In this document: positions 1 through 64,000 of the stretch, piece by piece
Position numbering within the stretch: the first letter of the stretch is position 1
Layout of the letters: each line of letters opens with the position of its first letter
From: Halorientalis marina
Lineage (GTDB): Archaea > Halobacteriota > Halobacteria > Halobacteriales > Haloarculaceae
DNA: 64,000 bases
NCBI RefSeq assembly: GCF_023028345.1
Contig: NZ_CP095487.1
Coordinates: 868,001-932,000, forward strand
Direction of reading: 5' to 3'
The notes under the pieces: generated by a model
What the model was told of the DNA's origin: nothing
Databases searched by the model: none
The model's input: the letters and a program-made list of their open reading frames with translations, nothing else
Position numbers and translations under genes: made by a program

Positions 1-405
1 CTGTTCGTCGGGACAACGAACGAAGCAGGAAACGAGGTCCTGCTCCGTGAGTGTGGTGTAGATAGAGTGGTATCACTCACGCACGGAGGTCCCGAGACTG
101 GGTTCCCGTCCGGTGTTTCTATCGACAAGGTTCCAATGAAGGACGGACCGAGGAACGAAAGGGACCGTTTCGAGTCGGCAGTCGAGGAGGTTCTCTCGGG
201 ATTGTGCTCGAGCGATAGTGTGCTTGTGCATTGCTCGCGGGGTGCTTCTCGCAGTCCGGCAGTAGCGGCTACCGCTCTCGCTATTCACCGAGGGATCAGC
301 ATCGACGAGGCGTTCAAGCAGGTGGCAGCCCACAGGGAGGAAACCGATCCACACGATGCGTTGGTACGGCGAGCGGCAACAGCGTCCCACACGTTCCAGC
401 AGTAG
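1..405 (+). CDS. Dual-specificity/tyrosine phosphatase, 5' end outside window
   Basis: The reading frame is open from base 1 to the stop at 403-405, so the gene begins outside the window; 134 codons are visible. The P-loop HCSRGASRSP begins at visible codon 77 and fits the Cys-x5-Arg signature (HCxxGxxRS) of cysteine-dependent phosphatases. The N-terminal visible stretch, including a Val-Val-Ser-Leu strand, and the C-terminal helices fit the small DSP fold. An upstream Asp (general acid) is plausible in the segment around codons 47-51. Expected reaction: hydrolysis of phosphotyrosine/serine or another phosphomonoester in the cytoplasm; the substrate cannot be told. An internal GTG at 67 gives a 112-residue product but would cut into the fold, so the longer frame is preferred. 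Confidence 0.8.
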   Translation: MFVGTTNEAGNEVLLRECGVDRVVSLTHGGPETGFPSGVSIDKVPMKDGPRNERDRFESAVEEVLSGLCSSDSVLVHCSRGASRSPAVAATALAIHRGISIDEAFKQVAAHREETDPHDALVRRAATASHTFQQ

Positions 406-609
406 CATTCGGGGAACAGGTATCCAAGGCATTCGGCCCCTGCCGTGTCGACATCTCGGATGTGTTTGCCATACACCTGGCTATCGAGAAATGTGGAGAT
501 TCAGGTGAGTTCCAGGGGTCTGTCGGATGGTGGCTGGGTGATGACCTCGCGAACAAACCGGCGGAGTTTGAAAGGCCCCGAGCGTCTACCTGAGACAGGT
601 GAGTGACGA

Positions 610-1299
610 GTGAAGATCGGCCTGCTGTCGGACATCCATGCGAACCGACCGGCTCTCGAGGCTGTTCTGGACGATATGCCGACAGTGGACCTGCTGGTCT
701 GTCTCGGAGACATCGTCGGATACAATCCGTTTCCCGCAGAGTGCGTCGAAATGGTTCGACACGAGTGTGACGTGGTACTGCAGGGAAACCACGACCGAGA
801 GGTCACGAATCCGGAGCGCTATGACAACAACAGACAGGCCAGAGCGGGGCTGAAGTATGCCCAGCGCGAGTTGCAAGACGAGCAGATAGAGTACCTGCTG
901 GCGCTTCCAACCCAGCAGGAAATCGGAGAGTTCCTGGCAGTTCACAGCCATCCGACGAATCTGGATGAGTACGTGTTCCCGAAGGACTTCCCGAAAATGC
1001 GGCCGTACCTGGAGGACCACGACGGCATCTTCCTGGGTCATACGCATCTCCAGCACGAGGCGGTTATCGACGATAGACTGATCGTGAATCCGGGCAGCGT
1101 CGGTCAACCACGTGACGGGACGGCAGCGCGCTACGCAGTCGTCGACGCCGACACCCACGAGATTTCCGTCTACAGCACTGAATATGCCATTCAGGAGGTC
1201 ACTCGTGAGATCAAGAGGACAGGGCTTCCGGATGCGACCGCTGAGCGGCTGACCCCCGAAGACCGAGGACGGCGTCGGGACCGGAACCCCTGGCGGTGA
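610..1299 (+). CDS. Calcineurin-like metallophosphoesterase (YfcE/MJ0936 type)
   Basis: A 229-residue cytoplasmic phosphodiesterase of the compact YfcE/MJ0936 type. The dimetal motifs are all visible in order: D8-x-H10 near the N-terminus, GD at 33-34, GNHD at 59-62, HSH at 112-114 and GHTH at 143-146. The family hydrolyses phosphodiester bonds (cyclic or linear) with Mn/Ni; the physiological substrate is usually unknown. The start is GTG at 610, giving the M-K-I-G-x-L-S-D-x-H opening typical of the family. The basic tail after residue 205 is not part of the core fold. It lies 204 bases after the phosphatase gene on the same strand, so a joint phosphate-hydrolysis role is possible but not shown. 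Confidence 0.9.
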   Translation: MKIGLLSDIHANRPALEAVLDDMPTVDLLVCLGDIVGYNPFPAECVEMVRHECDVVLQGNHDREVTNPERYDNNRQARAGLKYAQRELQDEQIEYLLALPTQQEIGEFLAVHSHPTNLDEYVFPKDFPKMRPYLEDHDGIFLGHTHLQHEAVIDDRLIVNPGSVGQPRDGTAARYAVVDADTHEISVYSTEYAIQEVTREIKRTGLPDATAERLTPEDRGRRRDRNPWR

Positions 1300-1477
1300 G
1301 CCCGCCACCAGCAAACAGTGGCGACGATACGGTCATCCCCTGCCTAGAATGACCTCGGGACGTGACGGCTGTATCCTCGCCCTGCTCGCTCCTGCTGGTC
1401 GCGCCTCGCGGACGGGGGTGTAGCCTCCCAGAGTTAAAACTTCCCAGAACCACAGATAGACCTGTAGGAGGCAAGCG

Positions 1478-1789
1478 GTGACTGAAATACCCGAGATACC
1501 GGAACAGTTCGATTCAGAGGAGGACCTCGAACAGTACATTGACCGGCTCTACGATCAGATCGATTTCCTCGAAGAGGAACTGGAGGAATCCGAGGAGAAG
1601 AAACTAAAGCTGAAGGAGGAGTTGAACGAGATTGAAGCTCACCTCGCAGCCAGTACCGAGGAGATGGAACACATACACGCCGCCCTGGAAGACCTCATCC
1701 AGCGGCTGGAACGCATCGAACTCCACGGCAAACCCAGCGACGTGGGCCTTCACGACAGCCTCCGCAACCCCGATTTCGGAGGGAACTGA
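1478..1789 (+). CDS. Acidic coiled-coil protein, unknown function
   Basis: A 103-residue, very Glu-rich protein. From about residue 13 to 87 it shows a nearly continuous heptad-like pattern of Leu/Ile with Glu/Lys, predicting a single long coiled coil, followed by a short Gly/Asn-rich tail. No catalytic motif is present. The GTG start at 1478 is supported by a strong Shine-Dalgarno sequence (GTAGGAGG) about 8 bases upstream, and TTAAAA near 1435 could be the TATA element. The next gene starts three bases after its stop, so the two are almost certainly co-transcribed. The role is unknown; a dimerising adaptor is only a guess. Confidence 0.7.
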   Translation: MTEIPEIPEQFDSEEDLEQYIDRLYDQIDFLEEELEESEEKKLKLKEELNEIEAHLAASTEEMEHIHAALEDLIQRLERIELHGKPSDVGLHDSLRNPDFGGN

Positions 1790-1792
1790 CCT

Positions 1793-1936
1793 ATGGACCC
1801 TTTACCTGGTCAGGAGTGCCGATGCAGCAATCCCCGGACAGAACAGCCCAGAACCTGCAGCGACTGCGGGGCTCGGAAACAGTGGATCGACTACGGGCCG
1901 CACAGCAACGTGTTCGAGTGCCCGGAGTGCACCTAA
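1793..1936 (+). CDS. Tiny zinc-ribbon protein (47 aa)
   Basis: A short reading frame of 47 codons starting ATG at 1793 and ending TAA at 1934-1936. It contains Cys in the patterns C-R-C, C-S-D-C and C-P-E-C, that is, six Cys able to bind one zinc ion, as in haloarchaeal micro-zinc-finger proteins. A GGAGGG sequence lies about 10 bases before the ATG, inside the end of the preceding coiled-coil gene, and only three bases separate the two genes, which suggests translational coupling. Its function is unknown; proteins of this size in haloarchaea are often regulators or small partners of larger complexes. Confidence 0.6.
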   Translation: MDPLPGQECRCSNPRTEQPRTCSDCGARKQWIDYGPHSNVFECPECT

Positions 1937-1997
1937 AATCTCATCTCTCATAGCGGGACCCACGTTCTTCAACGCAGGCAGAATTGACATCATCCTG

Positions 1998-2303
1998 TCA
2001 GTATTCGCCGGTTTTGATGGTTTCGACTATCTCCATCCCTCGCTGATATTTTTCAGTCGCACGGACCTCACGGTTTGGCTTGGTGCCGCCAGTATGGTAG
2101 AGCCACTCCTTACAGCTCGGGCATTTCACCAGCCATCCCTTCCGAACCTCATCGCCACCATAGGACGTTCGATATCTCACCTGTTTTCGTCCTGCCACAC
2201 AGTTATCCGATTTCCTGTTGAAGTGGAACTCTGTCCCGCAGTAAGAACACTCCTTCTGAGTGTAGATGTTTGAGGACCCACAATTCGAACATTCTGAAAC
2301 CAT
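1998..2303 (-). CDS. Zinc-ribbon protein, unknown function
   Basis: A 101-residue protein with paired CxxC motifs: C-S-N-C and C-S-Y-C form one ribbon near the N-terminus, and C-P-S-C around residue 62 gives a further half-site. The C-terminal third is helical and basic/acidic mixed. ATG at 2303 is preferred over an in-frame TTG 15 bases upstream because it starts directly before the zinc knuckle, and an A/T-rich element (AAATAACATA) lies roughly 25-30 bases upstream, as for leaderless transcripts. It is convergent with the small zinc-ribbon gene and 48 bases downstream of the tubulin-like gene on the same strand, so it could be read from either promoter. No function can be assigned. Confidence 0.65.
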   Translation of the reverse strand: MVSECSNCGSSNIYTQKECSYCGTEFHFNRKSDNCVAGRKQVRYRTSYGGDEVRKGWLVKCPSCKEWLYHTGGTKPNREVRATEKYQRGMEIVETIKTGEY

Positions 2304-2351
2304 ATGGAGTGGTTGCAATGCGTATGTTATTTGTTTTGTGCAAGAGGGTGT

Positions 2352-3821
2352 CTATCGTTCGATATCGATTCCGTATTCGGTGGTCAGGTGGGATCGCTCT
2401 TCCTTAGTCAGGTGCATGGCGTATGGAGGCAGCGGGTCAGTGAACACCAGATAGGTCCAGACTGCGACTTCGGGTGTGTCGCCGTTGGGGAACCACGCAT
2501 CTCGCTCCGCGTCTATCGTGACCGACTGGACGTCGTGGGTGTCAATATCGAGTTCGGAGCTGACAACCTGTTCGAGTTCGCTGCAGACTGAGCGGTCAAT
2601 TTCGTCGCGACCATAGGCGAAGAGTAAGGCCTGCTGGACCGTCTCGTGGCAGAAGGCCGCTGCTGAGGTCCAGGCCGAGTAGGTGGTCGCACCCCGCAGT
2701 GCTGTTTCGAAGGTTGCCTGTTCGGTACTGTGCACCTGTGAGGGGAACAGTTGCCGCACAGCGGACGATTCCTGTAAAAAACAGTACCCTGGCGTGACGA
2801 AGCCGTCAGCAAGACACTGAGCGAAGCCAGTCGCATCGAGCGCTCCCCATCCAAAGCCGTGGTCGAGTGCAACATCTGGTGGCTGGAGTGTCCCGAGCAA
2901 CAGGGGGAACAGGGCCCTGACCAGCGACTGGTTTGCCCTCGCTCGGGTCGCACTCTGCACCCAATCTTCGTGTCTGTACAGACGTCTGATGGGGCTCCAG
3001 TCGAGGTCACTCCGGAGGGGTTCGACCAGCGCTCGAAGTTCCTGGAACGGGAGATCCGCCGTTGTGGCAAACGATTGCAGCTTCAGGAGGTCGTTCGACA
3101 CCAAAATCACGTTGTCCACCGTCTCACGCTCGACACGTGTCGCAAGGGAGTCGAGTCGTGGGATAACATTCTCGACGTATGCGGTCTTCACTTCGCGCTC
3201 GGACCCCGGAAGTTGTCGGCAGGGGCGGTCACCCTGCCGGAACGCAGGCGCGACTGCGACCACAGAGACGTGTTGTTCCCGACTGTCGTCGGATGCTCGC
3301 CACCCATCATCCCGGAAGACATCACAGACATGCTCGATAGTGCCGCTCCCGGTCCCACCCATGAGCGAACAGTAGACGATGGCGTGGTCAGACTGCAACT
3401 CCGTCGTCGCTGTGAGGTGGCTACGGATCCAGTTGCCGAGTTCGGGGTGTTCGTCGAACCACCTATCGACCCGCTCTGGGTTGCCCCCACTACCCTGGAA
3501 GGGCGCAATCGTGTGTCGAGAAAGATGGGTGGCGAGACGTTCGTCGTCGATGTGCTCCCGCGTCCTGTCGAATGTCTGCCGGTCAGTGTCGAAGAGGCCG
3601 ACGTTGACGGTCGTGTCAGTACCAGAGTACAGTTCCGAGTCGTCTTCCCCGTCGATCTCGACGAGACCGAGTCGGTGGAACGCAGTCAGAGTACCCCACA
3701 GCAAGCGCGCACCGGCACCCCCGAGACCGGTCACCGTGAGTCGGTGCGCCGGATCGGCGTCCAGCGCAGGTTGGTCTCCTGGACTGGTGGTATCCGGCGC
3801 AGTTCGATTGTCTGGGCTCAT
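2352..3821 (-). CDS. Tubulin/FtsZ-superfamily protein A: GTP loop intact, T7 loop lost
   Basis: A 489-residue member of the tubulin-like group that Pfam calls Tubulin_2 (FtsZl-1 of Makarova and Koonin). Visible motifs: T1 loop GLGGAGAR at 32-39; T4 glycine-rich loop GGTGSG at 155-160, the tubulin signature; a T6-like SND at 242-244, equivalent to P-N-D-R in FtsZ. The T7 loop region at 327-332 reads ALDATG, whereas FtsZ has N-x-D-x-x-D, so the residues that trigger hydrolysis in the neighbouring subunit are missing. It should bind GTP but not activate hydrolysis by itself. The paralogue at 11555-13060 has the opposite pattern. Homology between the two spans almost the whole length, including the G-S-G-G-N-P-E-R-V stretch. 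The promoter element is at 3843-3857. Confidence 0.8.
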   Translation of the reverse strand: MSPDNRTAPDTTSPGDQPALDADPAHRLTVTGLGGAGARLLWGTLTAFHRLGLVEIDGEDDSELYSGTDTTVNVGLFDTDRQTFDRTREHIDDERLATHLSRHTIAPFQGSGGNPERVDRWFDEHPELGNWIRSHLTATTELQSDHAIVYCSLMGGTGSGTIEHVCDVFRDDGWRASDDSREQHVSVVAVAPAFRQGDRPCRQLPGSEREVKTAYVENVIPRLDSLATRVERETVDNVILVSNDLLKLQSFATTADLPFQELRALVEPLRSDLDWSPIRRLYRHEDWVQSATRARANQSLVRALFPLLLGTLQPPDVALDHGFGWGALDATGFAQCLADGFVTPGYCFLQESSAVRQLFPSQVHSTEQATFETALRGATTYSAWTSAAAFCHETVQQALLFAYGRDEIDRSVCSELEQVVSSELDIDTHDVQSVTIDAERDAWFPNGDTPEVAVWTYLVFTDPLPPYAMHLTKEERSHLTTEYGIDIER

Positions 3822-3842
3822 CTTAATTCAAATAGCCATCTT

Positions 3843-3857
3843 TAGTCAATAAAAGTT
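3843..3857 (-). promoter_or_regulatory. TATA-type promoter box of tubulin-like gene A
   Basis: On the minus strand this reads AACTTTTATTGACTA and ends 21 bases before the ATG at 3821. It matches the box in front of the second tubulin-like gene (13084-13098) at 14 of 15 positions, and the TATTGACTAAA portion recurs in front of the tRNA-like gene (7911-7921). The distance fits a leaderless or nearly leaderless transcript. Confidence 0.55.
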
Positions 3858-4048
3858 ACTATTAAAATATTCGGAACAGTTCAGCTGAGAGCTGCCTGGA
3901 CTCCAGGAAATCAGTTACACCACCAGTTCACCGACCCGCAGTGTTTGATGGGCATCACCAAATATCGAGACGAATTCCGGCGTGGGGGCCTGAACAGCCT
4001 GTGGGATGGCACGTGGGCAGTGTCCCGGGACCGAGACGGAGTCTCTCA

Positions 4049-4861
4049 TCACTGGATGTACGTCGGCCTTTCGGACTCGGAGGGATCGTCGCGGTCCCTG
4101 TACGACCCGGGGTCGTGTTCTAGTAGCGACGGGGACGACTGGTCAGCGTCCGTGGTGTCGACATTGGCCGCGTCACGAGTCTCGACTTCGGCTTCCTCGA
4201 CGTCCGGGAGCTGTTCGACTGCGTCTGTAAGTCGCTCGATCGCTTCCTTTTGTCCTCGTAGCTCTGCCGGATGCTGCTGGTCCCACTCGTCTTGCTCCGT
4301 CGTCAGCAACTCCGCCACAGCCTGTGTGAGATTGGCTGCGGTCACGAGTGCCTGGGACGGCTCCTGCTGACTTTCGGCGACGACTGCCGACCCCTCACGG
4401 TATTCAACCGACAGTACCGGCATTCCGTCCTGTTCAGCTGGGACGGCATCGGTGACGATCGCCCGGAGATCCGACCGATACAGACCATAGACTCGCTCCA
4501 ATCGAATGAGGAAGAAGTCATATGACAGAGATGAATACTGGTCCTGGAGCTTTTCCAGCGCGGTCGCCACCTTCGACCCGAAGTTCACCTTGACGTCCTG
4601 CCGAAACCGCTCCCCTGTCACGAGAGTGTGGAACAGCACTGTGTACTGTCCGGGCTTCCGATCTGCCCACTGCCGCAGTTGTTCGCGCACTTCGGCGTCT
4701 TGCCCCTGGACCTGCTGTGTCTGCAGTTCGTCCAGAAACTGTCGCGTCGCGTCAAATTGACCGAGAAATGATTCAACCTCTCGTTCCATCTTCTCCGGCA
4801 ACCCCGTTTTCCCGGACTCGTCTGGCTGATCATCGTCATCGGACTGTGGTTCGTCAGTCAT
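4049..4861 (-). CDS. Acidic hypothetical protein of the tubulin-like locus (270 aa)
   Basis: I do not recognise this family. The 270-residue protein starts at ATG 4861, right after an A/T-rich promoter stretch; longer in-frame extensions upstream are Arg-rich and unlike the rest, so they were dropped. The first 20 residues are Asp-rich; residues 25-70 and 185-235 are Leu/Gln/Glu-rich helices that may coil; the middle (75-180) alternates charged and hydrophobic residues like a small alpha/beta domain. The tail (about 230-270) is Asp/Ser-rich and probably disordered. There is no signal peptide and no membrane segment. It lies between the first tubulin-like gene and the first HEAT-repeat gene on the same strand, which suggests a soluble partner of that system. 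Confidence 0.6.
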   Translation of the reverse strand: MTDEPQSDDDDQPDESGKTGLPEKMEREVESFLGQFDATRQFLDELQTQQVQGQDAEVREQLRQWADRKPGQYTVLFHTLVTGERFRQDVKVNFGSKVATALEKLQDQYSSLSYDFFLIRLERVYGLYRSDLRAIVTDAVPAEQDGMPVLSVEYREGSAVVAESQQEPSQALVTAANLTQAVAELLTTEQDEWDQQHPAELRGQKEAIERLTDAVEQLPDVEEAEVETRDAANVDTTDADQSSPSLLEHDPGSYRDRDDPSESERPTYIQ

Positions 4862-5102
4862 AATAATCACTACTTCTGACTCAATCTTAGTTTTGTATCT
4901 GTAGGGTATAAACTTTGGGACGCATCCCAGATCGTGGAGTATCCGGGACTGTGAGAAACGGGCTACTCGAGGTCCCGTTGCATGGTTTCGATTTCGTTCT
5001 CGTCGGTGAACCCTCGGCTTCGATGTATGGCCGCGGTTTTGGCAGGTCGGCAATGTACTGGCTTGGTCTTTCAGGACTCAGCACACTCCGAATCGATACC
5101 AG

Positions 5103-7556
5103 TCACGCACCGTCGGTCTCGTGTTCTCCGGTCTGCTGGAGCCACGAGTGTACCTCGAGCGCCTGGGTTTGGACGCTCACGGGCGCTTCTTCCACGAGGA
5201 GTCCCTGGAGGTCGTCCCGGACATGACACAGCAGCGCTGGAGACTCCTCGGCCAGCACTTTCAGCGCCCACAGGAGGTTCCGGGTCGGTGTCGGTGTATC
5301 TGGGGACAGTTCCGCCCCGAACTGTTCGATATGGTCGCGGCCAAGACGAGACGCAAGGTCCGGGCTTGTCTCACAAACGTTACGCACACCGCGAGCGGCT
5401 GGTGCTCGGCCCGCGGAGTCGTCGAGGACTGAACCGAGAACCGTAACCACCGAGAGAACCGTTTCCTCGGAGACGGTTTCGTAGCTGTTTGCGGTCGCCA
5501 GTCGCCTCGCTGCTGTGCGTCGAGGATCTCTCAGCGTGGTGTGATCGGCGAGAGACTCGAGTTTGGTCACGAGGTCGGCGAACGCGCGTTCTTTGAGTGG
5601 CGTCGGAACGGAATTACCCGCGACCAGTTCACCCAGTCCGTCGACAGCAGTATCGCTGCGCAGGGTGTAGTCGGCAAGGTAGCTCCGGGCACGCTCCAGA
5701 ACATCGGGCGTGACCAGGTCAGTCTCGGTCAGTCTCGTGAGTACGAATGCGGCAGAGACCTTGGCCGGGCCGGAAATCTGCTCGAGTGGGTTCTCGGTCG
5801 TGGATTCGAGGGCGGCGGCTAGCGTCTCGACGGCGCGGTGACGAAGCGGTTCTCGGACTGCTGCTGTCCCTGCCAGGATCCCGAGCCCTCTGGCACCCTT
5901 CTCTCCCAGTTCCGGCTGAAAGCCGTTGAGCATCTTCACAAGGGAGTCGTAGATCTGGCCGTGCTGGTCAGCCGAGAGGATGTCGGTTCCGACGAGTTCC
6001 ATGAGCTGATCCGTCGCCCAGCCCTGGATGTGTTCCGAATCCGAGTGCTCGTCGTAGGTCAGCGCGGCGAGCAGGGCGTCGGCAGCACGCTCGCGGGTGC
6101 CGTCCTGAAATGCTTCATCACAGGCAATGCTCGCGAGTTGTTTCGCGGCTTGCTCTACGAGAAGAGGACTGGTGAGACTTCCAGGGTCACGACAGAGCAC
6201 CTGTTCGAGCGTCTCGACTGCACGCATACGATGGGACTGGTCAATCACCGGTGTATCTATTTCGGCCAGTTCCTGTGCTGTAAGCCACTTTGTCCCGTCG
6301 TGATCGACAATCAGTCCAGTAGTGAGACCGACGAGGGCACGGCGTCGAAGCGACGTCGAGACCGATGGCGAGTCTGCCAACGTTGCGAGCTCCTGGACGA
6401 CACCACTCGGGGACAAGTCCGGGTCGCCGATTGCGTCTGTGAGGGTGTCGATGACCAGTTCCAGTAGTGGCGTCGACATCGGAGGCGTGCCCACCAACGA
6501 GACGAGCGCTCGTGCGGATTCGGTCCGACGTTCGATATCAGCGTCGTCAAGCGCGGTGGCAGCAGTATAAACGAGTCGGCGCGTGTCTACGATCGCATCC
6601 GGAAGCGCCACTGCATCGCCGAGGCGTGTCCTGGCATGGTCATGCTGGACGATGGTTGCGAATCGAGTATCGATATCGGTCGGGAGATCGGCAGCAGCGG
6701 ACTCAGCGAGGAGCCACCAGACGATACCCGGGCCGGGGTCTGCGCTACTGACGCCGATTCCCTGCTCGAGGTCCGCCCAGAGCTGTCCGGGATCGACCGG
6801 TGAGTCGTACCCGAGTTCGTGGCGACACACATACGCCCACGCCTGCACTCGATACGCTCGCTCGCCGATACCGTCGGCATAGTCGGCCGGTGGCAAAGCT
6901 GACGATGGTAGGCCGTCGATTAGCGGCCGGGTCGAATCGTGCACCGCCAGGATCGCAATTGTTCGAAGTAACTCTCGTAACTGCTCTCGCTCGCTGGTCC
7001 GTGAGAGGAGTGTCTCGAGAGTCGTGCACAGCGACTCCGAATCGGCCCCCGATACAGCCCAATCCAGATGGTTGGCGACAGCGTCCGGCCGAGTAGCAGC
7101 AATCGCGCCGACCGTGCGGAGCGCCTGTCGCGTCGCAGCAGGCGCGGTGGCGTGTTCGAGGACGGATGACGCGGCCCGCAACGCGACTGCGACGTGTTCG
7201 TCCGACTCTCCAGTGTTCGACCGTGACATGGCTTCGGCGAGCGCCGCTGCTCCGTCGCGCCGAACGGCCGCTTCGAAGCGACCGAGCAGCATCGACCTGC
7301 CCTTGCTCCGGGGACTGGGTGTGACTGCGAGCACTGTCTGAGCGATCTCGGGCACGAGATCGCCGATCAGATCGGGCCGTTCGACGGCCAGTTCTCGAGC
7401 AGCTGTGAGCGAATCTGCACGAGCCGAGAGTTCGCCAATCTTCGGATCTGCGGACAGTTCGTCCGCGAGTTGTCGGTCGAGACGGTCGCGTTTCTCCTCG
7501 ACCGACGCGTCAGAAGTGACAGAGTCTTCGCCACCGTCCAGTTGTTCCGTAGTCAT
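5103..7556 (-). CDS. HEAT/ARM-like alpha-helical repeat protein A (817 aa)
   Basis: A large soluble protein made almost wholly of paired helices with the Leu/Ala/Val-rich pattern of HEAT or ARM repeats, for example helices ending R-A-V-E-T-L and R-A-A-D-A-L-L-A-A-L. The N-terminal 35 residues are acidic and probably unstructured. There is no catalytic motif. It is clearly paralogous to 7935-10802: both share a helix pattern around residues 20-95, the motif ELGYDSPVDP in the middle, and an A-P-V-x-V-Q-x-x-A-L segment at the C-terminus. HEAT proteins serve as scaffolds; TOG-type HEAT proteins bind tubulin in eukaryotes, which makes the location next to tubulin-like genes suggestive, although no specific TOG similarity can be claimed. 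Confidence 0.7.
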   Translation of the reverse strand: MTTEQLDGGEDSVTSDASVEEKRDRLDRQLADELSADPKIGELSARADSLTAARELAVERPDLIGDLVPEIAQTVLAVTPSPRSKGRSMLLGRFEAAVRRDGAAALAEAMSRSNTGESDEHVAVALRAASSVLEHATAPAATRQALRTVGAIAATRPDAVANHLDWAVSGADSESLCTTLETLLSRTSEREQLRELLRTIAILAVHDSTRPLIDGLPSSALPPADYADGIGERAYRVQAWAYVCRHELGYDSPVDPGQLWADLEQGIGVSSADPGPGIVWWLLAESAAADLPTDIDTRFATIVQHDHARTRLGDAVALPDAIVDTRRLVYTAATALDDADIERRTESARALVSLVGTPPMSTPLLELVIDTLTDAIGDPDLSPSGVVQELATLADSPSVSTSLRRRALVGLTTGLIVDHDGTKWLTAQELAEIDTPVIDQSHRMRAVETLEQVLCRDPGSLTSPLLVEQAAKQLASIACDEAFQDGTRERAADALLAALTYDEHSDSEHIQGWATDQLMELVGTDILSADQHGQIYDSLVKMLNGFQPELGEKGARGLGILAGTAAVREPLRHRAVETLAAALESTTENPLEQISGPAKVSAAFVLTRLTETDLVTPDVLERARSYLADYTLRSDTAVDGLGELVAGNSVPTPLKERAFADLVTKLESLADHTTLRDPRRTAARRLATANSYETVSEETVLSVVTVLGSVLDDSAGRAPAARGVRNVCETSPDLASRLGRDHIEQFGAELSPDTPTPTRNLLWALKVLAEESPALLCHVRDDLQGLLVEEAPVSVQTQALEVHSWLQQTGEHETDGA

Positions 7557-7769
7557 AAGCCGGTATTGGCAACGTTCCTTGTCGTGTGTTCTACAGCCAG
7601 ATTCGTATCAAACCCAGTATTGGCTGACAGACCGTTCCTGATCGGCGATATCACGACTCCTGACGACACTGACACCAGTTGCACTCGCTGGGCCGGTATC
7701 AGCCGTTCGAGGTCGGTCATCTGCGGTCTGGTGCGTCATAGACTGGTTGGGTCTGCTGGTGTTGAAAAA

Positions 7770-7889
7770 TGGATCGGGGAGGATTTGAACCTCCGGCACG
7801 GCCATGTGTGCCGCCCCGACGACCCGCGGCCGCAGGGGACTGAGCGAGGGCGGCTGGCCGTGTGTTATGCCGGCCTACACCACCGATCC
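7770..7889 (-). tRNA. tRNA-like gene with abnormal extended anticodon arm (possible pseudo-tRNA or intron-bearing)
   Basis: On the minus strand the ends form a perfect 7-bp acceptor stem (GGATCGG with CCGATCC) with discriminator A at 7770, a D arm (stem GTGT/ACAC, loop with the usual GG), and a perfect T arm (GGAGG/CCTCC with loop TTCAAAT). A run of five T follows directly, a typical archaeal tRNA terminator. The anticodon region is wrong: instead of a 17-base arm there are about 62 bases, folding as CGGCC/GGCCG, then a lopsided internal loop, then GCCGCCC/GGGCGGC. No single intron removal that I tried leaves a 7-base loop with U33, so no anticodon can be named. It may be a pseudo-tRNA, a double-intron tRNA or a tRNA-derived RNA. 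Confidence 0.55.
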
Positions 7890-7910
7890 TCTCTGCACCA
7901 CTTACTAATA

Positions 7911-7921
7911 TTTAGTCAATA
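7911..7921 (-). promoter_or_regulatory. Promoter box of the tRNA-like gene
   Basis: The minus strand reads TATTGACTAAA, the same 11 bases as in the promoter of tubulin-like gene A, about 21-24 bases before the 5' end of the tRNA-like gene. This spacing fits a TATA box and suggests that the RNA is transcribed with the tubulin-like genes. Confidence 0.45.
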
Positions 7922-7934
7922 TTAAATCCTTCGG

Positions 7935-10802
7935 TCAGTCGGTCGCCATCGTTCGAACACCGAGCAGCGAGAGCAGTCCCAGTGCCGTTATTTGTACGTC
8001 AACGGGCGCGTCTTCGGTAAGGACGGCCCTGATCTCGGCTCGCAGTGCCTCGAGTCGTACTGGATCGTTCTCTGCGGGGGTCCGAAGGCCGACCAAGAGG
8101 TGGCGTGTCACTGCCGGATCGAGCGTTGAAAGCGCATCGCCGAGGTCTGAAACAAACGAGTGCTTGGCGCTACCTGGCGACGGGAGCGCTCGCTCACAGA
8201 TATCTCGAATCCCGCGGGCCGCTCTTTCTCTAATTTCGTTCCGATCGTCTTCCAGAGCCGTGAGATAGAGTGTCCAGACCCATCCGTGTGTCTCGATCGA
8301 GGCTTCCTCTACCACTAACGCCTCGAGCCGGTCCAGAATATACAGCCGAACGGCCGGGTTATCGGCTTGTTGGGCCGCCTGGAGCACGTCTAGCGCTCGA
8401 CTCACTCTCGCTGTCGTGATCAGCGGTGATGACGACAGCCGAATGATATTCAGCGCAGCCGCCACTCGAACGCGGAGATCGTCGTCCTCAAGCATGCTGG
8501 CCATCGAGTCGGCAGCCGAATCGCTGGCACCCTCGGTGAATTGACCACTTGCGGCGATTGTTGACAGCCCGTCGCCAGCGTGCAGTCTGGTGTCGGGACT
8601 CTCAGCATCGAGTTGTGACTGGAGGGCCCTGACGACTTCGTCGTCCCCGTCGGCCGGCGAGGTTGCCGTTTCTGCCCACGCTGTGAGACCGGCAACAGCT
8701 TCCTCCCGCACAAATTGGTTTTCGTCACGGACCGCAGTGCAAAGCAGATCGCGAACCTGTGACCGCTGCAGCGGCGAGAGCGACGTTGAATCCGCCTGAA
8801 GGAGCAGCTTGGTACCCTGGACGACCTGGTTCCGATCATTACCATCGGAAGCTTCGAAAGCGGTAGTCAATGCTGTGACTATCGTGTCACTCACGGCATC
8901 TGAAACTGCGGCTCTCCCGGTCCACTCGACGAGCGCTCCCGCTACAGCCCCCGCGTCGAAACGCTCAGAGTTACGGAGGGTCGAACCGAGCGTCGGAATC
9001 GCTCGTTCACACAGTTCCGGTGGGGTCGTCTCACCCGCTGCCTGTCTTTTCAGTGCATTAGCTGCAGCCTCCAGAACCTTCGTCGCAGGGTCGTCGAGCG
9101 CTGTTTCGAGTGCTGAAAAGATCCGCCAGTGGGTGTTCGAGGACTGGCCGGTGGTGTCCGCAGCTTCACCAAGTCCCCTCGCGGCGTTCCGGCGTAATTC
9201 CGCGGTGTCAGCCTCCATCGCGCGTTCGAGGACGCAGATCGCCCCCTGTCGCAGGTCCACCGGCACGACGGTGCTACTCGCAAGCAGTTTGCTCCGTTCG
9301 ATGGCCAGTTCACGTACCTCAGCATCGTCGCTGTCGAGTGCACGTTCTAGCGGCGCAACGACCTCCGTCCGTGTCAGGTCTGAGCCATCTTTCGTCCCCT
9401 CGGAGCGTACGAGTTCCCATGCGGCCGTTGCGCGAACGACCGGGTCCGCGTGATCGAGAGCGGTCTCGAGCATCTCACGGACACGGCCGGTCAGTGCGGC
9501 AGTGTCCAGCGTCAACATCGTTCCAAGTTCCTTGAGAGCCGTGTGTCGGACACCAGCGTGGTCTGTGTCCATCGCAGTAGTGATCACCTCGACTGCCCGC
9601 AACCGAACACGCGATGGGATCCCATCCGAGACGGCGAGTTGCTTGAGACCCGCGAGGGCCGGTTTCTGGACGCGGCGGTCGTGATCGTCGACGACCGATT
9701 CGAAATGCTCGACGAGTTGTGTTGCCTCAGTCACCGAGAGTCGAGGCGAACTTGCGATCGCTCCGAGACTCTTGGCCGCCCTCTTCTGGATGCCGGGGTA
9801 GCCGTCTGTGTCGCGGGTCGCGAGGATCATCAACTGGTCGATGAGATCGTTCGTATTGACGAGCGATTCCGGGAGAGTCGCGACCTGGGTGATCCCGATG
9901 TGGCGCTGTTTCTGTATGACGACTGCTGCCGCGTCGGGCCCTGGATCGAGGCCAGGAATCTCTCCGACACTGTAGGTCACCAAGAGCCACCTGTACATCC
10001 CGAATGCATGTCGCTCGTTCTCGATTCGGACCCAGACGTCCGCGGGGTCGACTGGCGAATCGTATCCGAGTTCCCGACAGATCACGTGAATCCAGGTCCT
10101 GCTTCGATACTCATCGACAGTTGCGCAATTCTCGAGGACACGTCGAGGCAGGGTGGCGACGAGGACGGAAAGCCGGTCGTGGCTGACGAGGACTGCAACG
10201 GTCTGCAAAAGCGACACCAGTTCATCGGTGTCGGCCATCTCTGTGAGGGTTGTCTCGACCTGCTCGTTGAACCGATAGAGGTGGCGTTCCCCGTAGTTGT
10301 TCGCCACCCACGTGGCGGTCCAGTCGGGTCGGGTCGCCGCAATCACCCCGAATGCCCGAATCGCGTGCCCAGTCATCTCGGTGTCGTCAGCGTTCGCCAG
10401 TACCGTCTGGATGACCTCGAGAACCCTCTCGAGGCTCTCGGTCTCGTCGGTCGGGAGGTGATTGGCATCGAGTTCGGCAATCGCGGCCAACCCGTGTCGG
10501 AAGACGTCGTCCCTGTAGGCACCGAGCAGGTACTCGCTCCCCTTGCTCCAACGAGTTGCGGCGACACCGGCCATCGTCTGGCTGATCGCTGGGACGAGCG
10601 CGCCGACCTGCTTGGGATGAGCCGTCGACAGATCCCGGGCGTCGGCGAGCGCCTCGGCGCGGCCAGCGAGTTTTCCCAGCGATGCGTCAGCAGGAACCTC
10701 GCGAGCTAGCCGCGTCTCGATGGCCTCCCGTCGAGCTGCCGGGGACGAATCGCTGTCGGTCACCTCACCGGAGTCGACCGATCCGGACTCGAAGCCAGTC
10801 AT
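7935..10802 (-). CDS. HEAT/ARM-like alpha-helical repeat protein B (955 aa)
   Basis: The longer paralogue of the HEAT-like protein at 5103-7556. After about 25 acidic residues it consists of repeated helix pairs, several with the HEAT hallmark Asp/Arg pattern (for example D-x-x-x-x-V-R-x-x-A and V-V-R-A-T-A-A-W), roughly 20 units. It shares with the first copy the N-terminal helical block, ELGYDSPVDP and the C-terminal A-P-V-D-V-Q-x-x-A-L segment, so the two arose by duplication and the 955-residue copy has extra repeats in its centre. There is no enzyme motif, signal peptide or membrane helix. It was probably a scaffold; whether the two HEAT proteins form a pair, as the two tubulin-like proteins may, is inference. 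Confidence 0.7.
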   Translation of the reverse strand: MTGFESGSVDSGEVTDSDSSPAARREAIETRLAREVPADASLGKLAGRAEALADARDLSTAHPKQVGALVPAISQTMAGVAATRWSKGSEYLLGAYRDDVFRHGLAAIAELDANHLPTDETESLERVLEVIQTVLANADDTEMTGHAIRAFGVIAATRPDWTATWVANNYGERHLYRFNEQVETTLTEMADTDELVSLLQTVAVLVSHDRLSVLVATLPRRVLENCATVDEYRSRTWIHVICRELGYDSPVDPADVWVRIENERHAFGMYRWLLVTYSVGEIPGLDPGPDAAAVVIQKQRHIGITQVATLPESLVNTNDLIDQLMILATRDTDGYPGIQKRAAKSLGAIASSPRLSVTEATQLVEHFESVVDDHDRRVQKPALAGLKQLAVSDGIPSRVRLRAVEVITTAMDTDHAGVRHTALKELGTMLTLDTAALTGRVREMLETALDHADPVVRATAAWELVRSEGTKDGSDLTRTEVVAPLERALDSDDAEVRELAIERSKLLASSTVVPVDLRQGAICVLERAMEADTAELRRNAARGLGEAADTTGQSSNTHWRIFSALETALDDPATKVLEAAANALKRQAAGETTPPELCERAIPTLGSTLRNSERFDAGAVAGALVEWTGRAAVSDAVSDTIVTALTTAFEASDGNDRNQVVQGTKLLLQADSTSLSPLQRSQVRDLLCTAVRDENQFVREEAVAGLTAWAETATSPADGDDEVVRALQSQLDAESPDTRLHAGDGLSTIAASGQFTEGASDSAADSMASMLEDDDLRVRVAAALNIIRLSSSPLITTARVSRALDVLQAAQQADNPAVRLYILDRLEALVVEEASIETHGWVWTLYLTALEDDRNEIRERAARGIRDICERALPSPGSAKHSFVSDLGDALSTLDPAVTRHLLVGLRTPAENDPVRLEALRAEIRAVLTEDAPVDVQITALGLLSLLGVRTMATD

Positions 10803-11105
10803 AGATGCGTCTCCCGTCTCCCCACATACCTATGCCAGGTGCATCCCGGCACGATATCTGGCGGTTGCGTGGGTACCGTCGTATCAGTATACCAGTGAGA
10901 CATCCGGATGTCAGTGGCTCTGAAAGACCCCGATACCACGGGTAATGACCGCCCGATACTGAAACTGTCGGGAATGGGGAACACTACGGTAGCGGTTCGG
11001 GAACCAGTGGTCGACCGAACGTGATCTGCTGGCGTTGGTGAGAGATGGAGGGAAAAGCGTCAGGGGGGACTGTTCTGGGGCGTGTGACGGCATCGGTGTC
11101 TCAGT
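10803..11105. other. Intergenic region, no gene seen
   Basis: The 303 bases between HEAT-like gene B and the membrane protein gene, both on the minus strand. The upstream side of the HEAT gene has only a weak TATA candidate (CATAGGTATG on the minus strand about 25 bases before the ATG). Short open frames here have no codon bias or recognisable motif. Confidence 0.5.
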
Positions 11106-11552
11106 CTACCGGAGTGTCTCGTTCTCGTCGGTGTTTTGCGGCCAGGTCTCCCTGGCCCGTTCGCTTCCGTTCATCTCCGAGAGCGACTTGTCCAGGCCGG
11201 TCTGGGAGCCGTCCTGCTGGGTCGAAGGGGTCTGGGAATGCTGCTGGGACTCCTCCGTGCCCGATTGTCCGGTAGCTCCCTGCTGACTGTCCAGGCGGCT
11301 GGCGTGAACACTCAAGCGCTCCTCGAGCATTCGGAGTTCGCTGTGAGCCTGGAGCGTCAGCGCGAGGCTGACCAGTGCCACGGCCAGCGCGGCACCGATC
11401 CCCATCGCCTGCAGGTCGGCCCGGAGTCCGAGATCGAAGACCAGGACGCCGACGATAGCGGCCAGCAGGACGGCGGCGGCCACGAGCAGTGAACGTCGCA
11501 CCGTTGCGGCCGGCGTCGGGCCCTGCAGTCGTCCCACGAGAGTGTCCTTCAT
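11106..11552 (-). CDS. Two-TM membrane protein coupled to tubulin-like gene B
   Basis: A 148-residue membrane protein: two hydrophobic helices at about residues 20-41 and 47-68 joined by a short loop, then a cytoplasmic or external tail that begins with a Leu-rich heptad stretch (70-92) and becomes Gln/Ser/Thr/Glu-rich and disordered. The ATG lies two bases after the stop of the tubulin-like gene, so the two are almost certainly translated from one message. This is the arrangement expected for a membrane anchor or adaptor that tethers the cytoskeletal protein, comparable in logic (not in sequence) to FtsA/ZipA or SepF with FtsZ. I do not recognise the family. Confidence 0.7.
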   Translation of the reverse strand: MKDTLVGRLQGPTPAATVRRSLLVAAAVLLAAIVGVLVFDLGLRADLQAMGIGAALAVALVSLALTLQAHSELRMLEERLSVHASRLDSQQGATGQSGTEESQQHSQTPSTQQDGSQTGLDKSLSEMNGSERARETWPQNTDENETLR

Positions 11553-11554
11553 CG

Positions 11555-13060
11555 TCAGAGCCCCCTCCCGCCAAGGTCGATGTCGTGTTCATCGGTGAGA
11601 TGGGCGCGTTCGTCCGGGCTGAGATGCTGTGCGTAGGGGGACAGCGGGTCGTCGATGTTGGCGTAGGTCCAGACCGCGATCTCGGGGGCACGCTCACCGG
11701 GGAACGTCTCGTCGGTGAAGCCGTCGATCGTCGCCAGCGTCACGTCGTGGGGATTGATGCCCAGTTCGGTGGCGACGCCCTCCCGAATCTCGTAGGCCGA
11801 GGTGGTCGTCACGTCCCGCGACCGGCTGAAGGCGATGGTCGTCGCCCGGTAGACGGAGTCGTTCCGGTAGGCTGCTGCGTTCGTCCACGCGGAGTACTTG
11901 GCGGCACCCTTCAGCGCGGTCTCGAAGTCCGCACCGGCTGGCACATCACGCGGGAACAGTTCGGCGATCTCGTCGACCTCGTTGAGGAAACACCGGCCGG
12001 GAGCGTAGACGCCGTGGCCGAACATGCCCTCGAAGTCCGCGGCGTCGACGTTGGCCCACCCGATGCTCATCGAGATGTCCGGGGGCCGGATGATCCCCAG
12101 ATACTGCGGCCAGACCGATTTCCTGAGCGCGTCGTTCGCGTACATCAACTTGGTCGCGTCGCGCATCTCACCCTGCTGCTGGAAGTACCGGCGGAACTTC
12201 GACCAGTCCAGATTGGTCCGGATCGGTTCGAGGATGCGCCGGAGTTCGTTGTAGGGCATGAGTTTCGAGAGCGCGTGTGACTGGAGCGTTAACAACCCGT
12301 TCGACACCGGCGTCAGAGCGTTGATGTTGCCCTGCTTGACGTGGGTATTGAGGTCATCCAGCCGCGGGATGACGTTGTTCACGAAGGCCGTCCCAGGCAT
12401 GCCCTCCTCGTCAGCGAGTTGCTTGCGTGGGCGGTCGCCGTGCCGGAACGCCGGCAGGATGGCGACGATGGTGACCGGCCCGCGCTGGTCGTCGTCGGCC
12501 TGCAGGTACTTCCCGTCAGTGATGTCCCTGCAGAAGCGGTGTGAGCCCGCGTTGCCCGATCCGCCCAGCAGCGCGATGTGGACGATGGTTCCGGCGGGGT
12601 GTTGCTCTCCCTCCGGCGTGTGCTGGTTGACGAGCCAGTCTGCGAGGTCCGGGTTGTTGTCGAACCAGCGCAGTACCCGCTCGGGATTGCCACCGCTGCC
12701 CTCGTAGGGGGCAATGGTGTTCGAGAGGATGTACTCGGCGAGGGTCGGGTCCTCGACGGCCTCGGGCACCTCCTGTTCGATGAGTTCGTCGGTGTCGAGA
12801 ACGCCGATCTCCAGGACTGAACCGTCGTCCGTGGTGATCTGGGTGCCACCCATGCCCGCGTTGTCGATGTCGATGTATCCACACCGATTCAGCGTATCGA
12901 TGACGATCAGCATGGTACGGGACCCTCCCTCGCCCATCCCAGTGACCTGAACTGGGCGAGATTGCTGTGCATGCGTCGATTCGACAGCAGACGACTCGGT
13001 TGCGGGACCACCGTCGGGTTGTCCTGCCGGGCCGAATCGGTCTCTATCGTCGCGTTCCAT
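11555..13060 (-). CDS. Tubulin/FtsZ-superfamily protein B: GTP loop degenerate, T7 loop intact
   Basis: A 501-residue paralogue of the protein at 2352-3821. The same fold landmarks are present but altered: T1 GMGEGGSR at 41-48; T4 GGSGNAG at 166-172 instead of GGxGxG, which should impair GTP binding; T6-like SNG at 253-255. The T7 loop at 337-342 reads NVDAAD and keeps the N-x-D-x-x-D pattern that in FtsZ completes the GTPase site of the next subunit. The lesions are complementary to those of the first protein, so the pair may copolymerise like alpha/beta tubulin. ATG 13060 is chosen because its distance to the promoter box matches that of the first gene; a GTG at 13069 would add three residues. 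The first 33 residues are disordered. Confidence 0.78.
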   Translation of the reverse strand: MERDDRDRFGPAGQPDGGPATESSAVESTHAQQSRPVQVTGMGEGGSRTMLIVIDTLNRCGYIDIDNAGMGGTQITTDDGSVLEIGVLDTDELIEQEVPEAVEDPTLAEYILSNTIAPYEGSGGNPERVLRWFDNNPDLADWLVNQHTPEGEQHPAGTIVHIALLGGSGNAGSHRFCRDITDGKYLQADDDQRGPVTIVAILPAFRHGDRPRKQLADEEGMPGTAFVNNVIPRLDDLNTHVKQGNINALTPVSNGLLTLQSHALSKLMPYNELRRILEPIRTNLDWSKFRRYFQQQGEMRDATKLMYANDALRKSVWPQYLGIIRPPDISMSIGWANVDAADFEGMFGHGVYAPGRCFLNEVDEIAELFPRDVPAGADFETALKGAAKYSAWTNAAAYRNDSVYRATTIAFSRSRDVTTTSAYEIREGVATELGINPHDVTLATIDGFTDETFPGERAPEIAVWTYANIDDPLSPYAQHLSPDERAHLTDEHDIDLGGRGL

Positions 13061-13083
13061 TGCATCCACTAGTACAGGTATGG

Positions 13084-13098
13084 TAGTAAATAAAAGTT
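13084..13098 (-). promoter_or_regulatory. TATA-type promoter box of tubulin-like gene B
   Basis: The minus strand reads AACTTTTATTTACTA, matching 14 of 15 bases of the box before tubulin-like gene A, and lies 23 bases before the ATG at 13060 (21 bases in the other gene). It is the main A/T-rich element in the 270-base divergent region shared with the GIY-YIG gene. Confidence 0.55.
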
Positions 13099-13333
13099 TT
13101 TCTTAGTCATTATAGTCGTGGGTTTCGCGAATTACAGAATCTCCGCAGGAATCGAATGCGGTTTAATATGCTCGTCTAAGGTTGTGTACGAGGATATAAA
13201 TTGAATACTGCTCTGTCCTCTTGCATATTCGAAACGCGGACTGATTTGTGATTATGAGTAATTATTATCTATATTGACGTGCAACGCCCGAATACACCGA
13301 GCAAATCGGTTGAGGGTGACCACCGAATCCACG

Positions 13334-13717
13334 ATGCCCCCGAAAGGCCGTCCGTATGGGTACAGTCCGGAGAAAATCCGGACGAAAGTTCCCGAGGAGC
13401 CCGGCGTGTACTGGCTCTGGTCGTTTGGCCGCCTGGTACGTGTCGGACAGTCGGTGAACCTCCGCCGGCGTCTCCTCGAATACAGCGATCAACAGCCGAA
13501 CAGATTCCGATTCCAGACCGTTCGACAGTACTTTGCTCGTCGGTCGTGGGCGCTCCACCCACTGACGCCATCGGTCAAGCGATGTCTCGACAAGATCGAA
13601 CACGCCGAACTCACTTGGTTCCAGCGGAAACACGGTCGGTTACCCGACTGGAACGCCCAGCAGAAACAGTACGAGCCGAGTATCGTCGAGCGTCTGCTCT
13701 CCACCGCCCTGTCTTGA
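13334..13717 (+). CDS. Small GIY-YIG-fold protein
   Basis: A 127-residue single-domain protein with the GIY-YIG layout: GVYWL at 24-28, VRVGQS at 35-40 (the YIG half), N-L-R-R-R-L at 42-47 carrying the conserved Arg, a Glu in the IEHAEL helix (89 or 92), and P-D-W-N at 104-107 carrying the metal-site-proximal Asn. The pattern resembles stand-alone GIY-YIG nicking nucleases and UvrC-N-like proteins. No DNA-binding domain is attached. ATG 13334 is chosen; a TTG 60 bases upstream adds an unrelated basic stretch. The gene is divergent from tubulin-like gene B and convergent with the peptidase-like gene. Active cleavage is inferred, not shown. Confidence 0.7.
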   Translation: MPPKGRPYGYSPEKIRTKVPEEPGVYWLWSFGRLVRVGQSVNLRRRLLEYSDQQPNRFRFQTVRQYFARRSWALHPLTPSVKRCLDKIEHAELTWFQRKHGRLPDWNAQQKQYEPSIVERLLSTALS

Positions 13718-13755
13718 GACACGTACCGGCAACTGGCAACGGCAGGGTCGTCCAG

Positions 13756-16023
13756 CTAGCCCATATCCGGGTGCAGCGTCCGCGTCCCACTGTAGGTGTG
13801 GAGCGTATCCAGCACTACGTGTGCCTCGACGACGAAGTTCCCGGACAACTCCGCGAGGCTGTACGATCTGTCGGGTTCCCCACGCTCGACGTCGTACAGA
13901 GAGGGGTCGACCGTCACCTCCTGTCCATCGACAGCGACGGTAACGGATTCGATACCGAGCGCGTCGTGGCCGTCGGCTGCCAGTTCCTCGAGAGCCGCTT
14001 CGACGTTGTCAGGCCCGACGTCAGCGAACCGCGGGCCGAACGTCGAGTAGTCGGGTTCGATGGAGACCGCCGCAGACTGGCTCCACGTCGAGCGGAGGTG
14101 TTCACGGATTCCGGTAACATCGAGCGTGTACTCGACAGTGATCGTTTCGCCGGGCTCGAGTACCACCTCTCGGGTCGGTCGACCGATGACCTCCTCGTCA
14201 CTCAGTTGCTCGACGGAGAGTCGACAGGAGGCTGTCGTCAGCCGGTCGAGAGGGTTCTCGAACTCCACCGTGAACGTCTGCGTGTCGGTAGACACGTCGT
14301 GGAAGCTACCCCAGAGACGCGGGAATGTGACGTCGCCGGTGTCGTCGTGGGGGGCGTCGAAGACATACGCACAATTGGCACAGATCCCGAGGGCGCGTGC
14401 AGCCGGTCCGAACCGATCCTCTCGCACCCGCAGGTAGACCGTGCCGTGACAGTACGGACAGCCGCTGTCGAGTGTCTCCGGCTGTGCCGTGTCGGTCCGA
14501 GACAGATAGAGGTCCTGTATGGAATCCGACTTCCGCTCACAGACCGTCTCGACAAGGTTCCCACGGGCGCGTTCGAGGTGTTCACTCGCCTCCGCGAGCG
14601 CGTCGAGTGTCTCTCGGTAGTCCTGAACTGCGAACCGTTCGGCCGCAGCTTTCTCGTTGACGCGTCGCAGCGCACTACGGCACTCCTTCATCGACTGTCG
14701 GGTGGCTCTCTCCGGCAGCTCAGCCCAGAGGATCTGCTCGGCATCCGGGACTGACTCAGTAAGTGTTGCCATCCGTGCGACGGTTGTGTCCGACCTGTCC
14801 TCGGGGGCGAGTGCCGCGAGTCGCGACCGTGACTCGTCGATGGTTCGAGACGGTGCCACCTCGAACTCGAACTGGTCGGCGACGATCAGTCCCCACGCGT
14901 TGATGACGACCCGGACGTCTTCGCCTTCGCGGAAGGCCGTATAATACAGCGGATGCTTCGGGCCGTCGACACAGCGCACGGCGAACGTCTCCGCGTCCGC
15001 AGCGAAGACGTCCGCCGGTACCCGGACGTCGATGATGGGGGAATCAACGTCGGAGACGGTGACGAAACACCGATCGTCGGCCCGCTCGAGCGTGGTCGTG
15101 TACGTCTGGTCACGGACAGTAGCAGGCGAGGGTTCGTGCGACGGGAGACCGGCGACGACGTAGGGGTACGGCTCGACGCCTGCAGTGACCGCACTTCGGT
15201 TGAGGATGTACGCACGCTCGCCGGCCGAGTACCCAGCACGGAGCAAATTGTGATGCAGGGGTCCATGGTGTTCGACACACTCCGTGATGCGGTACGTCCC
15301 GATCATCGACTCGGCGCCTGCGAGCAGGCTCAGCGCGGTGTGAACCGGTCGGTCCTTGCCATCGTTCATATTCTGCAAAAGCGCGCTACAGCCATCGAGG
15401 AAGACCTGCGGTATTTCGAGGGTTTCGGCCAGAATTGCCTGCTCCTCGACGCGCTGGGACCCTGCGTCCTGGTCGACGAACGGTGGTTGTTGTCCGTCGA
15501 ACGCGAAGTCCGCTGGCGCTGCCGGAAAGCCGCTCAACAGCCCGTCCGCGAGCCGGGAGAACATGTGCGAGCCGTGAAGCACTGTCGACAGCGAGTCGAT
15601 CCCGCCGTCAGCCAGTCCCCGGAGCTGGGCCCGTCGGACCGAATCGCCGGTCAGGAGTGCGGCAGTCTCGTCGTTCGTCCCGATCGATTCGTTCGCGTCC
15701 GGGACTGCGATACAGTGCTGCGTGTCTGCTGACTCCGCCGCCGTCGCTGTCGATTGCGCCCGGTCGAAATAGAGGTCACGAGCCTCTTCGGGCGTGCGGC
15801 CGGTTATCAGCCCGGCGTCGAGGGTGTACGGTTCGGCCTCCATGAACCGCGTCTGGATGGCGCGCAGGTCCGACGGCTGGATCGACCCGGGCGCGTCGAC
15901 GATCAGCACGCTGTCGGCCTGGTGGACGCGGTTGATGTCCGAAACGACCGGCTCGTTCCGGTCGGCCGCGATCTCTTCGGCGAGCGCCGCGTACGGTCCG
16001 TCCGCTGCACGTGTAAAGATCAT
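13756..16023 (-). CDS. Large multidomain protein with possible caspase/CHAT-like peptidase domain and zinc ribbon
   Basis: A 755-residue soluble protein. Residues 1-275 look like a caspase-hemoglobinase fold: a hydrophobic strand DSVLIVD at 37-43, a His after a strand (TVLHGSH, H150 or H153), then a strand ending in Cys (QVFLDGC, C212), followed by a G-A-x-x-M-I-G-T-Y strand and an L-L-x-A-G-Y-S-A-G-E segment, the order seen in CHAT and C25 peptidases. Residues 440-510 are helical. A CxxC...CxxC zinc ribbon lies at 522-551 and beta-rich sandwich-like segments follow to the end. The start at ATG 16023 has an AGGAG ribosome site. It lies 45 bases after glyS on the same strand, so read-through is possible. 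The peptidase assignment is moderate; a structural search would decide. Confidence 0.55.
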   Translation of the reverse strand: MIFTRAADGPYAALAEEIAADRNEPVVSDINRVHQADSVLIVDAPGSIQPSDLRAIQTRFMEAEPYTLDAGLITGRTPEEARDLYFDRAQSTATAAESADTQHCIAVPDANESIGTNDETAALLTGDSVRRAQLRGLADGGIDSLSTVLHGSHMFSRLADGLLSGFPAAPADFAFDGQQPPFVDQDAGSQRVEEQAILAETLEIPQVFLDGCSALLQNMNDGKDRPVHTALSLLAGAESMIGTYRITECVEHHGPLHHNLLRAGYSAGERAYILNRSAVTAGVEPYPYVVAGLPSHEPSPATVRDQTYTTTLERADDRCFVTVSDVDSPIIDVRVPADVFAADAETFAVRCVDGPKHPLYYTAFREGEDVRVVINAWGLIVADQFEFEVAPSRTIDESRSRLAALAPEDRSDTTVARMATLTESVPDAEQILWAELPERATRQSMKECRSALRRVNEKAAAERFAVQDYRETLDALAEASEHLERARGNLVETVCERKSDSIQDLYLSRTDTAQPETLDSGCPYCHGTVYLRVREDRFGPAARALGICANCAYVFDAPHDDTGDVTFPRLWGSFHDVSTDTQTFTVEFENPLDRLTTASCRLSVEQLSDEEVIGRPTREVVLEPGETITVEYTLDVTGIREHLRSTWSQSAAVSIEPDYSTFGPRFADVGPDNVEAALEELAADGHDALGIESVTVAVDGQEVTVDPSLYDVERGEPDRSYSLAELSGNFVVEAHVVLDTLHTYSGTRTLHPDMG

Positions 16024-16068
16024 GCCTGTGAATCTCCTGAATTGAACCGCTCCGGGGGTCGGGACCGA

Positions 16069-17868
16069 TCAGGCCGCCTCCGCCTTCGGTTCGGTTCGGA
16101 TCTGGTACGCCTCGAGCAGGTCGTCGAACTCGCGTGCCCCGGCCTGCAGGGCGGTGAGTTCCGCGGCGAGGTCTTCGACGGGGACCCAGACCTGCGCGGT
16201 CGAATCCCGGTCGCGGATCGTCACCCGCTCGACGGAGCCGTCGACGACCCCTTCGGGGTCCACCGTGACACAGAAGGGGGTCCCGGCCTCGTCTTGTCGG
16301 CGGTAGCGACGGCCGATTCGCCCCCCGGCGTCGAACTCGACCGGAAGCCCTGCCGAACGAAGCTCGTCGGCGAGAGACCGTGCCGCGTCGTCGACTGTAT
16401 CGCGGAGGGGGAGGACGGCGGCGAGCGTCGGTGCAACGACCGGGTCCAGGGACATGACGGTCCGCTGATCGTCGCTCCCGGGAACTGCGTCGACCTCGAG
16501 TGCGTGGTGGAGCACGCTGTAGACGATGCGGTCGATGCCGAACGACGGCTCGATGATCTTCGGATGCTCGTGGTCGCCCTCCTTCGTGACCTCGACGCGC
16601 TCCACGTCGACCGCGTCGGTCGGGACCGTCACCTCGCCGTTGCCGAGTTCGACCGTCACCGTGTCGCCGTCGAAGGCGGACGGATCGGCTGCGCCCTTCC
16701 GTTCGAGCGCCTGCTTGACGGCGTCGGCCTGCTCGCCGAACTCCGGCCCGATGACGCTCATGTCCGGATCGACGACGACCTGCTCTTCGGTGCGGGGCGC
16801 GTCGAAGGGCCTGAAGATCTGGTAGGCGGTCTCGTCACCAGTGTGAGCCCCGTGTTTCCGCAGATCGTAGCTCCCGCGGTCGGCGAATCCGGTCACTTCG
16901 AGCCAGTCACTGTCGATCTCCGTTTCGGCGTCCCAGCAGTCAGACGCGTAGTGGGCGCGCTCGTCGGGCTGGTGCTGCCGGAACCGAAGCCGTGCGGGGT
17001 CGATGCCGATGCGGACGTACCACTCCTTCGCGATGCCGATGTAGTACGCGATCCACGGGTCGGCGATGACGCCCTCGTCGACGGCCTCGCCGATCGTCGT
17101 GTCGAACGGGGCGCCGTCGTCTGCCTGCTGGGCCTCGCTCGGGTACAGCGTCACCGGCACCTCGCGAACCCGTTCGAGGTCGGGCTCGTGTTTCGCGGGG
17201 TCGATGAAGTGTTCCAGTTCGGCCTGGGTGAACTCCCGTAGCCGCTCGAGTCCGCCCCGCGGGCTGATCTCGTTGCGGTACGAGCGCCCGATCTGGGTGA
17301 CAGCGAAGGGCAATTGCTTGTTTTCGTACTGTTTGAGTCGGTGGAAGTCGGCGAAGATGCCCTGTGCCGTCTCCGGACGGAGATAGCCGGGCGTCGAGCT
17401 ACCCGGCCCGATGCTGGTCTCGAACATCAGGTTGTGGTCGATCACGGACTGGCCAGTTAGGTCAGTGCCGCACTCGGGACAGACGAGCTCGTGCTCCGCG
17501 ATGAGTGATTCGACCTCCTCGTTGGGGAGTGACTCCGCTTCCTCGATGCCGGTGTTGTCCTCGACGATGTGATCGGCCCGTTCGCTCTGTCCGCACTGTG
17601 GACACTCGACGAGCATGTCGTCGAACCCGTCGAGGTGTCCCGAAGCCTCGAACACGGCTTCGCCCATCACGGTCGGCGCTTCGATCTCGACGTGCCCCTC
17701 CTCGACGGTGAACCGCTGGCGCCAGTCGTTCTCGATTCGCCGCTTGACGCCGGTCCCGTGGGGTCCGAGCGTCCAGAGTCCGCCTTCTCCACCGTAGTTC
17801 TCCGCAGTCTGGTGGAAGAAGCCGACTCGCTTTGCCACACTCCGCAGGTTGTCGTCGTGATCTGTCAT
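16069..17868 (-). CDS. glyS: Glycyl-tRNA synthetase, archaeal/eukaryotic dimeric type
   Basis: A 599-residue class II synthetase that charges tRNA-Gly with glycine in the cytoplasm. Visible landmarks: the N-terminal V-A-K-R-x-G-F-F motif, GGLWTLGPHG, two CxxC pairs (C-P-Q-C and C-P-E-C) of the insertion, motif 2 region R-x-E-I-S-P-R-G-G-L-x-R, the F-x-Q-A-E-x-E-H-F motif, motif 3 EPSFGIDR and the C-terminal anticodon-binding domain. ATG 17868 is preferred over an in-frame start 51 bases upstream that would begin inside the A/T-rich promoter; AAGTATAAGTTAAA lies about 30-38 bases before the ATG. It is divergent from the SIMPL-domain gene. Confidence 0.97.
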   Translation of the reverse strand: MTDHDDNLRSVAKRVGFFHQTAENYGGEGGLWTLGPHGTGVKRRIENDWRQRFTVEEGHVEIEAPTVMGEAVFEASGHLDGFDDMLVECPQCGQSERADHIVEDNTGIEEAESLPNEEVESLIAEHELVCPECGTDLTGQSVIDHNLMFETSIGPGSSTPGYLRPETAQGIFADFHRLKQYENKQLPFAVTQIGRSYRNEISPRGGLERLREFTQAELEHFIDPAKHEPDLERVREVPVTLYPSEAQQADDGAPFDTTIGEAVDEGVIADPWIAYYIGIAKEWYVRIGIDPARLRFRQHQPDERAHYASDCWDAETEIDSDWLEVTGFADRGSYDLRKHGAHTGDETAYQIFRPFDAPRTEEQVVVDPDMSVIGPEFGEQADAVKQALERKGAADPSAFDGDTVTVELGNGEVTVPTDAVDVERVEVTKEGDHEHPKIIEPSFGIDRIVYSVLHHALEVDAVPGSDDQRTVMSLDPVVAPTLAAVLPLRDTVDDAARSLADELRSAGLPVEFDAGGRIGRRYRRQDEAGTPFCVTVDPEGVVDGSVERVTIRDRDSTAQVWVPVEDLAAELTALQAGAREFDDLLEAYQIRTEPKAEAA

Positions 17869-18001
17869 CACAGCCTTGCGTTTCGACTGGTTTAACTTAT
17901 ACTTACCGATAACTAGCAATAATGACTTTGGCTTAGCTATTATTAGTAATTACTAGCTACCGGGGCATAACAACTATCTGTCGACCATCCGACCGGAGCG
18001 C

Positions 18002-18610
18002 ATGGTCGAGAGAACAGTGACGACGACCGGGAGCGGGAACCGGGTACACCCGGTCGAACGGACACACGTCGAACTGGAAGTGAAAGGGGAGGGCCCGTCG
18101 CCGGGGTCGGCTCGGCAGGAAGCGAGTGACACGGGCGCGACGGTGCTAGCATCGCTGCCCGGCGAACTGGGTCGGACGACTGGCGTTCGCATCGACGAGG
18201 GGACGTTTCCCGATGACGACGAGGATCTGCCCTTCACTGCCCGGCAAACCGTCGAAGCGACCCCCATGCCCGACGAAGCAGCGGCAGTCGTCGTCGCAGC
18301 AACCGACGCGGGCGCGTCGGTGACCAGTGTACAGTTCGACCTCACCGAGGAAACGCGAAAACGGCTCTACGACGAGGCGGTGGCCGAGGCGACGACGGCC
18401 GCACGTCACACTGCCAGGCAGATCGCGTCCGCCGAGGAGGCGACGCTCGGGTCAGTTCGAGACGTGACGACTGTCGACCCCGCAGGAATGGGATCGCTCG
18501 TCGATAGTGCACTCGAAGCTGGGCCGCACGACGCCTTCGAGTTTCACCCCGGCCCGGTCACGGTCGAGGCACAGGTCGAGGCAACCTTCGATCTTCTCCC
18601 GGATTCGTAG
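18002..18610 (+). CDS. SIMPL-domain (DUF541) protein
   Basis: A 202-residue protein fitting the SIMPL domain: an opening T-V-T-T-T-G-S-G strand, a repeated alternation of strands with the V-E-x-x-V-E-A-x strand motif, a V-T-S-V-Q-F-x-L strand, then an A-V-A-E-A-T-T-A-A-R helix. Bacterial relatives are periplasmic, but no signal peptide is visible here, so a cytoplasmic location is likely. Biochemical function is not known for the family. It starts at ATG 18002, divergent from glyS, and 130 bases separate it from the FtsZ-like gene on the same strand. Confidence 0.65.
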   Translation: MVERTVTTTGSGNRVHPVERTHVELEVKGEGPSPGSARQEASDTGATVLASLPGELGRTTGVRIDEGTFPDDDEDLPFTARQTVEATPMPDEAAAVVVAATDAGASVTSVQFDLTEETRKRLYDEAVAEATTAARHTARQIASAEEATLGSVRDVTTVDPAGMGSLVDSALEAGPHDAFEFHPGPVTVEAQVEATFDLLPDS

Positions 18611-18740
18611 TATCGCCGGGGCACTCGCACTCACCTTTAGCTGTGACGGGAGCGGTGCCTCCTTCACCGACCAAAAACTGTCAACATATACATTGCTTTC
18701 ATGCTGAAGATATACCCGGCTCCGGTGAGACGGAAAGCAC

Positions 18741-19802
18741 ATGGAAGATATCGTGGAGAAGGCACTCGCGGCCGAGAGAGAAAAGACATCGACGGAGGAC
18801 GGCGACGACATCGAGCTCGGTCCCCCGGAGATCCTCTTGGTGGGTGTCGGCGCGGGTGGGATCGACCGACTCCAGGCGTACGAAGTCCTCCCTGAAACGG
18901 AGACGGCGATGCGTGCACACGCCGAATCGACCCGATCAGTCGTCGTTCCAATCAGTGCTGCCCCGGACGAAACGGAGCGGGCCGATCACGTCGTCTCGCT
19001 GGCCCAGGGAGTCCAGCCGACGGCACGTCGGTCCCGGTGGACCGCAGGCCAGCAGCGAGCACACGACACACGTCGTCAGCTTCGCGATCATGTTGCCGAC
19101 GCGGACTACTGCCTCCTGACCGTCGACACGACGAATCCGATGGCGATGGGGGCAGCAACGGAAATCGCACGCCTCGCGAGCCAGGCGGATGCCCTCCCGG
19201 TATCGATCCCAGTGGTGAACCGAGCGGGCGGCGATACGAAGCTCTCACGCCTGATCGACGCGTCAGCGTCCGTCGTCCCCGTTGACACCGACCGTGTAAC
19301 GGACCACGTCGACGGCCCCACTACCGACGGTCTGGACGGCCCCACCGACCGGGTGGCAGATCTGTTCTCCGTGTTCGTTCGGGTACTCACTGGCGCTTCG
19401 TGCGGGGGGCTGGATCGATCGGCCTGGCACCGACAGCTCTCGAACGGCGGCCTCGGCGTCCTGTGGACCGGGTCGTTCCCACGGACGGCCGACCTCGACA
19501 GCGAGATTCCCGCGAGCATCGACCCACTGTTCGAGAGCGAGTACGGTCGTACGTCGACGGTGTTCGCGTTCCTCCTGCTCGGCGCGGAGGTCACTCGAGC
19601 AGACATGGACGTAATCGAACAGCGGGTGGAGACAGTCTTTGACCCTGCCGGGACAGTCAGTGCTGTCCCGGATGCCGAGCAGCGAGGCCATACACTCGCT
19701 GCGAACACCGATTCTGAAGTCGCCATCGACGACGACGCGGTCCACGTCTCGCTGGTCCAGTTCGTCGACGACGGAACCGAGGGACTCAGAGTCGTTCGGT
19801 GA
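18741..19802 (+). CDS. Non-canonical FtsZ2-like protein lacking GTPase motifs
   Basis: A 353-residue divergent FtsZ homologue. The N-terminus MEDIVEKALAAERE resembles haloarchaeal FtsZ2, the first strand and loop EILLVGVGAGG (31-41) match the T1 region, ADYCLLTVDT (121-130) is the strand before T4, VDTDRV (181-186) matches the P-N-D-R-L strand, and GGLDRSAW (222-229) sits at T7. The T4 loop that should read GGGTGTG reads TTNPMAMGAA, and the final catalytic Asp of T7 is Ala. It is therefore expected neither to bind nor to hydrolyse GTP in the usual way. It may act as a regulator or cap of FtsZ/CetZ filaments or of the nearby tubulin-like pair. ATG 18741 is supported by the family-like N-terminus. 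Confidence 0.7.
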   Translation: MEDIVEKALAAEREKTSTEDGDDIELGPPEILLVGVGAGGIDRLQAYEVLPETETAMRAHAESTRSVVVPISAAPDETERADHVVSLAQGVQPTARRSRWTAGQQRAHDTRRQLRDHVADADYCLLTVDTTNPMAMGAATEIARLASQADALPVSIPVVNRAGGDTKLSRLIDASASVVPVDTDRVTDHVDGPTTDGLDGPTDRVADLFSVFVRVLTGASCGGLDRSAWHRQLSNGGLGVLWTGSFPRTADLDSEIPASIDPLFESEYGRTSTVFAFLLLGAEVTRADMDVIEQRVETVFDPAGTVSAVPDAEQRGHTLAANTDSEVAIDDDAVHVSLVQFVDDGTEGLRVVR

Positions 19803-19884
19803 AGGACACAGCACAGGTATTCGAGCCTGTCCGGGGTGACGAACCGCTTGTCGTCAGCGACTGCCTCGCGGAAGGTGGCGACGG

Positions 19885-20127
19885 TCACACGGAAAACTCG
19901 GTCGCGCCGTAGTCCATGTTCTCCCGGATGTACTGGAGGTTCTCCAACACCAGTACGGGAGGCTCTGTTGAAACCCCATCAATATGACATCCTTCCTCCT
20001 GAAACAGCCGTAGGTAGGGTCTCTGTCCTTGCGTGCTGAATTCAGCAGTCTCATAAAACCCTATCAGATATAACTCATCCAGTCTAGTCAGTTGGCTTCT
20101 GTCTGCCGATTTGGGGTATACGCACAT
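19885..20127 (-). CDS. Small hypothetical protein or gene remnant (80 aa)
   Basis: An 80-codon frame starting ATG at 20127 in DNA of lower GC than the neighbours. The sequence has protein-like composition (Leu, Tyr, Phe, Glu) with a helical D-E-L-Y-L-I-G-F-Y segment, but I recognise no family. It lies at the edge of a stretch containing several gene fragments, so it may be a decayed end of a mobile or defence gene rather than a working gene. Confidence 0.3.
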   Translation of the reverse strand: MCVYPKSADRSQLTRLDELYLIGFYETAEFSTQGQRPYLRLFQEEGCHIDGVSTEPPVLVLENLQYIRENMDYGATEFSV

Positions 20128-20516
20128 CTACTATCCTGAAAGCCAGAAGTTCGTCAAGGCGTGGTTCGATAGTAGCGCCGGCTCAACAGGTCAGAGCCGG
20201 AAACTCACTGCCAGAATATCCAATTACTTTGACATCCAGTATAGTAGACGCTATTGGATTGAATTTCGTTAAACAAGAGCGGCTTGGTCGTTCTGAATAC
20301 AGATGTGTTATGAAATCGGCAGTGGCTGCTGAATACAGAGCGTGCAGTTAGCAGACTGGTCGCTACGTCACAGTACGCCCGTACTCTTTTACTGCCCTCT
20401 GACTTTGCGAGTTGCGGGTCAGGATGACATAGGTGCCACCCGCCGACGACTGACCGCTCGTTCCATTTTCATCCGGTAGCACCAGCCATATTGGCACGCA
20501 ACTCGCCGTGCCTCGC
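20128..20516. other. Low-GC intergenic stretch with possible decayed frame
   Basis: About 390 bases without a convincing gene. A frame on the plus strand is open from 20057 to the TAA at 20270-20272 and encodes aromatic, protein-like residues (for example T-H-I-Y-Y-P-E-S), but has no good start and looks like a remnant. The imperfectly repeated GCTGAATACAGA/CTGAATACAGATG words near 20296 and 20327 suggest a former mobile-element end. Nothing firmer is visible. Confidence 0.3.
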
Positions 20517-20933
20517 ATGCACTACCTGCTTTGGGCAATCCTTGCGCTACTTGCGTACTCGTTAGTGCCCCCGCTCTCGAAACTAGCGTCCGACCAGCTC
20601 CCGATCATGCTGGTCGCACTTATTGCGAACGTGACCATCACAGTCGTCAACCTAGCCGTCGTCCTGTACCTCGACGAGGGTGGGCTGGGGTCGCTGTCCT
20701 CAACACACGGCCTCTACGCGATTGCGGCTGGGGTGTTCCTCACCGTCGGCGTGCTGTCGTACTTTCACTCGCTGTCGATCGGCCCAGTCAGCGTCGTGAC
20801 GCCCATCTTTGGGCTCTTTCTGGTTGGCAGTTCCGTTATCGGGATGGTCGCGTTCGAGGAACCCGCGACGGCGCGCAAAATCGCAGGGCTGGGGTGTGCC
20901 GCTCTTGCGGTTTACCTCACATCCACCGCCTGA
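20517..20933 (+). CDS. Single-repeat EamA/DMT-type membrane protein
   Basis: A 138-residue protein with four to five transmembrane helices (about residues 4-18, 29-50, 67-86, 92-111 and 117-135) and the EamA signature of small multidrug/metabolite transporters, including a G-P-V-S-V-V-T-P-I turn before helix four and an E-E-P segment before the last helix. Typical DMT transporters have two such repeats; this one has one, so it probably works as a dimer. An in-frame GTG at 20508 would add three residues; ATG 20517 is preferred. The substrate is not evident. Confidence 0.8.
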   Translation: MHYLLWAILALLAYSLVPPLSKLASDQLPIMLVALIANVTITVVNLAVVLYLDEGGLGSLSSTHGLYAIAAGVFLTVGVLSYFHSLSIGPVSVVTPIFGLFLVGSSVIGMVAFEEPATARKIAGLGCAALAVYLTSTA

Positions 20934-21039
20934 AATACCCGAGTTGAGACGTTCCACATTCAGTAACTACTTGCGGACACTAGAGGGTATCATACAACAG
21001 TTCATAGACACCGCGTTTTCGACTCTCTCAATCGGTACA

Positions 21040-21219
21040 GTCAGGAAATGGAGATATCGGCCGAGAGGCGAGGTCACCATCCACTACGATCCGGACCGCC
21101 CTAATCGCGCCGTACTCGTGCCGGGTGCGTCGGGATCGATTTCTCTGGTGCTCTTCGGACTGGGGTTCTCCGCCTTTGGGGTCGTCTTCCTGTTGTTCCC
21201 CAGTGGGTTTACACTATAG
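21040..21219 (+). pseudogene. C-terminal fragment of a DUF3592-like membrane protein
   Basis: The frame ending at 21219 encodes a stretch with P-R-G-E-V-T-I-H-Y-D-P-D-R-P followed by A-V-L-V-P-G and a membrane helix. This is the typical end of DUF3592 proteins (a Y-D-P-x-x-P motif, then A-V-L-x-P-G). The N-terminal membrane helix and the first beta part of the family are missing upstream, so this is a decayed fragment. Confidence 0.55.
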
Positions 21220-21269
21220 TCAAGCCTGAGATCGACCTCTCCAATAGATGATGCTGCTGTTGATGAGAC

Positions 21270-21740
21270 GTAGCGCACAACCAGGCGGTCCTCGGCGGTG
21301 TCGGCCACCTCGATGCGCTCGTCCAGCGCGTAGGGCGTGAGGTCCTCCAGACACCGCAATTCGGCGAGCGCGTGGTAGTCGAGTCGCCGGCGCCCCGCCG
21401 GCGTCGCGTCGGTCAGGCGGTCGACGACGCGGCGGTACTTCTCGCCGAGGCCGGCGTCCATCCGCTCGATTGCGCCCTCACGGGTGACGGGACGTTCGAG
21501 GTGAGCGTCGGCGAAGTGCTCCCGCACGGCCGCTAACTCCGCGCGTTCGCTGTCCGTGAGCGAGGGCTCACGGACCTCGTATCGGAACCCATCGCGAGTC
21601 TCGCGGACGGTGGCGACGACGCCGGGGTGGACCTCTTCCTGCCGGTGGACGTCCGGGGCGTACCAGGCCTCGGGGTCGTCGGGCGGTGCTGGCGCTGGGA
21701 CGGTCGGCTGTGACGACTGGCCGGTCCCGAACTGCGACAT
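21270..21740 (-). pseudogene. Truncated type II/IV secretion (pilus) ATPase, N-terminal fragment
   Basis: From ATG 21740 the minus strand encodes the N-terminal domain of a haloarchaeal PilB/VirB11-like secretion ATPase: D-P-E-A-W-Y-A-P-D-V-H, V-H-P-G-V-V-A-T-V-R, Y-E-V-R-E-P-S-L, L-D-Y-H-A-L-A-E-L-R and L-T-P-Y-A-L-D-E-R-I-E-V-A-D. After residue about 156 the homology ends and the frame runs on into the antisense of the DUF3592 fragment. The Walker A, Walker B and C-terminal motor are absent, so the product cannot be an ATPase. The loss probably came with the rearrangements of the 19.8-21.3 kb stretch. Confidence 0.65.
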
Positions 21741-21947
21741 AGCGGGTGTGGCCGCGTTCTGGTTTTTAAACTCTTGTACTGTGATATGTTGGCGAACCAC
21801 ACCGAGTTGGATCGGTCGCGGGGACCCTCGTGACATCGGACGGAAAGTCGGCCGGGCGCTGTCCGTCGTGGCGATGGCTACCGATGCTTGCCCACCCGGG
21901 TTCGTCGTTCACCACCTTTATTATATGTAGTAGTAGAATAATTGGGT

Positions 21948-23999
21948 ATGACACGTTACAGAAGTGGTCCCCTGATGGGCGTGTTGCTCGCCCTGCTCGT
22001 AGTCGTGAGCCTCGTGCCGGCTGGAAGCGCCGGGGCGGCGGCTCCACAACAGTCCGCAGTCCAACAGTCTTCGGCCCAGGAGTCCGCACAGGAGGACGAC
22101 GGGGTAGATAAGGCAGACGAAGTCTACGTTCGCGAGAACGGTGACGCGGTCCTCGTGTACGACCAGGAACAGAGTTCGACCGAGCCCGAGACCCAGGGCG
22201 AGTTCGGACTCGACGTGAGCTCGAACCTCGCGTACCTGCTCGTGACCCAGCCCCGCGAGGGGACTGGCGACACGACCGGCCAGGCGACACTCTCGCTGAC
22301 GCCGACGGAGTTCGTCGGGAACGGCTCGCTCTCGGCACGGCAGCCGGCCCTGCTCGAAGAGTTCTCGATGGAGCTGTCGGGCCAGTCGACCGACCAGAAC
22401 GCCGACGGGACGCTGACGGTCGACGCGACGGTCAACACGGCCGGGACGGGTGCAAACGAGGCATTCAATTCGGTGACGACCTCCGGCGAAATCACGTCGA
22501 CCGCATCGCAGTTCACCGCGACCGGCGACTTCGACGCCGACCTCCAGGCGTCGCCGATGACGTCCGCGACGTCACCGTCCTCGTTCTCCTTCGCCCTCTC
22601 GGAGAGTGACGGCGGGTACACCGTCGACGTGGACCGCAACGAGACGGTCTTCTCCTTCGGCGAGTCCGAGTGGGAGACCCGCGAGTCCGCACTGGAGACA
22701 CTCGAAGAACAGTACCAGCTGACCGCCGAGGAGCTCGAAGGGTCGGCCGACATCACGCTGGAGGAGTACTCCTACACCGAGGTCCCGAGTCCCGGTGAGC
22801 GGTCCTCGAACCAGTACCGGCTCGACATCGCTTACACCGTCGAGTACGCTGACATCGAGAGCCAGCTCGCGGACGCCATCGCGCGGAACATGACGAACGA
22901 CCCCGACCTCGACCTCACCCAACAGGAGGCCGAAGAGTTCGCGACCCGCCTCGAGGAACTCTCGATCAACGACGTCTCGGCGAGCTACGATACTGGTCCC
23001 GAGGCCGTGACCGCCGACTTCTCGGTCGACCTCGAGAACTACGACGCCGCCCTGCTTGGCTTCCTCGAAGTCGCGGAGTCCGCCGATACGGAGGGCGTGA
23101 ACTCGGCGTCGTTCCAGGGCCTGGACCGGCTCCGCTCGCAGATCGAAGCTCAGGAGGCCGCGAACCTCCAGCAGACCTACACCTGGAACGGTGAAGTGAC
23201 GAAGCCGAGCACCCAGTCGGTCACGCTCGACTTCGACGCGAACTACGAGACCGAGAACTGGCAGGCCTACATCTCGGAACTCGACACGCGCGGGATCGAC
23301 ACCCCCCGGACCGAGTACGAGTTCACGGGGACGTCGACCGGCGAGCGGCTGAACTTCGAGGGGAGTGTGACCGCAGAGGGCGACCTCTTCGCCGGGATGA
23401 CCGAGCAGTTCGCGAACGCCACGCAGGACGATCCCGAAGCCCAGCGGGCGCTCGAAGCGTTCCAGCAGTCCGACTTCCAGGTCGGCAGGATGGACGTCAA
23501 CGTCAACGAGAGCACCGTCACCCTCGAGGGCGGTGCCCAGTTCGAGAACATGTCCGCGATCCGTGACGCACTCGCCGAGTCCGAAGAGAATTTCCCCGCG
23601 GGGCTGACGAGCGTCGTTGCCCAGCCGGAAGACGGCGAGACGCGGACCTACGTGACGGTCGAAGGCGCCGTCAGTAGCGGGGCCTCCGAGAGCGACGTTC
23701 GCGCGCTGGAGTACGTCGGCGACGACACGACGATCAATATGGCCGGCGACTGGGACCGCGAGTTCCCCACGCTCGACACCGAGAACGCACGCGACTACCT
23801 CGGTATCGAGGACGAGTCCGCGGGCGACTCCGGGAGTGACGGCGACGAGGGTACCGACGGCGACGAAGGTACCGACGGCACCGACACGGCAGGCAACGAC
23901 ACCAACGCCACGACGACCGGCACCGGTCCCGGCTTCGGCGTCGGACTGGCAGTCGTCGCACTGCTCGTGAGTGCCGTGCTCGTCGCACGCCGCGACTAA
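21948..23999 (+). CDS. Secreted surface protein with PGF-CTERM anchor
   Basis: A 683-residue exported protein. It starts with a Sec-type signal peptide (basic start, hydrophobic core MGVLLALLVVVSLV, A-x-A-like site near residue 28), followed by a large Thr/Ser/Glu-rich extracellular region with repeated beta-type segments and many N-x-S/T sites. The end has an Asp/Gly-rich spacer with repeated DGDEGTDG units and the tail TGPGFGVGLAVVALLV then R-R-D, which is the PGF-CTERM signal processed by archaeosortase A with lipid attachment. No enzyme domain is recognised. ATG 21948 lies about 28 bases after the TATA element (TTATTATATG), as in leaderless genes. Confidence 0.9.
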   Translation: MTRYRSGPLMGVLLALLVVVSLVPAGSAGAAAPQQSAVQQSSAQESAQEDDGVDKADEVYVRENGDAVLVYDQEQSSTEPETQGEFGLDVSSNLAYLLVTQPREGTGDTTGQATLSLTPTEFVGNGSLSARQPALLEEFSMELSGQSTDQNADGTLTVDATVNTAGTGANEAFNSVTTSGEITSTASQFTATGDFDADLQASPMTSATSPSSFSFALSESDGGYTVDVDRNETVFSFGESEWETRESALETLEEQYQLTAEELEGSADITLEEYSYTEVPSPGERSSNQYRLDIAYTVEYADIESQLADAIARNMTNDPDLDLTQQEAEEFATRLEELSINDVSASYDTGPEAVTADFSVDLENYDAALLGFLEVAESADTEGVNSASFQGLDRLRSQIEAQEAANLQQTYTWNGEVTKPSTQSVTLDFDANYETENWQAYISELDTRGIDTPRTEYEFTGTSTGERLNFEGSVTAEGDLFAGMTEQFANATQDDPEAQRALEAFQQSDFQVGRMDVNVNESTVTLEGGAQFENMSAIRDALAESEENFPAGLTSVVAQPEDGETRTYVTVEGAVSSGASESDVRALEYVGDDTTINMAGDWDREFPTLDTENARDYLGIEDESAGDSGSDGDEGTDGDEGTDGTDTAGNDTNATTTGTGPGFGVGLAVVALLVSAVLVARRD

Positions 24000-24099
24000 C
24001 GCCGCCCGCCGCGTTCGCTGCCCGCTTTATTTTTTGGCCGTCGCGCACGGCCCGCCGCGTCTCGCCAAGACATTTATTGGCCGCCCCTGATGTGGCGGT

Positions 24100-25770
24100 A
24101 TGACGTGGCATATCACACTCGACGCGGACACGTACGAGGGGGCCCGTCGCGAGTTCGAGTGGGACCTGCCCGACGACTACAACATCGCCCACGACACGCT
24201 CCGGAAACACGACCGGACGGACCGGCCGGCCCTCCACCAGGCGTACCCGGACGGGCGGCGCGAGACGTACACGTTCGACGACCTCGACCGGCTTTCGAAC
24301 CAGGTGGCGAACGGCCTGGCCGCCCTCGGCGTCGAGCGCGGCGACCGCGTGGCCGTGGTCGTCCCACAGAAGCCGGCGAACCCGCTGACTCACCTCGCCT
24401 GCTGGAAACTCGGCGCGGTGTCGCTCCCGCTCTCGGTGCTTTTCGGCCCCGACGCGCTCGAATACCGGTTTCGGGACAGCGACGCACGTGTGGCGGTCGT
24501 CGACGCGAGCGTTCGCGATGCGGTCGACGAGGCCCGCACGGAGTGCCCGAACCTCGACCACGTCGTCGAGGTCGACGGCGACGCCGCGGGTGACGTGCTG
24601 GGGTTCGAGGCCTTCCGATCGGGCCGGGACGACCAGCGCGAACTCGCCGACACGGACCCGGACACGCCGGCCATCGTGATGTACACGTCGGGCTCGACGG
24701 GGCCGCCGAAGGGCGTCCTCCACGGTCAGGGCGTCTGGGCGGGCCACTGCCCGGCCGCATACATGTACTACGAGCGGGACGTGTTCGACTCGACGTTCTG
24801 GACGCCGGCGGACTGGGCTTGGATCGGCGCGCTGGGCGACCTGGTCTTTCCCGCCTGGCACTACGGCCGGCCGATCGTGGGCTACCCGATGGGGTCGTTC
24901 GACGCCGAGACGGCCTTCGAACTGCTGGCGGAGTTCGGTGTCACCGATTCCTTCCTCCCGCCGACGGCGATTCGGATGATGATGTCGGTCGACGACCCGA
25001 CGGCGCGCTACGACCTCGCGCTGAAGGCCATCGCCTCGGGCGGGGAGCCGCTGACGCCGGAAATCCTCGACTGGGCGGACGAGACGCTCGACGGCGTCGC
25101 GGTCAACGAACTGTACGGGCAGACCGAGGCGAACCTGCTGGTCTGTAACTGCCGGGACTGGTTCCCGGCACAGGCCGAGAGCATGGGCAAGCCCGTGCCG
25201 GGCCACGAGGTGGCGATCATCGACCCGGAGACCGGTGAGCAACTGCCGACGGGCGAGGTGGGGATGATCGCGGTCCGGCGCGAGGGTGACCCCGTCGTCT
25301 TCCGGGAGTATCTGAACCAACCGGAGAAGACCGAGGCGGCGACCGTCGACGGCTGGCACCTGACGGAGGACCTCGGCTACCGCGACGCGGACGGGTACTG
25401 CTGGTTCAAGGCCCGCGACGACGACGTGATCATCACCTCGGGCTACCGCGTCGGGCCGGGCGAGGTCGAGAGCGCGATCCTCGAACACCCGGACGTGGCA
25501 CAGGCCGGCGTCATCGGCATCCCGGACGAGACGCGGGGGGAAGTGATCAAGGCGTTCGTCCAGTCGGTCGACGGGGTGACCGGCGACGACGACCTCCGCG
25601 CGGCGATCAGGGGCATCGTGCGCGAGCGCCTGGCCGAGTACGAGTACCCCCGGGAGATCGAGTTCGTCGACGCGCTCCCGCAGACGACGACGGGGAAGAT
25701 ACAGCGACGCAAACTCCGCGAGCGTGACGCTGGCGGTGCGAGCGCGGAGGGCGGGAGCGAGGGCAACTAG
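24100..25770 (+). CDS. AMP-forming acyl-CoA synthetase
   Basis: A 556-residue adenylate-forming enzyme that activates a carboxylic acid to its acyl-CoA via acyl-AMP. Motifs: P-loop YTSGSTGPPKGV at about 195-206, the A5-like NELYGQTEAN at about 344-353, the A7/A8 hinge DVIITSGYRVGPGEVE near 443-458 and the C-terminal catalytic Lys in TTGKIQRRKL near 531-540. The sequence resembles medium-chain acyl-CoA synthetases of the acetyl-/propionyl-CoA-like subgroup; the exact acid cannot be inferred. The stop overlaps that of the convergent ferredoxin gene by four bases (CTAG). Confidence 0.92.
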   Translation: MTWHITLDADTYEGARREFEWDLPDDYNIAHDTLRKHDRTDRPALHQAYPDGRRETYTFDDLDRLSNQVANGLAALGVERGDRVAVVVPQKPANPLTHLACWKLGAVSLPLSVLFGPDALEYRFRDSDARVAVVDASVRDAVDEARTECPNLDHVVEVDGDAAGDVLGFEAFRSGRDDQRELADTDPDTPAIVMYTSGSTGPPKGVLHGQGVWAGHCPAAYMYYERDVFDSTFWTPADWAWIGALGDLVFPAWHYGRPIVGYPMGSFDAETAFELLAEFGVTDSFLPPTAIRMMMSVDDPTARYDLALKAIASGGEPLTPEILDWADETLDGVAVNELYGQTEANLLVCNCRDWFPAQAESMGKPVPGHEVAIIDPETGEQLPTGEVGMIAVRREGDPVVFREYLNQPEKTEAATVDGWHLTEDLGYRDADGYCWFKARDDDVIITSGYRVGPGEVESAILEHPDVAQAGVIGIPDETRGEVIKAFVQSVDGVTGDDDLRAAIRGIVRERLAEYEYPREIEFVDALPQTTTGKIQRRKLRERDAGGASAEGGSEGN

Positions 25771-26081
25771 AGCGCGTCGAAATCGATACCGAGCAACTCC
25801 TCCTGAATCTCGCCGCCGGCGACGAACCGGCAGTCGTCCTCGGGGGTCGCACAGCAGATGAGGACGTAGCCGTCCTCGCGCTGGCCGCGGTCGAGCGCGA
25901 CGCCTTCGCGGTCGACCGCGCCGGACTCCATCCGGGCGGCACAGGAAGTACACTGGCCGGCTCGACAGGAGTATGGGAGGTCGAGGCCGGCGTCTTCGGC
26001 CGCGTCCAGCACGTACTCGTCGGGGGCGACGTCGACGACGGTCTCCTCGCCGTCGACCTCGATGGTCACCTCGTAGCTCAT
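25767..26081 (-). CDS. Plant-type 2Fe-2S ferredoxin
   Basis: A 104-residue ferredoxin with the cluster ligands in the pattern C-R-A-G-Q-C-T-S-C and a distal Cys in L-I-C-C around residues 75-76. It carries one electron at low potential. Its length and the acidic surface match haloarchaeal plant-type ferredoxins, but the long N-terminal insertion of the main haloarchaeal ferredoxin is absent. It follows the 93-residue gene by one base and sits downstream of the R2lox-like gene, so the three form an operon in which it is the likely electron donor to the diiron centre. Confidence 0.93.
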   Translation of the reverse strand: MSYEVTIEVDGEETVVDVAPDEYVLDAAEDAGLDLPYSCRAGQCTSCAARMESGAVDREGVALDRGQREDGYVLICCATPEDDCRFVAGGEIQEELLGIDFDAL

Positions 26082-26082
26082 C

Positions 26083-26364
26083 CTACAGGCCCTGGCGCAT
26101 CTCCCAGATGCTGAGTGCCTCCAATCGCGAATCGCTCTCCGTGTCGGGGTTCTCGCCGGCGCTGACGGCGACGCCCTCGGCGGTGACGCTGCCGTCGCCG
26201 CTGGCGTCGAGGATGAATGATACGTTCTCGTAGACTTCCTCCGGGTCGACGCCGTGTTCCTCGGCGGCCTCGGTGATGCGTCGGTTTACTTCGTCGTCTT
26301 CAGCGGTGTAGGAACCGCCGCTCAGTTCCGGCCAGTCGAAATCGGGAATCTCTGTCTCGCTCAT
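26083..26364 (-). CDS. Small acidic protein between R2lox-like and ferredoxin genes
   Basis: A 93-residue acidic protein without recognised domain. The N-terminal 20 residues carry W-P-E-L-S-G-G-S-Y; the middle is a helix pair (about 25-55) and the C-terminus ends in an L-E-A-L-S-I-W-E-M helix. There are no Cys, membrane helices or signal peptide. It lies 25 bases after the R2lox-like gene and one base before the ferredoxin gene, so it is probably a third component of the same redox unit, such as a coupling protein; that role is inferred from position only. Confidence 0.75.
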   Translation of the reverse strand: MSETEIPDFDWPELSGGSYTAEDDEVNRRITEAAEEHGVDPEEVYENVSFILDASGDGSVTAEGVAVSAGENPDTESDSRLEALSIWEMRQGL

Positions 26365-26389
26365 TGTGTTGTGGTGTCGTCGGTGGTCG

Positions 26390-27487
26390 TCAGTCGTCGT
26401 CCGCTGCGGTCACGTCGGTGCTGCCCTGCAGTCGCTCGGCGCGGCGTTCGTGCAGTTCGCGTGCCTGTTCGATGTTGCGGTCGAAGACGCCCTCGTCGAC
26501 CTTGGACTTGCAGAGCTCGGCCTGTTCGCCGGCGAAGCGGGCGAACTCGCCGGGGTCGAACGACTCCAGCCCGAGGGACTCGACGAACACGTCGTGATAG
26601 AGGTTGCTGAACCGGCTCAGTACCTCGTCGATGTTTGCGTCGAGCGGGTCCGTGTTGTCGGGGTGCCCGGGGTCGGTGCAGATGTACACGGCGAGGTCGT
26701 AGATGTCCGGGAGGTCGGTCTTGACTTGGTCCCAGACGGCCGCGTCGACGCCCTGATATTCGGGTTTGCCGGCGCGTTCTTTTTCCAGCAGTTCCTTGAC
26801 GATCTCGATGCCGGCGGTGATGTGCCGCCCCTCGTCGGTCGAGATGAGCTGGAAGCCCTTGCTGAGGCTCGGTAGTTCGGCGTTTTGCATCATCCGGTTG
26901 CGGATGAAGTACCCCCCGCGGGCGATGATCCCCTCGACGCCGAGGTTGTAGTTGGTCGTCGCCCGCGCGATGTCGACGGGGTCGGCGCCCATTTCGGTGG
27001 CCGCCGAGAGCAACTGGCGCTGGCGGTCGAACAGGCGCTTGTACCCCCCGGAGCCGGCGGTCAGGGGAACGCGTTCGACCCCGTTTTGCCGGCCCTCACC
27101 AGTGCTCGAGACGACGTCGTCGGGAATGACGTTCTCGACGTACCAGGTGAAAAACTGGGTGTGTTTCGCCTCCTCGAACGCGAGGTTGGCGTAGAACATC
27201 TCCTTGACGGAGTTGTTGTCGAGATACGGCGACCCGGCCATCTGGATCAGCCGCGAGGCGTCCTGTGCGACCTCCTGCTCACCGTCCATGAACACACAGA
27301 TCAACCGGGCGAACTGCTCGCTCTCGTCGTCGTCCATGTTCGCCCACGTCTCCCTGTCCTTCTCGACCGGCACCTGCTCGATGAGCTTCTCCGCGTTCCA
27401 GCCGCCCAATTCGACGCCCTTCTGGAACAACTCGTATATTTTGTCATCGCTGTCGATGCGGTTCCCATAATTAACTGTGCCAGACAT
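26390..27487 (-). CDS. R2lox-like diiron (Mn/Fe) oxidase, ribonucleotide reductase R2 fold
   Basis: A 365-residue ferritin-like protein. Metal ligands are visible in the usual order: a Glu in G-E-Q-E (about residue 70), E-E-A-K-H-T-Q-F (about 105-112), Y-N-L-G-V-E-G with a Glu, and D-E-G-R-H-I (about 220-225). The F-E-E-A-K-H-T-Q signature is that of R2lox, the ligand-binding oxidase branch of R2, rather than of nucleotide reductase R2. The reaction is likely O2-dependent oxidation of an organic substrate rather than radical generation for NrdA. ATG 27487 is chosen over a TTG six bases upstream; TTTATAATG lies about 30 bases before it. It leads the three-gene operon with ferredoxin. Confidence 0.8.
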   Translation of the reverse strand: MSGTVNYGNRIDSDDKIYELFQKGVELGGWNAEKLIEQVPVEKDRETWANMDDDESEQFARLICVFMDGEQEVAQDASRLIQMAGSPYLDNNSVKEMFYANLAFEEAKHTQFFTWYVENVIPDDVVSSTGEGRQNGVERVPLTAGSGGYKRLFDRQRQLLSAATEMGADPVDIARATTNYNLGVEGIIARGGYFIRNRMMQNAELPSLSKGFQLISTDEGRHITAGIEIVKELLEKERAGKPEYQGVDAAVWDQVKTDLPDIYDLAVYICTDPGHPDNTDPLDANIDEVLSRFSNLYHDVFVESLGLESFDPGEFARFAGEQAELCKSKVDEGVFDRNIEQARELHERRAERLQGSTDVTAADDD

Positions 27488-27663
27488 ACTCAACCATCCC
27501 GTTGGAATCTATCATTATAAATCCAATGGTAAATAGGGATACTGGTAATACCAGCCTGTCAGAAGCGACTTCAGCGGCTCCAGGTTCAGTACCGCGGTTT
27601 TTTCCTGTCCGTATTAGTATAATGAATTATAAGGATATTTGGGTCGTGTTGGTCATCCGTATC

Positions 27664-28101
27664 ATGGGAATCGATTTCGTGGACGAACCGGACGAGTGGA
27701 TGGACGAGTGGATGCACCAGGTCAACGAGAACACCGACTATCACGAGACGGGCGAGGGCTGGGGCGTCGATTTCAACGGCAACTACATCTTCCGGGTGAA
27801 CCCGGGCGACAGCCCGATGGAGGAACCAATCACGAACTTCGCGGAGGTGAGTGACGGCGCGGTCCACAGCGTGGAGAATGTCGACCCGGACGAGATCGAG
27901 GAGTACGATTACGGGTTCATCTACGAGGGGTCGTACGACAGCTGGAAGCAGTTGATCCACGGCGAGATCGGCCCCATCGACGGGCTGATGAGCGGTGCCT
28001 TCGACGTGGTCGGCGACATGCAGCTCATGCTCCAGTACACCGACGGGGCGTCGACGCTCGCGAGCGCCGCCAATCAGGTCGACACCGAGTTCCCGTACTG
28101 A
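27664..28101 (+). CDS. SCP2 sterol-binding-like protein
   Basis: A 145-residue acidic protein. The central strands (Y-I-F-R-V-N-P-G), the loop with D-S-W-K-Q-L-I-H-G-E, and the C-terminal G-D-M-Q-L-M-L-Q-Y helix follow the SCP2 layout, where a W-x-x-L-I-x-G element and a G-D-x-x-x-x-x helix are conserved. The family binds lipids or acyl-CoA in a hydrophobic tunnel. An upstream extension to 27502 is not protein-like and was dropped; ATATAA-like GAATTATAAGG lies about 30 bases before ATG 27664. It is divergent from the R2lox-like operon and precedes the ArsA-like gene. Confidence 0.75.
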   Translation: MGIDFVDEPDEWMDEWMHQVNENTDYHETGEGWGVDFNGNYIFRVNPGDSPMEEPITNFAEVSDGAVHSVENVDPDEIEEYDYGFIYEGSYDSWKQLIHGEIGPIDGLMSGAFDVVGDMQLMLQYTDGASTLASAANQVDTEFPY

Positions 28102-28198
28102 CGGGGAGGTCACGCGGCGCCCGGACAGGGCCTGTCACGAGCAGTCACCTCGGACGCGGACGGAATCGGATTTATGTTCGGAGTCGCAAGGCGGTGCC

Positions 28199-29143
28199 AT
28201 GACGGAGTTCGTGCTGTACGGGGGGAAAGGCGGAGTCGGCAAGACGACGCTCGCGGCGGCGACGGGGCTACGGAGCGCACGGGCGGGGAACCGGACGCTG
28301 GTCGTCAGCACCGACCCGGCACACAGTATCGCGGACGCCTACGAGTCGGCGGTGGGGGAGACGCCGACGCGGGTGACCGAGGAGGCGGACCTGTACGCCC
28401 TGGAGATCGATCCCAGCGAACGGTTCGAGCGCCGGTACGGCGACACCTTCGAGCGGATGCTCGATGACGTGCAGTCACTGGGCATCGACCTGACACAGGG
28501 GGACGTCTCCTCGGTGACCGAACACGGGCTGATCCCGGGAGCCGACGAGATCGCGGTCGTCGACCTGTTCGCGGAGTACGACGACCATCCCGACTGGGAC
28601 GTCGTGGTCTTCGATACGGCGCCGACGGGCCACACCCTGCGGCTGCTGGAGCTGCCCGACGTGATGGACTCGACGATGGGGACCCTGCTGGGGATGAAAC
28701 AGCAACTCAGGTCGGTGACGAGCACGGTGTCGAGTATGCTCGGGCGCGGTGACGACGACGAGGACGAGTCGGCGTCCTACGGGGACCAGATGGAGCGGCT
28801 CCAGACCCGGATGGAGGCGGTCGCGGACCGGCTCCGGAACGGCGACCGGACTGGCTTTCGCGTCGTGACCATCCCCGAGCGGATGGCCGTGACCGAGACC
28901 GAACGCCTGCTGGGCGAACTCGGTGCGTCAGGAATCTCGGTCGACCACGTGCTGGCGAACAAGGTGTTACAGGACCCCTCGGAGGACTGTCCGACCTGCT
29001 GGCCGCGCCACAAGAACCAGCAGGCCGCCCTCTCGACGGCCCGGGAGTCGTTCGAACCGGCGGTGCGGGAGGTGCCACTGGTGCCGGGCGCCGAGGGCGT
29101 CGACCGCGTCGAGGCCGTCGCCGAGTACGTCGAAGCGGTCTGA
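28199..29143 (+). CDS. ArsA/Get3-family ATPase
   Basis: A 314-residue P-loop ATPase of the ArsA/Get3 type. The deviant Walker A GGKGGVGKTT is at about residues 8-17, switch I S-T-D-P-A-H-S at about 40-46, switch II D-T-A-P-T-G-H-T near 142-149, and a C-P-T-C pair near residue 264 that in Get3 holds the zinc of the dimer. The family delivers tail-anchored proteins to membranes (Get3) or pumps arsenite (ArsA, two tandem copies); one single copy here favours a Get3-like or related role. ATG 28199 gives the canonical N-terminus; longer in-frame starts are spurious. Confidence 0.92.
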   Translation: MTEFVLYGGKGGVGKTTLAAATGLRSARAGNRTLVVSTDPAHSIADAYESAVGETPTRVTEEADLYALEIDPSERFERRYGDTFERMLDDVQSLGIDLTQGDVSSVTEHGLIPGADEIAVVDLFAEYDDHPDWDVVVFDTAPTGHTLRLLELPDVMDSTMGTLLGMKQQLRSVTSTVSSMLGRGDDDEDESASYGDQMERLQTRMEAVADRLRNGDRTGFRVVTIPERMAVTETERLLGELGASGISVDHVLANKVLQDPSEDCPTCWPRHKNQQAALSTARESFEPAVREVPLVPGAEGVDRVEAVAEYVEAV

Positions 29144-29298
29144 GCCGGCGGGCTGGCACTGCCCGGTGGCCGACCGGGGCCCAGCCCCGTGGGGCGTGTA
29201 AAACCTCAGATCACGTCGAGTGCCGAAATCCACGAACCGTTGATACGGTGAGCGACCACAGTATGAACTAGGACCCACGACGGCGTTCTGGCTCACCG

Positions 29299-30930
29299 AT
29301 GGATACGACACACACGACACGGAGCGAGTGGATCCTCGTCACGGTCGGCAGGGTGCCGATGGCGATCGAGTCGTCCCTGCCGGAGTTCGTCCGGCGGAAC
29401 TTCGGCGCGCGAATCTTCGCGCTCGCCTTCCTCTCGATCGTCGTGGCGCCGGGGATCGCGATCCTCCTGACGGACGACGTCCTGACGGCTGCGCTGTTGA
29501 TCGCGTCGATCGTGACGGTCACTGGCTTCCTCGGCTACTGTGAGATGTACCGTGCGCTCAGAGAGATCAACGCCCGCGTCAAGCGACTGGAGGACGGCGA
29601 CTTCGACGTGTCCTTCGAGCGCGAGCGTGTCGACGAGATCGGCGAAACCTACACGGCGCTGGAAAACACCGCCGACTCGCTCGAAACCTCCTTCACCGAG
29701 GCCCGCGAGGCTCGTGAGGAGGCCGAACGGGCACGTGAAGCCGCGGAGGAGGCTCGAGAGGAGGCCGAGAGCGAGCAGGCGGAGTTGTCCGCCCTGACCG
29801 GCCACCTCGAACTGAAGGCGACGGAGTACCGCGAGGCGCTCTCGGCCGCCGCGGACGGCGACCTGACACAGCGGGTCGACAGCGAGAGCATGAACGACGC
29901 GATGGCGGCCGTCGGCGAGGCGATCAACGAGACGCTGGCAGCGCTCGAAGACGCAATCGGGCAGAGCCAGACCGTCGCCGGGCGGATTGCGAGCGAGAGC
30001 GACGCCGTCGCGACCGAAGGACGGCGACTCAGCGAGGAGACGGAGGCCGTCGCGGACGCCGTCGACGAGATCGCGGCCGACGCCGACGACCAACAGACCA
30101 AACTCGGGACCGCCGCCAGCGAGATGTCGACGCTCTCTGCCACCGTCGAGGAGATGTCCTCGTCGGTGACCGAGATCGCAGCGCAGGTCGACGAGGCGAC
30201 CCAGATGGGCCGTCAGGCACAGCAGAGTTCCTCGGAGGCCCAGAGCGCGCTCGACGCGATCAACCACCAGACCGGGCAGGCGGTCGAGGCGGTCGAACGA
30301 CTCGCCGACATCACCGCCGAGGTCGCGGAGGTCGTGACCGTCATCGACGACATCGCCGAGGAGACGAACATCCTCGCACTCAATGCCTCTATCGAGGCCG
30401 CTCGCGCGGGCGAGGCCGGCGAGGGGTTCGCCGTCGTCGCCAACGAAGTGAAGGCACTCGCCGAGGAGACGCGGGCGGCGACGACCGACGTGTCGGACCT
30501 CGTCGCGGACATCGAGGAGGGTGTCGAGGAGACTCGCGAGGAGATGCTGGACATGCGTTCACGGGTCAGCGACGGGAGCGACACGATCACGACCACTATC
30601 TCGACGCTGGGGGAGGTCGTCGCGGAGGTCGAACAGGTCAACGACGCCGTCCAGGAGATCGACCGTGCGGCCGACGAACAGGCCAACTCCGCCCAGGAAG
30701 TCGTTGCGCTCATCGACGACGTGAGCGCTATCGGGGACCGCACCGCCCGGAGCGCGGACGACCTCGCGTCGACGGCCGCCCAGCAACGCTCGCTGGTCTC
30801 GGAGATGACCGACGCGGTCGGGTCGTTCAGCGACGAGGCGACGACGCTGGAGGCCGATCTCGACGGGTTCACCGTCGCGGCCGAGGCGGACCAGACGGTG
30901 GAGCGCGTGGCCGAGCCGAGCGACGACTGA
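29299..30930 (+). CDS. Methyl-accepting chemotaxis-type transducer without sensor domain
   Basis: A 543-residue Htr-type transducer. Two transmembrane helices lie at about residues 38-57 and 61-80, followed by a HAMP domain (about 81-130), a long coiled coil with further HAMP-like segments and the highly conserved signalling hairpin ([18 protein letters not shown], about 352-370). The loop between the helices is only a few residues, so the protein has no extracellular sensor and may work with a separate sensor or sense membrane state. It signals to CheA/CheW in the polar array; methylation sites are Glu/Gln pairs in the flanking helices. An alternative start at MAIESS (29359) would leave both helices intact. 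Confidence 0.9.
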
Positions 30931-31116
30931 GACCGTCGCCCACCTACGGAGTCCTATTCTCAGCCGAACGGTGGATTCTAGCCGAGAACGGCTATCGGAG
31001 TCGTCCTGACCTCGGGGTGTTGCTGCTGATACCCGTTCGCTTCGGTCGGCAGACGGCCATCCGCCCGGCGAGGACATCCTCGGCGAGCGCCCGCCACGGT
31101 TCTGATCGGGCTCCGG

Positions 31117-32789
31117 TCACTGCCCGACCGGCTCGGCTCGGTCGACGTCGTTCTCCGGGACCCGTTGTAGCTCGACCGTGGCGACAGTCCTGCCGTCGGT
31201 CCGCTCGAACGAGACGGTCCCGTCAGAGCGGTCCAGGATCCAGGTGACCAGCCAGAGCCCGATCCCGCTCCCGTGTTCCAGGGGCGTCTCGGACTCCGCG
31301 TCGAGGACGGCGAGTTCGTGGTCCGGGATGCCGGGACCGTCGTCGACGACCCGGATCAGTGCGCGCTCCGCCGTCCGCTCGACGGTCACGGTGACCGTCG
31401 GCGAGTCGCCGTGCAGGAGGGCGTTCTCGAGGAGGTTCTCCAGTGCGACGTCGATCCCGCTGTCGGCTCTGACGCGACAGGTCGGCGGCACGTCGAGTTC
31501 GATGTCGGCGTCGAGGAACTCGTTCTTGAATGAGTCGACGAGACCGGTGAGCGACCGACAGATATCGCGCTCGACGAGACGCTGGTCGCGGTCGACGATC
31601 CGTTCGATGCTCCGTGCTTTCTCGCTCCGCCGGGCGAGTGTCCGACTCTGCTCGACGATCCCCGCCGCGAGGTCGGCTTCCTCGCCGGTCGTCCGTTCCT
31701 CGAGCGTCTCGGCGCGACTGATGACGACGCTGAGGCTGTTTCGGACGTTGTGTCGCAGGACACGCGCGAGTACCTGCTTGAGGAGCGCGAGTTCCGCCTC
31801 CCGCTCTTTCAGCTCGGTAACGTCCCGGAGGACGACGAGCCGACCGGAGACGTCGCCACCCTCGTAGCTGATCGGCGTGACGTTGAGCAGGTAGTGACGC
31901 CGCCGGGTCCCGTGTGTGATCTCGATTTCGGTGTCGGTGTCCGTGGTCCCACGGAGCGCATCGGCGAGCGCCGGACAGTCGCCGAGGACGTCGGCGACGG
32001 GCGCTCCGATGGCGTCGTCGTCGGTGGCGAGCAGTTCGCGGGCGGCGCCGTTGAGGTCAGCTACTCGGTCGTTGGCGTCGATCGTGATGGTCGCCTCTGC
32101 CATCTCGGCCATCGCCCGATCCCGGGCGACGGGTGTCAGCTCGAACAGATCGAGGCGGAACAGGCCGAACGACATGATCACTCCCGCCGGAACGAACGCG
32201 AGCGGCGTCGGATCGACCGCCGGAACGGGCGTCGCGCCGACCACGTGGGCCGCGTTGACGAGGACGATCAGGAGCCCGCCAGCGAGTAGCGTCCCGACCT
32301 GATCGCGGTGGAGGCCCCGCGAGCGCAGCAGCGTGCTGACGAGCATCCCGAGGCCGAGCAGGATGAGCGCGTAGTCATAGAGCGCGTGGACCCACAGGAA
32401 CGGCCCGTTGATCGTGTGCAGCACACCGTTCGCGTCGATGTGCGTGCCGGGGGCTCGTGCCAGCCCGTGGAGCGGGTTCGTCCACAGGGCGAGCTGCACG
32501 GCGGGGACGATCCAGAGCAGTGCGAGGACTCGTTTCAGCGGGAGGTGCCGCTGGCGGTAGAGTTCGTAGCCGAGAACGAACCAACCGGCTGCACCGATCT
32601 CGACGAACGCACGCTCGACGTTCGCGGCGGCGACGGTCACGAAGGGATGCGCCACGAGCAACTGGACGGCGTATGCGAACGCCCAGCCAGCACCGCCGAC
32701 GATGACGAGCCCGAACCCAGTGGTTCCCGGTGTCGTCCAGTGTCTGTACCCGATATAGACGAACGCGATGACAAGCAGGGCTATCTTGA
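31117..32789 (-). pseudogene. 7TM histidine kinase, 3' part of a gene split by an insertion element
   Basis: Most of a haloarchaeal histidine kinase: several membrane helices (the 7TM sensor), a PAS domain, the H-box A-R-V-L-R-H-N-V-R-N-S-L, an N box E-N-L-L-E-N-A-L-L-H-G, D-D-G-P-G-I-P and G-S-G-I-G-L-W. The first membrane helix is cut: reading upstream from residue L-V-A-H the frame continues to 32789, where the TnpB element begins and a stop follows. The 43-base 5' end is found beyond the element (34234-34276); joining them restores the frame. A TTG at 32661 could still start a shortened protein, so partial activity is possible. It autophosphorylates on His in intact relatives. Confidence 0.7.
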
Positions 32790-32931
32790 TTCAGCGAGAG
32801 AATCCCGGCCTTCAGGCCGGGCGTGAATCGCGTACGCCCGGTGCCACAGTCCACGGGGTCTGCCGGGCCGGATATTCTACTTCCACTCCGGTCGGCAAGC
32901 CATTATGTAGCCAGTCCGTCACAGGCTATGT

Positions 32932-34185
32932 ATGGCGAATCAGGTCACGCGCACCTACGTTGCGTCCATTCGCAACCACCAGCAGGTGCGCGACGACCTT
33001 GATTCGCTCGGGTTCGCCGCCTCGAAACTCTGGAACGTCGCCCGATGGACGTGTGACCGCATCTGGGACGAAACCGGGACGATTCCAGACGACAGCACAC
33101 TCAAAGCCTACCTCAAGAATCACGAACGCTACGCGGATTTGAACGCACAATCCAGTCAGGCAATTCTCGAAGAATTGGCTGAAGCGTTCGAGTCGTGGTA
33201 CGCCCACCGCAAGAACGGTAACGAGGACGCGAACCCACCCGGCTACCGCAAGTATGGCGACGACCACCCGCGCTCGACGGTGACGTTCAAAGAGGACGGG
33301 TTCAAGCACGACCCCGACCACGACAGGATTCGACTCTCGAAAGGGGCGAATCTCAAAGAGTCGTGGTCGGACTTCGTTCTCTGTGAGTACGCCGCCGACC
33401 CAGACGTGGACGTACAGAACGTCCAGCAGGTCCGGGCGGTCTGGACCGGCGACGAGTGGGAGTTGCACATCGTCTGTTGTATCGAGACTGGCGACCCGGA
33501 CCCACCCGGCGACCGGGTAGCGGGCATCGACCTCGGCATCTGCAACTTCGCCGCCGTCGCGGTCAGTGACGAGGCCCTACTGTACCCCGGTGGCACACTC
33601 AAAGAGGACGACTACTACTTCCAGAAACAGCGGGCAAAGTGCGACGACAGCGACTCCCGCCAAGCACGACGACTGGACCGGAAGCGCCGGGGCAGACGTG
33701 ACCACTTCTTGCACGCTGTTTCAGCGGATATGGTGGCCGAGTGTGCCGCCCGTAATGTCGGGACGATTGCCGTGGGCGACCTGTCGGGCATCCGCGAGGG
33801 AACCGACTGGAGCGACCACGGCAATCTGGACCTCCACGGGTGGGCGTTCGACCGCTTCATCGAAATGCTGGAATACAAAGCCGCCGAGCGCGGCATCAGC
33901 GTGGAGCGCGTGGACGAACGCGATACCTCGACATCGTGTGCGTCTTGCGGAACCACCGACGACAGCCAGCGCGTCGAACGTGGGCTGTACGTCTGCGAGG
34001 TGTGTGGGCTGGTCGCCAATGCCGACGTGAACGGCGCCGCGAACATCCGACAGAAGGTACTCCCGAGTCTCGCCTGTGACGGGGGAGATAGGGATAACGG
34101 CTGGATGGCACAGCCAGCGGTGCGCCTGTTCGACAAATCCACGGGGCGAGTAGCCCCACAAGAACAGGCGAACCGCGAACCATAA
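32932..34185 (+). CDS. tnpB: TnpB-like RNA-guided nuclease, RuvC-II Glu replaced
   Basis: A 417-residue TnpB (OrfB of IS605). Domains: N-terminal WED/REC part to about residue 190, then RuvC with D200 in GIDLG, a zinc finger with C336/C339 and C355/C358, and D365 in A-D-V-N. At the RuvC-II position the usual Glu is G282 (V-G-D-L), with the spacing (82 and 83 residues to the flanking Asp) matching known TnpB. Either a nearby Glu (for example E289) substitutes or the nuclease is impaired. TnpB cuts DNA guided by an RNA transcribed from the right end. ATG 32932. Confidence 0.93.
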   Translation: MANQVTRTYVASIRNHQQVRDDLDSLGFAASKLWNVARWTCDRIWDETGTIPDDSTLKAYLKNHERYADLNAQSSQAILEELAEAFESWYAHRKNGNEDANPPGYRKYGDDHPRSTVTFKEDGFKHDPDHDRIRLSKGANLKESWSDFVLCEYAADPDVDVQNVQQVRAVWTGDEWELHIVCCIETGDPDPPGDRVAGIDLGICNFAAVAVSDEALLYPGGTLKEDDYYFQKQRAKCDDSDSRQARRLDRKRRGRRDHFLHAVSADMVAECAARNVGTIAVGDLSGIREGTDWSDHGNLDLHGWAFDRFIEMLEYKAAERGISVERVDERDTSTSCASCGTTDDSQRVERGLYVCEVCGLVANADVNGAANIRQKVLPSLACDGGDRDNGWMAQPAVRLFDKSTGRVAPQEQANREP

Positions 34186-34233
34186 TATCCCAACGCTTGG
34201 GAAACCGCGCCGTTTACGGCGCGGAGGATGTCA
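34186..34233 (+). ncRNA. Putative right-end guide RNA (reRNA/omega RNA) scaffold
   Basis: The 3' end of the element holds the GC hairpin at 34205-34224 ending at the IS boundary, the place where TnpB-bound guide RNAs end in characterised elements; the guide would be the host sequence beginning at 34234. The RNA scaffold would extend leftward into tnpB. This is position-based inference; no transcript evidence. Confidence 0.4.
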
Positions 34234-34276
34234 TCAGTAGATACCCCCACCCCAGCAGCTCGATCCGCCCATGCAC
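34234..34276 (-). pseudogene. 5' end of the split histidine kinase gene
   Basis: From GTG 34276 the minus strand codes for V-H-G-R-I-E-L-L-G-W-G-Y-L-L, the beginning of the first membrane helix, and then meets the element. Continuing at 32789 gives I-K-I-A-L-L-V-I-A-F-V, completing one hydrophobic helix in frame. A TTG start about 30 bases further upstream is an alternative. Confidence 0.55.
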
Positions 34277-34394
34277 GGCTTCGTTGCAGCCAAAACTGTC
34301 TGTCAATATGAAACTAGCGGCCGTTTCGGCGACCCGAACCGTCGCCTGTGTGCCGTCCGCCCGGATTAAGTAGGTGCCGTGTGTCGGCTCGACC

Positions 34395-35294
34395 ATGCAG
34401 GTCGGGTCGCGTCGCTGCATCCTCAACCCCGTCAGCGGGACCGGGGACCACGCCGGGTACGTCTCACGGCTCGTTCGCGCCCGCGGGTTCGCCGTCGACC
34501 GCACCGAAAAAGCGGGTGACGCGGTCGCGTTCGCGACCGAGGCCGCCGAGGCCGGCGTCTCGGAACTGGCCGTCTGTGGCGGCGACGGCACGGTCAACGA
34601 GGTCCTCCGGGGACTCGTCGCGGCCGACGGCCTCGGCGACGTGACGCTGTCGGTCGTGCCGACGGGGACGGCGAACCTCCTCGCGCGGATGATCGGTATC
34701 CAGAGTATCGACCACGGGGTCGAGGTGGCCGACACCGGCGACGTGCGGACTGTCGACGTGGGTATGGCCGGTGACGACCCCTTCGTCGTCTCCTGTATCG
34801 CCGGGTTCCCGGCCGAGGCCAGCGTCGCGACCTCCAGCGACCTGAAAGAGCGGTTCGGGACGCTCGCGTTCGTCCTCACCGGGCTCCGGGAGGCCCGGGA
34901 GTTCGACGGCCTCGACATCCACCTGGAGACCGGCGACGGGCGGACCTGGGACGGCGAGGCGCTCTGCCTGCTCGTGGGCAACGCCCGCCGGTTCGTCGAG
35001 GCCGGCGGCCAGGCGAACATGGAGGACGGGGTGTTCGACCTGGCCGTCGTCGAGCGGATGCCGGCCGGGAGCCTCGTCGCGGAGGCGATCAGCCACCGCG
35101 TCCTCGGCCGGGAGACGGACGGCGTGTTCCACGTCCAGGCCGACTCCGTGACCGTCACCGGCCAGGACGGTCCCATCACGTTCAGCCGCGACGGCGAGGT
35201 CGGCGAGTACGAACGCCTCGCCGTCTCCATCCGTCCGGCCGCGCTCGACCTCCGGGTCGGCTCCGACTACGACCCCGACCCCCATCCCGGGTAA
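34395..35294 (+). CDS. Diacylglycerol/lipid kinase family protein
   Basis: A 299-residue DgkB/YegS-type kinase: N-P-x-S-G opening at residues 12-16, the nucleotide motif C-G-G-D-G-T-V-N-E near residue 60, P-T-G-T-A-N-L-L-A near 86-94, and a C-terminal beta domain with G-G-Q-A-N-M-E-D-G-V-F-D. It phosphorylates a lipid such as diacylglycerol or a related archaeal diether in the membrane; substrate not determined. ATG 34395 lies about 27 bases after TTAAGTA, so it is probably leaderless. The gene is divergent from the split kinase. Confidence 0.88.
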   Translation: MQVGSRRCILNPVSGTGDHAGYVSRLVRARGFAVDRTEKAGDAVAFATEAAEAGVSELAVCGGDGTVNEVLRGLVAADGLGDVTLSVVPTGTANLLARMIGIQSIDHGVEVADTGDVRTVDVGMAGDDPFVVSCIAGFPAEASVATSSDLKERFGTLAFVLTGLREAREFDGLDIHLETGDGRTWDGEALCLLVGNARRFVEAGGQANMEDGVFDLAVVERMPAGSLVAEAISHRVLGRETDGVFHVQADSVTVTGQDGPITFSRDGEVGEYERLAVSIRPAALDLRVGSDYDPDPHPG

Positions 35295-35334
35295 TCGCTC
35301 GTGGGTTTTTGTTCCTCGCGGTCTACCGGGGGAT

Positions 35335-36588
35335 ATGGCTCGGGACTGGCGGGCGTCCGTCCCGCTCACCGAACGGCAGGAACTGGTCCGTCGGAGCATC
35401 CGCGAGGTCTGTGCCGACTTCGACGACGAGTACTGGCGGACGTGCGACCGCGAGGGCGAGTACCCACACGAGTTCGTCGACGAACTCGCCGCCAACGACT
35501 GGCTCGGCATCCTCGTCCCCGAGGCGTACGGCGGCGTCGGGATGGGGACGCCCGAGGCCGTCGTGATGATGGAGGAAATCGCGGGAAGCGGCGGCGGGTT
35601 CGCCGCGGCACAGGCCGTCCACGGCGGCGTCTACAACACCGTCCCCATCGTGAACTACGCCGACGAGTCCCTCAAGCAGCGACTGCTTCCGGACGTGGCC
35701 AGCGGCGAGGCGCGCATCCAGGCGTTCGGGCTGACCGAACCCGACGCCGGCTCGGACTCGACGGCGATGACGACCCGCGCCGAGCGCGACTCTGCCGAGG
35801 AAACCTCGGCTGACCCCACAGAAGCCACGGCTTCTGCGGACGGCGACCGGTACGTCGTCGACGGCGAGAAGGTGTGGACTTCGCGCGTCGAGGCCAGCGA
35901 CTACCTCGTCCTGCTGGCCCGGACGACGCCGCGTGACGAGGTCGAGAAACGGACGGAGGGTATCTCGATGTTCCTCGTCGACCTCGACGACGCGATGGCC
36001 GACGGCCTCGAAATCGAGCCGATTCCGAAGACCGCGAGCGCCGCCGTGCCTGCCTACCAACTGTACTTCGACGGCGTCTCCGTGCCCGCCGAGAACCTGA
36101 TCGGCGAGGAGGGCCGGGGGTTCTACCAGGTGCTCGACGGACTGAACGAGGAGCGACTGGTCATCGCCGCGGAGTGTCTGGGACTGGGCGAGGTGGCGCT
36201 GGAGCGGGGCATCGAGTACGCCCGCGAGCGGGAGGTCTTCGGCGGCCCCATCGGCGCGAACCAGGCGATCCAGCACCCGCTCGCGGAAGCCTACGCCGAC
36301 CTCCACGCGGCGAAGAGCGTCATCTACCGCGCCGCCGACCGCCTCGACGACCTCGACCGCGAGGCGGCGGGGGCCCGGGCGAACGTGGCGAAGTACCTCG
36401 CGGCCGAGGCGGCCTTCGCGGCGGCCGACGCCGCCGTCCAGACCCACGGCGGGTACGGCGTCGCTCGGGAGTACGACGTGGAGCGGTACTTCCGGGAGGC
36501 GCGACTGACCCGCCTCGTCCCGATTACCCAGCAACTCGCACTCAACTACCTCGGCGAGCGAGTGCTGGGGCTCCCGCGGTCGTACTGA
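35335..36588 (+). CDS. Acyl-CoA dehydrogenase
   Basis: A 417-residue FAD enzyme that introduces the alpha-beta double bond of an acyl-CoA, passing electrons to ETF. It has the N-terminal helical domain, the middle beta domain with G-L-T-E-P-D-A-G-S-D (about 135-144), and the C-terminal helical domain with Q-T-H-G-G-Y-G-V-A-R. The usual C-terminal E-G-T segment is replaced by L-V-P-I-T-Q-Q, so the catalytic base may lie elsewhere, as in the isovaleryl/long-chain branch. A Thr/Ala-rich insert near residues 150-175 is unusual. It belongs with the CoA catabolic genes downstream. Confidence 0.9.
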   Translation: MARDWRASVPLTERQELVRRSIREVCADFDDEYWRTCDREGEYPHEFVDELAANDWLGILVPEAYGGVGMGTPEAVVMMEEIAGSGGGFAAAQAVHGGVYNTVPIVNYADESLKQRLLPDVASGEARIQAFGLTEPDAGSDSTAMTTRAERDSAEETSADPTEATASADGDRYVVDGEKVWTSRVEASDYLVLLARTTPRDEVEKRTEGISMFLVDLDDAMADGLEIEPIPKTASAAVPAYQLYFDGVSVPAENLIGEEGRGFYQVLDGLNEERLVIAAECLGLGEVALERGIEYAREREVFGGPIGANQAIQHPLAEAYADLHAAKSVIYRAADRLDDLDREAAGARANVAKYLAAEAAFAAADAAVQTHGGYGVAREYDVERYFREARLTRLVPITQQLALNYLGERVLGLPRSY

Positions 36589-36675
36589 GGCCGCGGAACC
36601 GACCGCCCCGCCGTCCTTGTTCGGCCGGTTCGACGGCCCCACGGATTTATTATCTATGTCGTGAGTGTATATGAT

Positions 36676-37083
36676 ATGGTAACGTACCTCGTGGGAACGG
36701 ATGGCGAACCGGCGAGTCGAGTGATCTGTGACTACCTCGAGGGACGTGTCACCCCCGAGGACCACGTCGAGGTCATCAACGTGCAGGAGGGCGACGACGC
36801 GGACGACCTGCGCGAGGGCGAGGCGGCGCTGTCGATCTTCGAGGAGCGCTTCGGCGACGACATTTCGGTGACGGCCCGGCAGATCAGCCGGGGGCGCTCG
36901 CCCGCCGAGGAACTGGCCGCGATGGCCGACGAGGTGGAGGCCGACGAGATACTGACTGCCCTGCGCCGCCACTCCCGGACCGAGCGCATCATCTTCGGGA
37001 GCGTCTCCCAGTCGCTCCTTCAGCAGGTGACGATCCCCATCACGCTCGTCCCCCTCCCAGAGTACCAGGCCCCGTCGGAGTGA
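36676..37083 (+). CDS. Universal stress protein (UspA) family
   Basis: A 135-residue single UspA domain: strand V-T-Y-L-V-G-T-D at the start, a central helix pair and the closing strand with the G-S-V-S-Q nucleotide-loop motif (in place of the G-S-x-S of the ATP-binding type). It may bind ATP or AMP and act in stress. The ATG at 36676 is used; an in-frame GTG at 36661 would add five residues. TTATTATCTATG is a TATA candidate about 25 bases upstream. Confidence 0.85.
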   Translation: MVTYLVGTDGEPASRVICDYLEGRVTPEDHVEVINVQEGDDADDLREGEAALSIFEERFGDDISVTARQISRGRSPAEELAAMADEVEADEILTALRRHSRTERIIFGSVSQSLLQQVTIPITLVPLPEYQAPSE

Positions 37084-37108
37084 CCGCGGACTGGACACTC
37101 CGAAACCG

Positions 37109-38578
37109 CTACGGGTCGAACGCCGACCCGGGGTCGAAGGGGACGTGACCACCCCGCTCGCGAGCGCCGTCGAGGTAGTCCCGCAGCGACTCGCGGTGCA
37201 CGGGGGCCGCACAGTTCTCGACGAGTGCCTCGGCGCGCTCCGTCGGCCCCTTCCCGCGGAGGTCGGCGACGCCGTGGTCGGTGACGATCACGTCCACGTC
37301 GTGTTCGGTGTGGTCGACGTGGGGCGTGTGGGGGACGATCCGCGAGCGGTCGTCGACGGCGGCGGGCAGCGCGGTGATCGAGACGAGCGCGTTGCGGTTG
37401 AAGTCGCCGGAGCCGCCGACGCCGCCGACGAGCCGGCGGCCGTCGATGTGCGTGGAGTTGACGTTGCCCGAGAGGTCGACTTCGAGGGCGCTGTTGATGG
37501 CGACGACGCCGAAGCGGTCCACGAGGGCCGCGCGGTTCGAGACGCTGGCGGGCCGGAGGGTCACGTCGTCGGCGTAGCGCCCGGGGTCGGCGAACAGGCG
37601 GTCCTGCCCGTCGGCCGAGAGGGCCAGCGAGGTGGCGCTCGCCGACGCCAGTTCACCGGCGTCGAGCAGGTCCAGCAGGCCGTCCTGGATCACCTCGCCG
37701 AAGTAGACCAGGTCGCGGTCGCCGCGGTCGAGGTCGGCGACCGCGCTCATGAGCGCGTTGCCGAGGCTCCCCACGCCGAACTGGAGGGTGAGGCGGTCGG
37801 CGAGGGCCGGATTGCGCTCCATCTCGGCGGCGAGGAAGTCCCGGAGGGTCGCGGCGACAGCCTCGTCGGCGGCGGTCGGGTCGCGGAACTCGTAGGTGGC
37901 GTCCCGGCGGTCGGTCTCGACGACGGCGACCAGCGTCTCGGGGTCGAACCGCACCCGCGGGTCGCCGATGCGCTCGCCCGGCGCCGACAGCGGGATGGGG
38001 TCACGGTCGGGCGGGAGCCCGGGCCGGTACACGTCGTGAAACCGCTGGAGTGCGAGCGGGTGGGCGCGGTTCAGCTCCACCACGAGCCGGTCGGCGGCGG
38101 CGACGTAGGCGGGTGTCTGGCCGATGGACGTTGCGGGGACGAGCCAGTCCTCGCCGACGGCGATAGCCTCGACGACGGCGGTGTCGGCGTCGACGAGCGC
38201 CCCGGTCCGGACGCGCTCGCCCATACGCGCGACGTGTGGGTCGTGGAACGCGATCTCGCCGGCGTTGATTCGGTCCCGGGTTGCGGCCTTGTTCGTGAAC
38301 GGGAGCCGTCGTGCCAGCCCGCCCGCTTCGGCGAGGTCGACCTCGATGGGCGGCCCGACCGAGCCGCCGCTGACGACGGTCAGCGACAGGTCCCTGTCCG
38401 ACGCGGCCAGCGCCTCGGGGACGGCTTTCGGGTCGCCGACGCTCCCGAACCCCGAGACGACGAGGGTGTCGTCGTCGCCGACGTAGTCGGCGGCCGCGGC
38501 GGCCGACGCGACCGGGAGGTCGCCGGTCAGTCGCTGGTCGACGGGGCCGCCCTCGTGGCCCGCACCGCTCTCACGCAT
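37109..38578 (-). CDS. Acetyl-CoA hydrolase/CoA-transferase family protein
   Basis: A 489-residue enzyme of the Cat1/Ach1 CoA-transferase class I group. The catalytic Glu lies in V-Y-F-G-E-V-I-Q (the G-E-x-x-Q motif), the N-terminal domain shows V-V-S-G-F-G-S-V-G-D-P, and G-G-S-G-D-F-N is in the C-terminal domain. It either transfers CoA between carboxylates or hydrolyses acyl-CoA. The start overlaps the end of the MaoC gene by eight bases, so the two are translationally coupled, with MaoC first. Confidence 0.87.
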   Translation of the reverse strand: MRESGAGHEGGPVDQRLTGDLPVASAAAAADYVGDDDTLVVSGFGSVGDPKAVPEALAASDRDLSLTVVSGGSVGPPIEVDLAEAGGLARRLPFTNKAATRDRINAGEIAFHDPHVARMGERVRTGALVDADTAVVEAIAVGEDWLVPATSIGQTPAYVAAADRLVVELNRAHPLALQRFHDVYRPGLPPDRDPIPLSAPGERIGDPRVRFDPETLVAVVETDRRDATYEFRDPTAADEAVAATLRDFLAAEMERNPALADRLTLQFGVGSLGNALMSAVADLDRGDRDLVYFGEVIQDGLLDLLDAGELASASATSLALSADGQDRLFADPGRYADDVTLRPASVSNRAALVDRFGVVAINSALEVDLSGNVNSTHIDGRRLVGGVGGSGDFNRNALVSITALPAAVDDRSRIVPHTPHVDHTEHDVDVIVTDHGVADLRGKGPTERAEALVENCAAPVHRESLRDYLDGARERGGHVPFDPGSAFDP

Positions 38579-39140
38579 CGTCGAGGTCCTCGGGTTGGGT
38601 GCCGACGCCCTCGGGCCAGCCCGGCGGCTGGGCGGCCGAGGGCTGTGCGTGTTCGCGTTTCAGGACCATCGGCGTCCGCTCGAGCGAGAGGACGAGCTCG
38701 TCGTCCTGGTTGTACGCGCGGAGTTCCGTGGTGACGATGCCGACGTGGTCCCGCGAGTCGGACTCGCGCTTGGCGAGCACTTCGCTCTCGGCGAAGATGG
38801 TGTCGCCGTGGAAGACGGGGGCGTGGTGGCGCACGTCGTCGTAGCCGAGGTTGGCCGTGGCGTTGACGGACACGTCGATCACGCTCATCCCGACCGCGAG
38901 TGCGATGACGAACAGGCCGTCGACGAGGCGCTCGCCGAACTCCGTCCCCGCGGCGTAGGCCTCGTTGAAGTGCATCGGGTTCACGTTCATCGTGACGTTC
39001 GTGAGCCAGACGTTGTCCGTCTCCGTGACGGTCCGCCCGTAGGGGTGTTTGTACACGTCGCCGACGGTGAAGTCCTCGAAGTACCGGCCCTGCCAGCCCG
39101 TGACGAGGCGCCGGTCCCGGTCGTCGGTGTCCTCGGACAT
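38571..39140 (-). CDS. MaoC-like hydratase/dehydratase
   Basis: A 189-residue single hot-dog protein that hydrates an enoyl-CoA. The MaoC signature is visible in N-P-M-H-F-N-E-A-Y-A (about residues 58-67) followed by G-L-F-V-I-A-L; the catalytic Asp/His pair is in that region. Haloarchaeal relatives hydrate enoyl-CoA or mesaconyl-CoA; the single-domain length argues for an R-specific enoyl-CoA hydratase partner. The ATG at 39140 is chosen over one nine bases upstream. It is followed directly by the CoA-hydrolase gene. Confidence 0.85.
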   Translation of the reverse strand: MSEDTDDRDRRLVTGWQGRYFEDFTVGDVYKHPYGRTVTETDNVWLTNVTMNVNPMHFNEAYAAGTEFGERLVDGLFVIALAVGMSVIDVSVNATANLGYDDVRHHAPVFHGDTIFAESEVLAKRESDSRDHVGIVTTELRAYNQDDELVLSLERTPMVLKREHAQPSAAQPPGWPEGVGTQPEDLDDA

Positions 39141-39220
39141 ACCTCCCACGTCGGCGGCACCCGCCCTAAGCTTTCGGCCGCGTGAGTACGCTTAACTGCT
39201 ATCGTGATGTATGGTATCGT

Positions 39221-39715
39221 ATGCCGATTAGAGCGGCGACGACAGCGGACGTGACGGCCATCAAGCGCGTCGCACGCGCGTCCTGGCGTGCGGACTACCC
39301 GGACGTGTTGAGTCGCGAGACGGCCGAGGAGGGGGTCGAGGAGTGGTACGACGACGAGCAGTTGGCTGCCGAGATCGAGCGCGACGACGCGGTCGTCCTG
39401 GTGGCACGGCGCGAGGACGAGGTAGCCGGGTTCGTCCACGCCGTGGTGGTCGAGGATCGCGGGACGATCCTGCGCGTCTACGTCCACCCGGACGCGCGTG
39501 GCGAGGGACTCGGGTCGCAACTCCTCGACCGGGCCGAGCGCGAACTGCGCGACCGCGGCGCAAACCACGTGCAGGCGATGGTCCTCGCCGACAACGAACC
39601 GGGTCGGGCCTTCTACGAGGGCGCCGGCTTCACGCTCGAAGACGAGGGCGAGACGGTCATCGGCGGCGAGTCGTACCGGGAGTGTGTCTACGGTATGCGG
39701 GCGGACGGCGGGTAG
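39221..39715 (+). CDS. GNAT N-acetyltransferase
   Basis: A 164-residue GNAT domain: N-terminal strand P-I-R-A-A-T, helices, the acetyl-CoA pyrophosphate loop H-P-D-A-R-G-E-G-L-G (motif A, Q/R-x-x-G-x-G/A, at about residues 90-99) and the C-terminal motif B helix. The substrate is unknown. ATG 39221 is preferred to an upstream TTG/GTG at 39182; TTAACTG lies about 28 bases before it. Confidence 0.88.
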   Translation: MPIRAATTADVTAIKRVARASWRADYPDVLSRETAEEGVEEWYDDEQLAAEIERDDAVVLVARREDEVAGFVHAVVVEDRGTILRVYVHPDARGEGLGSQLLDRAERELRDRGANHVQAMVLADNEPGRAFYEGAGFTLEDEGETVIGGESYRECVYGMRADGG

Positions 39716-39748
39716 GACCGGCGGCCCGCCACCTCGCCGCAACCGATA

Positions 39749-41497
39749 TCAGCGGTCGAGCGCGGGGTCCTCGCTGACCGAGTCCTCGGCGCGCGGGAAC
39801 GTGACGGTCGCCGTCGTTCCGTCGCTCGTGTCGAAGTCGATTTCGCCCCCGGCGGCCGTGACGCCCCACTGGACGATCCAGAGGCCGAGACCGCTCCCGT
39901 GTTCGAGTGCGGACTCGTCGCCGTCCCGGATGACCGCGAGTTCGTGCTCCGGCACCCCGGGCCCGCGGTCCCGGACCGTCACCGTCACCGTGTCGTCCCC
40001 GGTGGTGACCGCGACCGTTACGTCCGGACTCGCCGAGCCGTGCTCGACAGCGTCCCGACGAGTCCCCGAGTCGGGGCTCGTGGAACCGTGTTCCACGGCG
40101 TTCTCCACGAGGTTGCCGACGACGACATCGAGGAGGTCCCGGTTGGTTCGGACTCGACCCACGTCCGTCTCCGCGATGTGGAGGTCCGCGTCGGGGTGTT
40201 CCGCGCGGATGTCGGCGACGACGGACTCGACGACCGGCGAGACGGCGACGACGGACTCGGTCTCGTCGTCGATCACGCGCTCGAAGGCGCGGGCCTTCTC
40301 GCTCAGGTCGATCAGGCCCTCGGTCTTGCGCCGTGCGGGGTCGAGCAGGGCAGCCATGTCCTCGTCGGCGCGGTCGACGGCTTCCCCGAGGGTCATCCTG
40401 ACGACCGTCAGGTCGTTGCGGAGGTTGTGCCTGAGCACGCGATTGAGGACGGCCAGCCGCTGCTCGCGCCGCCGCTCGTCGGTGATATCCTGGAAAACGA
40501 GCGTGTACCCCAGGTGGGTGCCCGTGCTGTCGGCCAGCTCCGTCGAGGTGATCTTGAACGTCCGGGTTCCCGCCGCGACGCGGACGGTCGCGTCCTGCTC
40601 GGTCACCGTCGGGTCGACGCGGTCGCCCTCGTAGCAGTCGGCGAGCGGGCGGGTCAGTGCCCGCTGGGCCTCGACGCCGAGCGTCCGCTCCGCGGCGGGG
40701 TTGAGCGTGACGACCCGCTCCTGTTCGTCGACGACGACGACGGGACTCCCGAGGTCGGCGATGGCCGCGCGGTTGCCGGCCCGCCGGGTCGCCGGGTGGA
40801 AGTCGAACATGCCGCCGCCGACGAACGCGTAGGCGTCGATGCAGACGTGGAGGAGAAAGAGGACGGGCGCGACGTTGAGGCCCGGTTCGGGCGCGACGTC
40901 GAACGTCCAGAGGACGAACCCGATGCCGGGCGGGAGGGGGCTGATCGCCACTGCGAGCGCCTCCGCCCGGTAGAGTCGGCCGTAGCTGACGATGGTGTCG
41001 ACGAGCAACAGGGTACCGACGGCCGCGCCCAGCGCCGACACGCCGAGAACGAGGATCGCGCCGCTCTTGCGGGTGAACTCGACCGTCGCCAGCCCCGGCG
41101 GGGGGAGCACGCGGAACCCCTCCCAGACGACGTGGTGGAGGGGGTTGGTGACGACGAGCGCGGACAGTGCCACCGAGAAAGCCACGAGCGCGCCGAAGAA
41201 GGGCGAGCGGATGACGTGGCCCCGGCCGGTGTAGGCGAGGCCGAAAGCGACGAAGAGGGCGCCGAGCCAGATGTACGCGACCCAGAACAGGATTTCGACG
41301 GCCAGGCGGAGCGTCGGGTCGAAGACGAGGTAGCCGACGGCGTAACTGGCGGTGAGGACGAACTGCACGCCCAGCACGGCGACGAGCCAGGACGCGCCCG
41401 GTCGGTCGCGCCGGTCCCAGAGGTACCAGACGAGCGCGAGCGTCCCGCCGGCGGCCCCGAGCGAACCGAGGACGGGCCACAGGACCGCCGGTGCCAT
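39749..41497 (-). CDS. 7TM histidine kinase with PAS domain
   Basis: A 582-residue membrane kinase with the same architecture as the split gene at 31117: seven membrane helices in the first 230 residues, a PAS domain, the H-box V-L-R-H-N-L-R-N-D-L, N-box N-L-V-E-N-A-V-E-H-G, D-R-G-P-G-V-P-E and G-S-G-L-G-L-W. A tandem duplicated stretch, rich in the word E-H-G-S-x-S-P-D, lies within the ATP lid (about residues 480-505). It autophosphorylates on His to relay a signal; no response regulator is adjacent. Confidence 0.92.
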   Translation of the reverse strand: MAPAVLWPVLGSLGAAGGTLALVWYLWDRRDRPGASWLVAVLGVQFVLTASYAVGYLVFDPTLRLAVEILFWVAYIWLGALFVAFGLAYTGRGHVIRSPFFGALVAFSVALSALVVTNPLHHVVWEGFRVLPPPGLATVEFTRKSGAILVLGVSALGAAVGTLLLVDTIVSYGRLYRAEALAVAISPLPPGIGFVLWTFDVAPEPGLNVAPVLFLLHVCIDAYAFVGGGMFDFHPATRRAGNRAAIADLGSPVVVVDEQERVVTLNPAAERTLGVEAQRALTRPLADCYEGDRVDPTVTEQDATVRVAAGTRTFKITSTELADSTGTHLGYTLVFQDITDERRREQRLAVLNRVLRHNLRNDLTVVRMTLGEAVDRADEDMAALLDPARRKTEGLIDLSEKARAFERVIDDETESVVAVSPVVESVVADIRAEHPDADLHIAETDVGRVRTNRDLLDVVVGNLVENAVEHGSTSPDSGTRRDAVEHGSASPDVTVAVTTGDDTVTVTVRDRGPGVPEHELAVIRDGDESALEHGSGLGLWIVQWGVTAAGGEIDFDTSDGTTATVTFPRAEDSVSEDPALDR

Positions 41498-41584
41498 GGC
41501 CCCGCTTCGGACCCCCGATGGACGTACCTTTCGGTCGGTTCAGGGGGCCGAACGGCCGAGTGCAGTCGGGCGTCGTCGGTCGCC

Positions 41585-41896
41585 TCAGGCGCCCTGGGTC
41601 GGGTCGGCCGCGAGGTCGCCGAAGCCGGCGAGTCGGTACTCCCGGGAGTCGGTGCAGTCCTCGGTCGCCGCGGCGAGTTCGCCGATGGCGTCGTCGAAGC
41701 GGTGCTGGAAGTCCTCGTAGGGGGTTGCGGCGAGTTCGTCGAGCACGTCCTCGGCCGTCAGGTCCTCGGCCCAGTCCTCGCGGAAGGCTTCGGCCTTCGA
41801 TGCGGCGTCGGCGGCGGTCTCCTCGTCGGCGCCGAAATCGCTAGCGAACGCCTCCGCGAGCGTCGATTCGAGCGCGTCATCGGTGTCGTCTGCCAT
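41585..41896 (-). CDS. Small acidic hypothetical protein (103 aa)
   Basis: A 103-residue, strongly acidic, helical protein. I recognise no family. Two helix stretches (about 10-45 and 50-75) resemble the Asp/Ala-rich adaptor type of small haloarchaeal proteins. No Cys or membrane helix. The ATG at 41896 is preferred to one nine bases upstream. Confidence 0.65.
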   Translation of the reverse strand: MADDTDDALESTLAEAFASDFGADEETAADAASKAEAFREDWAEDLTAEDVLDELAATPYEDFQHRFDDAIGELAAATEDCTDSREYRLAGFGDLAADPTQGA

Positions 41897-42033
41897 ACGC
41901 GACACCTGTCCCGGCGCGTAGGAAGGCTTTTCGAGTCAGGTGCCGGGACCACGACGGGTGACGTGGTCCGCTCGTTCCCGCGTCGTCGCGGGTCGAACCC
42001 GGCGTGGCCGGCGCCCCCCCGCGTCGTCGTCGG

Positions 42034-43266
42034 TCAGGATCGGCGGCGACTGTCGGGAGCGAGCGCGTCGTCGTACACGGTCACGAAGAGTTCCTCCAGT
42101 TCGTCGCGGGTCGGCGTCCGCGGGTTGTTGTCCGGCGAACCCGAGTCGAAGGCGTCCTGGGTCATCTCGGGAACCACGTCGAGGTACTCCTCGCGGGACG
42201 GGACCTCGCCGAACTCGTCGAGGTAATCGACGAGCGAGATGTCCTCACAGAGTTGCTCGACGGCGTCGCCGGCCTTCGCGGCGGCCTGGCGGGTCCCGTC
42301 GAACTCGTCCGCGGCACCCAGCAGCCGGGCGACCTCGGCGTACTTCTCGGGTGCGGCCATCGAGTTGAACTCGACCACGTACGGGAGGATGAGGCCGTTC
42401 GCGAGGCCGTGGGGGATGTGCAACTGGGCGCCGAGCGGGCGCGCCATCCCGTGGACCAGCGCGACCGAGGAGTTGCCGAAGGCTTTGCCGGCCTTGAACT
42501 GGGCGATCATCATCTCGGTCCGGGCCTTCATGTTGTCGCCGTTGGACCAGGCGAGGGCCAGCGAGTCGACGATGCGCTCCATCGCGTCACGGGCGTAGTC
42601 GTCGGTGACGCTGTAGGACTTCACCGACGTGAACGCCTCGATGGCGTGGGTGAAGGCGTCGATGCCGGTGAACGCGGTGTGGCTCTTGGGGAGCGACCTG
42701 GTCAGTTCGGGGTCCTCGATGGCGACGTCGGGGACGATGTTCTCCGAGACGATGATGAACTTCGTCGACGTGGACTCGTCGGACAGCACCGCCGTCCGCG
42801 TCGTCTCGCTCCCGGTCCCGGCAGTCGTGTTGACCGCGATGATCGGCGGCGCGGGGTTCGGGACGCCCTCGTAGCCGGCCTTGTCGACGCCGAAACTCCG
42901 GATCGACCCCTCGTTGGTCGCGAGGATGCCGACCGACTTGCCCACGTCGATGGACGACCCGCCGCCAAGCGTCACGATGACGTCACACCCCTCGGCGTCC
43001 CACACCTGGTGGGCCGCCTCGACGTTCTCGACGGTCGGGTCCGGCCGAACGTCGGTGAACGTCGCGACCTCGACGCCGGCCCCTTCGAGCGCGTCGACGA
43101 TACGCTCCCCGTGAATGTCGAATATCTGCTGACTTGCGACGATGAGTACCTTCTCCCCGTGTCGGGCGGCGTAGGTCCCCGTCTTCTCGACGGCGTCGAC
43201 GCCCAGTACCGTTCGGCCCGGTGAAACGACGACACGTGTCCCATGTTCCGGTGTCGGCTCGGACAT
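42034..43266 (-). CDS. Iron-containing alcohol dehydrogenase
   Basis: A 410-residue Fe-ADH family enzyme that interconverts an alcohol and an aldehyde or ketone with NAD(P). Visible motifs: N-terminal NAD-binding G-G-G-S-S-I-D-V-G-K (about 99-108) and metal-binding H-A-I-E-A-F (about 206-211), G-N-S-S-V-A-L-V-H-G-M-A-R-P-L and a further His in H-I-P-H-G-L-A-N. It probably cooperates with the downstream aldehyde oxidoreductase. A TTATTAAACACTTTT promoter sits about 30-40 bases before ATG 43266. Confidence 0.9.
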   Translation of the reverse strand: MSEPTPEHGTRVVVSPGRTVLGVDAVEKTGTYAARHGEKVLIVASQQIFDIHGERIVDALEGAGVEVATFTDVRPDPTVENVEAAHQVWDAEGCDVIVTLGGGSSIDVGKSVGILATNEGSIRSFGVDKAGYEGVPNPAPPIIAVNTTAGTGSETTRTAVLSDESTSTKFIIVSENIVPDVAIEDPELTRSLPKSHTAFTGIDAFTHAIEAFTSVKSYSVTDDYARDAMERIVDSLALAWSNGDNMKARTEMMIAQFKAGKAFGNSSVALVHGMARPLGAQLHIPHGLANGLILPYVVEFNSMAAPEKYAEVARLLGAADEFDGTRQAAAKAGDAVEQLCEDISLVDYLDEFGEVPSREEYLDVVPEMTQDAFDSGSPDNNPRTPTRDELEELFVTVYDDALAPDSRRRS

Positions 43267-43329
43267 ACTTTCGACAAACACGAAGGAAGAGTAAAAGTGT
43301 TTAATAACGTGTGTGATACGTTTCAATCC

Positions 43330-43608
43330 TCACCCGCCCGTGACCGGCGGAGTGATGGCGAGGTGGTCGCCGTCAGCTAATTCCGTGTCGACCCCGTCGA
43401 GATGGGTCACGTGCGTCCCGTTTCGCAGCACGGTGACGCTGTCGGCGACGCCCTCGCCGTCGAGGAGGCGACCGTCGAGGTCGGGGTGTTCGTCCTCCAG
43501 TGTGGCGAGCACCTCCCGGATCGTCGTGCCGGCCGGCAGTTCCCGGGTCTCGGTGCGCTGGCCGACGGCCTCCCGGACCGTCGCGAAGTACCGGAGTTCG
43601 ACGGGCAT
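43330..43608 (-). CDS. MoaD/ThiS-like small protein
   Basis: A 92-residue ubiquitin-like beta-grasp protein ending in the Gly-Gly tail (T-P-P-V-T-G-G), the site thiocarboxylated in MoaD/ThiS/SAMP. It may supply sulfur for the pterin cofactor of the tungsten enzyme encoded just upstream, or act as a protein modifier (SAMP). The ATG overlaps the stop of the AOR gene (ATGA), so the two are translationally coupled. Confidence 0.85.
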   Translation of the reverse strand: MPVELRYFATVREAVGQRTETRELPAGTTIREVLATLEDEHPDLDGRLLDGEGVADSVTVLRNGTHVTHLDGVDTELADGDHLAITPPVTGG

Positions 43609-45467
43609 CACTCCGAGACGGCCGAGGCGACGTCGTCGAGGTCGAGGCGGTCGACGGTCTCCTCGGTCGGGTGGCCGTTGTCGTTCCAGCCGCGGAACCG
43701 GTAGTACTCGTCGAGCATCGCGTCCAGCTCCGCCGGCGGACAGTACATCCCCTCGGCGGGTCCGTCGGGGATGGGTTCGTGCATCACGCGATGGGAGAGC
43801 GTGTCGGACTCGCGGTCGGCGACGCCGCGGGCGACGTTGATGAGTCGTTCGAGGTTGTAGACCCGCTCGCCGATCTCCTCGACCTCCTCGACCGAGAGGT
43901 CCCACCCCGTCGCGAGGTTGATGGCTTCGGTGTAGTTCTCGTTGACGCGAGCGCCCCACCCGCCCTCGCTGACGAACCGGCACTGGGTGAGCGAGTCACC
44001 GAGCGCGGTGAAGTGCTGGATGCGGGCGGCGAACTCCGGCGTTCCCTCCGTGGTCTCGTCGTGCTCGCCGTCGTACTGGAGGGTCGGGCGGGTGTCGTGG
44101 TGTGACCCGCCGCGGGTCGCGGTGGCGTAGCCGATGCTCATGCCCTTCAGCCCGCGCGGGGAGTGGGCGGCGTACTCCAGCCCCTTCGTGCCGTGGAGGT
44201 ACTGCTCCGCCTCGTCGGCCAGCGACGCGGCCAGCCGGAACGACCCCTCGGCGAGGTCGTCGCCGAAGTCCTCGCGGTGGGCGGTCTTCCGGGCGAGTTC
44301 GACGAGACCGTCGGCGTCGCCGAAGTCCAGGTGCGGCGAATCGGCGTCGTCGAGCAGTCCGTCCTCGTTGCACTCGCGGGCGAACGAGACGGTGACGCCC
44401 CAGGAGATGGTGTCCATCCCGAGTCGGTCACAGAGGTCGTTCGCCTTCATGACGCGCTCGACGTCGTAGACTTCCTGCATCGTCGCCGTCCCGAACAGCG
44501 ACTCGAACTCCGGAATCTTCGCCTCGGTGATCCCCTCTGCCTGCACCGAGACGTGCTTGCCGCACTTGACCGCGCAGTTCGCGCAGGTGGTGTCCTCGGT
44601 GACGTACTCCTCGCGGATGCGCTCGCCGCTGATGCGCTCGGCCGTCTCGGGGTCGGCCTGCTCGTGCTGGTAGTTGTGCTGGCCGAGTTTCCCCATCTCG
44701 TTGATGGGGTTGACCAGCCCCGCCGTCCCGTAGTCCTGGAGCATCTCGGTATCCTCCATCAGCCGCCCCATCTGCTGGACGGTCCGACCGCGCAGGTCTC
44801 CTGCCGGCTCCGGTTCGAAGTCGCCCTCCTGGACCGCGACGGCTTTGACGTTTTTCGACCCGAGGACGGCGCCGCTCCCGCCGCGGCCGGCGACCCCCTC
44901 GCGTATCTCCGAGTCGTGGAGCAGGCAGGCATAGCGGACCCGGTTCTCGCCCGCCGGGCCGTTGGCGAGGACGTGGGTGTCGTACCCGACCCCTTCGCGC
45001 TCGCGGACGGCCTGGCAGGTGTCGTAGGTCTCGAGTCCCGCGAGGTCGTCGGCCGGTTTCACGTCGGCCCCGTCGCCGTCGACGAGGACGTACGAGAGTT
45101 CGGGGGCCTCGCCGTGGAGGACGACACACTCGAAGCCGGTGGTCTTCTGTGCCTGCGGTAGCGTTCCGCCGAACGTCGAGTCGAAGAAGCCGTTCGTCAT
45201 CGGGCTGACGAAGCCCAGCACGCCCCGGGAGGTCGACTGGAACGGGGTCGCGTTCATCGGGCCGACGCCCATCGCGAGGACGTTCTCCGGGTCCAGCGGG
45301 TCGGCGTCGACGGGGACGTGTTCGGCGACCTGCTCGGCGACGAAGCCGTTGCCGCCGAGGAACCGCCGGGCGTCCTCGGCCGTGATCTCCTCGGTCTCCG
45401 TCTCGCCGGTGTCGAGGTGGACGTGGAGGATTTCGCCCCCGTAGACCGGCGGGAGGTCGTCCGTCAC
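43608..45467 (-). CDS. aor: Tungsten-dependent aldehyde:ferredoxin oxidoreductase
   Basis: A 619-residue AOR-family protein, oxidising aldehydes to carboxylic acids with ferredoxin as acceptor. The 4Fe-4S ligands C-A-N-C-A-V-K-C are visible near residues 293-300, a D-L-C-D-R-L-G-M-D-T segment further on, and the N-terminal pterin-binding G-N-G-F region. It sits between the family III CoA-transferase gene (2 bases upstream) and the MoaD-like gene (overlap), so the three form an operon for aldehyde or CoA-acid conversion. The final Cys ligand lies downstream. The W/Mo type cannot be told apart by eye. Confidence 0.92.
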   Translation of the reverse strand: MTDDLPPVYGGEILHVHLDTGETETEEITAEDARRFLGGNGFVAEQVAEHVPVDADPLDPENVLAMGVGPMNATPFQSTSRGVLGFVSPMTNGFFDSTFGGTLPQAQKTTGFECVVLHGEAPELSYVLVDGDGADVKPADDLAGLETYDTCQAVREREGVGYDTHVLANGPAGENRVRYACLLHDSEIREGVAGRGGSGAVLGSKNVKAVAVQEGDFEPEPAGDLRGRTVQQMGRLMEDTEMLQDYGTAGLVNPINEMGKLGQHNYQHEQADPETAERISGERIREEYVTEDTTCANCAVKCGKHVSVQAEGITEAKIPEFESLFGTATMQEVYDVERVMKANDLCDRLGMDTISWGVTVSFARECNEDGLLDDADSPHLDFGDADGLVELARKTAHREDFGDDLAEGSFRLAASLADEAEQYLHGTKGLEYAAHSPRGLKGMSIGYATATRGGSHHDTRPTLQYDGEHDETTEGTPEFAARIQHFTALGDSLTQCRFVSEGGWGARVNENYTEAINLATGWDLSVEEVEEIGERVYNLERLINVARGVADRESDTLSHRVMHEPIPDGPAEGMYCPPAELDAMLDEYYRFRGWNDNGHPTEETVDRLDLDDVASAVSE

Positions 45468-45469
45468 GG

Positions 45470-46681
45470 TCAGTCACCTCCCTCCTGGTCGCCGAAGGCA
45501 CCCACGGCTTCGAGTTCATCGAGTTCGTCCTCGGTGTAGCCCAGGTCGCGGAACACGTCGCGGTTGTGCTCCCCGAGGAGCGGCGGTGCCGACTCGAACC
45601 CGCTGTCGGCGTTCTCGAAGTTCAACGGGTGTTCGATGACCGGAATCTCGCCGAGGTCGGGGTGTTCGATCTCGGTGATGACACCGCGGGCGTCAACCTG
45701 CGGGTTGTGCAGGGCCTCCTCGACGCTGTAGACCGGGCCGGCGGGGACGCCGCCCTCGTCGGCGATTATCTCGATCCACTCCTCGGTCGTCTTCTGGGTG
45801 AGCGTCGCCTCGATCTCGGCTTCGAGTTCGTCGATGTGGTCGACGCGGTCGGCGTTCTGGGCGAAGCGGTCGTCGTCGATCAACTCCTCGCGGCCGATCG
45901 CCTCGCACAGTTCGCCCCAGAGCTTCTCGTTGAGGACGCAGACGTTGATGTAGCTGTCTTCGGTCTCGAAGGTCTGGTAGGGGGCCAGCACGGGGTCTTT
46001 GGTGCCCATGCGCTCCGGCTCCTCGTCGGCGAAGACCTTGCCGGCCTGCTTGGTCAGCCACGGCAACACCGAGTCGAGCATCCCGAGGTCGATGTATTCG
46101 CCTTCGCCGGTCCGCTCGCGCCTGTAGAGGGCGGTCGCCACGCCGAAGGCGGCCCACATCGCCGTCACGAGGTCGGACATCGGGAGGCCGACCTTGACCG
46201 GCTGGCGGCCCTCCTCGCCGGTGACGTCCATGATGCCACCCATGCCCTGAATGAGCAGGTCGTAGCCCGAGCGTTCACGCCAGGGGCCGGTCTGGCCGAA
46301 CGCGGAGACCGCGAGGTAGATGAGGTCGTCGTTGTACTCGGTGAGCGTATCGTAGTCCACGTCGAGACGCTCGGCGACGCCGGGCCGGAAGTTCTGGACG
46401 AAGATGTCAGCCTCCTCGACGAGATCGTAGAGCGCCGTTTTGGCCTCGTCGTTCTTCAGGTCGAGTTCGAGGCTTCGTTTACCGTAGTTGACCGTCCAGT
46501 AGTAGGGCGACTCACCCTGGATGAACGGGGGGCCGGAGTGGCGAATGGCGTCGCCGTAGCCGGGTTGTTCTATCTTGACGACGTCGGCACCCTGGTTGGC
46601 GAGCATCGCCGAGCAGAACCCACCGGTGACGAACGTCGAGACGTCGAGTACTTTGAGTCCGTCGAAGACTTTTTCGCTCAT
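45470..46681 (-). CDS. Family III CoA-transferase
   Basis: A 403-residue enzyme of the formyl-CoA transferase/CaiB type, which moves CoA between carboxylic acids via an aspartyl-CoA thioester on the conserved Asp (in D-L-V-T-A-M-W-A / S-D-L-V, near residue 165-175). Recognised features: N-terminal V-L-D-V-S-T-F-V-T-G, V-K-I-E-Q-P-G-Y-G-D, and the knotted dimer fold. Haloarchaeal relatives serve succinyl-CoA:mesaconate/itaconate type transfer; the acids here are not known. First gene of the AOR operon. Confidence 0.9.
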   Translation of the reverse strand: MSEKVFDGLKVLDVSTFVTGGFCSAMLANQGADVVKIEQPGYGDAIRHSGPPFIQGESPYYWTVNYGKRSLELDLKNDEAKTALYDLVEEADIFVQNFRPGVAERLDVDYDTLTEYNDDLIYLAVSAFGQTGPWRERSGYDLLIQGMGGIMDVTGEEGRQPVKVGLPMSDLVTAMWAAFGVATALYRRERTGEGEYIDLGMLDSVLPWLTKQAGKVFADEEPERMGTKDPVLAPYQTFETEDSYINVCVLNEKLWGELCEAIGREELIDDDRFAQNADRVDHIDELEAEIEATLTQKTTEEWIEIIADEGGVPAGPVYSVEEALHNPQVDARGVITEIEHPDLGEIPVIEHPLNFENADSGFESAPPLLGEHNRDVFRDLGYTEDELDELEAVGAFGDQEGGD

Positions 46682-47028
46682 ACGTCACACCGTCCGTGGT
46701 CCGTCTGCCGCGTCGGAATCGCCAGTTCTGGTTCCGCCTCCACCGGGGTCGCGGGGGGAGCGAGGGTGTACTCGCGCATGACTGCCAACAATTACACCGG
46801 CCGGCACATCAATCCCCACCACTCTTCGGGGGTTTCCGCTACCGGCCCCCCGCTCGCTGTGGCCTCCGAAAACGCGAGTCAGCGACTCCTCATCGGTCCG
46901 GGAGTGCCGGTATCGCGAAAACTCAGCGACGCCGCCCGATTGCCCTCCCGCTGCACGCCCGGACCCGCCCGGCGTGACTGCCGGATCGGCGGCTACCTCT
47001 ACCATTGGCGTGAGTCGGGGTGTGCCGT
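46682..47028. other. Intergenic region, no gene seen
   Basis: About 350 bases between the start of the CoA-transferase gene and the small zinc-finger gene. It has C-rich low-complexity DNA with frames that are all codon-poor. I see no RNA gene, repeat or binding site that can be supported. Confidence 0.4.
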
Positions 47029-47247
47029 CTACGACCGCCGGTCCGTCGCGGACCCGTCGCGGCGGTGGCTCAGTTTCTCGGCGACGATTCCCGGGACGGC
47101 GGTCCCGCAGTACCGGCAGTACCAGGAACGGCCGCCGGCACCCGACTCGTGGTCGAGTTCGTCTTTCGAACCGAGCGTCGCCCCACAGCCGTCGCAGCGA
47201 TGTGAGGGTTCGGTCACGGTGACCGGTGCTACGGTGCCGCCCCACAT
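47029..47247 (-). CDS. Small zinc-finger protein (72 aa)
   Basis: A 72-residue protein with two zinc-knuckle pairs, C-D-G-C and C-R-Y-C, joined by a loop, followed by a basic R-R-D-G tail; this fits haloarchaeal small CPxCG-related zinc-finger proteins. The start ATG 47247 follows a TTG three bases further upstream. It lies divergently near the cdc6-like gene. Function unknown; possibly nucleic-acid or protein binding. Confidence 0.6.
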   Translation of the reverse strand: MWGGTVAPVTVTEPSHRCDGCGATLGSKDELDHESGAGGRSWYCRYCGTAVPGIVAEKLSHRRDGSATDRRS

Positions 47248-47310
47248 CAATCTCCGGTCGGTTCACGCGCGGTCGCACCGCCCTCGTGCTCTCCATGGGT
47301 GTGTGACACA

Positions 47311-47320
47311 TTCTGGAAAC
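47311..47320 (+). promoter_or_regulatory. TTCTGGAAAC box upstream of the Orc1/Cdc6-like gene
   Basis: A TTCTGGAAAC element 20 bases ahead of the TATA-like GCTTAAGCC (47341) and 51 bases before ATG 47372. The same word lies upstream of the RecA-like gene at 48529-48538 and, as TTCTGGAAA, at 48615-48623. An upstream activator or operator position is likely; the binding protein is not known. Confidence 0.4.
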
Positions 47321-47371
47321 CGCGGAAGTGACACGCCGGCGCTTAAGCCGCTGGCGTCCCCTCCATCCCGT

Positions 47372-48430
47372 ATGATCGAGGATGCTCGGGTCCTCCGCGA
47401 GGAGTTCGTGCCCCGCGAGGTCGAGCATCGCGACGGCGAGGTGACACACCTCTCGGGGATGCTCGAACCGGTCACGCGGGGCGAGCCAGCGGACACGGCT
47501 GTCATCACCGGTCCCTCCGGTGCCGGCAAGACCTGTATCGCCCGCTACACCGTCGGGCGGCTCAGGGAACAGCACCTCGACGTGCGCTCCCAGTACGTCA
47601 ACTGCTGGCAGAACTACTCGCGATTCCGGGCGCTCTATCGCATCCTGGAGGGGCTGGGGAAGACCGTCGACATCCACCGGCGGTCGACGCCACACGACGA
47701 ACTGCTCGACCGGCTCCGGAGGTACGACGGCCCGCCCTGCGTGGTCGTCCTCGACGAGGTCGACCAGCTGGAGGCGCTCGACGTCCTCTACGACCTGCAC
47801 TCGCTGCCCGCGTTCTCGCTCGTGCTCATCGCCAACCGGGAGGCCGAACTGTTCGCGCGGGCCGACGAGCGCCTCACCAGCCGCCTCCGCGGGAGCGAGA
47901 CCATCGGCTTCGACCGCTACGGGCTGGACGAACTGGCGAGCATCCTCGCCGCCCGCGCCCGCTGGGGGCTGACAGCGGACGCGGTGTCGACTGCCCAGAT
48001 ACGGACCATCGCGGACGCGGCGGCGGGCGACGCCCGGGTCGGCATCAGCATCCTCCGTAGCGCCGCTCGCAAGGCCGACCGCGCCGACCGCGAGACGGTC
48101 ACCGACGACCTGCTCGAGGAGGCCATCCCCGCCGGCCGGACCGCCGTCCACCGGAAGAACCTCGAGACACTGACGCCCCACCAGCGGGCGCTGTACGACG
48201 CCGTCGACGAGGTCGGCGCCATCGAACCCGCCCCGCTCTACGAGGCCTACCGCGAGCGCGTCGACGACCCCAAGACCGACCGCACCGTCCGCAACTACCT
48301 CGCGAAGATGGTCCAGTACGACCTGCTCGTCGCCGAGGGGACCAGCCGCGACCGCGTCTACCGCGTCGCCGACCCGACGACCGGCCACGCCGCCTCGACC
48401 GCCCCGCACGCGACCGACGACGACCGGTGA
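47372..48430 (+). CDS. Orc1/Cdc6-like AAA+ ATPase
   Basis: A 352-residue archaeal Orc1/Cdc6 paralogue. Walker A G-P-S-G-A-G-K-T is at residues 47-54, Walker B V-V-L-D-E-V-D near 124-130, sensor-type A-N-R-E near 149-152, and a C-terminal winged helix from about residue 265. Replication initiators and Sulfolobus Orc1-2, a master regulator of the DNA damage response, belong here. This copy sits directly before a PolB2 cassette and shares a motif with it, so a regulator role is a good guess. The ATG at 47372 follows a TTAAG element about 27 bases upstream. Confidence 0.85.
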   Translation: MIEDARVLREEFVPREVEHRDGEVTHLSGMLEPVTRGEPADTAVITGPSGAGKTCIARYTVGRLREQHLDVRSQYVNCWQNYSRFRALYRILEGLGKTVDIHRRSTPHDELLDRLRRYDGPPCVVVLDEVDQLEALDVLYDLHSLPAFSLVLIANREAELFARADERLTSRLRGSETIGFDRYGLDELASILAARARWGLTADAVSTAQIRTIADAAAGDARVGISILRSAARKADRADRETVTDDLLEEAIPAGRTAVHRKNLETLTPHQRALYDAVDEVGAIEPAPLYEAYRERVDDPKTDRTVRNYLAKMVQYDLLVAEGTSRDRVYRVADPTTGHAASTAPHATDDDR

Positions 48431-48497
48431 CCCGGCAGTGGCCGCGAGCCGGGGGTGTGTCACCTACGTGTCGGCAGAACGGGAGTCCACCGGCAAG

Positions 48498-48517
48498 CCC
48501 ACCGCTCCAGCGGTGGG
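48498..48517 (+). terminator. GC-rich hairpin downstream of the Orc1/Cdc6-like gene
   Basis: CCCACCGCT/AGCGGTGGG forms a nine-base-pair stem with a two-base loop about 68 bases after the stop of the Orc1/Cdc6-like gene. It could end transcription or be a left-over end of an IS605-type element, whose ends carry similar hairpins. No T-run follows. Confidence 0.35.
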
Positions 48518-48528
48518 TAGCTGACGCC

Positions 48529-48623
48529 TTCTGGAAACGATTCGGAAACGGCCCGAAGATCGAGAACCAGCAGCCTCGGCACCGCTCCCCGCCACTGACG
48601 ACGACCCCGTTGACTTCTGGAAA
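48529..48623 (+). promoter_or_regulatory. Cluster of TTC-x-GGAAA boxes before the RecA-like gene
   Basis: Three copies in 95 bases: TTCTGGAAAC at 48529-48538, TTCGGAAAC at 48541-48549 and TTCTGGAAA at 48615-48623. The first two are three bases apart. They lie 53-147 bases before ATG 48676 and resemble the box ahead of the Orc1/Cdc6-like gene, suggesting one shared regulator. Confidence 0.4.
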
Positions 48624-48675
48624 TTCCGGAACCGACCCGGGTTCGCTCTTCCCGGTCGCGTCCGACACCTCGCGT

Positions 48676-49443
48676 ATGCGACGCGACGACCGACCCGAAC
48701 TGCCGACGCTGGAGTCGGGGGTACAGTTGTTGGACGTGCAGGCAACGGGCCGTGGCGACCGGCTGGAACCGCTGGCCGCGCTCGTCGTCGACCACCTCCT
48801 GCGGACGGGTGGCCGCGCCCGCTGGGTCGACGCCGGCGGGCACGCCCGGACCGGCCCGCTGGTGCGGCTGGCACCGGAGACGCGGCTGCTGGACCGGGTG
48901 CACGTGGCCCGGGGGTTCACCGCCCACCAGCACGCCGAACTGGTCCGGCGACTCCGGTCGCGGGTCGACGACGGGACGGCACTGCTCGTCGTCCCCGCCG
49001 TCGACGCGCGGTACCGCGAGGAAGCGGGCGCGGACGGGCAGGCGCTCCTCCTGCGTTCGCTGGCACGACTCACGCGGCTGGCCCGCGACCACGCGGTGCC
49101 GGTGGTGGTGACGCGGCGGCGGGCCGACGACTTCGCCGCGCCCGTCGAGCGGGCGAGCGAGCGGGTGATCGAGTGCGAGCGGACGCGCTTCGGCCTGCGC
49201 TTCCGGACCGAGGCGTTCGAGACGCTTGTCTACCCCCAGGGTGACGGCACGGTCCAGACGACGCTGGCCTTCTGGCAGTCCGTGCTTGCGGCGCGCCACG
49301 AGGGCGTCACCGTCGACCCCGCCGGCGCGGTCGCCGACGACGCGGCGACGCGAGCGGACGCGACGAACCGCGAGGCCGACGGGCACCCGTTCGCGTCGAC
49401 CGGTGCAGTCCCCGGGGAGGTGGTGACCGATGGGGCGTACTAA
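48676..49443 (+). CDS. RecA/RadA-fold protein with degenerate Walker A
   Basis: A 255-residue protein resembling the RecA/Rad51 core. A leading strand motif L-E-S-G-V-Q-L-L-D is followed by G-R-G-D-R-L-E-P-L where Walker A should be (no G-K-T), and D-D-G-T-A-L-L-V-V-P-A-V-D is the Walker B-like strand. It is therefore unlikely to hydrolyse ATP. Bacterial ImuA, a RecA-like protein in mutagenesis cassettes, has a comparable position. ATG 48676 is chosen because upstream extension covers the binding boxes. It overlaps the next gene by 14 bases. Confidence 0.6.
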   Translation: MRRDDRPELPTLESGVQLLDVQATGRGDRLEPLAALVVDHLLRTGGRARWVDAGGHARTGPLVRLAPETRLLDRVHVARGFTAHQHAELVRRLRSRVDDGTALLVVPAVDARYREEAGADGQALLLRSLARLTRLARDHAVPVVVTRRRADDFAAPVERASERVIECERTRFGLRFRTEAFETLVYPQGDGTVQTTLAFWQSVLAARHEGVTVDPAGAVADDAATRADATNREADGHPFASTGAVPGEVVTDGAY

Positions 49444-49870
49444 CCCCACGTTCCGCGACCGGCTGTCGGGGATCGAACGCGAGTTCGCCGACTACCGGCG
49501 GGCGCTCCGGCGGCGCGACCGCCCGCACTTCGACCGCCTGTTCGCCCACGCACGCGCCCACGCCGACGCCTGCAGCTACCTGAACCACGACGCGCCCCTC
49601 GCCGCGGTGCTGTTCTCGGTCGCGCTCGAACAGGAGGCACGGCTCGCCGCGCTCGACGCCCGCCTCGGCGCCCTCGAAGCCGAGGCGGGGATCGACCCGG
49701 ACGAACGCCGGTCGGTCGACGGCGCACAGGCTCGGCTCGAACGGCCCTGGACGGCGACCGGCGACGGCGAGCGCGGCGGCGACCGGGACGCCGCGTCGGC
49801 GGTCGGCGACGACCTCGACCGCTCCGGAAGCGCCGACGAACCCGACCGACCCGGAGGCCCGGACGGCTGA
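49430..49870 (+). CDS. Small protein between RecA-like and PolB2 genes
   Basis: A 146-residue protein of a haloarchaeal family I place loosely with DUF8156. The first 90 residues are helical, with R-R-A-L-R-R-R-D-R-P-H-F-D-R and E-Q-E-A-R-L; the last 50 are acidic and disordered with G/D repeats. It overlaps the RecA-like gene by 14 bases and PolB2 by one base (ATGG-type junction at 49870), so the three are translated together. A bridging subunit between the RecA-like protein and the polymerase is a reasonable guess. Confidence 0.7.
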   Translation: MGRTNPTFRDRLSGIEREFADYRRALRRRDRPHFDRLFAHARAHADACSYLNHDAPLAAVLFSVALEQEARLAALDARLGALEAEAGIDPDERRSVDGAQARLERPWTATGDGERGGDRDAASAVGDDLDRSGSADEPDRPGGPDG

Positions 49871-51999
49871 TGGCCTTCACCGTCGACTACCGGGACGGCG
49901 ACGCCCTCGCGTGGCGGCTGACCGAAGACGGCGCGACCGCCGACCGGGACACCGAGTACACGCCGACGCTCTACGTCGTTCGGGCCGACGGCCCGGTGAC
50001 CGCCATCCGCGACGAGGTCGCGGCCATGGCGGACGCCGTTTCGGTCGCCGTCGCAGAGAAACGGCGGGGCTGGCGTCGGGACCCAGAACCGGTTCTCCGG
50101 GTCGACGTGCGCGGGATCGACCGCGTGCGACCGCTCGCGGCCCGGATCCGAGACTGCGGCGACCCCGGCGAGGTCCGACTGGCCGACGTGGACCTCTCGC
50201 GGGGGTTCCGCTACTGCCTCGACCGGGGAGTCGATCCGACGCCTGCCCGCGACCCCCGCGCGCTCGAACTCGCCGTGCCGGAGCGGGCGCTCGGCGACGG
50301 CCCGCTCGAATCGCTCGTCGTCGACGGCACCGAACACGAGGGGGCGCCCGGCGACCTCGTCGGTGCGGTCGCGGCGGCCGTCGAGCGACGCGATCCGGAC
50401 GTCCTCGTGGTGAACGCGGGCGCGGTCATCCCGACGCTGTACGAGGCGGCGGCGACGGGGGGCGTGGACCTGCAACTCGGCCGACTGCCGGGCTGGCGGC
50501 GGCTGGCGGGCGCCTCGACCTACGAGAGCTACGGGACGGTCCACCACTCGCCGGCCCGCTACACGGTGCCGGGCCGGGCGGTGATCGACCGGTCGAACAC
50601 GTTCTTCTACCGGCAGGCCGGGCTCGACGGCTGTCTCGACCTCGTCGGGCGGTCGCATCAGCCCCTGCAGGAACTCGCGTGGGCGTCCATCGGGCGTGTG
50701 CTCACGGCGATCCAGATCCGCGAGGCCCGCGAGCGGGACGTGCTCGTCCCCTGGCACGCCTACCGCCCCGAGTTCTTCAAGTCCGCGACGACGCTCCGGC
50801 GAGCCGACCGCGGCGGCCACACCCTCTCGCCCGCCGTGGGCGTCCACGAGACGGTTCACGAACTCGACTTCGCGTCGCTGTATCCAAACGTCATCCGCAC
50901 CCGCAACGTCAGCCCGGAGACGGTCCGCTGTGACTGCCACGACCGCGCGGACGTGCCCGGCCTCGGCTACAGCGTCTGTGACGAGCCGGGCTATCTCCCG
51001 GACGTGCTCGCCCCGCTCGTCGAGGACCGCGCCGCGCTCAAACGCGAGCGCGCGGCGACTGACGACCCCGAACGCCGGACATCCCTCGACCGGCGCATCG
51101 AGGCGCTCAAGTGGATCCTCGTCGCCTGCTTCGGCTACCAGGGGTTCTCCAACGCGAAGTTCGGCCGCATCGAGTGCCACGAGGCGATCAACGCCTACGC
51201 CCGCGAGATACTGCTCGACGCGAAAGCCGCCTTCGAGGCCGGCGGCTGGCGCGTCCTCCACGGCGTCGTCGACAGCCTCTGGGTGACACCCGCGCCCGAC
51301 GTGCCGGCGAGCGAGCGCGAACCGGTCGCCGCCGTCGCGGCCCGCGTCAGCGACGACACCGACATCGCCCTGGAGTACGAGGACGAGTACGACTGGTTCG
51401 CGTTCGTCCCGACCCGCGACGGCGCGGCCGGCGCGCTCACGAAGTACTTCGGCCGCCGTGCCGACGCCGACCCCGCGACCGACGGTGCGGACGCGTTCAA
51501 GACGCGCGGCATCGAGTGCCGGCAGGAAAGCACGGCGGCGTTCGTCGCCGAGATACAGCGCGATCTGCTCCGGGCGTTCGACGCGACACGGGACCCCGAA
51601 GCGGTCTGTGACCGCCTCGCCGACCACCTGGGTCGCCTCCGGCGCGGCGCGGTCGACCCGGCCGACCTGGTGATCGAACAGCGTGCCTCGAAGGGTGTCG
51701 ACGAGTACGAGGGGTCGACGCGCACGGTCGCCGCGCTGGAGCGGGCCGCCGACGCGGGCCTGGATCGTCGCCCCGGCCAGCACGTCCGGTACGTGGTCGT
51801 CGACGACGGCGCTGACGGTCGCGAGCGAGTCCGACTCGCCGACGAGGACCCCGCGACCTACGACGCCGACTTCTACGCCGACCGGCTCGTTCGGGCCGCC
51901 GAGAGCGTCGTCTCACCGCTGGGCTGGCGCCGCGAGGCGGTCGAGACGCACCTCGCGGATCGAACGAACGCGACGCTGGCGGGGTTCGGTCGCGAGTAA
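49870..51999 (+). CDS. polB2: PolB2-type family B DNA polymerase with altered motif C
   Basis: A 709-residue archaeal PolB2-family polymerase. Motif A D-F-A-S-L-Y-P is at about residues 332-338, motif B K-W-I-L-V-A-C-F-G-Y-Q-G near 414-425, and motif C H-G-V-V-D-S-L-W near 464-471. In active family B enzymes motif C has Y-x-D-T-D, so one of the two catalytic Asp is Val here. The N-terminal exonuclease sites are not recognisable. Sulfolobus PolB2 (Dpo2) takes part in damage tolerance and mutagenesis despite such changes. ATG 49870 overlaps the previous stop. Confidence 0.88.
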   Translation: MAFTVDYRDGDALAWRLTEDGATADRDTEYTPTLYVVRADGPVTAIRDEVAAMADAVSVAVAEKRRGWRRDPEPVLRVDVRGIDRVRPLAARIRDCGDPGEVRLADVDLSRGFRYCLDRGVDPTPARDPRALELAVPERALGDGPLESLVVDGTEHEGAPGDLVGAVAAAVERRDPDVLVVNAGAVIPTLYEAAATGGVDLQLGRLPGWRRLAGASTYESYGTVHHSPARYTVPGRAVIDRSNTFFYRQAGLDGCLDLVGRSHQPLQELAWASIGRVLTAIQIREARERDVLVPWHAYRPEFFKSATTLRRADRGGHTLSPAVGVHETVHELDFASLYPNVIRTRNVSPETVRCDCHDRADVPGLGYSVCDEPGYLPDVLAPLVEDRAALKRERAATDDPERRTSLDRRIEALKWILVACFGYQGFSNAKFGRIECHEAINAYAREILLDAKAAFEAGGWRVLHGVVDSLWVTPAPDVPASEREPVAAVAARVSDDTDIALEYEDEYDWFAFVPTRDGAAGALTKYFGRRADADPATDGADAFKTRGIECRQESTAAFVAEIQRDLLRAFDATRDPEAVCDRLADHLGRLRRGAVDPADLVIEQRASKGVDEYEGSTRTVAALERAADAGLDRRPGQHVRYVVVDDGADGRERVRLADEDPATYDADFYADRLVRAAESVVSPLGWRREAVETHLADRTNATLAGFGRE

Positions 52000-52014
52000 A
52001 AGAGCGGTCCCGGC

Positions 52015-52680
52015 TCAGGCCGCTGGCGCCCTGCTCCAGTCCCGGACCCACGTCACGCCGGCGGCGACGACGCCGGTGCCGATGGCGAGGATGATCCCGA
52101 GGATGAGCGCGTCGCCGAACTCGAACGTGTCCGACGCCAGCGCGGTGAAGATGCCGCCGACGAACACGAGCACGAGATGGCCCGCGAAGCCGCCGACGAA
52201 CCCGAGCAGGTAACTCTGTGCGTCGTCCTGTCCGACCTCGAACACGCCCTGTCCGGCCAGCAGCGCGACGAGCAGCGGCGCGCCGACGTAGGTAAGCGTC
52301 AGGAACGCCGACTGGGGAGCGTTCACGGCGATGGCGTTGTTGCCGAGTAGCTCACTCGCCAGGAACGCGAACAGCCCGGTGGCGGCGGCGAGGACGCCCA
52401 GCAGGCCCACGACGTACTTCAGCGTCGCCTGGCCCGCCGGCTGGCTCAGGACGTCGGTCGCGCTGGCGCCCGCACCGGGCGCGCCGCCGGGTTGGCCTCG
52501 CGGCTGGGCGCCCTGCCCGGCCGGCTGGGCACCCTGTCCGGCCGGCTGGCCGCCCTGTCCGGGCTGGGCGCCTGGCTGTCCACCCGGCTGACCGCCCTGT
52601 CCGCCCAGCTGACCGCCCTGCCCGGGCTGTCCGCCTTGATCGCCCTGTCCGCCGTTGTCGTCACCTGGTCCGTCACTCAT
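52015..52680 (-). CDS. Gly/Gln-rich four-TM membrane protein
   Basis: A 221-residue protein: the first about 85 residues are low complexity, built of G-Q-G-G-Q-P and G-A-Q-P-like units, ending near an A-G-A-S-A-T segment; then four membrane helices (about residues 90-112, 125-145, 155-175 and 185-207) with a short Arg-containing tail. There is no recognised transport motif. The N-terminal part is probably disordered and may mediate condensation or surface interactions. ATG 52680 is preferred to one nine bases upstream. Confidence 0.65.
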   Translation of the reverse strand: MSDGPGDDNGGQGDQGGQPGQGGQLGGQGGQPGGQPGAQPGQGGQPAGQGAQPAGQGAQPRGQPGGAPGAGASATDVLSQPAGQATLKYVVGLLGVLAAATGLFAFLASELLGNNAIAVNAPQSAFLTLTYVGAPLLVALLAGQGVFEVGQDDAQSYLLGFVGGFAGHLVLVFVGGIFTALASDTFEFGDALILGIILAIGTGVVAAGVTWVRDWSRAPAA

Positions 52681-52805
52681 ACGCATCACGACAGCCTGAC
52701 AGGTAATAAAGCTTTAACTTATTCGGAGGGGGCCGAGGGGGTGACTCGGTCCCGAGCGCCGCCGGACCGGCACCGTTTACGGGCCCGCGGACCGATGTCA
52801 CGGGC

Positions 52806-54935
52806 ATGACAGCGGACGACGAGGGCGTCAGGCTGGGGGTCGACGTGGGGGGGACGTTCACCGACGTGGTCCTTTTCGTCGGCGAGGACCGCACGACTGC
52901 GAAGGTCCCGAGCACGGCCGACCAGAGCGTCGGCGTCGTCGAAGGAATCACGACGGCCTGCGAGGCCGCCGGCGTCGACCCTGCCGCAGTCGACGGCTTC
53001 CGGCACGCGATGACCGTCGCCGTCAACGCCATCCTGGAGGGGGCGGGCGCGCGGACGGCGCTGGTCACGACCGACGGCTTCCGGGACGTCCTCGAAATCG
53101 GGCGCCAGGACCGCCCGGCGCTCTACGACCTCTCGGCGCGCAAGCCCGCCCCGCTCGTCCCCCGCGAGTGCCGCTTCGCGGTCGACGAGCGGGCGACGCC
53201 CGACGGCATCGACGAGCCGGTGGACCCGGCGGAGATCCGGGAGATCGCGGCCGACATCGCGGGGGCGGACCCGCCCGTCGAGGCCGTGGCCGTCTCCCTG
53301 TTGCACGCCTACGCGACGCCCGAGAACGAGCGGACCGTCGCCGCGACGCTGCGCGAGGAACTCGATGTGCCGGTCGCGGCCTCCCACGAAGTGCTCGGGG
53401 AATTCCGGGAGTACGAGCGGACGGCGACGACCGTCGCGGAGGCGTACGTCACGCCAGCCATCGAGGGGTATCTCGGACGCCTGGAGCGGCGGGCCGACGA
53501 GGAGGGGCTGCCGGCGCCGCGGGTGATGCAGGCAAACGGCGGCATCGCGGACGCGGCGACGGTCCGTGACAACGCGGTGACGACGGTCCTCTCCGGCCCG
53601 GCGGCGGGGGTCGTCGGCGCGTCGGTCTTCGACCGCCACGCCCCCGCCGCCGGCCTCGTCACCTTCGACATGGGCGGCACGTCGAGCGACGTGAGTCTCG
53701 TCCGGGACGGCGAGGCCGAGCGGACGACCGAGGCGGACGTCGGCGGCCACCCGGTCCGCGTTCCGATGGTGGACGTGAACACGGTGGGTGCGGGCGGCGG
53801 GTCGGTCGCGTGGGTCGACGCCGGTGGCGCGCTCCGTGTGGGCCCCCGCTCGGCCGGCGCACAGCCGGGCCCGGCCTGCTACGGCAAGGGCGGGACGGAG
53901 CCGACGGTGACCGACGCGAACCTCGTGCTCGGCTACCTCGGGGCGGAGACGACGCTCGGGGAGGGACTCGAACTCGACGCCGACGCCGCCCGCGCGGCGC
54001 TCGCGGCCCTCGCAGACGAGGCGGGTCTGGACGGGGGGAGCGAGGGTGACGGCGCGCTCGCGGCTGCCCGCGGCGTCTACCGGGTCGCCAACGCGACGAT
54101 GACTCGCGCCATCCGCGGCGTGACGGTCGAACAGGGGCACGACCCGCGCGCGTTCGCGCTTGCCGCCTTCGGCGGGGCGGGGCCGATGCACGCCGCCGCG
54201 CTCGCGGACCGGCTAGGCGTCGAGACGGTCGTCGTCCCGCCCGCCGAGGGCGTCCTCTCGGCGCTCGGCCTGCTCGCGGCCGACGAGAAACACGACGCCG
54301 TCCGGACCCACCGGACCCCGCTCGCCGAGGCCGACCCCGATACCGTCGGGGCGGCCTACGACGACCTTCGGGAGACGGTGCTGGCCGACACCGCCGAGCC
54401 GAACGCCGCGACGGTCACCCGGGAGGCCGACTGCCGCTACGCCGGGCAGAGCTTCGAGCTGACCGTCGCCGTCCCGGACCCCTTCGACGCGGGGGCGGTC
54501 GCCGAGCGGTTCCACGACGCCCACGAGCGCGTCCGCGGCTACCGGATGGCCGACGAACCGGTCACGCTCGTCAATCTCCGGGCGACGGCGACCGTCCCCG
54601 GCGACCCGCCGACGCTCGACCACGACCCGACCGGCGACCCCCGGACCGGCACGCGGGAGGCGTTTTTCGTCGGCGAGGGGGCCGACGCGGCCGGCGAGGA
54701 GGCGAACGACGGAGCCGGCAACGACGGCGGCGACGACACGGGCGACGACACCGGTGACGCCACCGCCGGCCGCTTCCACGAGACGCCGGTGTACGCCCGC
54801 GAGCGGGTTCCAGCCGGCGAGACCTACGACGGCCCCGCGATTTTCGAGGGCGGGGAGAGCACCGTCGTCCTGCCGCCGGACTGGGCCGCTCGCGTCGCCG
54901 ACGACGGGGCGCTGGTGCTGGAGGTGGACCGATGA
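52806..54935 (+). CDS. hyuA: Hydantoinase/oxoprolinase subunit A
   Basis: A 709-residue HyuA-type protein of the actin/sugar kinase ATPase fold. N-terminal G-V-D-V-G-G-T-F-T-D (about 10-19) and a second phosphate loop D-M-G-G-T-S-S-D (about 289-296) are present, as in 5-oxoprolinase/N-methylhydantoinase subunit A. With HyuB it hydrolyses a cyclic amide such as hydantoin or 5-oxoproline using ATP. An Asp/Gly/Ala-rich insert lies before the last 60 residues. Its stop overlaps the HyuB start (ATGA). Confidence 0.92.
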   Translation: MTADDEGVRLGVDVGGTFTDVVLFVGEDRTTAKVPSTADQSVGVVEGITTACEAAGVDPAAVDGFRHAMTVAVNAILEGAGARTALVTTDGFRDVLEIGRQDRPALYDLSARKPAPLVPRECRFAVDERATPDGIDEPVDPAEIREIAADIAGADPPVEAVAVSLLHAYATPENERTVAATLREELDVPVAASHEVLGEFREYERTATTVAEAYVTPAIEGYLGRLERRADEEGLPAPRVMQANGGIADAATVRDNAVTTVLSGPAAGVVGASVFDRHAPAAGLVTFDMGGTSSDVSLVRDGEAERTTEADVGGHPVRVPMVDVNTVGAGGGSVAWVDAGGALRVGPRSAGAQPGPACYGKGGTEPTVTDANLVLGYLGAETTLGEGLELDADAARAALAALADEAGLDGGSEGDGALAAARGVYRVANATMTRAIRGVTVEQGHDPRAFALAAFGGAGPMHAAALADRLGVETVVVPPAEGVLSALGLLAADEKHDAVRTHRTPLAEADPDTVGAAYDDLRETVLADTAEPNAATVTREADCRYAGQSFELTVAVPDPFDAGAVAERFHDAHERVRGYRMADEPVTLVNLRATATVPGDPPTLDHDPTGDPRTGTREAFFVGEGADAAGEEANDGAGNDGGDDTGDDTGDATAGRFHETPVYARERVPAGETYDGPAIFEGGESTVVLPPDWAARVADDGALVLEVDR

Positions 54936-56563
54936 GCGGCGACGACGGGGCGACCGCGCCGGCGGCCCACGACATCGACGCCGTGGAACTGGAGATACTC
55001 CGGAACCAACTGGAGAGCGTCGCCGAGGAGATGGGACAGGTCCTCATCCGCGGCGCCTACTCCCCGAACATCACCGAGCGCCAGGACTGCTCGACGGCGC
55101 TGTTCGACGCGGACGGCCGACTGATCGCCCAGGCCGAACACATCCCGGTCCACCTCGGTGCGATGCCCGCGGCGGTCGACGCCGTGCGCGAGCGGGACCC
55201 GCGACCGGGCGACGTGTTCGCGCTGAACGACCCCTTCACCGGCGGCACGCATCTCCCCGACGTGACGCTCGTCTCGCCGATGGCGCCCGACAGCGAGGGA
55301 CGCAGTCCCTCTGGCAACCGGGCGTCGCCCGGTGACGGAGAGATCGTCGGCTACGCCGTCTCCCGAGCCCATCACGCCGACGTGGGCGGGATGTCGCCGG
55401 GCAGTATGCCGTCCGGGGCGACCGACATCCAGCAGGAGGGGGTCCGGATTCCGCCCGTGCGACTCGTCGCGGCCGGCGAGACGAACGCCGACGTGGAGGC
55501 GCTGCTCCTGGCGAACGTCCGCAACCCCGACGAGCGCCGGGCGGACCTGCGGGCCCAGCGGGCCGCGAACGAGCGCGGCGAGGAACGGCTCGGCGACCTC
55601 CTCGACGCCCACGGCGACCGCCTGCTCGCGGCCTTCGACGCCGTCATCGACTACTCCCGCGAGCGGGTCCGGGCCGAACTCCGCGACCTCCCCGACGGCA
55701 CCTACACGGCGAGCGACGTACTGGAGGGCGATGGACAGACGGACCGCGACGTGCCCATCGAGGCCACCGTCACCGTCGACGGCGCGACCGTCGACGTGGA
55801 CTTCGCCGGCACCGCCGACCAGGTGCCCGGGAACGTCAACGCGCCGCTTTCGGTCGCCACGAGTGCTGTTTACTACGTCATACGATGTATAACCGACCCG
55901 GACGTGCCGCCGAACCAGGGCTGTTACGACCCGGTCACGGTCAGCGCGCCCGAGGGGTCGCTGCTGAACCCGACGCCGCCCGCCGCAGTCGTGGGGGGCA
56001 ACGTCGAGACGAGTCAGCGGGTGACCGACGTGGTCTTCGCCGCACTCGCCGAGGCCGCGCCCGACCGCGTCCCCGCGGGCGGGCAGGGGACGATGAACAA
56101 CACCGTCGTCGGTAACGCCGACTTCCAGTACTACGAGACCGTCGGCGGCGGCGCGGGGGCGAACCCCGACAGCGACGGGCTCTCGGGCGTCCAGGTCGGG
56201 ATGACCAACACCCTGAACACGCCCGTCGAGGCGCTGGAGGCCGAGTACCCGCTCCGGGTCGAGAGCTACGGCCTGCGCCAGGACAGCGGCGGCGCGGGTC
56301 GGTACCACGGCGGCGACGGTCTCGTGCGGGAACTGACGGTGCTGACCGACGCGACCGTCTCCTTGCTGACCGAGCGCCGGCGGCACGCGCCGCGGGGGCT
56401 GGCCGGCGGTGCCGACGGACAGTCGGGCCGGAACCTGCTCGTGACGCCCGACGGCGAGCGGGTCGAACTGCCCGCGAAGACCACCCGCGAGGTCGCGGCG
56501 GGGACGACCCTCCGGATCGAGACGCCGGGCGGCGGCGGCCACGGGACGCCCGACACCGAGTGA
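54932..56563 (+). CDS. hyuB: Hydantoinase/oxoprolinase subunit B
   Basis: A 543-residue HyuB partner of the preceding HyuA, together forming the hydantoinase/oxoprolinase complex. Recognised segments: [13 protein letters not shown] at the start, the [10 protein letters not shown] element, [12 protein letters not shown] and H-H-A-D-V-G-G near residue 150, and G-G-G-G-H-G at the end. The four-base overlap with hyuA shows coupling. The actual substrate is not determined by sequence. Confidence 0.92.
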
Positions 56564-56597
56564 GCAGGCTCTTCTACTCCTGGCGGCAAGCGAGGGC

Positions 56598-57311
56598 ATG
56601 GAAAGCCTCGAAACCGAACTCGACCGGGCGCGGGACCTCGACGAGAGCGAGCTGGCCGACGCTATCGAGTCAATCGGCTTCGAGTGTACGCGCTGTGGCG
56701 CCTGCTGCAAGGCCGAGACGTGCGGTGAGGAGTCGGAAGCGGGTGCCGACGAGACCGACACGGGGGACGACGAGACCGACCGAGAACCCCACACGGCGAC
56801 GGTCTTCCCCGACGAAATCCGGGACCTACAGGAGGCCGGCGACTACGACTTCAGGGACGTGGCTCGGCCGATGCCCTACGGCCTCAGCGAGGGGTCGGAC
56901 GGCCCGGAGGGAGAGACCTTCGAGTGGGCACTCCAGACCGACGGCTGCGGTGACTGCACGTTCTACGAGGAAGACGACGGTGTCGGTGCCTGTACGGTTC
57001 ACGGGGATCGCCCGTTGATCTGTCGGACCTACCCCTTCTCCGTCGCGCTGAGCGGCACGAGCCAGCCGATGGGCGAGGCCGTCGACGAGGACGGCATGGT
57101 CCGTGCGCACGAGTGCGAGGGGCTGGGCCGGGACATCTCCCGGGCCGAGGCCGAGGAACTGGCCGGGGCGCTCAAGGAGCGGGCGGTCCGGGAACTGACG
57201 GAAGCCATCGCCGTCCGGGACAACTACGAACCCGCCGACCCGGGGCCGGGGGAGGTCGTCGTCCACGACTCGGAGGGACGGAAGCGGCCGGACGGGACGC
57301 CCATCGAGTGA
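56598..57311 (+). CDS. YkgJ-family cysteine-cluster protein
   Basis: A 237-residue protein with the zinc/iron-binding cluster C-T-R-C-G-A-C-C near residues 32-39 and further Cys in C-G-D-C-T-F (about 115-120) and I-C-R-T-Y-P-F, the pattern of the YkgJ/UPF0153 family. Such proteins probably bind an Fe-S cluster or zinc; function is not established. A Glu/Asp-rich insert lies between the first Cys clusters. Confidence 0.85.
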   Translation: MESLETELDRARDLDESELADAIESIGFECTRCGACCKAETCGEESEAGADETDTGDDETDREPHTATVFPDEIRDLQEAGDYDFRDVARPMPYGLSEGSDGPEGETFEWALQTDGCGDCTFYEEDDGVGACTVHGDRPLICRTYPFSVALSGTSQPMGEAVDEDGMVRAHECEGLGRDISRAEAEELAGALKERAVRELTEAIAVRDNYEPADPGPGEVVVHDSEGRKRPDGTPIE

Positions 57312-57413
57312 GCGGAACGTGGCGCGCGAGCGGGCGTCACGGGCGGCTTCAAGCAGCGAGTGACGGGCAAAGTCTTTATTACAGGCGGCCTTTCGGTCGG
57401 TGGAGGTCTCACC

Positions 57414-57812
57414 TTGGAAATCTCTGAGAAGCTCCTGTGTCTGTTCAGTGCGGAAGTCAGGGACGACGGCGACACCTATACGGTGGAAATCCCCAAACGG
57501 GAGATCGACACCGGCTCCGTCGAGCCCGGTAGCACGTATCGCGTCGCGCTCATCGCCAGCGAGCGGGCGGAACCGGCGCCCGACGAACCGGAGGAAGAGG
57601 TATCCGACGAGCCACAACCGCCGGTCGAGGCCGGCGAGATCCGCTACGTCGAGATCGAGGACATCGGCAAACAGGGCGATGGAATCGCCCGTGTGGAACG
57701 TGGCTACGTCATCATCGTCCCCGGTGCCGACATCGGTGAACGGGTCAAAGTCGAGATCACGGAGGTCAAGTCCAACTTCGCGGTCGGCGAGATCATCGAC
57801 GAGGATATCTGA
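57414..57812 (+). CDS. TRAM-domain protein
   Basis: A 132-residue protein whose C-terminal half is a TRAM domain (about residues 75-130), an OB-like RNA-binding fold with G-D-G-I-A-R-V and V-I-I-V-P-G-A-D. The N-terminus (L-E-I-S-E-K-L-L-C-L-F-S-A) resembles haloarchaeal TRAM proteins. The TTG start at 57414 is supported by GGAGGT (57402-57407) seven bases upstream and by this N-terminal match. It likely binds tRNA or mRNA, as in cold-shock-like proteins. Confidence 0.88.
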   Translation: MEISEKLLCLFSAEVRDDGDTYTVEIPKREIDTGSVEPGSTYRVALIASERAEPAPDEPEEEVSDEPQPPVEAGEIRYVEIEDIGKQGDGIARVERGYVIIVPGADIGERVKVEITEVKSNFAVGEIIDEDI

Positions 57813-57989
57813 CAGCGCCGCGGGGCGGCCGGCGCCGTTACCTCCCCGTACCAACCGGCACCGACACACCGGCCAGCGACGGATCACCCGTCGTCTCTCT
57901 CGCACCTTCTCTCCCAGAACCGCAAGCGGGCGGGCGGTTTAGCCGACCGTACCAAACCCGCTAAGGGGGTTACGCTCCACGTCGTTTGT

Positions 57990-58238
57990 ATGAGCGCGAC
58001 TGCGACGGCGACGGCCGCAGCCGAGACACTCACCGAGAAACAGAAGCGTATCCTGGCGTACCTCCGCGAGCACGCCGACACCAAGACCTACTTCAAATCG
58101 CGCTGTATCGGTGAGGACCTCGATATGTCCGCCAAGGAAGTCGGGACCAACATGCCCGCCATCCGGAACGGCGAGTTCGACATCGACGTCGAGAAGTGGG
58201 GCTACTCCTCCTCGACGACCTGGAAAGTCACGGCCTGA
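57990..58238 (+). CDS. DUF7123-like small winged-helix protein
   Basis: An 82-residue protein with a single winged-helix-like domain: T-E-K-Q-K-R-I-L-A-Y-L-R-E-H, a helix pair, S-A-K-E-V-G-T-N, then G-E-F-D-I-D-V-E-K-W-G-Y and a W-K-V strand at the end. Such proteins are conserved in haloarchaea and may bind DNA. TTCCACG-type promoter features and ATG 57990 are consistent. Confidence 0.8.
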   Translation: MSATATATAAAETLTEKQKRILAYLREHADTKTYFKSRCIGEDLDMSAKEVGTNMPAIRNGEFDIDVEKWGYSSSTTWKVTA

Positions 58239-58276
58239 GCGGCCGGTCTTTCCGCTCGTCGACGCCCCAAGGCAAC

Positions 58277-58882
58277 TCAGGGGTCGTACTGGACGATGGC
58301 GTCGGCCTCGGCAGCCAGTGCCGCCGTGTCGGCGTCGAAGGAGTCCGCGTAGCGAACGAGCAGGAGCAAGAGCGTCTCCGGCTGCTCGACGGCGTAGCCG
58401 TCCGCCCGCGAGAGCAGGCCGGCAGTATCGAGTTCGGCGGCGTACTTGCTGATCGTCGGCGTCGAGACCGCCAGCCGGTCCGCGAGGTCGCCGGCGGTCG
58501 CCGCCGGGTCGCGCAGCAGCGTCACGATCATCCCGCGTGGCGTCTCCCGGCGGAGGTAGCCCAGCGCGACCTGCTCGAACTCGGAGAAGCGGTCGGCGGG
58601 AAAGAAGCGGGTGTAGTCGCCGTCTTTCCGGCGCTCGACGACGCCGCGGCGTTCCAGTTCGCGGAGGTGGTGCTGGGTCTCGCCGGTTCCCAGTTGGAGG
58701 TCGTCGCGGATCTTCGAGAAGTGGGCGCCGGGGGTGGCGGCGACGTAGCCGGCGATGCCCCCGGGAGCGTCGCTGTCGCCCTCACCGCCGGCGTCCAGGC
58801 GAGCGAGCGGGCTGGCCGCCCCGATGGCGGCGAACCGACGTAACGTCGCCCGCTTGGATTCGTCGACGCCCTCGTCGCTCAT
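58277..58882 (-). CDS. Two-domain winged-helix transcriptional regulator
   Basis: A 201-residue DNA-binding protein with two wHTH units: one at about residues 45-95 (I-A-G-Y-V-A-A-T-P-G-A-H-F-S-K-I-R-D-D-L, then H-H-L-R-E-L-E-R-R-G-V-V) and a second at about 110-160 (A-A-T-A-G-D-L-A-D-R-L-A-V-S-T-P-T-I-S-K-Y). It belongs to a haloarchaeal group of MarR/ArsR-like regulators. The gene it controls is not apparent; the SPFH gene lies 57 bases upstream in the same orientation. Confidence 0.85.
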   Translation of the reverse strand: MSDEGVDESKRATLRRFAAIGAASPLARLDAGGEGDSDAPGGIAGYVAATPGAHFSKIRDDLQLGTGETQHHLRELERRGVVERRKDGDYTRFFPADRFSEFEQVALGYLRRETPRGMIVTLLRDPAATAGDLADRLAVSTPTISKYAAELDTAGLLSRADGYAVEQPETLLLLLVRYADSFDADTAALAAEADAIVQYDP

Positions 58883-58939
58883 CTACGAACGTGTAGGATA
58901 GAGCTACCTAAAACGGCTTCGACTACGCACACGTATCTG

Positions 58940-60151
58940 TTACTTGTCGCTTTCGTCGCTTTCCTCGCCGTCCGCTCCGCTGGGTTCGTCGGACCCGGCC
59001 CCGCCGGGTTCGGTGTCGTCCGTCGGCGGCGCCGACTCGTCGAGTTCGGCGTCCATCTCCTCGATGACCTCGTCGGGGTCTCTGATGTCCGCGGGGTCGG
59101 CCCCGGACTTGACCGCCTGTGCCTGCTCTTCCATCTGCTCGACGTCGACCTCCGCTTCCTGGTCGATCTCGCCGAGGATCTCCTCGATGTCGTCGAGACC
59201 GAGCATCTCGCGGGTCTCGGAGTCGAAATCGAGGCTGTCGAGGATGCTCTCGCCGTTCGTCTGGACGTCGCTGCCGGTGAGGTGTTTGCCGTAGCGGCCC
59301 ACCAGCGAGGTGAGTTCCTGCGGGAGGACGAACGTCGTCGACTCGCTCTGTCCCATGTCGGCGAGCGTCTCCATGCCCTTCTCGATGACGGCGCGTTCGC
59401 CCATCGACTCGGCGGATTTCGCCCGCAGCACGGTGGAGATGGCGTCACCCTGGGCTTCCAGAATCTGGGACTGCTTCTCACCCTGCGCGCGGATGATGTT
59501 GGACTGCTTGTCACCCTCGGCTTTCTCGACGGCGGAGCGGCGTTCACCCTGCGCTTCGAGGATCATGGCACGGCGGCGGCGCTCGGCGGAGGTCTGTTGC
59601 TCCATGGCCTGCTGGACGTCCTGGGAGGGGTTGACCTCGCGGACCTCGACGGACTCGACGCGAATCCCCCACTCGTCGGTGGGTTCGTCCAGTTCACGGC
59701 GGATTTTGGCGTTGATCTCCTGGCGCTTGTTCAGCGTGTCGTCCAGTTCCATGTCGCCCAGCACGGCACGGAGGGTCGTCTGGGCGAGGTTCGAGACGGC
59801 GCGCTTGTAGTCGTCGACTTCGAGGAAGGCCTTCTTCGCGTCCATCACCTTGATGTAGACGACGGCGTCGGCGGTGACCGGGGAGTTGTCCCGGGTGATG
59901 GCCTCCTGCCGGGGCACGTCGAGCGTCTGGGTCCGCATATCGAAGGCGTACGTCCGGGAGACGAACGGCGGGACGAAGCTGATACCCGGCTCCAGCAGTT
60001 TCCGGTACTCGCCGAAGACGGTCAGCGCCCGCTTCTCGTAGGCGTTGACGATCTCGACCATCTGGTAGACCGTCACGACTGCGATCAACAGCAGGATGAC
60101 CGTGACGAGCCCGATCGGGCCGCTGAACTGCAAGGGGACGGCGGGGAACAT
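58940..60151 (-). CDS. SPFH/Band 7 domain protein (stomatin-like)
   Basis: A 403-residue protein: an N-terminal membrane hairpin (residues about 8-32), the SPFH domain (Y-E-K-R-A-L-T-V-F-G-E-Y...V-P-R-Q-E-A) and a long helical coiled-coil with A-E-R-R-R-R-A-M-I-L-E-A-Q-G-E-R, followed by an acidic tail. It probably oligomerises in membrane microdomains and cooperates with the NfeD-like protein encoded 450 bases upstream on the same strand. ATG 60151 is chosen because upstream frames are not protein-like. Confidence 0.93.
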   Translation of the reverse strand: MFPAVPLQFSGPIGLVTVILLLIAVVTVYQMVEIVNAYEKRALTVFGEYRKLLEPGISFVPPFVSRTYAFDMRTQTLDVPRQEAITRDNSPVTADAVVYIKVMDAKKAFLEVDDYKRAVSNLAQTTLRAVLGDMELDDTLNKRQEINAKIRRELDEPTDEWGIRVESVEVREVNPSQDVQQAMEQQTSAERRRRAMILEAQGERRSAVEKAEGDKQSNIIRAQGEKQSQILEAQGDAISTVLRAKSAESMGERAVIEKGMETLADMGQSESTTFVLPQELTSLVGRYGKHLTGSDVQTNGESILDSLDFDSETREMLGLDDIEEILGEIDQEAEVDVEQMEEQAQAVKSGADPADIRDPDEVIEEMDAELDESAPPTDDTEPGGAGSDEPSGADGEESDESDK

Positions 60152-60601
60152 TGTGTTCACCTTCGGTCGACTAAGTGAAAAGGATTCGGTACAGCCATCG
60201 GCCGGAAATCCGGCCGAACGTGGACCGTTGACAGGGGGAACACGGTCCACAGGGTTGGGAACGGATCGCGCCGTGGCGATCTTGGGATGGCGCCACTGCG
60301 CGCTGCATGCCAGAACCGCCACTGCGAGAGTGCGGCCGTCTACGAGACCTGCACTCTGATTTGTCGTTCGTTCGCTACCACCTCCGAACCGCGTACGACC
60401 GTTCAAACACGGACATTACACTTACACAAACGTCCGAGGAGGGTAATAAAATTTGGGTATAAGGAGGATTATATCGGATTTCAGTGTGTGGTTGTATTCT
60501 ACGATGGCGGTAATACGTTACGTATCGACACTATTGGCCGGTAAAAATAGACATTCGGATATACCGAGGTGGGTGCAGGGGAGACGACGGGCGCGGTCGC
60601 G
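60152..60601. other. Intergenic region with promoter of the SPFH gene, no other gene
   Basis: About 450 bases. Near 60170 the minus strand has CCTTTTCACTTAG as a TATA candidate for the SPFH gene. Bases 60430-60570 are A/T-rich (TAATAAAATTTGGG, TATAAGG). Frames in this part have no protein-like composition and no RNA gene was recognised. Confidence 0.45.
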
Positions 60602-61159
60602 TCAGGCGGCGTCCGGGTCGCCGGTCCCTGACTCGGGCGTCTCGGGATCGCGGGCGAGTTCGCGGTCGATCTCGTCTTCGATCTCGTCCAGGGCTTCGAC
60701 GGTGACGACGTTGCCGCCGCCCGGGTCGACGACGATAACCTCGGTCCCCTCCGGGATCGAGCCGTCGAGACAGCGGGCGCGGTAGTTGGGGTTGAACCCC
60801 CCGCTGTCGAGTTTCACCTCGCCGCTGGTCTCCGTGACCTCCTCGGTGACCCGACCGGTCTTCCCGCGCAGGTCGCCGGAGTCCGAGGTCTGACCGGCGC
60901 CTTTCCCGCCGTAGAAGTCGAACTGGCGGTAGCCATAGAGGGTGATGCCGCCAACGACGATGACGGTCGCCGCGAGAACGAGCGGGGCGAACAGGCCGAG
61001 GCTCGGGGGAATGACCAGCCCCAGCAGGCCTGCCACGAGCAGTGACACGCCGAGGACGATGAAGTGGGCGCCCGGAGCGAGCGCTTCGGCGATGACGAGC
61101 CCCGCGCCCGCGACGACCAGAAGGAGCGCGAGTTGCTGGCCGATGAGGGTTCCTGCCAT
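60602..61159 (-). CDS. NfeD-like membrane protein
   Basis: A 185-residue protein with four N-terminal membrane helices (about residues 10-95) followed by an OB-fold C-terminal domain (about 125-170: G-K-T-G-R-V, E-V-K-L-D, E-G-T-E-V-I-V-V-D). This is the NfeD short form that pairs with SPFH proteins. A Glu/Asp-rich tail ends the protein. The SPFH gene follows 450 bases downstream. Confidence 0.88.
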   Translation of the reverse strand: MAGTLIGQQLALLLVVAGAGLVIAEALAPGAHFIVLGVSLLVAGLLGLVIPPSLGLFAPLVLAATVIVVGGITLYGYRQFDFYGGKGAGQTSDSGDLRGKTGRVTEEVTETSGEVKLDSGGFNPNYRARCLDGSIPEGTEVIVVDPGGGNVVTVEALDEIEDEIDRELARDPETPESGTGDPDAA

Positions 61160-61199
61160 ACTCCCTACTAGACGTGCGCGGCGGTTAATCCTTCCGGGG

Positions 61200-61499
61200 T
61201 CAGAGGACTCCGCCCGCTTCGAGCAGGAAGAGGACCGTCGCGAACGCGCCAAGGAGCACGAACATCGTCCCTTCGAGCGACGGCGTTCCCGGTTCGAGTT
61301 CGTCCTCCAGTTCGAGTAGCGACCCGGCCACGTTGCCGTCGTCGTCCGCCTCGCCGTCGTCCGTCTCGCCGTCGGCGCTCGCACCATCGGCTCCGCTGGC
61401 GGCGGCCTCGCTGTCGTCGTCGGCCTCGGGACCGACCTCGTCGACCCCGAACCGCCACTCGTTGCCGCCCTCGTCGGCACCCTCGTCTTCGTCAGTCAT
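61200..61499 (-). CDS. Acidic protein with C-terminal membrane helix (DUF7312-like)
   Basis: A 99-residue protein: an acidic, disordered N-terminal stretch of about 65 residues (Asp/Glu/Ala-rich), then one transmembrane helix at residues about 78-96 (M-F-V-L-L-G-A-F-A-T-V-L-F). It resembles haloarchaeal DUF7312. A tail-anchored arrangement is likely, which is interesting because an ArsA/Get3-type ATPase lies at 28199. It lies 40 bases upstream of the NfeD gene on the same strand. Confidence 0.75.
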   Translation of the reverse strand: MTDEDEGADEGGNEWRFGVDEVGPEADDDSEAAASGADGASADGETDDGEADDDGNVAGSLLELEDELEPGTPSLEGTMFVLLGAFATVLFLLEAGGVL

Positions 61500-61554
61500 A
61501 CTCCATCGTAGTCGCTTGAACGGCAAAAGGTCACGGCCTGACTCGGCCGGGGAG

Positions 61555-63693
61555 TCACCGGATCTTCGAGCCCAAGGGAGCGTCCTCGTGGGTGGTCAGC
61601 AGGTCCGCCTCCTCGCCGGCGGCCAGCACCATCCCGTTGCTCTCGACGCCGAACAGCTCGGCTTTCTCCATGTTCGCCAGCAGGACGACCCGCGTGCCAG
61701 GCAGTTCGTCGAGGTCGTGGAGCTGCTTGATGCCGGCGACGACCTGTCGGGTCTCGACGCCGATGTCGACCTCCAGCCGCGCGAGTTTGTCCGACCCTTC
61801 GACCGGTTCGGCCGTCTCGATCCGCCCGACACGGATGTCCAGGTCCTCGAAGTCGTCGACGGCGATGCGCTTTTCGGTCAGTGGTTCGGGATCGAAGTCC
61901 ATGGTGTCCTCGTCGTCGGTGGTCTCGTCCGCGTCGCTGCCCTCCTCGTCGTCCTCGGTTGCTTCCTCGATGCGCTCCTGGAGCTTGGCGTTCAGCTCCT
62001 CGATGCGTTCGTCCTCGATGCCCTCGAACAGCTCCGTCGGCTCGTCGAAGTCGGCGGGCGGTGCCGCCAGCGCGTCGTCGAGACCGGCCTCGTGGACGGA
62101 GCCGTCCTCGCCGAGTTGCTCCCACAGCTCCTCTGCCTTCCCGGGGAGGACGGGCTGCATACAGACGGCGATGGCCTTCGCCAGCTGGACGCAGTCGCGG
62201 ATGACCTGTGCGGCCTCGTCGGGGTCCTCGTCGACGAGCTTCCAGGGCTCGTTGCGCTGGATGTACTCGTTGCCGAAGTCCGCGAGGTCGACCGCGACCG
62301 CGCCCACGTCCCGGACGCGGTAATCGTCGAGCGCCGCGCCGAACTCGTCGACGGCGTCCTCGATGCGCTCTCGCACGTCGTCGCTGACCTCGGTGTCCGG
62401 CGTCCCGTCGTAGTTGCGCTGGGCGAACAACAGCGACCGATAACAGAAGTTCCCGAGGTTCCCGACGAGTTCGCCGTTGACCCGCTCGGCGAAGCGGTCC
62501 CACGAGAAGTCCACGTCGGTCTCCAGCCCGCTCCCGTTGACCATGTAGTAGCGAAAGAGGTCGGGGTGGAACCCCTCCTCGAGGTACTCGTCGGCCCACA
62601 CCGCGCGGTTCCGACTCGTCGAGAGGGCCTTCCCGTCGATGCCGACGAAGCCCGTCGCCAGCACCGACCGCGGCTCGTTGTAGCCCGCCCCGCGGAGCAT
62701 CGCAGGCCAGAACACGCAGTGGTGCTGGATGATGTCGCGGCCGATGACGTGGACGATCTCGCCGCCCGCGTCGGTCCAGTCGTCGTCCCACTCGGTGCCG
62801 TGGCGCTTCTCGCCGTCGATCTTCCAGACGTCCTCCCAGTCGTAGTCGTCGACCCGCTCGCTGTACTGCTTGGTCGAGGAGACGTACTCGATGGGCGCGT
62901 CGACCCAGACGTACAGCACGAGATCCTCCGGCGTCTCCCCATCGCCCTCGCCGGGGTAGTCGATGCCCCAGTCCATGTCACGGGTGATACAGAGGTCCTG
63001 CAGGTCGCCATCGACCCACTCGCGGGGCTGGTTTTTCGCGTTGTCGGTCCCCTCCATCCGGTCGAGAAAGCCCTGGAGGTACGCCTGGAAGTCCGACAGC
63101 CGGAGGAACTTGTGGTCGCGCTCGCGGTACTCGGCGGGGTTGCCCGTCAGCGTCGACTCCGGGTTCTCGATCTCGCCGGGTTCGAGGTGGCGCTGACAGC
63201 CCTCGTCACACTCGTCGCCGCGGGCGTGTTCGCCGCAGTAGGGGCAGGTCCCCTCGACCAGTCGGTCCGGGAGCCACTGGTCGGCGTCGGGGTCGTAGGC
63301 GACCTGGATCTCCTTCTCGAAGACGTGGTCGTTGTCGATCCAGGATTCGACGAACTCCCGCGTCGTCTCGGTGTTCGTCTCGTCGTGTGTGTGGCCGTAG
63401 TTGTCGAACTCGACGTTGAACCGTGGGAACGTCTCCTCGTACTGCTCGTGGTACTCCAGTGCGAACGTCTCGGGGTCGACGCCCTCCTCGGCGGCGTTGA
63501 CGGCGATGGGCGTCCCGTGCATGTCGGACCCACAGACGAAGGCGGTCTGCTGGCCGACACGCCGGAGCGCCCTGCTCAGGGCGTCGCCGAGGACGTACGT
63601 CCGCAGGTGGCCGACGTGCAGGTCGCCGTTCGCGTAGGGCAACCCACAGGTCACCACCGCGGGGTCGTCCGTCGGGAACTCCTCGTGGCTCAT
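61555..63693 (-). CDS. metG: Methionyl-tRNA synthetase with C-terminal tRNA-binding domain
   Basis: A 712-residue class I synthetase charging tRNA-Met. H-V-G-H (the HIGH motif) is at about residues 26-29, a zinc motif with C-P-Y-C and C-D-E-G-C near residues 140-160, and the KMSKS-equivalent K-A-L-S-T-S-R-N near residue 346. The C-terminal 110 residues form the EMAP/CsaA-type tRNA-binding domain (D-I-R-V-G-R-I and V-L-L-A-N-M-E-K). ATG 63693 lies about 27 bases after a TTTTAG element, as in leaderless genes; an ATG 18 bases upstream is less likely. Confidence 0.95.
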   Translation of the reverse strand: MSHEEFPTDDPAVVTCGLPYANGDLHVGHLRTYVLGDALSRALRRVGQQTAFVCGSDMHGTPIAVNAAEEGVDPETFALEYHEQYEETFPRFNVEFDNYGHTHDETNTETTREFVESWIDNDHVFEKEIQVAYDPDADQWLPDRLVEGTCPYCGEHARGDECDEGCQRHLEPGEIENPESTLTGNPAEYRERDHKFLRLSDFQAYLQGFLDRMEGTDNAKNQPREWVDGDLQDLCITRDMDWGIDYPGEGDGETPEDLVLYVWVDAPIEYVSSTKQYSERVDDYDWEDVWKIDGEKRHGTEWDDDWTDAGGEIVHVIGRDIIQHHCVFWPAMLRGAGYNEPRSVLATGFVGIDGKALSTSRNRAVWADEYLEEGFHPDLFRYYMVNGSGLETDVDFSWDRFAERVNGELVGNLGNFCYRSLLFAQRNYDGTPDTEVSDDVRERIEDAVDEFGAALDDYRVRDVGAVAVDLADFGNEYIQRNEPWKLVDEDPDEAAQVIRDCVQLAKAIAVCMQPVLPGKAEELWEQLGEDGSVHEAGLDDALAAPPADFDEPTELFEGIEDERIEELNAKLQERIEEATEDDEEGSDADETTDDEDTMDFDPEPLTEKRIAVDDFEDLDIRVGRIETAEPVEGSDKLARLEVDIGVETRQVVAGIKQLHDLDELPGTRVVLLANMEKAELFGVESNGMVLAAGEEADLLTTHEDAPLGSKIR

Positions 63694-64000
63694 GACTCTC
63701 CCTACTGCCATGCCGACCTAAAACCCGCTGGTTTCCGGTCCGGTCCCCTGTGCGAGGGCGTCACGGCTGCCGCGTCGCCGGTCATCCCCGCTCTCGCGGT
63801 AGGCTTCGGTCACTGGCCGGCGTGTGATCGAGCATCGACCGCCACGCGGACGCACGATGTCGGGTGGCTGAGCCGTGTCCGCGGCGTCCCCCGAAGGCCT
63901 CGTCCTCGGCGGCATCGCGACCGGGTGAGGCTCTCGGACACCCGGTCGTTCCGCGCCGGTACGGGCCGGCGCGGCCCTGACAGCCGGATTCAGGGCCGCT
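63694..64000. other. Window end, no gene seen
   Basis: The 307 bases upstream of metG contain its promoter near 63718-63724 and no further feature that can be supported. Open frames here are short and have no recognisable motif; a gene may start beyond the window. Confidence 0.4.

What the first reader, a model, noticed from the sequence alone, without database searches (positions are those of the whole stretch)
2352..13060. Two tubulin-like paralogues with complementary active-site losses: a likely obligate two-subunit GTPase polymer
In tubulin/FtsZ filaments the GTP bound by one subunit is hydrolysed with help from the T7 loop of the next. Protein A (2352-3821) has a normal T4 loop (GGTGSG, 155-160) but its T7 loop (ALDATG, 327-332) has lost the Asn and the second Asp. 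Protein B (11555-13060) has a broken T4 loop (GGSGNAG, 166-172) but keeps T7 as NVDAAD (337-342). Each has what the other lacks, as expected if A binds GTP and B activates it in an alternating A/B filament, similar in logic to alpha/beta tubulin. The motif readings are direct; the copolymer is inference. I know of no such pair described for haloarchaea.
Basis: partly seen in the sequence, partly recalled or inferred. Interest (0 to 1): 0.95.

Follow-up and report, generated by a model that had tools for sequence, protein, structure and literature searches.

The report
Haloarchaeal two-part tubulin-like filament pair
An unnamed, likely salt-loving archaeon carries two sister tubulin-like genes, one of which has lost the acidic residue with which such proteins normally break down a neighbour's GTP while the other keeps it, so the two are predicted to build a mixed filament in which the second would switch the first, much as alpha- and beta-tubulin do.

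The parts
2352..3821 (-). Protein A, 489 aa: tubulin/FtsZ-like paralogue with FtsZ-like T4 (GGTGSG 155-160) and T6 (VSND), T7 ALDATG (327-332) without the second acid
   Evidence: (Pfam Tubulin 8.3e-07, 29.9 bits, under the cut-off of 33)
3843..3857 (-). AACTTTTATTGACTA, TATA/BRE-like element (label by eye) starting 36 nt before the A start codon
11555..13060 (-). Protein B, 501 aa (504 from a GTG at 13069): tubulin/FtsZ fold, T4 GGSGNAG (166-172), T7 NVDAAD (337-342)
13084..13098 (-). AACTTTTATTTACTA, TATA/BRE-like element (label by eye) starting 29 nt before the B GTG; 14 of 15 identical to the element of A
11106..11552 (-). 148 aa protein with two hydrophobic segments then a polar tail, 2 nt behind B: likely membrane tether
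   Evidence: small membrane proteins without sequence similarity to it follow the tubulin gene in L013 and L014
7935..10802 (-). HEAT-repeat protein, 955 aa
5103..7556 (-). 817 aa paralogue of the HEAT protein (28% identity over 648 columns); no Pfam match of its own
4049..4861 (-). 270 aa protein of unknown function from an internal Met (the ORF extends to 334 aa at 5053), between the 817 aa gene and A
1998..2318 (-). 106 aa protein with weak zinc-ribbon matches, 33 nt behind A

Best explanation
A and B are two sister proteins of an FtsZ/CetZ-like family, and they are predicted to assemble into a mixed, likely alternating filament in which the T7 loop of B would complete the GTPase site of A. 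A would bind GTP in its FtsZ-like pocket and play the part of beta-tubulin; B, whose T7 acid is kept, would play alpha-tubulin. The reverse interface (B's pocket against A's T7 without the acid) would not hydrolyse GTP and would act as a stable joint. B is likely held at the membrane by the small membrane protein encoded 2 nt behind it, and the two HEAT-type proteins probably bind or brace the filament. Shown: paralogy, B's predicted fold, the T7 and T4 differences, the shared promoter-like element, the gene order. Inferred: GTP binding, co-assembly, hydrolysis, tethering, the role of the HEAT proteins.
Against: Only two A-type sequences turned up. H. sediminis is listed with a B-type protein and no A, so B-type proteins need no A everywhere. 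T1 scores better in B than in A, and B's T4 is not clearly dead. A's model failed (pLDDT 34.8); B's is the one good model of five, and its T7 is low-confidence. T7 registered in only 4 of 16 isolated-segment alignments and in one of two full-length references. Gaps of 303 and 378 nt and separate promoter-like elements argue against one tight operon. The promoter element was picked after seeing both upstreams; a common 10-mer arises in 5 of 500 Markov nulls. No complex could be modelled.
Confidence: 0.4

Rival explanations
1. A is a non-catalytic regulator of a B homofilament: it binds B's nucleotide end with its acid-free T7 and caps or slows the filament.
For: A B-type protein is listed without an A; B keeps the T7 acids and three T4 glycines; the membrane-protein gene follows B, not A.
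Against: A's own T4 and T6 are the more FtsZ-like ones, unneeded in a mere cap; the shared promoter-like element suggests similar expression of both.
Confidence: 0.22
2. A and B make separate filaments or serve separate jobs and are only neighbours after a gene duplication.
For: Separate promoter-like elements, gaps of 303 and 378 nt between gene groups, only 40% identity.
Against: An A homofilament would lack the second T7 acid at every interface, so it could hardly be a normal GTPase filament.
Confidence: 0.18
3. Both are decayed, non-hydrolysing scaffold proteins, for instance within a stress or conflict island with HEAT proteins and a kinase/phosphatase/VWA gene set.
For: Low-GC stretch with PP2C, VWA and a sub-threshold protein-kinase match 21-26 kb left of A; B's T4 and both T1 loops depart from FtsZ; tubulins occur in predicted conflict systems (PMC7159879, passages).
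Against: The second T7 acid is Asp in 5 of 5 B-type proteins, and T3 GSGGNP[ED] is kept in all 6 A- and B-type proteins that cover it, which suggests selection on nucleotide chemistry. No PADLOC family matched the eight proteins scanned.
Confidence: 0.2

Closest known systems
alpha/beta-tubulin and Asgard AtubA/AtubB (PMC13394414, passages)
   Same: Two paralogues; one T7 keeps the catalytic acid, the other has lost it, so every second interface would be inactive.
   Different: A and B belong to an FtsZ/CetZ-like family of their own. The acid is replaced by Gly, not Lys. Heterodimer and microtubule are not shown.
CetZ (haloarchaeal tubulin-like proteins)
   Different: The FtsZ/CetZ profile does not report A or B at E 1, while ten CetZ-type ORFs of other genomes score 2e-41 or better; the own genome has four other FtsZ/CetZ-type genes over the Pfam cut-off.
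FtsZl1 family (Makarova and Koonin 2010, PMC2875224; section 3 part 1 and section 6 read)
   Same: Diverged FtsZ-like protein among genes for unknown, partly membrane proteins, with VWA and kinase genes; first seen in a haloarchaeon (Halorhabdus utahensis).
   [quoted passage not shown] B has the whole tubulin-type fold in about 500 aa.
BtubA/BtubB (PMC3232192, passages)
   Same: Prokaryotic tubulin pair forming heterodimers.
   Different: Both Btubs keep an activating T7; here only B does.
Halo.Tub (PMC9871819, passages)
   Same: CetZ-like tubulins of Halobacterota with several copies in quasi-tandem.
   Different: Not compared: no Halo.Tub sequence was at hand.

Membership tests
FtsZ/tubulin superfamily | Two-domain tubulin/FtsZ fold | tested here: met
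FtsZ/tubulin superfamily | Score above Pfam's PF00091 cut-off (33 bits) | tested here: not met
   A 29.9 bits, B no match.
FtsZ/tubulin superfamily | Gly-rich T4 signature loop | tested here: met
   A GGTGSG; B GGSGNA, degenerate.
FtsZ/tubulin superfamily | Acid pair in T7 | tested here: not met
   Met by B (NVDAAD) and 5 of 5 B-type proteins; not met by A-type, 0 of 2 with the second acid.
CetZ | Match to an FtsZ/CetZ sequence profile like that of CetZ-type proteins | tested here: not met
   A and B not reported at E 1; ten CetZ-type ORFs give 2e-41 or better.
FtsZl1 | FtsZ-like N-terminus, extended coiled coil, helical C-terminus | tested here: not met
   B's model shows a tubulin-type fold to residue 493.
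FtsZl1 | Operon with a VWA-domain gene | tested here: inconclusive
   A VWA gene lies about 21 kb left of A in the same low-GC stretch, not in one operon.
alpha/beta-type tubulin heterodimer | Only one of two paralogues keeps the T7 catalytic acid | tested here: met
alpha/beta-type tubulin heterodimer | The two subunits always occur together | tested here: inconclusive
   Both in the window's genome; P0005 of H. sediminis has no listed A; the contigs of P0003-P0007 were not read.
alpha/beta-type tubulin heterodimer | Stable heterodimer and polymerisation with GTP | not testable with these tools
   needs purified proteins
MoxR-vWA ternary systems (PMC7159879, passages) | MoxR ATPase plus vWA core next to the tubulin | tested here: inconclusive
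   A MoxR-type AAA gene lies in the locus of the remote relative in G006. None among the eight main window proteins of 1998-16023; off-window only nine proteins were scanned.

The most novel reading that the evidence does not exclude
A further, independent invention of the alpha/beta-tubulin principle: inside an FtsZ/CetZ-like haloarchaeal family a duplication split the GTPase between two subunits (A the pocket, B the T7 trigger), giving a membrane-tethered alternating filament braced by two paralogous HEAT proteins. Unpaired relatives such as P0005 of H. sediminis, which keep both a near-normal T4 and the T7 acid, would show the unsplit state.
Probability: 0.3. Interest if true: 0.85.

Novelty: new variant of a known kind. 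Interest (0 to 1): 0.6.

Why it matters
Why tubulin-like polymers turn into heterodimers with one dead interface is open; the authors of PMC13394414 suggest convergence between Asgard AtubAB and eukaryotic alpha/beta-tubulin (passage). A case outside tubulins proper, in a group with workable genetics, would let the split of the GTPase between two subunits be tested directly, with natural unpaired relatives as controls.

Tried and rejected
A's structure: AlphaFold with 7 sequences gave pLDDT 34.8, so nothing is concluded from it. B's good model is the best of five; the others have pLDDT 35-45.

T7 by isolated segments: 4 of 16 hhalign runs paired NVDAAD with FtsZ T7 (the 4 local runs with all 9 members, E 0.05-0.09); 12 did not. 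With two CetZs in the reference set the full-length global alignment lost T7.

Wider relatives: none confirmed in viral contigs or GTDB 220 genome contigs, in plasmids (A and B) or phage records (B only). The protein searches scored only the roughly 8000 best-sharing candidates each, and genome searches scored few candidates per genome. Weak genome hits were dropped: 1 of 4 (G226), 4 of 5, 18 of 21. Of those 18, four (genus g47) are 257-272 aa frames, the one read out looking like a short-chain dehydrogenase by eye. Twelve (genus g3) hold CetZ-type frames (name by eye); the ten fetched score 2e-41 or better against FtsZ/CetZ. Two (G041, G058) are other tubulin-like proteins with T7 VVDLQD, nearer to FtsZ/CetZ than to this family.

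HEAT proteins as a marker: 89 of 392 genomes match the HEAT profile, by their length mostly partial repeat matches. In nine fetched HEAT regions no tubulin-like ORF matched either profile.

Loop scores: the FtsZ windows were picked by motif patterns, so their invariant columns are partly by construction; one of 31 T6 windows was mis-picked.

Considered and dropped: that A lost a guanine-contact Asp in H7 (ANQ against AND). Laying archaeal on E. coli FtsZ by eye (E. coli from recall) puts the contact at the invariant Asn before it.

Bacterial-type promoter and terminator scan: no help. Defence system: no PADLOC or NCBIfam match for A or B, PHROGs only at E 0.06-0.08 for A and two relatives.

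Print: searches listed no paper on such a pair in haloarchaea by title and abstract; this covers only the held open library. In PMC9856176 (passages) 'T7 loop' and 'heteropolymer' do not occur.

Full report
What is there. A (3821-2352) and B (13060-11555) are intact minus-strand ORFs, 40% identical over 464 columns. Between them, all on the same strand, lie a 148 aa protein with two hydrophobic segments (2 nt behind B), a 955 aa HEAT protein and its 817 aa paralogue (28% identity), and a protein of unknown function (270 aa from an internal Met); a 106 aa protein with weak zinc-ribbon matches follows A. Gaps: 2, 303, 378, 49 (to the 334 aa ORF), 227 and 33 nt, so this is not one tight operon.

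Active-site loops. Table: T4 is GGTGSG in 2 of 2 A-type; GGSGNA in 3 and GGTGNG in 1 of the 4 B-type proteins with that region; GGSGNG (G006) and GGNGGA (G184). The second T7 acid is Asp in 5 of 5 B-type, Asp in G006, Glu in G184, Gly in 2 of 2 A-type. Against 31 archaeal FtsZ sequences A scores 7.6, 4.5, 8.1 and -19.3 bits for T4, T6, T1 and T7, and B -1.2, -2.4, 13.6 and -2.1. So A has the better T4 and T6, B the better T7 and T1.

Is it T7? In favour: full-length alignment to FtsZ; the best local alignment of the segment in 4 of 4 runs with all 9 members (E 0.05-0.09); a weak but exactly registered match to a CetZ-type T7; and the place in B's model between helices 297-324 and 340-347. Against: no registration in one of two full-length references and in 12 of 16 segment runs, and low confidence of that loop. 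I accept the assignment at about 90% (judgement).

Are A and B a pair? For: same gene group, same strand, and an almost identical 15-base element (AACTTTTATT[G/T]ACTA) starting 36 nt before A's start and 29 nt before B's GTG. At up to 2 mismatches it occurs nowhere else in the window and in 0 of 100 shuffles; the 8-mer CTTTTATT also occurs only there. The rest of the upstreams agree at chance level (22 of 84 and 1 of 14), and six other genes nearby share at most 8 bases in a row with either. I chose the pattern after seeing it, archaeal TATA boxes resemble one another, and a common 10-mer came up in 5 of 500 nulls, so this is moderate evidence. Against: H. sediminis is listed with a B-type protein only.

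Tree. A-type (2) and B-type (5) separate, with P0005/P0007 the first branch of the B side. The remote relatives sit on very long branches, so the root is uncertain. P0005, with a near-normal T4, both T7 acids and no listed A, looks like an unsplit state; this is inference.

Surroundings. In G006 and G184 a small membrane-protein gene also follows the tubulin gene directly; the three membrane proteins show no significant sequence similarity to each other. The G006 locus also has a second tubulin-like gene (593 aa), a 1490 aa HEAT protein and a MoxR-type ATPase; a 636 aa neighbour looks VWA-like by eye only, without a Pfam match. Left of the window the own genome has PP2C, VWA and a sub-threshold kinase match, and five more HEAT paralogues. 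GC is 0.59-0.61 over this stretch against 0.68 for window 16069-64000, so it is likely an accessory island.

Mechanism and known systems. PMC13394414 (passages) states that K254 in beta-tubulin's T7 blocks and E254 in alpha's completes hydrolysis, and that Asgard AtubA/AtubB likely have one inactive interface, perhaps by convergence. A/B would follow the same logic in another family: A like beta, B like alpha. PMC8936486 (passages) gives the role of the two T7 aspartates in FtsZ. Nothing here shows GTP binding, co-assembly or hydrolysis. I give the split-GTPase filament 0.40, and the regulator, decay and independent models 0.22, 0.20 and 0.18.

Noticed in passing
window 18741-19802 (+): 353 aa protein weakly like FtsZ (profile domain E 6e-4; PDB FtsZ E 0.03) with no Gly-rich T4 loop by eye: probably a degenerate FtsZ paralogue, a third tubulin-superfamily gene in the window.
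   Followed up: partly
window 16069-17868 (-): Divergent second glycyl-tRNA synthetase: the own genome has another copy at C1:174230-176014 (58% identical), and the best match in each of seven same-genus genomes is 56-59% identical to the window copy.
   Followed up: partly
own genome C1:849-862.5 kb (L027) and C1:835 kb (L026), left of the window: Five HEAT-repeat paralogues of the window's two, near PP2C, VWA and kinase-like genes that resemble the TerY-P triad (name recalled).
   Followed up: partly
L013 (G006:C9:98000-117500): Locus with two different tubulin-like genes, a 1490 aa HEAT protein, a MoxR-type ATPase and two long proteins with an N-terminal hydrophobic segment.
   Followed up: partly
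L115, L121 (G058, G041): 398-413 aa tubulin-like proteins with T4 GGGTGCG and T7 VVDLQD, only E 1e-13 to 3e-12 to FtsZ/CetZ: another diverged haloarchaeal family.
   Followed up: no
window 13756-16023 (-): 755 aa protein of unknown function; a short stretch resembles GlyRS residues 363-428 (39%).
   Followed up: no
window 32932-34185 (+): 417 aa ORF that reads like a TnpB-type transposon protein (by eye; no family search).
   Followed up: no
window 13274-13717 (+): 147 aa ORF upstream of B that reads like a GIY-YIG nuclease (by eye; no family search).
   Followed up: no
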